DNA from: a virus
DNA: 27,356 nt
Virus record (IMG/VR): IMGVR_UViG_3300015371_003867
Coordinates: 1-27,356 of that record
Strand: one strand, 5' to 3'
Part shown: positions 1-27,356 of the stretch, piece after piece
Layout of the letters: the number at the start of each line of letters is the position of its first letter
Numbering within the stretch: the first letter of the stretch is position 1
The notes under the pieces: generated by a model
The model's database searches: none
Seen by the model: only the letters and a program-made list of their open reading frames with translations
What the model was told of the DNA's origin: nothing
Made by a program: the position numbers and the translations under genes

Positions 1-192
1 ATGATGGGCTACATCGCGGCGGCCGACGTCGCAGCCATCTACAAGATCACCATGAATCACGTGTACGTCCTGGCCTGCACCCACAAGTGGGGCCGCTATC
101 GCGACGGCCACGGCCATGTCCACTACCTCCTGGACCACGTCGCCGACACGCTCAACAGGGAGGACGCGACAACACCCCAGGTCATGCCCTAA
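1..192 (+). CDS. Small helix-turn-helix DNA-binding protein (excisionase/MerR-like)
   Basis: The product has 63 residues. The N-terminal half (about residues 4-30) reads like the helix-turn-helix of MerR/excisionase proteins: a short hydrophobic lead, then AADVAAIYKIT and a recognition helix. It is followed by an R-Y-R-D-G-H-G-H-V-H-Y wing-like segment and a final helix (VADTL). Such proteins in temperate phages either steer the integrase towards excision or act as small regulators, so I infer a regulatory or Xis role. The family assignment comes from pattern only. The gene begins at the first base of the window with two adjacent ATG codons, so an upstream start cannot be excluded, although the domain appears complete. 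A terminator follows about 80 nt after the stop. The integrase it might partner lies more than 22 kb away in this window. Confidence 0.6.
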   Translation: MMGYIAAADVAAIYKITMNHVYVLACTHKWGRYRDGHGHVHYLLDHVADTLNREDATTPQVMP

Positions 193-273
193 GATCCGGT
201 TCATAGGTTGGGGTGCCGTCTACAAACGGCCCGGTCGCTCGAAACTCCAAGCCCCGACTGAACTGCATAAACA

Positions 274-307
274 CGCTCGTCTCACCCACCCCGAGACGGG
301 CGTTTTT
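274..307 (+). terminator. Intrinsic terminator downstream of the helix-turn-helix gene
   Basis: A 10-bp stem (CGCTCGTCTC at 274-283 with GAGACGGGCG at 293-302, containing one G-T wobble) encloses a 9-nt loop and is followed directly by TTTTT at 303-307. This is the classic intrinsic terminator layout. It separates the first gene from the packaging module. Confidence 0.85.
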
Positions 308-638
308 CATGCTCACCCCCAGCTGAGCCGACGTCGTCGGGCCCGCCCCCGCGCGCTGCCGCTTGACCCTCCTCCCTGGGGGTCGTGCCGCGTCAGTGCG
401 TGTGTTGACCCGAGTCGTCCGGCTGGTCCACCTGCCCGGCCTCTCCTTCGTGTGTGGGCGTCAACCGGGCGGGTGCGACCGGCCCTCAAGATCCCGTGCC
501 CGTCAGCCTGTTCCTTCCGGGCCGGTGGCTTCTCTCGCACACCGAGGGCGCGGGCCAGGGATGTCGCCGCGTCCAGGGGTGGGTCGCGCGGCATCCCGCC
601 CTCTTACCACCCCCGAACCGACAGTTCGGGAGAACGCC
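308..638. other. Stretch without a convincing gene upstream of the packaging module
   Basis: Open frames cross this stretch, but their translations are low-complexity Arg/Pro/Gly-rich text with no domain-like pattern. It lies directly before an HNH endonuclease and the terminase genes, which is where cos sites often lie in HK97-like phages. I infer it may hold the packaging site, but I cannot point to a cohesive-end sequence. Two TTGACC motifs (363-368 and 405-410) have no matching -10 box at normal spacing. Confidence 0.4.
612..630 (+). promoter_or_regulatory. Hairpin overlapping the ribosome binding site of the first HNH gene
   Basis: CCCGAAC (612-618) and GTTCGGG (624-630) form a perfect 7-bp stem with a 5-nt loop. 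The right arm contains the first Gs of GGGAG (628-632), the ribosome binding site for the GTG start at 639. Folding of the mRNA would partly hide that site. A protein-binding palindrome is an alternative reading. Confidence 0.45.
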
Positions 639-1049
639 GTGCCACGCGCACGCATCGACAACCTGAAGCGCTTCACGACCGACATCAACACCGGGTGCTG
701 GAACTGGACCGGCCCGTTCCTCAGGGACGGCTACGGCAAGACCAGTCGCACCCTGCACGGAACCCGCCTCGCACACCGCGTCCTCTACATCGAGCGCATC
801 GGCCCCGTCCCCGAGGGCCTGACGCTGGACCACACGTGCAGGAACAGGGGATGCGTCAACCCTTCCCACCTCGAACCCGTGACCTCAGCCGAGAACACCA
901 GGCGCGGATGGGAAGCCCGCCTCGGCGGCCGATGCGCCCGAGGCGTTCACGACCTCACCGTTCCGGGAGCCGCCTTGGTCTGGGCCGACGGACGCCGCCG
1001 CTGCGCTGAGTGCTACCGCCAACGCCGTACCCACCAGCTCGCCGCCTGA
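639..1049 (+). CDS. HNH endonuclease (HNH_3 type) next to the packaging genes
   Basis: A 136-residue HNH nuclease. An N-terminal C20-W-N-W motif and a GYG segment lead into the catalytic beta-beta-alpha metal motif: L-D-H (D64-H65), C67, C72, N74 and H77, then LEPVT and N86. The C-terminus carries another probable zinc site (RCARG about residue 98, then C-A-E-C). The frame is open from 363, but I chose GTG 639. GGGAG precedes it at good spacing, and translation upstream of it does not look like protein. HNH proteins beside the terminase are known to help terminase cut DNA in HK97-like cos phages. They can also be free-standing homing endonucleases, and the sequence does not decide between these. 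Confidence 0.85.
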   Translation: MPRARIDNLKRFTTDINTGCWNWTGPFLRDGYGKTSRTLHGTRLAHRVLYIERIGPVPEGLTLDHTCRNRGCVNPSHLEPVTSAENTRRGWEARLGGRCARGVHDLTVPGAALVWADGRRRCAECYRQRRTHQLAA

Positions 1050-1062
1050 AGGAGAACACCCC

Positions 1063-1359
1063 GTGAGCAGTGCCGACATCAAGGTCCACATCGCCATGTC
1101 CGAGGGCCCGCTGTACGAGGGCAGCTCCATCGTGATCAACGGCGTGGATATCTCCAGCTGCGTCAGCGCCCTCACCGTGGAATGCAAGGTAGGCGAACCC
1201 GCCCGGGGAATCATCACCATCCCCGTGGCCCTACTGGAGAACGTCACCGCCCACCCCGAGCTGTGCCCTGTCACCAGGGACGCGCTGCTCGCCCTGGGCT
1301 GGACGCCCCCCGCAGAAGGCCAGCCCATCAGGCGCCTGGCCCACAGTGCCCAGGCGTGA
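1063..1359 (+). CDS. Small phage protein of unknown function
   Basis: The product has 98 residues, starts at GTG 1063 and has a GGAG site 8 nt upstream. Residues 20-55 read as beta strands around INGVDISSCVSALTVECKVG and a following G-I-I-T-I-P-V strand. Similar short strand-rich proteins occur in actinophage genomes near packaging or early genes, but I do not recognise a family with a known function. The gene follows the HNH gene by 13 nt and overlaps the next HNH gene by 14 nt, so all three are probably translated from one mRNA. Confidence 0.7.
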   Translation: MSSADIKVHIAMSEGPLYEGSSIVINGVDISSCVSALTVECKVGEPARGIITIPVALLENVTAHPELCPVTRDALLALGWTPPAEGQPIRRLAHSAQA

Positions 1360-1675
1360 GTGCACCAGCTGTCGTCAGCTCCACGCAGGACCAGGACCAC
1401 GATGCTCACGCTGCGCACGCACACGACAGCGAGCACGTGACCAGGCACGAGGCACAGCAGCACAGCGCGGCTACGACTACGAGTGGCAACGCAAGTCCTC
1501 GATCATCATCAAGCTCATCGGTCGCTGTGTGGACTGCGGACACACAGGCTCACCCGATAACCCCCTGACCTGCGATCACATCTTCCCCAAGGTCAAGGGC
1601 GGAACAGACGCCTGGTCCAACCTCACGTGTAGGTGCAGGCAGCACAACTCAAGCAAGGGCGCCGGAACCACCTGA
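1346..1675 (+). CDS. HNH endonuclease, terminase-associated type
   Basis: A 109-residue nuclease. It opens with a four-cysteine zinc knuckle (C6, C9, C20, C23), followed by a basic helix with G-Y-D-Y-E-W-Q-R at 42-49. The HNH core has C61-x2-C64, D77-H78, N92 and the terminal H100-N101. This is the compact type (PF01844-like) that usually lies beside the small terminase in HK97-like phages and stimulates terminase cleavage. The GTG start at 1346 overlaps the upstream gene by 14 nt. It is needed to include the first cysteine pair, although no strong ribosome binding site precedes it, which suggests translational coupling. The terminase genes begin about 150 nt downstream. Confidence 0.85.
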   Translation: MPRRECTSCRQLHAGPGPRCSRCARTRQRARDQARGTAAQRGYDYEWQRKSSIIIKLIGRCVDCGHTGSPDNPLTCDHIFPKVKGGTDAWSNLTCRCRQHNSSKGAGTT

Positions 1676-1685
1676 GTCAGCGAGA

Positions 1686-1718
1686 GGGCCAGGGGAGGAG
1701 GGAGGGGGGCACCCCTCC
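1686..1718 (+). other. G-rich element (G-quadruplex motif and overlapping hairpin) before the terminase genes
   Basis: Four G-runs (1686-1688, 1692-1695, 1700-1702, 1704-1709) separated by 1 to 4 nt satisfy the usual G-quadruplex pattern on the plus strand. The last runs also form a 7-bp stem, GGAGGGG (1701-1707) with CCCCTCC (1712-1718). A T-run lies only 40 nt further on, so it is a poor terminator. It could pause polymerase or be part of the packaging region; neither is shown. Confidence 0.4.
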
Positions 1719-1823
1719 GCCGGGAAGATCGCCCACCCCCCAAGACCCCGCCGAATCGCGACTTTTTTCGCAGGTACCACAGCGCGGGATTTCACCCCAA
1801 CCGACGTTTCCCGAGGTGCCGTC

Positions 1824-2345
1824 ATGCCCAGAGCGAAGAAGACGGCGGGCACCGCCGTGGACAAGCGCAACGGCCAGCAGGTCCTCGGAGTGGTCCCAGG
1901 GCTCAAGGTCGAGAAGTTCCCGGCCCCGCGCGGCCTGTCCAAGCCCGCCAAGGACGCCTGGAACGCCTTCTGGGACGACCGTCCGGCCCACCTGGTCACC
2001 CCGGCGGCCAAGGTCGTTCTCTTGCGGTGGATCGACGCCCTGGACCGCTACCTCCGGACGATCGCCGAGGCCGACCAGGCCCCGCTCGTCGAGGGGTCGC
2101 AGGGCCAGGAGGTCATCAACCCGCTGTACAAGGTCGCCGAGCAGGCCATGGGCGTGGTCGAGCGGTGCGAGAAGCAGCTGGGCATCGGCGGCCTGAACGC
2201 CGCGTCGCTGGGCCTGGCCGCGATCTCCGAACAGCGTTCCCTCGCCCAGATGAACGCCCGCTACAGCGAGCCGGACGACGTCGAGGACGACGACGAGCCG
2301 GACCCGCGCCTGCGCATCGTCGGCGAGGTCGTCGATGGCGCCTGA
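1824..2345 (+). CDS. terS: Terminase small subunit (P27-like)
   Basis: The product has 173 residues. It has a basic N-terminus, then a helical core with LSKPAKDAWNAFW at about residues 38-50, a typical opening of P27-family small terminases, and a long helix through WIDALDRYLR. The C-terminal tail is acidic (DVEDDDEPD). Small terminases bind the packaging site and hand the DNA to the large subunit. The ATG start has GAGG 7 nt upstream. The stop lies inside the large-subunit gene, an 11-nt overlap that supports coupled translation. Assignment rests on the core pattern, size and position directly before terL. Confidence 0.8.
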   Translation: MPRAKKTAGTAVDKRNGQQVLGVVPGLKVEKFPAPRGLSKPAKDAWNAFWDDRPAHLVTPAAKVVLLRWIDALDRYLRTIAEADQAPLVEGSQGQEVINPLYKVAEQAMGVVERCEKQLGIGGLNAASLGLAAISEQRSLAQMNARYSEPDDVEDDDEPDPRLRIVGEVVDGA

Positions 2346-3912
2346 CCCCGGGTGCCAGGCGTGCGGCTGGGCTCCCGAGCCTGGGAAGCTCTGGCCGTCC
2401 GTCGGCGGGGTGGCCGTCCGGTGGATTCAGGACAACCTGATCTTCCCCGAGGGCGACACCTTCGGCCAGCCGTTCCGGCTCCGGCAGGACCAGAAGGAGT
2501 TCCTGTACCGCTGGTACGAGTTCTGCCCCCGGTGCGACCAGTGGCACTACGACGAGGGCGTACGCGGCGCGGCCACCGGCGACGGCAAGACGACCTTCGT
2601 GGCCGCCATCGCCCTCGTGGAGTTCGCCGGACCCCCGCAGATCGCCCCCATCAGCCCGATCATCAACATCGCGGCGGCCTCCTACGACCAGGCCGACGAG
2701 CTGTTCGCCAAGGCCGGTCAGATGGTCGGCGGCCGGGACGACGAGATCACCGAGGCCCCGCTGTGCGGCTTCTTCGCCGTCTACGAGCGCGTCATCCAGT
2801 TCCGCGACGGGCGGCCGGGCGAGATCCGGCGCGTGGCGGCGGCGGCCGGGACGAACGAGGGCGGCATCCCGCACCTGTTCCTGTGCGATGAGGTGCACGA
2901 ATGGGGCGATGTCGGGTCGAACAAGGCCCGCGTCCACACCGTGATCAGCAAGTCCACCAAGAAGCGGAAGACCGCTCGCGGGTCCGGACGGGTGCTCAAC
3001 CTGTCCACGGCCGGGTTCGACGTGGACCACTCCCTGCTCGGGGCCATGTACAAGCGCGGCCTGAAGGTCCTGAAGGACCCCTCGCTCGCGCCGCGCCTGC
3101 TGTTCGACTGGCAGGAAGCCCCCGAGGACCTGGACTACGAGGACCCCGACCAGCGCGCCCTCGCCGTGCGCGCCGGGTCCAAGGCCGCCGGGGTGCTGTG
3201 GAACGTGGCCGACCGGGTCAACGACTGGGGCAAGCCCTCGATGCCGCGTCACGAGTGGCTGCGCTACTACGCCAACCGCTGGGTGGACATCGCCGAAGAC
3301 TCCTGGCTCAAGGACTACCCGGGCGCCTGGGACAAGTGCGCCGGGGACGCCACGATCCCCGACAAGGCCGACGTCGTGGTGGCCGTGGACATGGCCCTGC
3401 GCCGGGACTCCGTCGCCGTGCTGGCCGCCTGGAAGCGCCCGGACGGCAAGGTCGCGGTCAAGTCCAAGATCTGGGAGCCGGACGGCACCGGCAAGCTGGA
3501 CCACCGCGCCGTCGTGGACTACATCCGCTTCGACCTGGCCAACGCCTACACGGTCGTCGAGGTCACCTACGACCCTCGGTTCTTCGAGGTCCCCGCCCGG
3601 GACCTGGAGGACGAGGGCTTCAACATGGTCGAGTTCCCCCAGTCGCCCGAGCGGATGACCCCGGCCTGCGGTCACGCCCTGGAGGCGATCGTGGGCGGCG
3701 ACGTCGTCCACGACGGTGACGTAGACCTCGGCGCGCACGTCAAATCCGCCGCCACCCGGCCCGGGGAGCGCGGCTTCACGCTGTCCAAGGGCAAGTCCAA
3801 GCGCAAGATCGACGGCTGTATTGCCCTGGTCATCGCGCTGTGGCGGATCGCCGCCCCCGACCCCGTCCAGGAAGAACCCGGCGTCCCGGGGTTCGCCTTC
3901 TTCGACCTCTGA
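2335..3912 (+). CDS. terL: Terminase large subunit (ATPase/nuclease packaging motor)
   Basis: A protein of about 525 residues. The ATPase half has a Walker A loop G-A-A-T-G-D-G-K-T near residues 78-86, a Walker B LFLCDEVHEW near 181-190 with catalytic D-E, and the coupling motif LNLSTAG near 221-227. The nuclease half has an RNase H-like acidic set: VAVDMA (D about 351), VTYDPRF (D about 412) and KIDGCIA (D about 492). This is the motor that pumps DNA into the prohead and cuts the concatemer. The length is normal for HK97-like phages. The N-terminal C7/C10 and C64/C67 pairs may bind zinc. It overlaps terS by 11 nt at an ATG, and the head genes follow. Confidence 0.95.
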   Translation: MAPDPGCQACGWAPEPGKLWPSVGGVAVRWIQDNLIFPEGDTFGQPFRLRQDQKEFLYRWYEFCPRCDQWHYDEGVRGAATGDGKTTFVAAIALVEFAGPPQIAPISPIINIAAASYDQADELFAKAGQMVGGRDDEITEAPLCGFFAVYERVIQFRDGRPGEIRRVAAAAGTNEGGIPHLFLCDEVHEWGDVGSNKARVHTVISKSTKKRKTARGSGRVLNLSTAGFDVDHSLLGAMYKRGLKVLKDPSLAPRLLFDWQEAPEDLDYEDPDQRALAVRAGSKAAGVLWNVADRVNDWGKPSMPRHEWLRYYANRWVDIAEDSWLKDYPGAWDKCAGDATIPDKADVVVAVDMALRRDSVAVLAAWKRPDGKVAVKSKIWEPDGTGKLDHRAVVDYIRFDLANAYTVVEVTYDPRFFEVPARDLEDEGFNMVEFPQSPERMTPACGHALEAIVGGDVVHDGDVDLGAHVKSAATRPGERGFTLSKGKSKRKIDGCIALVIALWRIAAPDPVQEEPGVPGFAFFDL

Positions 3913-3919
3913 GGCCCAG

Positions 3920-4120
3920 GTGATCGCACTGTCCCCGACCTTCCGCGTCTCGGCGGCCCTCGCCATCGGCTGCGTACTCGTTGTCGTCGGCGCCTTCATG
4001 GTCGGCGGCCTCGGGTGGGCGCTCATCGCCACCGGCGTCCTGCTGGCGGGCCTGTCCCTGGTCATCACCTACGACGACGAGCAGAAGCCCCCACCGGGCA
4101 ATGAGGAGACCTCCCTGTGA
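3920..4120 (+). CDS. Small membrane protein with two transmembrane helices
   Basis: From GTG 3920 the product has 66 residues. Two hydrophobic segments at about residues 10-30 and 33-50 are separated by a short Gly-rich turn. The C-terminus is charged and Pro-rich. The start is not certain: the frame is open from 3821, but everything before 3920 overlaps terL. Its stop overlaps the portal start by 4 nt (GTGA), so it belongs to the head operon. Small membrane proteins occur at this place in some actinophages without a settled role. Two helices would also suit a holin, but no endolysin gene is nearby. Confidence 0.65.
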   Translation: MIALSPTFRVSAALAIGCVLVVVGAFMVGGLGWALIATGVLLAGLSLVITYDDEQKPPPGNEETSL

Positions 4121-5496
4121 ACCTCCTCCAGCGCCTTCGCAGTGGCCGCAAGGGCCTGACCATCAACGGGGAGACGACCTCGGGCCCGTGGCTCGACACG
4201 CCGTTCTGGGACCTGGAGCGCGCTCGCTACGACTGGAACAACTCCCTGCTGTCCTTCGACCAGGAGACGGTCGAGAACAGCTTCGAGGGCTACCTGTCCG
4301 GCGCGTTCAAGACCAACGGCCCGGTGTTCTCCCTCATGCTGGTCCGCCTCCAGGTCTTCAGCGAGGCCCGGTTCCAGTTCCGCGCCCTGCGCGACGGGCG
4401 GCCCGGCCGCCTGTTCGGCACCGCCGCCCTGGACCTCCTGGAGAACCCTTGGCCCGGCGGGACGACCGGCGACCTGCTGGCCCGCATGCTCATGCACGCC
4501 GACCTGGCCGGGAACGCCTACGTCACGCGCGTCGGTGACCGGCTGCGCCTGCTGCGGCCGGACTGGGTCACCATCATCGCCGAGTCGGCCAGCGACGACC
4601 CGCTGGGCGGCACCGCGCTGGACGCCCGCGTCGTCGCCTACGTCTACGAGCCGCGCGTGGCCGGGCACACCTCGCCCACGATCCTGCTGCCTGAGCAGGT
4701 CGCCCACTTCGCGCCGATCCCCGACCCCGAGTACAACTGGCGCGGCATGAGCTGGCTCACGCCGGTTCTGCGGGAGATCACGGCCGACAACGCCACGACC
4801 AAGCACAAGCTGAAGTTCTTCGAGAACGCGGCCACGCCCCACCTGGCCATCTCCATGGACGCCGCCATCACGCCGGACAAGTTCCGCGAGTTCGTCGATG
4901 CCTTCCTGGAGGCCCACCAGGGCGTCCGCAACGCTCACCGGCCGCTCATCATCGGCGGCGGCGCCGACGTCAAGCCGCTGACCTTCAACTTCCGGGATCT
5001 GGACTTCAAGGCCCTCCAGGGCGGCGGCGAGACCCGCCTGGCCTCGGCGGCCGGTGTCCCCCCGGTCATCGTCGGCTTCTCCGAGGGCCTTCAGGGCTCC
5101 AGCCTCAACCAGGGCAACTACGCCGCCGCGCGGCGGCGGTTCGCTGACGGCACCATGCGGCCCCTGTGGCGCAACGTCGCCGGGTCGCTCGCGCGGCTGG
5201 TCGAGGTCCCCGGCGACGCCGAACTGTGGTTCGACGAACGCGACATCGCGTTCCTGCGCGAGGACCGCAAGGACGCCGCCGACATCGCGTTCACCAAGGC
5301 CCAGACCATCCGCCAGTACGTCGATGCGGGCTTCAGCCCCGACTCGGCGCGGGACGCGGTCGCGGCCGATGACGAGTCCCTGCTGGTCCACACCGGCCAC
5401 CTGTCGGTGCAGGTCCAGGAGGCGCCGACGACCGACCAGGCCCCCGAGGCGGGCCCCGACGAGCAACCCACCGAGCCCGCAACGGAGCAGGAATGA
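4117..5496 (+). CDS. Portal protein (HK97-like)
   Basis: A 459-residue protein with the HK97/phage portal pattern. An N-terminal region is followed by an alpha/beta core (FSLMLVRLQVFSEARFQFR near residues 71-89, then LLENPWPGGT). A GNAYVTR strand comes near 130, then the stem and clip region (RGMSWLTPVLREI), and a crown-side segment AAGVPPVIVGFSEGLQGS followed by N-x-A-A-A-R-R-R-F. The last 40 residues are Pro/Glu/Asp-rich. Twelve copies should form the channel at one capsid vertex, through which DNA enters and to which the connector binds. The GTG start has GAGGAG 8 nt upstream and overlaps the preceding stop. Its own stop overlaps the protease ATG (ATGA). Confidence 0.93.
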   Translation: MNLLQRLRSGRKGLTINGETTSGPWLDTPFWDLERARYDWNNSLLSFDQETVENSFEGYLSGAFKTNGPVFSLMLVRLQVFSEARFQFRALRDGRPGRLFGTAALDLLENPWPGGTTGDLLARMLMHADLAGNAYVTRVGDRLRLLRPDWVTIIAESASDDPLGGTALDARVVAYVYEPRVAGHTSPTILLPEQVAHFAPIPDPEYNWRGMSWLTPVLREITADNATTKHKLKFFENAATPHLAISMDAAITPDKFREFVDAFLEAHQGVRNAHRPLIIGGGADVKPLTFNFRDLDFKALQGGGETRLASAAGVPPVIVGFSEGLQGSSLNQGNYAAARRRFADGTMRPLWRNVAGSLARLVEVPGDAELWFDERDIAFLREDRKDAADIAFTKAQTIRQYVDAGFSPDSARDAVAADDESLLVHTGHLSVQVQEAPTTDQAPEAGPDEQPTEPATEQE

Positions 5497-6209
5497 TCAC
5501 CAAGTCCCTGGGACAGGTCGAGATCAAGGACGCCGCCAAGGGCGAGGTGTCCGCCGTCTTCTCCACGTTCGGCGTGGTGGACAAGGACGGCGACGTCACG
5601 ATGCCCGGCGCGTTCGAGGACGGCGCCGCCGTACGCATCTCCGCCTACGGCCACAAGACGTGGGAGGGCGCCCTGCCCGTCGGTAAGGGCGTCATCCGCA
5701 CCACCGACAACGAGGCCATCCTGGAGGGCCGCTTCTTCCTTCAGACCGCCGCCGGACGGGACACGTTCGAGGTCGTCAAGGAGATGGGCCCGCTCCAGGA
5801 GTGGTCCTACGGGTTCGACATCGAGGAGCACTCCTACGAGGAGCGCGGCGACACCCGCGTCCGCATCCTGGAGAAGTCTAAGATCCACGAAGTTTCCCCG
5901 GTGCTTCTCGGCGCCGGGGTTGGCACCCGGACCCTCGCGGTCAAGGGTGTCGAGGCCCTGAAGTTCGGCGAGGAAGCTCAGGCGGTCGTGGCCGCCGTTG
6001 CTGCCCTCGCCGACCGTGCCGCTGACGTCATGGCGAAGCGCGCGGAGAAGGGCAAGGGGCTGGGCGCCGATTCGGCGGCCCTGCTGGAGCTGGTCAACGC
6101 CGAGCTGAAGCGGCTCGCGGCGGTCCTGACCCCCGGCGAAGACGCCCCGGACATCACCGGCGAGGTCGAGCGCGAGTTCCTGCGCTTCCTCGCTTCCCGC
6201 GCGGCCTGA
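5493..6209 (+). CDS. HK97-family prohead protease
   Basis: A 238-residue serine protease of the HK97 prohead type (PF04586-like). Visible signatures are FSTFGVVDKDGDVTMPGAF (residues 23-41), the catalytic histidine in YGH at H54, the catalytic serine in EWSYGF at S105, and the conserved IHEVSPV (131-137) containing the third acidic residue. The C-terminal about 85 residues are Ala/Glu/Lys-rich and probably helical; this tail may act as a scaffold. The enzyme should trim the delta domain of the capsid protein during prohead maturation. It overlaps the portal stop by 4 nt and precedes the major capsid gene by 29 nt. Confidence 0.93.
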   Translation: MITKSLGQVEIKDAAKGEVSAVFSTFGVVDKDGDVTMPGAFEDGAAVRISAYGHKTWEGALPVGKGVIRTTDNEAILEGRFFLQTAAGRDTFEVVKEMGPLQEWSYGFDIEEHSYEERGDTRVRILEKSKIHEVSPVLLGAGVGTRTLAVKGVEALKFGEEAQAVVAAVAALADRAADVMAKRAEKGKGLGADSAALLELVNAELKRLAAVLTPGEDAPDITGEVEREFLRFLASRAA

Positions 6210-6238
6210 AGGCCGCATCTACCAGGAGAAATACCGCC

Positions 6239-7462
6239 ATGACGGCATCTTTCCCTGCCCTGACTGAAGCTCAGGGCAAGCTCGACCATGCCCGCAAGCA
6301 GCTCCACGACGTGTTCGCCGAGGCGGGCGCCGACCTGGACATGTCCAAGGTCAAGTCCGTCGAGGGCGACAGCAAGGCCAAGGTCGAGTGGATCCGCGCG
6401 AAGAACGCCGAGATCGACGACCTGGCCGTCAAGGTCGAGGACCTGGAGACGGTCGCCAAGGCCGCCCAGCGCGTCCGCGACAACGAGGGCGACGACCGGC
6501 GTGCCGAGAGCGGCGCCGAGCAGGGCATCCGGGGCGCCAAGTCCTTCGGTGACCTGTTCATCGAGTCCAAGGCGTTCAAGGGCAAGCAGGGCGCCGTTGG
6601 CCCCGAGGCCCGCCTGGACGTAGAGCTGAAGGCCCTGCTGGAGACCGGCACCGGCTGGACCCCCGAGACCACGCGCGGCCCCCGCGTCGTGGACTACGTG
6701 ACCACGCCGCTCCAGGTCGCGGACATCATCCCGTCCACCACGACCACGCAGAGCGCGATCACGTACATGGAGGAGACGACCTTCACCAACAACGCCGCCG
6801 CCATCGCTGAGGGCGGCGCGTACCCCGAGGCTGCGCTGGGCTTCACCGAGCGGACCAGCCCGGTCCGGAAGATCGGTGTCTGGCTCCCGGTCACGGACGA
6901 GCAGCTGGAGGACGTCCCGCAGGTCCGGGGCTACATCAACAACCGGCTTCCCTTCATGGTCCGGCAGCGTCTCGACGCCCAGATCCTCACCGGTTCGGGC
7001 ACCGCGCCGAACCTGCGCGGCATCCTGAACACCTCGGGCATCCAGACCCAGGCCAAGGGCGGCGACACCACGCCGGACGCCATCTACAAGGCGCTGGTCA
7101 AGGTGCGCGTGACCGGCCAGGCCCTCCCGAACGCCGTGGTGCTCAACCCGGCGGACTGGCAGGACATCCGCCTGCTCAAGACCACCGACGGGATCTACAT
7201 CTGGGGCTCCCCCTCGGAAGCTGGCGTTCCGCGCATCTGGGGCCTGCCGGTCGTCGAGGCCCAGGCGCTCACCGAGAACACCGGCCTGGTCGGCGACTTC
7301 CAGAACTTCTCGGAGCTGGCCACCCGGCGCGGCATCGACGTGCAGATCTCCAACAGCCACGCCGACTTCTTCACCAACGGCCAGCAGGCGATCCGCGCGG
7401 ACATCCGCGTCGCCCTGGTCGTCTACCGGCCCGCCGCGTTCGCCACCGTGACCGGCATCTGA
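6239..7462 (+). CDS. Major capsid protein (HK97 fold)
   Basis: A 407-residue protein. The first 90 or so residues are charged and helical, with a coiled-coil look (DDLAVKVEDLETVAKAAQRV), as expected for the delta domain that serves as internal scaffold and is cut off by the adjacent protease. The rest shows the HK97-fold order: YVTTPLQVADIIPS, the E-loop region, a long spine helix segment (RQRLDAQILTGSG, then NLRGILN), VVLNPADWQDIR and IWGLPVVEAQAL, and a closing strand with RADIRVALVVYRP. An AGGAGA ribosome binding site lies 11 nt before the ATG. Length and position after the protease agree with the call. Confidence 0.95.
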   Translation: MTASFPALTEAQGKLDHARKQLHDVFAEAGADLDMSKVKSVEGDSKAKVEWIRAKNAEIDDLAVKVEDLETVAKAAQRVRDNEGDDRRAESGAEQGIRGAKSFGDLFIESKAFKGKQGAVGPEARLDVELKALLETGTGWTPETTRGPRVVDYVTTPLQVADIIPSTTTTQSAITYMEETTFTNNAAAIAEGGAYPEAALGFTERTSPVRKIGVWLPVTDEQLEDVPQVRGYINNRLPFMVRQRLDAQILTGSGTAPNLRGILNTSGIQTQAKGGDTTPDAIYKALVKVRVTGQALPNAVVLNPADWQDIRLLKTTDGIYIWGSPSEAGVPRIWGLPVVEAQALTENTGLVGDFQNFSELATRRGIDVQISNSHADFFTNGQQAIRADIRVALVVYRPAAFATVTGI

Positions 7463-7478
7463 TCAAGGAGACAACGTC

Positions 7479-7889
7479 ATGCCTTACTCGGGCGGATACC
7501 CGACGGCCAACCTCAAGGCGGTGCGCGGGCGCTACAGCTTCGCCACCGACGGCGGCGCGGTCGGCGACATCGACCTGACCAGCGGCGCGGTCATCCCGGC
7601 CAACGCCTACGTGCTGTTCGGCTTCCTGGAGGTGGACACCGCGCTCACCTCCGGCGGCTCCGCCACCGTCGCCCTGAAGGTCGAGGGCGCGGCCGACCTG
7701 CTGGCCGCCACGGCGTTCGACAACGCGGTCTGGGCCAACACCGGCCGCAAGAGCCTGATCCCGGTCGCCACCGGCGCGACCAGCGTCAAGACGACCACCG
7801 CCCGCAAGATCCAGGCGACCGTCGCGACGGCCGCGCTGACCGCCGGAGCCTTCGACGTGGTCCTGTTCTACGTCGTCGTCCCCGACTAA
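7479..7889 (+). CDS. Probable head decoration or head-fibre protein
   Basis: A 136-residue Ala/Gly/Val/Thr-rich protein predicted from its text to be all beta. The stretch GAVIPANAYVLFGFLEVDT, then SGGSATVALKVEGAADLL, then a C-terminal FDVVLFYVVVPD, matches a sandwich-like protein commonly encoded directly after the capsid gene in actinophages and other siphophages and thought to decorate capsids. The function is inferred from position and pattern; I see no catalytic motif. AAGGAG precedes the ATG by about 8 nt. It sits 16 nt after the capsid gene, so the two should be co-transcribed and probably highly expressed. Confidence 0.65.
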   Translation: MPYSGGYPTANLKAVRGRYSFATDGGAVGDIDLTSGAVIPANAYVLFGFLEVDTALTSGGSATVALKVEGAADLLAATAFDNAVWANTGRKSLIPVATGATSVKTTTARKIQATVATAALTAGAFDVVLFYVVVPD

Positions 7890-7906
7890 CCAGGGAGAAC
7901 GCAGCA

Positions 7907-8149
7907 ATGGCAGAAGCGACCGTGCACGTCTGGAAGACCACCGACGGCCGACTGGTCCTCGCCGAGGACCCCGACGCCGCGATCCTGGCCTACGCGCCGG
8001 GCGACGAGGTCCAGGCGAAGGACGCCGAGGCGGTGTCTGCCCTGCTCAAGGGCGAGCCCACCCCTGAGCCCAAGGGCCAGGAGGGCGAGGACACCAAGCA
8101 GGTCGAGAAGCCTGCCGACAAGGCCGCCAAGCGTCAGGCCGACAAGTAA
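7907..8149 (+). CDS. Small acidic head-region protein, unknown function
   Basis: The product has 80 residues. The N-terminal half (VHVWKTTDGRLVLAEDPDAAILAYAPGDEV) suggests a small beta domain, followed by a helix (AVSALLKG). The C-terminal third is a charged, probably disordered Lys/Glu/Pro tail. Short proteins of this shape are common between the capsid and connector genes of actinophages, but I know no assigned role. GGGAG lies 9 nt upstream of the ATG. The stop is followed at once by a strong hairpin, making this the last gene of the head unit. The 69-residue gene at 9271 has a loosely similar layout (strands, ALVESG-like helix, charged tail). Confidence 0.7.
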   Translation: MAEATVHVWKTTDGRLVLAEDPDAAILAYAPGDEVQAKDAEAVSALLKGEPTPEPKGQEGEDTKQVEKPADKAAKRQADK

Positions 8150-8161
8150 CCCCATAAGCGC

Positions 8162-8201
8162 CAGGAAGCCCCGGGAGAGCACGACTCCCCGGGGCTTCCT
8201 G
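8162..8201 (+). terminator. Strong hairpin closing the head-gene unit
   Basis: The left arm CAGGAAGCCCCGGGAG (8162-8177) and the right arm (8185-8201) pair over 16 bp with one bulged base around a 7-nt loop. No T-run follows, which is common for actinobacterial terminators. It lies between the head genes and the connector genes and may act as a partial terminator or as a 3' end that protects the abundant capsid mRNA. Confidence 0.65.
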
Positions 8202-8220
8202 CTGCAACGAGGAGGACGCG

Positions 8221-8841
8221 GTGGCCCTGGGCGACCCGTACGCCGAGCTGGACGACCTGAAGGCTTCCCTGTCGCTGGACGACTCGCGCAACGACGCCGA
8301 GTTGACCCGCGCCCTGGTGGCCGCGTCCCGGCACATCGAGAACTGGTGCCGCCGCCAGTTCAACCGGGCCGACATCGCGGTCCCGCAGCTGTACCGGCCC
8401 ACCCGGGCCCGGCACCTGACGATCTCCGACATCTGGACCACCGATGACCTGGAGGTCGAGGTGGACACCACCGGGGACGCCACGTTCTCGACGACCTGGA
8501 CGACCGCCGACTACGTCCTGGAGCCGCTGGACGGCATCAAGGACGGCGTGCCGGGGTGGCCCTTCTCCGAGCTGGTGGCCACGACCTACAGCCTGCCGTG
8601 CGACCGCTACAAGGCCCGCGTCCGCATCACGGCCAAGTACGGCTGGGAGGCCGTGCCCGACCCGGTTAAGACCGCGTGCCTGGCGCTGGCCACCGACATC
8701 TTCAAGCTCAAGGACGCCGCGTTCGGCATCACCGGCGGCGTCGGCGAGTTCGCCGCCCCGATGCGGGTCCGGGAGAACGCCGTGGTCATGGCGCTGCTGG
8801 AGCCGTACCAGAACGCCTCGGCGACTGTGCTGGTGGCGTGA
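8221..8841 (+). CDS. Head-tail connector (gp6-like adaptor)
   Basis: A 206-residue protein. The opening DPYAELDDLKASLSLDDS, with AELTRALVAASRHIENWCRRQF (residues 5-45), is the usual helical start of gp6/gp15-type adaptors that form a ring under the portal. The middle is a beta-rich insert (YRPTRARHLTISDIW to YVLEPL). The end returns to helices (VPDPVKTACLALATDIFKLKD, then ENAVVMALLEPY). GAGGAGG precedes the GTG start at 8221 by 5 nt. Its TGA overlaps the ATG of the next gene by one base. It starts the neck block, as expected from siphophage gene order. Confidence 0.85.
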   Translation: MALGDPYAELDDLKASLSLDDSRNDAELTRALVAASRHIENWCRRQFNRADIAVPQLYRPTRARHLTISDIWTTDDLEVEVDTTGDATFSTTWTTADYVLEPLDGIKDGVPGWPFSELVATTYSLPCDRYKARVRITAKYGWEAVPDPVKTACLALATDIFKLKDAAFGITGGVGEFAAPMRVRENAVVMALLEPYQNASATVLVA

Positions 8842-9260
8842 TGGCTTTCACCGTCCAGGAGGTCATGGAGGGCGTCGCCGCCCGGCTGCGCACCATCAAC
8901 GGCCTGCGGGTCTCCTACTTCACCCCCGACCAGATCAACCCGCCCCACGCGGCCGTCGGCATGCCCGAGATCGTCAACTACCACGCCGCCATGGCGCGCG
9001 GCCTGGTCGAGCTGGCCCTGGGCGTGCAGGTGTTCGTCCCCGGCGTCGATGACCGCACCGGCCAGAACGCGCTCGCCGCGTACGCCAACCCCACCGGCGA
9101 CTCGTCGGTGATCACCGCCATCGAGGCCGATAAGCGGCTGGACGGCGCCGTGTCGGACTGCATCGTCGCCTCCTTCCGCCCCTTCGGGCGCCAGGAGATC
9201 AGCGGCGCCCAGATCTACGTCGGTGAGTTCTCGCTGCGCATCTACGCGTCCGGAATCTGA
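8841..9260 (+). CDS. Neck or tail-terminator-like protein
   Basis: The product has 139 residues from ATG 8841, which overlaps the previous stop by one base (TGATG). The frame is open further upstream, but that part is a shadow of the connector gene. It begins with an amphipathic helix (FTVQEVMEGVAARLRTI), followed by alternating strands (VELALGVQVFVPG, GAQIYVGEFSLRIYASG) and a DDRTGQNALAAYANP helix. This alpha/beta layout, size and place between connector and tail-tube genes fit the tail terminator or neck proteins of siphophages. The exact neck role is inference. Confidence 0.65.
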   Translation: MAFTVQEVMEGVAARLRTINGLRVSYFTPDQINPPHAAVGMPEIVNYHAAMARGLVELALGVQVFVPGVDDRTGQNALAAYANPTGDSSVITAIEADKRLDGAVSDCIVASFRPFGRQEISGAQIYVGEFSLRIYASGI

Positions 9261-9270
9261 GGAGTTTTCC

Positions 9271-9480
9271 GTGGTCAACCGCAAGGACAAGGTGAAGGTC
9301 AAGGTCGTCGGGCCCAACGTGGTCGGCGGCGTCGAGGCCCCCGGCACGGTCGAGCTGGACCCCGACGAGACCAACATCCCGGCGCTGGTCGAGTCCGGAC
9401 AGGTCGAGCTGATCGACCCGCTCCCCGAGGACGACACCGACGCCCCGAAGACGACCCGTAAGGCGCGGGACAAGAGCTGA
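9271..9480 (+). CDS. Small neck-region protein, unknown function
   Basis: The product has 69 residues from GTG 9271, with GAGGAG about 6 nt upstream. The first 50 residues suggest a small beta barrel (KVKVKVVGPNVVGG, TVELD, ALVESGQVELID); the rest is an acidic then basic tail. No known function is recognised. It lies between the neck protein and the tail-tube protein, and its TGA overlaps the ATG of the tail-tube gene by one base, so the two are probably coupled. Confidence 0.7.
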   Translation: MVNRKDKVKVKVVGPNVVGGVEAPGTVELDPDETNIPALVESGQVELIDPLPEDDTDAPKTTRKARDKS

Positions 9481-10196
9481 TGGCCGCAATCGCCCTGCTC
9501 AACGCCACGACCTACATCCACGGCTTCGACTTCACGACCAAGACCAACAACATCACGGTCAACGCTGAAGCCGAAGACCTGGACGCCACCACGTTCGGCG
9601 GCAACGGATACCGGCAGCGCATCGCGGGCCTGCGCGAGGTCACCAGCGACCACAGCGGCTTCTGGGAAGGCCCCGTGGACGCCGAAGCGTGGGCCAACCT
9701 CGGCGTGGCCGACCGCGCCGTCACCGTGGCCCCGACCGGCACCGAAGGCGACGTGGCCTACATGTTCCGCGCTGGCCAGTTCAGCTACGAGCAGTTCGGC
9801 GACGTCGGCGACCTGACGCCGTTCTCCATCTCGATGTCCGGGTCCAACGCCTACGGCATCGTGCGCGGCGGCCTGGCCAAGGCCAAGGGCAGCGTCTCGG
9901 CGACCGGCGTTCTCGGCAGCGTCGTCAACCTCGGCGCCCCGCTGGCCACCCAGTACGTCTACGCCGTGCTGCACGTGTTCAGCGCCGGGACCACGATCAC
10001 GGTCCAGGTGCAGTCCGACACCGCCGCGAACTTCCCGTCCGCGACCACCCGGGGAACCATCGGCCCGATCACCGCCGTCGGCGGCACCTGGCTGGCCCGC
10101 GTCGCCGGACCCTTCGTCGGCGAGACGCACTGGCGTCTCAACGTCTCCGCGATCACCGGGACCTTCGAGGTCGCCGGGGCCATCGCGGTCCAGTAA
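9480..10196 (+). CDS. Major tail (tube) protein
   Basis: A 238-residue beta-rich protein. The N-terminal 140 residues follow the tail-tube pattern: ITVNAEAEDLDATTFGG, then GYRQRIAGL, a long acidic loop, and the closing FSISMSGSNAYGIVRGGLA. The C-terminal about 90 residues (LATQYVYAVLHVFSAGTTITV to GTFEVAGAIAVQ) form a separate strand-rich domain that may be displayed on the tail surface. Stacked hexamers of this protein should form the tail tube. It overlaps the upstream gene by one base and ends before a terminator. The next gene encodes a shorter paralogue. Confidence 0.85.
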   Translation: MAAIALLNATTYIHGFDFTTKTNNITVNAEAEDLDATTFGGNGYRQRIAGLREVTSDHSGFWEGPVDAEAWANLGVADRAVTVAPTGTEGDVAYMFRAGQFSYEQFGDVGDLTPFSISMSGSNAYGIVRGGLAKAKGSVSATGVLGSVVNLGAPLATQYVYAVLHVFSAGTTITVQVQSDTAANFPSATTRGTIGPITAVGGTWLARVAGPFVGETHWRLNVSAITGTFEVAGAIAVQ

Positions 10197-10227
10197 CCCA
10201 CCCCACCGCACGATTCGCGCTGTTCAG

Positions 10228-10249
10228 GCCGTCCTCCGGGGCGGCTTTT
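10228..10249 (+). terminator. Terminator between the two tail-tube genes
   Basis: GCCGTCC (10228-10234) and GGGCGGC (10239-10245) form a 7-bp stem with one G-T wobble and a TCCG tetraloop, followed by TTTT (10246-10249). This looks like an intrinsic terminator or attenuator. It would lower transcription of the downstream tail genes relative to the tube protein. Confidence 0.75.
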
Positions 10250-10268
10250 CTCATGAGGAGACAAGCCC

Positions 10269-10676
10269 ATGGCGGCTTTCGCGTTCACGAACGCACGCGT
10301 CGAGGTCAACTCGGTGGACTGGTCGGCGTGGGTCACCAGCGTCACCCTGAACTTCGAGGCCGAAGACCTGGAGACCACGGCGATGGGGACCGGCTTCCGG
10401 ACCCGCATCGCGGGCCTGAAGGACGGCTCGGTGGACATCGAGTTCAACAACGACTTCGTGGACAACGGGCTCGACGAGGTCCTGTGGGGCCTGTGGGGCA
10501 CGCTGACCACGGTCAAGATCCGCCCGGACGCGGGCGCCATCACGGCGAACAACCCCGAGTACAGCGGTTCGGTCCTCGTCAACGAGATGAACCCGCTGGA
10601 CGGCTCCGTCGGCGACCTGGCCAAGCGGTCGGTGTCCTGGCCGACCTCGGGCGTCTGGGCTCGCGCCGTCTCCTGA
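10269..10676 (+). CDS. Second tail-tube-like protein (paralogue of the upstream gene)
   Basis: The product has 135 residues, with GAGGAG 9 nt before the ATG. The segment VTLNFEAEDLETTAMGTG, then GFRTRIAGL, aligns with the matching part of the previous protein, and the closing SVSWPTSG strand also fits the fold, so the two share a tube domain. This one lacks the extra C-terminal domain. It may be a second tube subunit, a tail-terminator-side cap or the true tube protein, with the longer protein being a decorated version; the sequence does not settle this. Its TGA overlaps the ATG of the next gene by one base. Confidence 0.8.
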   Translation: MAAFAFTNARVEVNSVDWSAWVTSVTLNFEAEDLETTAMGTGFRTRIAGLKDGSVDIEFNNDFVDNGLDEVLWGLWGTLTTVKIRPDAGAITANNPEYSGSVLVNEMNPLDGSVGDLAKRSVSWPTSGVWARAVS

Positions 10677-11170
10677 TGGCCGACCTGGAGGTCAAGGGCA
10701 GCGACCTTCGCAAGCTCACCAAGGACCTGCGCAAGCACGCCGACGGCAAGCGCCTGGCCAAGGAGCTGCGGCAAGAGCTGCGCAAGGTCGCCAAGCCGTT
10801 CGTCCCGGTCGTCCGCAAGGCCATCGCCGCCATCCCGTCGAAGGGCTACAACGCCCGGCACGGGCGCGTGACGCTGCGCCGCCACATGCAGAAGGCCACC
10901 AAGCTCCAGGCCAAGACCGGCGGCAAGGACGCCGGGGTCGTGGTGCGGGTCGAGCACACCGCCATGCCCGCCGGGATGGGCAACCTCCCGGCCTACATGG
11001 AGGGCGAGCCCCGGTTCACCCGCTGGCGGTCCCCGAACTGGGGCCGCGAGGACTGGAAGACCCAGTCAGAACACCCCTTCTTCTACCAGGCCGTCCGGCC
11101 TGCCGAGGGCCAAGCCGTACGCGCGGCCCAGGACGTAGTCGAACGCATCGCGAGAGAGGTCGAATCATGA
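10676..11170 (+). CDS. Tail completion/neck protein (HK97 gp10-like)
   Basis: The product has 164 residues from ATG 10676, one base into the previous stop; the open frame upstream is a shadow. The very basic N-terminus, with helices DLRKLTKDLRKHADGKRLAKE and LRQELRKVAKPF, then the loop around AIPSKGYNARHGRVTLR and the end motif HPFFYQAVRPAEGQAVRAAQDV, is the usual layout of the HK97 gp10/gp22-like tail completion family. It probably acts at the head-tail joint. It overlaps the tail chaperone gene by 4 nt (ATGA). Confidence 0.7.
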   Translation: MADLEVKGSDLRKLTKDLRKHADGKRLAKELRQELRKVAKPFVPVVRKAIAAIPSKGYNARHGRVTLRRHMQKATKLQAKTGGKDAGVVVRVEHTAMPAGMGNLPAYMEGEPRFTRWRSPNWGREDWKTQSEHPFFYQAVRPAEGQAVRAAQDVVERIAREVES

Positions 11171-11481
11171 CCAAGCCCAAGGACGACACCACCGCGCTGG
11201 ACGCCGCCGAGGCCGAGGCCACCGGCGCGGTGGTGGACGACCGGTCGTTCACGATCGCCGGGGAGACCTTCACCATCCCCAAGAAGATCAAGTACTTCAA
11301 GCTGCTGCGCCGGATGAACGCCGGTGACGAGTTCGGCGCCATGGAGGTCCTGCTGGGCTCCGAGCAGATGGAGCGGCTCGAAGAGCTGGAGATGACCGAC
11401 GAGGACGTGGAGACCCTGAACGCCGAGATGTCCAAGGTCATGGGCGTCGAAGAGGGAAACTCGCCCAGCTCGCAGAGCTGA
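11167..11481 (+). CDS. Tail assembly chaperone, short form (gpG-like)
   Basis: The product has 104 residues, mostly acidic and helical: ALDAAEAEATG at the start, then the conserved-looking FTIAGETFTIPKKIKYFKLLRRM (about residues 34-56) and an acidic helix EQMERLEELEMTDEDVETLN. It lies directly before the tape measure gene, as in lambda (gpG) and most siphophages. It should keep the tape measure protein soluble and recruit the tube protein. A -1 slippery heptamer lies seven codons before its stop and yields the long form listed next. The start overlaps the upstream stop (ATGA). Confidence 0.88.
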   Translation: MTKPKDDTTALDAAEAEATGAVVDDRSFTIAGETFTIPKKIKYFKLLRRMNAGDEFGAMEVLLGSEQMERLEELEMTDEDVETLNAEMSKVMGVEEGNSPSSQS

Positions 11482-11849
11482 TCTGCGGGCATCCCGAGGA
11501 CGTCGAAGCCGACCTGTCGCACTACTACCCGCGCGACTGCGACCAGCTCGACCGGTTCCTGACCGGCCAGATGACCGTCCGGCGACTGTGGGTCCTGGTC
11601 TCTCGTCTCCCCCCGGAATCGGCCACTCAGGCCGTGCTGTCCGGCCGTCCCGGCAAGGGCTTCGAGCGCATCGAGTGGACGACCACGCTCCAGGTCTTGG
11701 CTGCGATCCACGACCAGCTCCAGGCGCTCAACTACCTGACCGGCGCCGTACACGCCGGGCGTAAGAACCCGGTCCCCGAGCCGATCCCCATCCCACGGCC
11801 GGGCCTCCCCGAGAAGTCGCCCCCGAAGAGGAGGCGGTCCCCAAGCTGA
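11167..11849 (+). CDS. Tail assembly chaperone, frameshifted long form (gpGT-like)
   Basis: Ribosomes that slip back one base at 11454-11460 leave the short-form frame after residue 98. They continue in the -1 frame from 11460 to the stop at 11847-11849, giving about 227 residues. The added 129 residues start LAQLAELICGHPEDVEADLSH, contain YYPRDCDQLDRFLTGQM and a helical region (TLQVLAAIHDQLQALNYLTG), and end in a Pro/Lys/Arg-rich tail. The -1 frame has no stop between the site and 11849. The only in-frame ATG (11571) lacks a ribosome binding site, so separate translation is unlikely. The ratio of the two forms normally matters for tail assembly. Confidence 0.88.
11454..11480 (+). promoter_or_regulatory. 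Programmed -1 ribosomal frameshift site
   Basis: GGGAAAC at 11454-11460 is in the correct register (G GGA AAC) of the short-form frame and fits the X-XXY-YYZ rule. Five nt downstream, CAGCTC (11466-11471) and GAGCTG (11475-11480) form a perfect 6-bp stem with a GCA loop, suitable as a stimulator. The right arm overlaps the zero-frame stop codon. Confidence 0.9.
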
Positions 11850-11859
11850 GGAGTCCTAG

Positions 11860-14800
11860 GTGGCCGGTCGTACCGTCTCGCTGTTCCTGGTCGCTCGCGA
11901 CCGGATGTCGAAGACGTTCGCCAAGGTCGCCGCGAACTCCGACAAGATGACGTCGCGGGTCGAAAAGCTCAACTCGATCACCCGCAAGGCCACCGGCATA
12001 ACCGCCCTGGCCGGTGGCATGACGGCGCTGGGCGCGGCGGCGGCCCCGGCAGCTGCCGCCGTGGCGGCGATGCCTGCCGCGATGCTCGCGGCCAAGGTCG
12101 CCTCGGGCGTGCTGAAGGTCGGCCTGATCGGCGTCGGCGAGGCCATGTCGGCGGTCGCCGAGGGCGACGCCAAGGCCCTGGACGAGGCGCTGAAGAAGCT
12201 CTCGCCGAACGCCCGCGCCTTCGTCAAGGAGGCCGGTGGCCTCAAGAAGGCGTTCGAGCCGGTCCAGCAGGCCGTCCAGAACCGCCTGTTCGAGGGCCTG
12301 TCCGGACAGATGGGCAAGATCGGCCGGAACCTCCTGCCGACCGTCCGCAAGGGCATGGTCGGCGTCGCCGGTGGCCTGAACTCCATGGCCAAAGAGGGCC
12401 TGAAGGTCGCCAACTCCAAGGCGTTCAAGGGCGAACTGGGCAAGGTCTTCAAGGGCACCACCGGCATCGTCAAGACGCTGTCCGGCGCCGTGCGGCCCCT
12501 GGTCATGTCCATCGTGCGCCTCGGGGCCGCGAGTCTGCCCCTGGCCAAGCGCATGGCCCAGTGGGCCGTCAACGGGGCCAAGGCGGTCAACGCCTTCCTG
12601 AAGTCCAAGAAGGGCGCGGACTTCCTGAAGGGCGCCATCAAGGGAGCCGGGGACACCCTGGCCACCCTGGGGCGGATCGCCAAGAACATCGCGTCGATCT
12701 TCATCAACGTCTTCAAGAACGCGGGCGGCGCCGGGGACGGTCTGCTGACCACGCTGGAACAGCTCACCGCCAAGGCGGCGGCCTGGGTGAAGTCCACCGA
12801 GGGCCAGACGAAGATCGCCGACACGTTCGCCCTGCTGCGCGACGTCCTTGCCCAGCTCGGCACGATCCTGCCGCTGGTCGTCGGCCCTCTCGGCGCCATC
12901 GCCAAGGTCCTGGGCATGCTGCCCACTCCGACGGCCGACGTCGTGGCCAAGGTGCTGGCGTTCGGCCTGGTCATCAGCCTGCTGGGCGGCAAGCTGCTCA
13001 TGGTCGGCAAGCTGCTGTTCGGCTTCGGCAAGGGCGTGTTCACCGTCGCCAAGGGCGCGGTTGGCTTCGTTGGCGGCATCGCCAAGGGCAGCGCGGCACT
13101 GGGGGCGAACGCGAGCGCGGCGGCCAAGGCCGGGGCGGCCGTACGGTCTTTCGGCTCCACGATGGTCACCGGCGTCAAGGCGTCGGCCCAGATGGTGGCC
13201 AGCCTGTCGGCGATGGCTTGGAACGGCATCAAGGCCGGGGCGTCCATGGCGGGCGCGGCCACCAAGACCGCGCTGCTGACCGTCGCCCAGAAGGCCAGCG
13301 CGGTCGCCTCCAAGGCGATGGCCGCCGCGACGTGGCTGGTCAACGCGGCGATGCGGGCCAACCCGATCGGGATCATCATCACGATCATCATGGCGCTGGT
13401 CGGCGCCATCGTGCTGGCCTACAACAAGTCCGAGACGTTCCGGAACATCGTCAACGCGGTCTGGAACGGCATCAAGACGGCCATCACCACGGCGTGGAAC
13501 AACTTCATCAAGCCCGCCCTGACCGCTTTGTGGTCGTTCATCACGAACACCCTGGCGCCGAAGTTCCTGTGGTTCCACAACAACATCGTCAAGCCGGTGT
13601 TCTCCGCCGTCGGCGCGGTGATCAAGTGGGCCTGGAACAACCTGGTCAAGCCGATCTTCGCGGCGATCGTCTTCTACTACAAGAACATCCTGGGCCCCGT
13701 GGTCCTGTGGCTGTACCGGAACGTCGTCAAGCCGATCTGGAACGCCATTGGAACCGCGATCAAGTGGGCTTGGTCGAAGATCATCTCTCCGGCGTTCTCC
13801 GCCATCAAGAACGGCGTCCAGCTGGTCGGCAAGGCGTTCAAGGGCGCGTCCGACTTCATCAAGACCGCCTGGGGCAAGATTAAGGAAGCGGCCAAGGCGC
13901 CGATCAAGTTCGTCGTCCAGACCGTCCTGAACAACGGCATCCTGCGGGCCTGGAACTTCGTCGCCGACAAGTTCAACCTGTCGCCGAAGAACCTGTCCAT
14001 CCCGCTGCCCAAGGGCTTCGCGACCGGCGGCCACATCGCCGGACCCGGCGGCCCCAGGGACGACCGCATCCCGATCATGGCCTCCGACGGCGAGTTCATG
14101 GTCAACGCCCGCGCCACCAAGCGGTTCCGCCCCCTCCTGGAGGCGATCAACCGACGGGGCGGGTCCGGGTTCAAGGTGGCCAGGGCCCTGGGCGTCACCG
14201 GCGACCCCGGCGGCATGGGCCTGCCCGGCTACGCCGAGGGCGGCATCATCGGCGGCATCAAGGCGTTCTTCGGCCAGGCCAAAGACTGGTTCATGGACGG
14301 CATCAAGAATGCCGCCAAGCTGGTCACCGGCCCGATCCTGGACAGCCTGGAATCCGCCATGGGCGGCTCCACCTTCGGCAAGATGCTGGCCGGTATCCCG
14401 CGCAACATCGTCAACGGCTTCCTGAGCTGGATCGACGGCAAGGACTCCGCCATCGGCGGGCCCGGCCAGAAGGCCGTCAAGGCCGCGCGCTCGCAGCTCG
14501 GCGTGCCGTACTCGTGGGGCGGCGGCGGCCCCGGCGGCCCGTCGTACGGCATCGAGCAAGGCGCGAACATCCGGGGCTTCGACTGCTCCGGCCTGACCGA
14601 ATACGCCTGGTGGCAGGCCACTCACAAGTCCATCGGCGGCACGACCTACAGCCAGAAGGGCATCCTGAAGCGCGTCGGCGTGCCCCGGCCTGGTGACGTC
14701 GGCCAGCCCCACCCGGGCCACACCTACCTCATGTCCGGCCCCGGAAAGATCATCGAGGCGCCGTACACGGGGGCCCGGGTCCGCGAGGTCGGCATGCGCG

Positions 14801-15054
14801 CGACCCCGTGGTGGGGCCGCCCGCCGTGGGTGATGGACACCGGCGGCGTACTTCCGCCCGGCATGAGCCCGCCCATCTACAACGGCACCGGCGGGCCCGA
14901 GTACGTCTTGCGGCCCGACCAGCTGGCCGCCATGGGCGACTCTCGCAAGGTCGTCCTGGAGGTCCGGGGCAACAGCGACCTTGCCCAGCTAATCCGCAAG
15001 TCCGTCCGCGTCAAGGGCGGCGACGTCCAGCGCGCTTTCGGGACCAGGGGGTAA
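11860..15054 (+). CDS. Tape measure protein with NlpC/P60 peptidase domain
   Basis: A 1064-residue protein, the longest in the window. The first 300 residues are Ala/Lys-rich helices. A hydrophobic segment (residues 501-521) may cross the membrane on DNA entry. Residues 540-680 are Trp-rich and repetitive, with a 47-residue repeat (F572-H-N-N-I-V-K-P and Y619-R-N-V-V-K-P). An NlpC/P60-type domain spans about 870-985, with catalytic Cys909 in FDCSGL and probable His954 in GHTYLM. It would cut cell-wall peptides so the tail can reach the membrane. From the usual 0.15 nm per residue rule, a tail of roughly 130-160 nm is expected. The GTG start at 11860 has GAGGAG 6 nt upstream, right after the chaperone genes. 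Confidence 0.93.
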   Translation: MAGRTVSLFLVARDRMSKTFAKVAANSDKMTSRVEKLNSITRKATGITALAGGMTALGAAAAPAAAAVAAMPAAMLAAKVASGVLKVGLIGVGEAMSAVAEGDAKALDEALKKLSPNARAFVKEAGGLKKAFEPVQQAVQNRLFEGLSGQMGKIGRNLLPTVRKGMVGVAGGLNSMAKEGLKVANSKAFKGELGKVFKGTTGIVKTLSGAVRPLVMSIVRLGAASLPLAKRMAQWAVNGAKAVNAFLKSKKGADFLKGAIKGAGDTLATLGRIAKNIASIFINVFKNAGGAGDGLLTTLEQLTAKAAAWVKSTEGQTKIADTFALLRDVLAQLGTILPLVVGPLGAIAKVLGMLPTPTADVVAKVLAFGLVISLLGGKLLMVGKLLFGFGKGVFTVAKGAVGFVGGIAKGSAALGANASAAAKAGAAVRSFGSTMVTGVKASAQMVASLSAMAWNGIKAGASMAGAATKTALLTVAQKASAVASKAMAAATWLVNAAMRANPIGIIITIIMALVGAIVLAYNKSETFRNIVNAVWNGIKTAITTAWNNFIKPALTALWSFITNTLAPKFLWFHNNIVKPVFSAVGAVIKWAWNNLVKPIFAAIVFYYKNILGPVVLWLYRNVVKPIWNAIGTAIKWAWSKIISPAFSAIKNGVQLVGKAFKGASDFIKTAWGKIKEAAKAPIKFVVQTVLNNGILRAWNFVADKFNLSPKNLSIPLPKGFATGGHIAGPGGPRDDRIPIMASDGEFMVNARATKRFRPLLEAINRRGGSGFKVARALGVTGDPGGMGLPGYAEGGIIGGIKAFFGQAKDWFMDGIKNAAKLVTGPILDSLESAMGGSTFGKMLAGIPRNIVNGFLSWIDGKDSAIGGPGQKAVKAARSQLGVPYSWGGGGPGGPSYGIEQGANIRGFDCSGLTEYAWWQATHKSIGGTTYSQKGILKRVGVPRPGDVGQPHPGHTYLMSGPGKIIEAPYTGARVREVGMRATPWWGRPPWVMDTGGVLPPGMSPPIYNGTGGPEYVLRPDQLAAMGDSRKVVLEVRGNSDLAQLIRKSVRVKGGDVQRAFGTRG

Positions 15055-15057
15055 GTC

Positions 15058-17814
15058 GTGGCCTTCCCTCAGAGCGTCCTGGGCGTGACGGTCGGGCTGT
15101 ATCTCGGCGGGTCGTGGGTGGACGTCTCCACGGACGCCCTGCACCGCGACGCGATCAACATTCAGCGAGGCCAGAGCGACGAGGGGTCTCAGGCGGACCC
15201 CTCGTCGTGCACGCTGACCCTGAAGAACCAGGCGGGCACCTACAGCCCGCGCAACCCGCTGTCGGCGTACTACGGCATCATCGGCCGGAACACGCCCCTG
15301 CGGGTGTCGGTCAACGAGGGCACGCCCTACCTGGCCACGCAGGGAACCCAGTTCGCCAATACCGGCGCGTCCACCCCGGACGCCGCCGCGCTCGACATCA
15401 CCGGTGACATCGACATCCGGATTGACGTCACCATGGCGAACTGGCTGACCGTGGGGACCAGCTCGTCTGTGGAGCTGGCCGGGAAGTTCCGCACCTCGGG
15501 CGGTAACCAGCGGTCCTGGCTGTTCATGATGCGCAACGGCCGCCCCTGGTTCGAGTGGTCGGCCGACGGCACGAACGTGCTCCAGAAGACGTCCACGGCG
15601 GACCTGACCATCCCGTCCTCGGGGCGGCTCGCGCTGCGCGTCACCCTGGACGTCAACAACGGCGCGGCCGGGAACACGGTCACCTTCTACACGTCCGACA
15701 CGATCTCGGGCACGTGGACCCAGCTCGGGGACCCCGTGGTCACCGCCGGAACGACGTCCATCTTCAACAGCACGGCCGAACTCCGGGTCGGCGACGGGTC
15801 CACCGACATCGGGTTCTACACGCCGGACGGCGGCGTACACGCCTTCCAGCTGCGTAACGGCATCGCCGGGTCGGTCGTCGCCAACCCCGACTTCACCGCC
15901 CAGGCCCTCGGCGCCACGTCGTTCGCCGACGCCGCCGGGCGCACCTGGACCGTGAACAACTACACGTCGATCTCCAACCGGCGCTTCCGCTTCCACGGCG
16001 AGGTGTCGTCCTGGCCCCAGCGCTGGGACCCGTCCGGCAACGACGTGTACACGCCCATCGAGGCCGCCGGGATCCTGCGCCGCCTCGGGCAGGGCGCCCC
16101 CGAGCTGCGCTCCACGCTGTACCGGGGCCTGACCACGCTCAGTACCAACAAGCCGGTGGCGTACTGGCCCGCCGAGGACGAAGAGGGCTCCACGACCATC
16201 GCGTCCGGCCTCGGCGGACCGCCCATGACCATCGTGGGCACGCCAGGCTTCGGCGACTACGAAGGCTTCGCCGCCTCGGCGCCCATCCCGCTGCTCAACG
16301 ACAGCGAGTGGACCGGCATCGTCCCCGGCTACGCGGTGTCCTCCCAGCTGACCATGCGGTTCCTGCTGGCCGTCCCGACCGGCGGTTCGGTCAACGCCCA
16401 ATCCATCTGCAAGGTCCTGACCAGCGGAAGCGCGCCCAGCTGGGAAGTGGTCTACGGTACCGGCGGCACGCTGCGCGTGGTGGCCAAGGACGAAGAGGGC
16501 ACCATCCTGCTGGACTCCGGCTACATCGCCTTCAACGTCAACGGCGCCAAGCTGCGCGTCGCCCTGGACCTGCTCCAGAACGGCGCCAACGTCGAGTGGG
16601 ACCTGACCACCGTCGAGCCCGGCCAGACCGGCGTCACCACCGGCGGCACGCTCAACAACCAGACGTTCGGCCAGGCCAAGCGGGTCATCGTCAACAACGG
16701 CGGCGGCATCACCGACACAGCCGTGGGCCACGTGTCCATCCAGCCCGGCATCACGTCCGTCTACGACCTGGCCGACCAGCTGAACGCCTACATCGGCGAG
16801 AAGCCCGCCCGCCGGTTCTGGCGGCTGTGCCAGGAGGAGAACATCCCGTTCCGGCTGATCGGCCACCTGGATGACGGCGAGCTGATGGGTGCCCAGACCC
16901 GCTCGACCCTGGTGTCCCTGCTGACCGAGGTCGCCGAGACGGACCTGGGCATCATGTTCGAGCCGCGCGACCTGTTCGGCCTGGGCTACCGCACCCGCGA
17001 GTCCCTGTACAACACCTCGGCGACGGTCGCGCTCGACTACGACGCCGAGCAGGTCTCCATCGGCCTGGAGCCGGTGGACGACGACCAGGCCACCCGCAAC
17101 GACATCACCGTGACCAGGGAGGGCGGATCGTCGGCCCGCGCGATGCTGGAGACCGGCCCGCTCTCGATCCAGGCGCCGCCCAACGGCGTCGGTCCCTACC
17201 CCAGTTCGGTGACCATCGCGGCCATGTCGGACCAGCAGTTGCCCGACCAGGCTTCCTGGCGGCTGCACCTGGGCACCGTGGACGAGGCCCGCTACCCGCA
17301 GGTCACGATGAACCTGGCCAACGCGGCCCTGTCTAGCAACGCCGCCCTGTCGGCGGCCGTGCGGGCGCTGGAGGTCGGCGACCGGCTGACCATCGCCAAC
17401 CTGCCGTCCTGGCTCCCGCCCGAGCTGGTCTCCCAGCTGGTCTACGGCTTCGACGAGCTGCTGGACAACTTCGCCAACGAGATCGTGGTCAACTGCGTGC
17501 CCGACTCGCCGTACCAGGTCGGCGTGTACGGCACCGCGCGCTACGGCCCGTACGCCAGCACGCTGGCCGAGGACCTGACGACCACCGAGACCGGCGCGGA
17601 CGTCGCCACCACGGCGGGCCCGCTGTGGACCACGGCCGCCGGTGACCTGCCGCTGGACATCATGGTCGGCGGCGAACGGATGACCGTCACGGCCATCTCC
17701 GGCGCCTCCAGCCCGCAGACGTTCACCGTCACCCGCTCCGTGAACGGCATCGTCAAGACGCACCTGACCGGCGCGGCCGTGCAGCTGTTCACGCCCTCCT
17801 ATCGAGCCCTGTAG
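15058..17814 (+). CDS. Tail-tip/minor tail protein with two lectin-like domains
   Basis: A 918-residue protein directly after the tape measure gene. Its N-terminus (VTVGLYLGGSWVDVS to RNPLSAYYGIIGRNTPLRV) is the common opening of actinophage minor tail proteins that sit at the distal end of the tube. Residues about 114-274 (GDIDIRIDVTMANW, then GRPWFEWSADG, then SGRLALRVTLDVN) and about 367-560 (VAYWPAEDEEGST onward) each look like a LamG/concanavalin-type sandwich. Such domains usually bind sugars. The rest resembles the hub part of tail tips (GYRTRESLYN, VALDYDAEQVS). It probably combines distal tail and hub roles, which other siphophages split over two genes. It starts at GTG after a G-rich site. 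Confidence 0.8.
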   Translation: MAFPQSVLGVTVGLYLGGSWVDVSTDALHRDAINIQRGQSDEGSQADPSSCTLTLKNQAGTYSPRNPLSAYYGIIGRNTPLRVSVNEGTPYLATQGTQFANTGASTPDAAALDITGDIDIRIDVTMANWLTVGTSSSVELAGKFRTSGGNQRSWLFMMRNGRPWFEWSADGTNVLQKTSTADLTIPSSGRLALRVTLDVNNGAAGNTVTFYTSDTISGTWTQLGDPVVTAGTTSIFNSTAELRVGDGSTDIGFYTPDGGVHAFQLRNGIAGSVVANPDFTAQALGATSFADAAGRTWTVNNYTSISNRRFRFHGEVSSWPQRWDPSGNDVYTPIEAAGILRRLGQGAPELRSTLYRGLTTLSTNKPVAYWPAEDEEGSTTIASGLGGPPMTIVGTPGFGDYEGFAASAPIPLLNDSEWTGIVPGYAVSSQLTMRFLLAVPTGGSVNAQSICKVLTSGSAPSWEVVYGTGGTLRVVAKDEEGTILLDSGYIAFNVNGAKLRVALDLLQNGANVEWDLTTVEPGQTGVTTGGTLNNQTFGQAKRVIVNNGGGITDTAVGHVSIQPGITSVYDLADQLNAYIGEKPARRFWRLCQEENIPFRLIGHLDDGELMGAQTRSTLVSLLTEVAETDLGIMFEPRDLFGLGYRTRESLYNTSATVALDYDAEQVSIGLEPVDDDQATRNDITVTREGGSSARAMLETGPLSIQAPPNGVGPYPSSVTIAAMSDQQLPDQASWRLHLGTVDEARYPQVTMNLANAALSSNAALSAAVRALEVGDRLTIANLPSWLPPELVSQLVYGFDELLDNFANEIVVNCVPDSPYQVGVYGTARYGPYASTLAEDLTTTETGADVATTAGPLWTTAAGDLPLDIMVGGERMTVTAISGASSPQTFTVTRSVNGIVKTHLTGAAVQLFTPSYRAL

Positions 17815-17819
17815 GAGCC

Positions 17820-18272
17820 ATGCCGAACATCACCGACGGCGAACTGGTCCGGGGCGCCGACTTCCCGACCACGGTGTTCGCCCAGGAGGACACCGTCCAG
17901 AACGGGTCAGCCTCCCCGACGTACGTGACCGGCACCCCCGAGCTGGGCGTCTACTTCATGGCGCCCACCTCGGGCCGCGTTCTGATCACCGTGAGCGGCG
18001 GCGCCCGGGACGCGACCAACGACAACCGGGCCTTCCTCGCCCCTCAGGTGTTCCTGGACAGCGCCCAGGGCGACGAGATCCTGGCCCCGTCGGTCGAGTC
18101 GTACGGCTGGGCCAACCCCGGGTCGAACAGCGACTACGTGTTCGGCTCCCGGGTGTCGATGCTGGAGGGCCTGACCCCGGGCCGGGTCTACTACGCCCGC
18201 GTCATGTTCTCCCCCGAGGGTGCCAGCGTCGAAGTCCGCACCCGCGAGATCATGGTGGAGCCGGTGTCATGA
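17820..18272 (+). CDS. Minor tail protein, tandem paralogue 1
   Basis: The product has 150 residues, strand-rich and without catalytic motifs. After a short N-terminal linker come VYFMAPTSGRVLITVSGGARD and, near the C-terminus, GLTPGRVYYARVMF and an end strand. The next two genes share the same landmarks at the same places, so the three are paralogues. Position after the tail-tip gene suggests small tail-tip adhesion or fibre-base subunits, but the function is inferred. The ribosome binding site (TAGGAG) overlaps the previous stop codon. The end overlaps the following ATG by 4 nt. Confidence 0.75.
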   Translation: MPNITDGELVRGADFPTTVFAQEDTVQNGSASPTYVTGTPELGVYFMAPTSGRVLITVSGGARDATNDNRAFLAPQVFLDSAQGDEILAPSVESYGWANPGSNSDYVFGSRVSMLEGLTPGRVYYARVMFSPEGASVEVRTREIMVEPVS

Positions 18273-18730
18273 CCGATCACCTGGCGGGCTCCAAGATCAA
18301 GGCGGCGGACTTCCCGCCGACCGTCTGGTCCAACGACAACACCGACTTCAACAACGTCACGGCCACGACGTTCCAGAACGGCACGCCCGAGGTGTCGGTC
18401 ACCTTCATCGCCCCGACCTCCGGCCGCGTCCTGGTCATCAACGGCGGCGGCTGCCGGAACAACACCGGCGCGGACCAGATCTTCATGGACTCCGAGGTCC
18501 GGGTGACCAACAGCGGCGGCGCGGTCGTGTCCGCCGCCAGCGTCACCGGCGAGGGGACGATCTCCTGCGCGGACGAGTCGATCGCCCACGAGTACAAGAG
18601 CCGCGCCTACGTCGTGTCCGGCCTCACCCCCGGCGGCCAGTACTTCGCGCGCCTCCAGTACCGCAGCTCGACCGGCGCCGGAACGGCTGACGTCAGCGCC
18701 CGGTCCCTCATCGTCCAGCCCATCCCGTAG
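18269..18730 (+). CDS. Minor tail protein, tandem paralogue 2
   Basis: The product has 153 residues. It has the family landmarks VTFIAPTSGRVLVINGGG near residues 43-60 and GLTPGGQYFARLQY near 114-127, and an N-terminal ADFPPTVW segment close to that of paralogue 1 (ADFPTTVF). The middle carries different loop sequences, including two cysteines (C61 and one near residue 100) that could form a disulfide. This pattern of conserved core and varied middle would suit subunits with different binding surfaces. Translation is probably coupled to paralogue 1 by the ATGA overlap. Confidence 0.75.
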   Translation: MTDHLAGSKIKAADFPPTVWSNDNTDFNNVTATTFQNGTPEVSVTFIAPTSGRVLVINGGGCRNNTGADQIFMDSEVRVTNSGGAVVSAASVTGEGTISCADESIAHEYKSRAYVVSGLTPGGQYFARLQYRSSTGAGTADVSARSLIVQPIP

Positions 18731-18739
18731 GAGGCCGAC

Positions 18740-19204
18740 GTGCCCGATCTGCTGGCCGGGACCACGATTCGCGCCCTGGACCGGCCCCCGAGCGGTTACA
18801 CCGCCGAAGGCACGCTCCAGAGCAACATCAACACCAGCGGCGCGTACGTCGAGCCCACCAACCAGTGCCGCGTGACCTTCATCGGCCCCACCTCGGGCCG
18901 GGTCAAGGTGGTGGTCGGCGGCGGCTTCCGCGACGACACGAACAACAACCAGGGCTTCCTCGCCGTCGAGATCCGCGAGACGAACGTGTCCGGCTCGACG
19001 GTGGCCGTGGCCAGCGCCTACGCCCAAGGGATCATCTCGATGCCCGAGGCGAGCGACTACTACTACCACTCCCGGATCACCCTGCTGGACGGCCTTACCC
19101 CAGGTCAGATCTATTTCGCGCGGATCATGATGAAGACCGAAACGGCGGTCGGCGCGACGGTGGACCTGCGGCTGAAGAACCTCGCCATCATCCCCGTCCC
19201 GTAA
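18740..19204 (+). CDS. Minor tail protein, tandem paralogue 3
   Basis: The product has 154 residues and starts at GTG 18740, with TAGGAGG overlapping the previous stop. Landmarks VTFIGPTSGRVKVVVGGGFRDDTNNN and GLTPGQIYFARIMM place it in the same family as the two genes before it. RDDTNNNQGF is closest to RDATNDNRAF of paralogue 1, so the set is not a simple recent triplication. No enzyme motif is visible. A tail-tip or fibre-base role is inferred from position. Confidence 0.75.
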   Translation: MPDLLAGTTIRALDRPPSGYTAEGTLQSNINTSGAYVEPTNQCRVTFIGPTSGRVKVVVGGGFRDDTNNNQGFLAVEIRETNVSGSTVAVASAYAQGIISMPEASDYYYHSRITLLDGLTPGQIYFARIMMKTETAVGATVDLRLKNLAIIPVP

Positions 19205-19215
19205 GGAGAACAGCC

Positions 19216-19449
19216 GTGCCCTACACGTGGGTCACCGCCGAGTCCGACAACCCGAACAACAAGATCACGCTGTACGCCACCCGTGGCGTCGTGTCCTTCG
19301 ACATCGCGATCACCGTGGACGGCGGGAGCTACGAGGACACCGCCCCGGCCATGGGCGAGATCAAGGAGGCGCTGGAGGACCTGGGCTTCGACGTCCAGTC
19401 CATCCAGACCGGCGGGTTCCTGCCTCGCACCCTCCAGGAGCAGGCGTAA
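19216..19449 (+). CDS. Small tail-region protein, unknown function
   Basis: The product has 77 residues from GTG 19216, with AAGGAG 7 nt upstream; the open frame before it is a shadow of paralogue 3. The first half suggests strands (TWVTAESDNPNNKITLYATRGVVSFDIAITVDGG), the second a helix (MGEIKEALEDLGFDVQSIQT). I do not recognise a family. A 39-nt gap with no clear signal separates it from the next gene. Confidence 0.65.
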   Translation: MPYTWVTAESDNPNNKITLYATRGVVSFDIAITVDGGSYEDTAPAMGEIKEALEDLGFDVQSIQTGGFLPRTLQEQA

Positions 19450-19488
19450 CCGAGTCCACCGTCACATCTCCATAGTGCGAGGTCAGGC

Positions 19489-19830
19489 GTGCCAGCAACC
19501 GTCTGGAACATCACCATCGAACAGGGCGCGACCTGGACGACCACCCTCACCCTCACCGACCGGGACCTGACCGGCTGCTCGGCGCGGATGCAGATCCGCG
19601 AGACGGTCAGCTCGCCGTCCACACTGCTCTCGCTGACCAGCTCCCCGGCGGCCGGGATCGCCATCACGGCGGGCCCGCCGGGCGTCATCACCCTCACCAT
19701 CACGGCCGCTCAGACGGCTGACATGGCGTGGAAGCACGGCGTCTACGACCTGGAGCTGGTCACCGCCGGGGGCACGGTCGAGCGCCTGCTGAAGGGCGAC
19801 GTGGCGGTGGACTTCGAGGTGACGCGGTGA
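19489..19830 (+). CDS. Tail-associated beta-sandwich protein (baseplate upper-protein-like N-terminus)
   Basis: The product has 113 residues. ITIEQGATWTTTLTLTDRDLTGCSARMQIRET, followed by TLLSLTSSP, GIAIT, GVITLTITAAQTADM and YDLELV, is the strand order seen at the N-terminus of BppU-like and similar phage tail proteins that connect fibres to the tail tip. It starts at GTG 19489 behind a weak GAGG. Its stop overlaps the GTG of the next gene by 3 nt. The role as a fibre connector is inferred from this resemblance and the neighbouring fibre genes. Confidence 0.65.
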   Translation: MPATVWNITIEQGATWTTTLTLTDRDLTGCSARMQIRETVSSPSTLLSLTSSPAAGIAITAGPPGVITLTITAAQTADMAWKHGVYDLELVTAGGTVERLLKGDVAVDFEVTR

Positions 19831-20150
19831 GCGAACTCGTCATCGAGTCCGGCAACACCTACGAGATCGTCCTGGCCCCGCAGTCGCCCACCGACGTTGA
19901 TGTGGCCACGCCAGGCCCCCAGGGGCCGCCAGGACCGCCCGGCCCCGCCGGTGGCGAGACCTACGTCTACGACCGCAACGGCGTGCCTGCGGCCACCTGG
20001 ACCGTCTCCCACAACCTCGGGCGCCGGGTCCACGTGACCGTCTGCGGCGACGACGGCCGCGAGGTGGACACCGACGTCGAGAACCCCGACCTGAACACCA
20101 CAGTGATCACTTTCGCCACGCCGTTCAGCGGTACGGCGCTCATCGGTTAG
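19827..20150 (+). CDS. Short tail fibre protein with collagen-like segment
   Basis: The product has 107 residues from GTG 19827, overlapping the previous stop (GTGA); the longer open frame upstream is a shadow. Residues 1-28 resemble a small N-terminal anchor. A collagen-like run of Gly-X-Y triplets (GPQGPPGPPGPAG) follows at about 30-42 and should form or seed a triple helix. The C-terminal domain (TWTVSHNLGRRVHVTV to TTVITFATPFSGTALIG) resembles the C-terminus of the following fibre protein. It is probably a trimeric fibre or fibre segment for host adhesion. Confidence 0.75.
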   Translation: MSELVIESGNTYEIVLAPQSPTDVDVATPGPQGPPGPPGPAGGETYVYDRNGVPAATWTVSHNLGRRVHVTVCGDDGREVDTDVENPDLNTTVITFATPFSGTALIG

Positions 20151-20157
20151 GAGACCC

Positions 20158-21153
20158 ATGTCCCGCGCCGTCCTGAACGGGCTCAACCTCAGCAACCAGC
20201 GCATCACCAACGTCGCCGACCCCAGCTCGAACACGGACGCCGCCACCAAGCAGTACGTGGACCAGGTCGCCCGGGGCCTGAACTGGAAGCAGTCCGTACG
20301 CGCCGCGACCACCACCAACGGCACGCTCGCCACGGCGTACGAGAACGGCGACACCCTGGACGGCGTCACGCTGGCCACCGGTGACCGCATCCTGCTCAAG
20401 GACCAGACGACCGGCGCGGAGAACGGCATCTACGTCGTCGCCGCGAGCGGGGCGCCCACCCGGGCCACCGACATGCCCGCCGCGTCCGACGGCAAGGGCG
20501 TGGCCGTCACGGTCACCTCGGGCACGGTCAACGCCGATCGGGTCTACATCCAGACCGCCGACACCGCGACCGTCGGCACCGACGCGCTGTCGTGGTCGCA
20601 GCTAGGCGGCGGCGGCACCTCCTACACGGCCGGGGACGGCCTGTCGGAGAGCCCGGCGGGGACGTTCAACGTGGCCACCGGCTCGGGCCTGGAGATCTCC
20701 TCCGACGCGGTCCGTATCGCTGCGGCGGCGGCCGGTGCGGGCCTCACCGGCGGCGCTGGCTCCGCGCTCGCGGTCGGCGCGGGATCCGGCATCACCGTCA
20801 ACGCCGACGACGTGGCCCTGGCCAGCTCGACGGCGGGCAACGGCCTGACCTACACGACCGGCGTGCTGGCCGTCGGCGCCGGGACCGGCATCTCGGTGTC
20901 CTCCGACGCCGTGGCCGTGGACACCGGAACCATCTCCCGGCACGTCGCGGCCAACGTCGGCGACAACTCCGCCACGCAGATCGACGTCACGCACAACCTG
21001 GGTACCAAGGACGTGATCGTCGAGCTGTACGTGAACAGCGGGTCGAACGAGACCGTCATCGCGGACGTGAGCAGGCCCGACACGAACACGGTCCGGCTCA
21101 ACTTCGCCACGGCGCCGACGTCGAACCAGTACCGCGTAGTGATCATGGGCTGA
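20158..21153 (+). CDS. Tail fibre protein
   Basis: A 331-residue protein. The N-terminus (LNLSNQRITNVADPSSNTDAATKQYVD) is the common phage-fibre trimerising motif. A TGAENGIYVVAASGAPTRATDM segment follows at about 85-110, well known from phage tail fibres. Residues about 175-258 are a Gly/Ala/Val-rich shaft with degenerate repeats around GLTxxxGxLAVGAGxGI. The C-terminal domain (IDVTHNLGTKDVIVELYV to TVRLNFATAPTSNQYRVVIMG) resembles that of the upstream collagen-like protein and may be the receptor-binding tip. GGAG precedes the ATG. No chaperone or sugar-cleaving motif is visible. Confidence 0.85.
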   Translation: MSRAVLNGLNLSNQRITNVADPSSNTDAATKQYVDQVARGLNWKQSVRAATTTNGTLATAYENGDTLDGVTLATGDRILLKDQTTGAENGIYVVAASGAPTRATDMPAASDGKGVAVTVTSGTVNADRVYIQTADTATVGTDALSWSQLGGGGTSYTAGDGLSESPAGTFNVATGSGLEISSDAVRIAAAAAGAGLTGGAGSALAVGAGSGITVNADDVALASSTAGNGLTYTTGVLAVGAGTGISVSSDAVAVDTGTISRHVAANVGDNSATQIDVTHNLGTKDVIVELYVNSGSNETVIADVSRPDTNTVRLNFATAPTSNQYRVVIMG

Positions 21154-21157
21154 GCCG

Positions 21158-21739
21158 ATGCCCAAGGCCCTCACTCCCATCCAGCTGCCCCAGCTGGCCA
21201 GCCCGGCCTCGCCCTCGTCGGGCTACACGGCACTGTCGGCGCGCTCTGGCGACATCGCCTACAGCGAGGATTCCGGCGGCACCGAGCGGCTGGTGGCCGC
21301 CGGGCCGATCCCGGTACGGCTCACCTCGGCGCAAAACTCCACGTCCACGTCACTGGCCGACGTCACCGGCCTGGGGCTCTCGGTGCAGGCAAACCGCAAG
21401 TACCTGTTCCGCTTCCTTGGCCAGTACACGGCCGCCGCCTCCACGACCGGACTGGGCCTGGCCATCAACGGCCCCACGCTGGGCTCCGAGGGCCTGATGT
21501 GCAATGTCTTCATCGCACAGACAAACCAGATTCCGTACCTGGGCAGCGTGACCGCCTACAACACGGCGGTGCTCAACACCGCGTCCTCGGCGTCCACCCG
21601 CATGCCCTGGGAGTGCTGGGGCTACATCCATGTCGGGGGCAGCGCGGGCACGCTCCAGCTCCGCTTCCGTACCGAGGTGTCCACGTCCCAGGTGTCCGTC
21701 CAGGCCGGGTCCATCGGGTTCGCCTGGGTGATCGGCTGA
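21158..21739 (+). CDS. Tail adhesion protein, paralogue pair member 1
   Basis: A 193-residue Ser/Thr/Gly-rich beta protein that begins ALTPIQLPQLASPASPSSGY and has STSTSLADVTGLGLSVQANRKYLFRFLGQYTA, then a GLAINGPTLGSEG loop and a C-terminal WGYIHVGGSAGTLQLRF. The next gene has the same order of landmarks. The C-terminal two thirds resemble jelly-roll domains found on phage fibre tips. It follows the fibre gene by 4 nt, and its stop overlaps the next start. Receptor binding or fibre decoration is inferred. Confidence 0.7.
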   Translation: MPKALTPIQLPQLASPASPSSGYTALSARSGDIAYSEDSGGTERLVAAGPIPVRLTSAQNSTSTSLADVTGLGLSVQANRKYLFRFLGQYTAAASTTGLGLAINGPTLGSEGLMCNVFIAQTNQIPYLGSVTAYNTAVLNTASSASTRMPWECWGYIHVGGSAGTLQLRFRTEVSTSQVSVQAGSIGFAWVIG

Positions 21740-22326
21740 TGCCTACGTTCCTTACGCCGCTCCAGCTCATCGAGGTCCCCACCGGCGTGGACCCGGCGGC
21801 CAGCGGCTACGACTCGCTGCATGGCCTGAGCTTCGGCCCGGCTTACAAGGGCTCGGACGGATCGCTGGGCAGGCTCTTGGACATCGTCCAGGGCCGCGTG
21901 GCGTCGAACCTGACGAACACCACGACCACGCTGGCCGACATGACCGGCCTGGCCCTGCCGGTACTCGCGGCCGGGCACTACTACTACGAGTTCTCCGGGA
22001 CCTACTCCAGCTCGGTGTCCGGCTGCTACATCGCCGCCGGAGTCAACGGGCCGTCCACGGGCTCGAACGGCGTCGCCTGCAACCTGCACCTTCACGTGGA
22101 AAACGGCGCGGACACCTGGCACAACGGGTGCACCACGTCCTTCGGGTCGTCGATCACTCCCGGCTTCGTGCAGACGGCCAACGTCTCGATCCCGTGGCGG
22201 ATCTACGGCTACGCCCACATCGGCGCGTCTGGCGGCAACCTGACGCCCCAGTTCGCCAGGAACTCCGGCGCGGGCACGATCACGATCCAGGCAGGCGCCT
22301 GGGGCTGGCTCTGGCGCCTGAACTAG
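21739..22326 (+). CDS. Tail adhesion protein, paralogue pair member 2
   Basis: The product has 195 residues from ATG 21739, one base into the previous stop (TGATG); the longer open frame upstream is a shadow. Landmarks shared with member 1 are FLTPLQLIE at the start, TTTTLADMTGLALPVLAAGHYYYEF, a GVNGPSTGSNG loop and IYGYAHIGASGGNLTPQF, ending in WGWLWRLN. Four cysteines lie in the variable middle. It is the last late gene: after its TAG come two hairpins, the second a strong terminator, before the integrase. Confidence 0.7.
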   Translation: MPTFLTPLQLIEVPTGVDPAASGYDSLHGLSFGPAYKGSDGSLGRLLDIVQGRVASNLTNTTTTLADMTGLALPVLAAGHYYYEFSGTYSSSVSGCYIAAGVNGPSTGSNGVACNLHLHVENGADTWHNGCTTSFGSSITPGFVQTANVSIPWRIYGYAHIGASGGNLTPQFARNSGAGTITIQAGAWGWLWRLN

Positions 22327-22357
22327 ATCACGAATTTTCGCAGGGCCCCGAACTCTC

Positions 22358-22379
22358 CGTTCGGTCATTTTGCCGAACG
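22358..22379. repeat. Inverted repeat between tail genes and integrase
   Basis: CGTTCGG (22358-22364) and CCGAACG (22373-22379) are perfect inverted repeats around an AT-rich 8-nt loop. Lack of a following T-run makes it a weak terminator. A binding site for integrase, excisionase or a repressor is equally possible. Confidence 0.45.
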
Positions 22380-22395
22380 AGCGAGAGCCACGAAC

Positions 22396-22440
22396 GCGCC
22401 CACCGTCCCCCGGCCCCCCGGGGAACGGTGGGCGCTCTTT
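22396..22440 (+). terminator. Strong terminator ending the late (tail) operon
   Basis: GCGCCCACCGT (22396-22406) pairs perfectly with ACGGTGGGCGC (22425-22435). CCCC/GGGG pairing extends the stem inward with a one-base bulge. The stem is followed by TCTTT. It separates late transcription from the integrase. Confidence 0.85.
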
Positions 22441-22510
22441 CGCGTTCCAGGCGTCCCCACACACACGGAATTATCGCTTCCGAGAACTCTAATTTGCGGA
22501 ACCTGACACC

Positions 22511-22523
22511 TAGAATGGGGGCA
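22511..22523 (+). promoter_or_regulatory. -10 box of a probable leaderless integrase promoter
   Basis: TAGAAT (22511-22516) fits the actinobacterial TANNNT -10 consensus and lies 6 nt before the integrase ATG at 22523. Transcription should therefore start at or next to the A of the start codon, giving an mRNA without a 5' leader. No usable ribosome binding site lies at normal spacing. The only -35-like element, TTGCGG (22494), is too close to be used. Confidence 0.65.
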
Positions 22524-23551
22524 TGAATGATCTCGTCGTGACCACCACGGCGGCCCTGCCCGCCACCGTCGTCACGCTCCCCCGGGCCCAGAATCCCTAC
22601 CACGTGTACCTGGATTCGCTGAAGAGCGCGGAGTCCCGGCGGACCATGCGCGGATGCCTGAACCACATCACGGCGATGCTGGCCGACGTGAGCGGCCAGG
22701 AGATCATCGCCGAGGCCGTCCCGTGGGGGGCGCTGCGCTTTCAGCACGCCGCCAACATCCGGGCCCGGCTCACCCAGGAGACCCGCACCGTGCGCGGCGA
22801 GACCGCCCCTCTGTCGCCGTCCTACATCAACGTGCACCTGGCGGCCCTGCGCGGCGTCCTGAAGGCCGCGTTCAACCTGGGCCACCTCGGCGCCGACGAC
22901 CTGGCCCGCGCACGCGAGGCCCTGAAGAACGTCACCGGCTCACGCCTGCCCGCCGGACGCAACCTGGCCGACGCCGAACAGGCGGCCATGCTGCGGGTCT
23001 GCCTGGACGGCACGCTCGCGGGCATCCGCAACGCCGCCATCGTGGCCCTGCTGTGCGCGACCGGCGCCCGGCGTGCCGAGGTGGCCGCCGCCCGGCGTGA
23101 GCACTACGACCCCGGCGGGCGGGCGCTGCGCATCGTCGGCAAGGGCGACCGTCAGCGCGAGGTCTACGTCAACGAGGACGCCGCCGTCTACCTCGGTGCC
23201 TGGCTCGCCCAGCTCGACGGCCGCACCGGCGCCCTGTTCGTGCCCATCGACAAGTGGGGGCACCTGGCCAACCGGCACATGAGCACCCGGGCCGTCGGCG
23301 CCGTCATCGACGACGTACGGCGGCGCGCGGGCCTGCCGAGGCTCACGCCGCACGACTTCCGGCGGACCTTCATTGGCCAGCTGCTCGACGACGGCACCGA
23401 CCTGGCCACGGCCCAGGCGCTCGCCGGGCACGCCTCACCGGTCACCACGGCCGGATACGACCGGCGCCCGGCCGCCGCACGCAAGGCCGCCGCCAACCGG
23501 CTGCGCCTGCCGCGTCCCGAAGACCTCAAGCCCGCGACGGTAGCCGGGTGA
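22523..23551 (+). CDS. int: Tyrosine recombinase (phage-type integrase)
   Basis: A 342-residue site-specific recombinase. The SAM-like N-terminal domain (about residues 22-135: YHVYLDSLKSAESRRTMRG, later SPSYINVHLAALRGVLKAAF) precedes a catalytic domain holding the full active-site set. This comprises Arg183 in TGARRAEV, Lys207 in GKGDR, His277 and Arg280 in PHDFRR, His303 in AGH, and the nucleophile Tyr312 in TTAGYDR. It is XerC-like in arrangement and lacks a clear arm-binding N-terminal domain, so it may be a short-arm integrase or act in plasmid/phage multimer resolution. It is transcribed separately from the tail genes, probably as a leaderless mRNA. The 600-nt region downstream could contain attP. 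Confidence 0.92.
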   Translation: MNDLVVTTTAALPATVVTLPRAQNPYHVYLDSLKSAESRRTMRGCLNHITAMLADVSGQEIIAEAVPWGALRFQHAANIRARLTQETRTVRGETAPLSPSYINVHLAALRGVLKAAFNLGHLGADDLARAREALKNVTGSRLPAGRNLADAEQAAMLRVCLDGTLAGIRNAAIVALLCATGARRAEVAAARREHYDPGGRALRIVGKGDRQREVYVNEDAAVYLGAWLAQLDGRTGALFVPIDKWGHLANRHMSTRAVGAVIDDVRRRAGLPRLTPHDFRRTFIGQLLDDGTDLATAQALAGHASPVTTAGYDRRPAAARKAAANRLRLPRPEDLKPATVAG

Positions 23552-23590
23552 TCCCCGTACCGTTGATCTCGTGAGGCGTTGAACGCCCAG

Positions 23591-23681
23591 GCGCTCCGAG
23601 ATGATTCATGTGGGGTGGTTGCCTCGGAGGCGCCCGTGAGAGGGGGCGCGGTCCCGGTGTTGACCGGGTCGGGCCCCTCTC
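23591..23681. other. Two adjacent hairpins after the integrase
   Basis: GCGCTCCGAG (23591-23600) pairs with CTCGGAGGCGC (23623-23633) with one bulged base. A second nested structure has GAGAGGGG (23638-23645) with CCCCTCTC (23674-23681), enclosing CCCGGT (23653-23658) with ACCGGG (23663-23668). They could terminate integrase transcription, form a small RNA, or be integrase core/arm sites. Confidence 0.5.
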
Positions 23682-23774
23682 TCCGTGTTTATGCAGGCCA
23701 GAGGCCCAATCGCTGTACGGGCCGCTGAGAGGCCCCCTGTGGGACCTAACCCTTCCTATCGACCACCTGCTGTT

Positions 23775-23790
23775 TGGCCGTCTGCGGCCA
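23775..23790. repeat. Short inverted repeat
   Basis: TGGCCG (23775-23780) and CGGCCA (23785-23790) form a perfect 6-bp stem with a TCTG loop. No T-run follows. Function unknown; it lies between the integrase-side hairpins and the bidirectional terminator. Confidence 0.35.
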
Positions 23791-23840
23791 TCTCAGAGCC
23801 TCGATTTTCGCCATGATCACGCCACTGACCCCGGACATGC

Positions 23841-23887
23841 AAAAGGCCCCCTTTCCGACCTCGGATGAGGCGGAAAGGGGGCCTTTT
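23841..23887. terminator. Bidirectional terminator between convergent genes
   Basis: AAAAGGCCCCCTTTCCG (23841-23857) pairs perfectly over 17 bp with 23871-23887. The stem extends into CCTC/GAGG after one bulged A, closed by a GGAT loop. A and T runs flank it on both sides, so it can work for transcripts from either strand: the integrase side and the minus-strand transfer genes. Confidence 0.92.
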
Positions 23888-23994
23888 GATCATTGCGTGG
23901 TGAAGGATGAGGGGTCTCAGGAGGGTCGATGTATCAGCCCGTCGCGCCCGTGGAGCGACCGGTCCGGCGGGCCCTTCTCGCGGCGTCGGTGACC

Positions 23995-24150
23995 CGGTAG
24001 CCGCTCCCGTCGAGAGGCGGTAATCCAGGGCCGAAGTGGAGGCCGTCCGGGGACGGTAATCGGGGCGGTAATCCACCCGGTAGCGGGGGCAGAAATTACC
24101 GCCCTCTGACCCCGGAAACCGGGGCGGTAGCGAGGGCGGTAATCGGGGGC
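23995..24150. repeat. Cluster of CGGTA repeats with 12-bp phasing (iteron- or clt-like)
   Basis: The core CGGTA occurs on the plus strand at 23995, 24018, 24054, 24066, 24078, 24125 and 24137, and inverted (TACCG) at 24097. Two versions exist: GGCGGTAATC (24016, 24064, 24135, with near-copy 24052 and the inverted copy) and CGGTAGC (23995, 24078, 24125). Steps of 12, 12 and 12 bp, and one of 36 bp, keep most copies on one phase. The cluster ends one base before the stop codon of the minus-strand membrane-protein gene. Such arrays are typical of plasmid iterons, partition sites or the recognition sites of TraB-type translocases. Confidence 0.75.
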
Positions 24151-25155
24151 CTAACCGACCGACCGCAGGGGCGGCCGGGCGGGCGCTTGCGCCTCTAGTT
24201 CGACGAGTTCCTTCTTGATCTCACGGAGGAGCTGACGGCCCCGGTCTGGGGTCAGGCCGAGCGACTTGCCAAGCTCGCCGCCCGAGATCTCCGGGTTCTC
24301 CTCATACAGGATGCGGGCCTCGTCCTTGCTGCTCAGGCCGCGCCTATCCGGGTCCACAGCGGTCGCCTTCGGGCCCTTGCCGGACCTCTTACCGGCGGGC
24401 TTGCTGTCGGTCAGCTCACGCCGCACACGGGCGGTCGTTTCGACCTCGGCGCGGGTACGCGCGGCCTCCTCGGCGGCCTCGATGAGGGCCGGGATTTCCG
24501 CCTCGGCTTCCGCCCTGCCGCGCGCCTCGGCGGCCTCGATTTCCGCCCCCCGCTTCCGGGTCGCTTCCGCCTCGATTACCGGTCGGACTTCGGCCTCCAC
24601 TTCCGCCTTGATTTCCGCCCTCGCTTCCGCCTCCAGGCGGTCGCGGATTTCCGCCTTGATGGAGATCATTTCGGCGGCCTCGGCGGCCTTCTTGACCGCG
24701 TCGTGGGCGATCTTCTTCGCCTTCATGAAGAGGTTCAGCGCGACCATCGAAGAGGCGTCCAGAATGATCGGCAGCACCAGGGACCAGAAGTCGCCCATCT
24801 TGGGGCGGAGAACTTCGGCCTGGTGTGCGATCGACATGCCCATGCACGACAGCATCAGCGTGATGATGGCGAACTTGATCCACGAGTTGACCAGGGGGTC
24901 CTTCAGGGCGTCGGAGAGCCAGAAGGCGATGGCCACGGGGACGATGCCGATGATCAGGGCGAGTGAAATGTCCCCGAAGCTCACCTTTATCGCACCGGCG
25001 GCGGTGATCTCCTGGGCGGTCACGGCCAGCTTGCCGCTGGGCAGCTTCGGCGCCAGGGCGTAGTAGATGTTCAGGTAGAGGCTGACCAGGGCTGTTGCGA
25101 TCAGGAACCTCTTCCAGCCTCGCCCGGCCTCCTCCATGGATTCTGGGGTGTTCAC
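24151..25155 (-). CDS. DUF2637/SpdB-like membrane protein with coiled coil and helix-turn-helix
   Basis: A 334-residue protein from GTG 25155, chosen because AAGGGAG lies 5 nt upstream; two in-frame ATGs further upstream lack such a site. Four hydrophobic segments lie at about residues 14-36, 62-84, 91-112 and 122-143. A long, highly charged Ala/Glu/Arg coiled coil follows (about 150-250), then a basic linker (GKRSGKGPK) and a C-terminal helix-turn-helix-like region (DEARILYEENPEISGGELGKSLGLTPDRGRQLLREI). Four helices plus a cytoplasmic tail is the pattern of DUF2637 proteins, typical of actinomycete plasmids and integrative elements, where Spd-type proteins help plasmid spread between hyphal compartments. 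Here it may tether DNA to the membrane for the adjacent translocase. The family call is from layout and context. Confidence 0.72.
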   Translation of the reverse strand: MNTPESMEEAGRGWKRFLIATALVSLYLNIYYALAPKLPSGKLAVTAQEITAAGAIKVSFGDISLALIIGIVPVAIAFWLSDALKDPLVNSWIKFAIITLMLSCMGMSIAHQAEVLRPKMGDFWSLVLPIILDASSMVALNLFMKAKKIAHDAVKKAAEAAEMISIKAEIRDRLEAEARAEIKAEVEAEVRPVIEAEATRKRGAEIEAAEARGRAEAEAEIPALIEAAEEAARTRAEVETTARVRRELTDSKPAGKRSGKGPKATAVDPDRRGLSSKDEARILYEENPEISGGELGKSLGLTPDRGRQLLREIKKELVELEAQAPARPPLRSVG

Positions 25156-25222
25156 GGTTGCTCCCTTGCGAAAGGTCATCAGCACTCCGGTGGTTGCACA
25201 CAGAGTCACGACGGGTTACCCT

Positions 25223-25247
25223 CACGCGCGCATGCGCGCATGCGCGC
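25223..25247. promoter_or_regulatory. Perfect GC-rich palindrome with alternating purine-pyrimidine tract
   Basis: Positions 25226-25247 are a perfect 22-bp palindrome built from GCGCGC and CATGCG units. From 25223 to 25247 purines and pyrimidines alternate without a break, the pattern that most readily adopts Z-DNA under negative supercoiling. It lies about 70 bp upstream of the GTG of the membrane-protein gene, where an operator would be expected. Confidence 0.6.
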
Positions 25248-25266
25248 CCCCGCGTATGGCTCCCAG

Positions 25267-25314
25267 CGGCCCCGAGTTCTCTCGCCCCGGGGCCGTGAGA
25301 ATGAGAATGAGAAA
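25267..25314 (-). terminator. Hairpin and hexamer repeats downstream of the translocase gene
   Basis: CGGCCCCG (25267-25274) and CGGGGCCG (25288-25295) form a perfect 8-bp stem, 34 nt after the translocase stop on the minus strand. No T-run follows, so it is a weak or Rho-assisted terminator at best. Next to it the plus strand reads GAGAAT twice and GAGAAA once (25297-25314), a small tandem hexamer repeat. Confidence 0.45.
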
Positions 25315-25328
25315 GTCACGCTCGGTGG

Positions 25329-27356
25329 TCAGGAGACCTTCAGCGTGTAGACGCCGTCGGCGACCTTCTCGACCGGCAGCGTGGAGATCAGCCGGTAGGC
25401 GGTCGGCATCGAGCACACACCCGCGTCCACGATGTCGGCGACCTTCAGCTGGCCGCGCTCGCGGAACAGGGCCATGATCTTGTCGGCCTTGTCGTCCTTC
25501 GAGCTGATCGGGATCACGGTCGCGTCCTGCCCCGGCGTCTCCGCCGGTGCGACGGCCGCGCCGCCGCCGTACTTCTGGTCGTACTCGGCGAGCCCGGCCA
25601 GGTAGCCGCGCTCGTAGGCCGCCGCGCTGCGCGCGTCCAGCTGCTCCCCGGCGGGGACCAGCCGCGCGCTGGCCTCGGGCGTCATGTAGAGCGTCCGGGA
25701 GACCAGGTCGCGGCCGTTGCCGGTGAGCACGAAGCCCAGGCCGTGCGTCTTCTTGGTCATCTCCTCGTCGAAGTACTTCGGCAAGGTGTTGGCAGCGACT
25801 TCGAGCCCGGCGGAGTTCGCCATCCGGTTGGTCTCCGAGGTGGCGACCCGGTACAGGATGACGTTGCCGGAAAGCAGCTGCTCGCGGGCGTCGCTGTCGT
25901 CGTTGAACGCGCCGTCCACGCTGGGGCGCTGGGTGGCCACGGTCGCCTTCATCCAGGCGGCGCGGCCCTCCTGCACGATCCGGCGGACGATCGGGCCCAG
26001 CTCGCGGATCTCGAACACGCGGGGCATCTCGTCGATGACCGCGTGAACCATCGGGATGCCGTAGTCCGGTCCCATCCGGGCCGGGCCGACCTCGCCTAGC
26101 ATGACGATGCGCTCGTCCAGGACGGCTTCCACGCCACGCAGGCCCGCGAAGATCTCCCGCTTGTTCAGGTACGAGCCGTACAGCTTGGACTGGAGGTCCT
26201 TGAAGTCGCCGCCGCCCTTCGGGTCGAAGAGCAGGACGGCGGAGCCGAACGCGATGGACTCGCCCATGATCAGGCGGAGGCCCGAGGTCTTACCGGACCC
26301 GGTGGCGCCCACGAAGATGTCGTGGACCGCGCCGGACTCCGGGTCGAACAGGATGTAGTAGGCCAGGCCCGACCCGTCGGGGTAGACCGCGAACGGCACC
26401 CGTCCGGTGGCCCGGTCGAGGCCGGGGCCCTCCCAGTAGGACACGTCCATGAGCGGGTTGCGCTCAAGGACCAGCAGGCGGCCCCGGGTCTTGCGGCCCC
26501 GGCGGTCGGCCTCCAGGTAGACCAGCTCGTCCACGAAGTCCATGTCGAGCGTGCCCTTGATGTCCTCCAGGGCGCTGCGCATCTTGTTGTAGGTCCACTT
26601 CTTCGGGCCGCCCTCGATGACCCAGGCCATGCCGTTGGGCGTGCCCTGGTGGTCGAACAGCGGTTCCGGCTCGACCAACTCGCTGCGGGCCAGCGCGCCC
26701 TCGGTGGACCCGACGGCGTTCTCTTCGCTCCAGGCCACCTGGTGCGGGTGCGGCCCTTCGGGCTCGACCTCGGCGACCGGCGCCGCCTCGATGGCGGCCA
26801 CCGGCGCGGCGTAGGTCAGGGCGATCGGGCGGGGGCGGATATACCACCACCACGGCGCGGACATCGCCGCGCCGCCAAGGACCAGCAGGGTGGGCATCGG
26901 GGTGTTCATCCCGGGGCCCACCTGCACGGCCGCCGTGGTCCAGACGGTCGCCAGCGCGAGCGCGCCGCCGTACCAGTTCTGCCGCCACAGCCCCTTGGCC
27001 AGCCAGGCGCGGAGCTTCTTCAGGGCGAGCCCGCCGAGGCCGACCACCACGGCCCCGGCCGGGACGTACCAGGGGTTCGCGCCGTTCTCGTACATGCCGT
27101 TGGCGGCGACCCACAGGCCGCCCCAGGCGGCGACCGGGTACAGGCCCTTGCGGATCTGCCACCACAGCGACCGGCGGGCGCTGGCCAGGGCCTCGGGCGG
27201 GATGGCCGCGCGGATGGCGGCCGTCAGTGCCTCGCCCCGGGTCCTGACCGGCGCGGGGTTGGCCTCGTTGGTGAACCCCAGTGCGTCGGCGACGCTGCCG
27301 GGGCGTATTTGCACGCCCCCCGGCGAAGGGGACTCTGTCGGCGTGCGGGTGGTCAT
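25329..27356 (-). CDS. FtsK/TraB-like dsDNA translocase
   Basis: A 675-residue protein whose ATG is the last codon of the window, so a further upstream start is possible. Four hydrophobic stretches lie between about residues 70 and 172. The motor domain has Walker A GATGSGKT (350-357), a DPKGGGDF strand-loop shortly after, and Walker B HAVIDEMP (D442-E443), followed by a VATQRPS motif typical of FtsK/SpoIIIE proteins. The last about 50 residues (DKIMALFRERGQLKVADIVDAGVCSMPTAYRLIS) form a winged-helix-like DNA-binding domain. N-terminal membrane part, motor and C-terminal winged helix are the layout of TraB, the hexameric pump that transfers double-stranded plasmid DNA in Streptomyces. Known TraB proteins bind short repeats; the CGGTA cluster nearby is a candidate. 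Chromosome-segregation FtsK is unlikely given the small size and context. Confidence 0.88.
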   Translation of the reverse strand: MTTRTPTESPSPGGVQIRPGSVADALGFTNEANPAPVRTRGEALTAAIRAAIPPEALASARRSLWWQIRKGLYPVAAWGGLWVAANGMYENGANPWYVPAGAVVVGLGGLALKKLRAWLAKGLWRQNWYGGALALATVWTTAAVQVGPGMNTPMPTLLVLGGAAMSAPWWWYIRPRPIALTYAAPVAAIEAAPVAEVEPEGPHPHQVAWSEENAVGSTEGALARSELVEPEPLFDHQGTPNGMAWVIEGGPKKWTYNKMRSALEDIKGTLDMDFVDELVYLEADRRGRKTRGRLLVLERNPLMDVSYWEGPGLDRATGRVPFAVYPDGSGLAYYILFDPESGAVHDIFVGATGSGKTSGLRLIMGESIAFGSAVLLFDPKGGGDFKDLQSKLYGSYLNKREIFAGLRGVEAVLDERIVMLGEVGPARMGPDYGIPMVHAVIDEMPRVFEIRELGPIVRRIVQEGRAAWMKATVATQRPSVDGAFNDDSDAREQLLSGNVILYRVATSETNRMANSAGLEVAANTLPKYFDEEMTKKTHGLGFVLTGNGRDLVSRTLYMTPEASARLVPAGEQLDARSAAAYERGYLAGLAEYDQKYGGGAAVAPAETPGQDATVIPISSKDDKADKIMALFRERGQLKVADIVDAGVCSMPTAYRLISTLPVEKVADGVYTLKVS

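Follow-up and report, generated by a model that had tools for sequence, protein, structure and literature searches.

A viral DNA fragment with a putative TraB-type transfer module beside a siphophage cassette: a probable actinobacterial phage-plasmid

The window, by which we mean the whole 27,356-bp stretch of IMG/VR record IMGVR_UViG_3300015371_003867 (a virus record, classed linear), is probably a fragment of a soil actinobacterial phage-plasmid, that is, a siphophage kept as a plasmid, and would carry a TraB-type transfer module next to its virion genes. A sequence-only reading had set such an element, with a module for double-stranded DNA transfer, against an accidental junction between a prophage and a separate integrated element. 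We favour the former, because the gene order recurs in a relative, a ParA gene lies in that relative's population, and related modules occur in phage-plasmids and isolated phages. The gene content, the conserved order, the ParA of the closest module-bearing relative and the repeat arrays at the module can all be read directly from the DNA; spread by both virion and transfer routes is what we infer.

Gene layout and close relatives

The first and last positions of the record fall exactly on start codons, so it was probably trimmed at gene borders, and both natural ends of the element are absent from it. Read from the left, the record opens with a gene for a small HTH protein and HNH-type genes, then runs through terminase, portal, protease and HK97 capsid to the head-tail, tail and fibre genes, and ends with a recombinase, spdB and ftsK; an ORF check bore out the positions first assigned to these last three. 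The virion and packaging set thus runs from terminase through tail fibres. Packaging and head genes, with the head-tail and major tail genes (1824..11849, + strand), are supported by Pfam/PHROG matches: TerS at 1824, TerL at 2335, portal at 4117, protease at 5493, HK97 capsid at 6239, adaptor at 8221, major tail protein at 9480 and chaperone at 11167, all on the + strand. The tape measure gene, with an NlpC/P60 domain inside it, the distal tail gene and the fibre genes follow (11860..22326, +). No lysin gene was recognised 3' of the tail, and neither lysis nor replication genes, nor a closed circle, were seen in the 27,356-bp fragment. A 5.1-kb piece in another metagenome record is 99.9% identical to the window.

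An independent contig, IMGVR_UViG_3300049135_000200 (hereafter G002), is colinear with the window at 79% nucleotide identity, including across the packaging-to-tail block; its packaging, head and major tail proteins are mostly 69-89% identical to those of the window, and its tape measure 57%. In the same order and on the same strands, G002 carries a recombinase of its own, followed by a protein that matches DUF2637 (E 1e-14) and an FtsK-like protein that is 28-31% identical to the window translocase, matches PF01580 (E 2e-8) and is similar to the TraB model (E 1.7e-15). The sequence-only reading had proposed to seek the order tail-integrase-DUF2637-FtsK in related genomes, and would have been contradicted by relatives that all lacked the two minus-strand genes; G002 has the order, and both genes.

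A further contig, IMGVR_UViG_3300049164_000026 (G001), matches G002 at 99.7% identity across 8.4 kb and therefore belongs to the same viral population. It extends further left and there contains the start of a ParA gene (PF13614, E 1e-17), at a distance of 1.2 kb from its orthologue of the gene that opens the window and encodes a small HTH protein (1..192, +). ParA, known from G001 and not from within the window itself, would thus sit on the far side of the structural cassette from the module, a short way beyond the point where the window begins; the left-edge DNA of the window gave no plasmid matches. Among 17 more distant capsid relatives, several of them fragmentary records, neither FtsK nor DUF2637 was found, which argues that the module is exchangeable and not core to the capsid family. 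Three relatives by fibre gene (L124, L133 and L134) also have no module. The fibre itself is common to unrelated phages, and in L133 it is followed by holin- and lysin-like genes.

The putative transfer module and its repeat arrays

The Xer-like tyrosine recombinase (22523..23551, +; PF00589, E 2e-20) matches the XerC model at E 5e-26, below the equivalog cut-off, and could be either an integrase or a plasmid dimer resolvase. Beyond it lies an intergenic region (23612..23894) that is 78% identical to its G002 counterpart, though the adjoining recombinases are barely related; this region is a possible att, resolution or replication site, and an Rfam search of it returned no RNA. Between the convergent genes there is a perfect 18-bp inverted repeat forming a hairpin (23840..23888), probably a bidirectional terminator. 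Host genes between integrase and spdB had been named as a sign of a junction; none was found, the space being taken up by the conserved stretch and the hairpin. The intergenic region also holds a 19-mer, GTTTAYGCAGGYCAGAGGC (23687-23705), which is present in 14 IMG/VR contigs, G002 included. Their flanks are otherwise mostly unrelated, a tyrosine integrase lies close by in some, and in L096 and L108 the 19-mer directly follows an apparent tRNA 3' end. A role as a multi-copy arm site was rejected on account of its single copy, and a search against known phages and plasmids gave no useful match.

Convergent to the recombinase and next to the siphophage cassette, as first described and as the ORF positions confirm, lie spdB and ftsK, both on the minus strand. 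The spdB product (24151..25209, -; a GTG at 25155 is likely the real start) has N-terminal TM helices, a long coiled coil and, in the model, a C-terminal HTH. Its initial assignment as DUF2637/SpdB-like holds in part: Pfam gives no direct match to DUF2637 (PF10935), and the assignment stands because the adjacent gene of a Streptosporangium plasmid is 29-33% identical and the positional counterpart in G002 matches DUF2637. Upstream of spdB there is an alternating GC palindrome, CGCGCATGCGCGCATGCGCGC (25227..25254), a candidate operator for the transfer genes; G002 has a similar palindrome in the same place.

The neighbouring gene (25329..27356, -) encodes a 675-aa protein that had been called a TraB/FtsK-like translocase, and this call stands: the PF01580 match is weak (E 6e-5; its 23.0 bits fall short of the 24-bit cut-off), but profile matches to solved FtsK/EccC structures are solid (4nh0, E 3e-16; 2iuu, E 2e-12). 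It carries Walker A (GATGSGKT) and Walker B (HAVIDE) motifs, N-terminal TM helices and a C-terminus of predicted winged-helix topology (HHH-EE), the arrangement of an FtsK-fold ATPase; the AlphaFold model, made without an alignment, is poor (pLDDT 38) except at the winged helix. The best-matching homologue is a Streptosporangium plasmid protein, 43% identical over 96% of the length. The curated TraB family model (NF041214, plasmid_TraB) does not match the window translocase and scores 56.6 bits in G002 against a cut-off of 800. Used as a query in INPHARED, viral contigs and genome contigs, the window FtsK found no matches, and a profile built from four FtsK sequences retrieved G002 alone.

The strongest local cluster of any 8-mer in the window, CGGTAATC, lies at this module (23.8-24.6 kb, log10 P -14.7). 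The array word is element-specific, being GGCGGWAAT in the window and CAGTGAR in G002. The non-coding part of the GGCGGTAAT array (24016..24143, +), the best 8-mer cluster of the window, has copies at 24016, 24052, 24064 and 24135 on the + strand and at 24095 on the - strand, with degenerate copies at 24076 and 24123; all six copies of CGGTAAT fall within 23990-24660 (shuffle mean 0.18, maximum 2). The coding part consists of eight GGCGGAA copies inside spdB (24496..24655, -), in the opposite orientation to the non-coding part. In spdB, the Glu codon GAA makes up 15/37, as against 42/291 in other genes (Fisher p 3e-4). G002 repeats this pattern with its own word: 30 of the contig's 31 CAGTGAR sites lie in a 770-bp stretch that takes in the end of the DUF2637 gene together with the gap downstream of it, and the rare Ser codon AGT accounts for 10/37 in that gene, against 6/315 elsewhere. 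Such skewed codon use in both genes argues for selection on the DNA word of the repeat, and not on the peptide alone. Across nine records, the top repeat cluster was at the module in five (chance 0.002), and in three of seven (chance 0.02) once the two records that had suggested the idea were set aside; in Hiyaa, Galactica and ZL12 the top cluster lies elsewhere. Hiyaa (79401-80200 and 36401-37200) and Galactica (35001-35800 and 77101-77900) each have two separate GGGGTAAC-type arrays away from ftsK.

Known clt loci are short direct repeats beside or within tra genes, bound by TraA/TraB, and it is on this likeness that we read the array as a clt-like docking site to which the translocase would bind. 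We posit the following scheme. The lysogen would be kept as a plasmid by ParA partition and the Xer-like recombinase; the FtsK-like protein would form a membrane ring whose winged helix recognises the GGCGGWAAT array beside and inside spdB; and, assisted by the SpdB-like membrane protein, it may drive the genome, as circular double-stranded DNA, into an adjacent compartment of the hypha or into a mating partner. The identical genome could also be packaged into virions.

Weighing the alternatives

Could the window instead record the chance meeting of two elements, the structural cassette being a prophage that inserted next to, or within, a distinct conjugative plasmid or AICE, with the intergenic stretch as attR? 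The integrase does adjoin a conserved intergenic region, the closest FtsK homologue sits on a 358-kb plasmid, and the more distant capsid relatives are without the module. We nonetheless hold a junction to be improbable: the arrangement is identical in G002 despite unrelated recombinases, the gap has no host gene, ParA lies on the other side in G002's population, and such modules recur inside isolated phage genomes. An AICE, moreover, is defined by Int, Tra and an AICE-type Rep, a chromosomal att site and no virion genes (PMC3218068), whereas the window has a full structural cassette and no Rep was seen in it. That the record is a chimeric assembly is more improbable by far; it is metagenomic and its ends are trimmed, but GC is uniform across the window and G002, assembled independently, shows the same order at its own degree of divergence.

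Two further alternatives concern what the array or the module does. The array might be plasmid iterons or a partition site that merely adjoins the module, which we regard as rather unlikely. Iterons are likewise short direct repeats, as in pWTY27, and the strongest array of PhiNon1 consists of DnaA-box-like TGTCCACA words away from its module; yet arrays follow the spdB-ftsK genes across otherwise different elements, the 358-kb plasmid included. The PhiNon1 words, seven in one 800-bp stretch (L007:16200-17000), likely mark the replication origin of that plasmid-phage. Alternatively, and a little less probably still, the module could serve to spread or segregate the plasmid prophage inside a single mycelium, for instance into its side branches and its spores, and not to conjugate between strains, with the array as a segregation or centromere-like site. 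FtsK pumps function in septal segregation, ParA is present in the relative, and an SsgA-family sporulation gene lies near the PhiNon1 module. Spd proteins, too, are described as acting in intramycelial spreading and stability (PMC4170104). However, pZL12, whose FtsK and neighbouring genes are related, is cited as conjugal, and intramycelial segregation and conjugation are not mutually exclusive. A phage-plasmid with a TraB-type transfer module is the reading we carry forward.

Comparison with known systems

FtsK modules related to this one occur in the circular phage-plasmids PhiNon1 and NBC_01177 and in the isolated phages P1312, Hiyaa, Galactica and ZL12. The NBC_01177 element, a circular plasmid of Streptomyces that measures 52 kb, combines a full set of structural genes with a DUF2637 gene (E 5e-40) and an FtsK-like gene, the latter with phage homologues in Galactica, Keanu, Spocter, Hiyaa, P1312 and ZL12. 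The gene directly upstream of ftsK, in phages and in a phage-plasmid alike, encodes a conserved hairpin domain of ~110 aa with no Pfam match (L119:16111-17799, L118:11607-11975, L008:2940-3668, L120:9219-11519 and L121:4314-5969), and several of these elements also have a neighbouring TM gene; the window counterpart would fall beyond the right edge. A link of the hairpin protein to WXG100/type VII proteins was considered, and Pfam gave it no support.

Tentatively, and as a possibility that we rate below even, we speculate that one conjugation module recurs among actinophages and phage-plasmids, made up of the hairpin protein, a TraB-like pump and SpdB/DUF2637, with an element-specific clt array partly within spdB. 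Viruses of mycelial bacteria, plaque-forming isolates included, might then spread from hypha to hypha as naked double-stranded DNA as well as in virions. The usual picture has phage-plasmids travelling horizontally in capsids alone, with acquired mobilisation following the loss of phage functions (PMC10879196). If the proposal were true, actinobacterial elements with full virion genes, a TraB-type pump and an apparent docking site would amount to a widespread class with two routes of spread, and the arrays open this idea to direct tests by DNA-binding and mating assays.

The nearest FtsK-like (43%) and SpdB-like (29-33%) pair belongs to the plasmid NZ_CP109431 of Streptosporangium sp. NBC_01495. 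The two genes stand there in the window's order, and a strong AGTTCCGC array lies partly within spdB and partly next to it; unlike the window, this element is a 358-kb plasmid, with no phage structural genes annotated within the 42 kb inspected. The TraB/clt systems of pSVH1, pIJ101, pJV1 and pWTY27 likewise combine an FtsK-like translocase with a C-terminal winged helix, short repeats near tra and an Spd membrane protein, but these are small non-viral plasmids, and the curated TraB model leaves the window translocase unmatched. Thermobifida phage P1312 is an isolated, virion-forming siphophage with FtsK and hairpin-domain genes, along with a TM gene in which ACCGGACC forms a 14-copy array; it differs in having a serine recombinase, and the available part of its description reports no plasmid state.

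PhiNon1 of Nonomuraea gerenzanensis (NZ_LT559120) is described as a plasmid-phage found both circular and integrated at tRNA-Val, and the part of that description available does not discuss transfer genes (PMC5431353). This circular 59-kb element resembles the window in having FtsK-like and DUF2637 genes that run convergently to a siphophage cassette, and in a 39% identical terminase; its FtsK is only 26% identical, the array at its module is second best, and integration at tRNA-Val sets it further apart. In Streptomyces, pZL12/PhiZL12 is again a phage genome maintained in plasmid form, and its FtsK-like gene is adjoined by membrane and hairpin-type genes; in contrast to the window, it measures 90 kb, its structural genes were not detected as related, and it has no strong module array by the test used. 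As cited, pZL12 is both conjugative and phage-forming, with tra and two adjacent genes bringing about its conjugal transfer. The dual phage and conjugative idea is thus not new, pZL12 being its precedent; the kind of element was already known, and what looks new is the divergent module, with element-specific arrays embedded in spdB.
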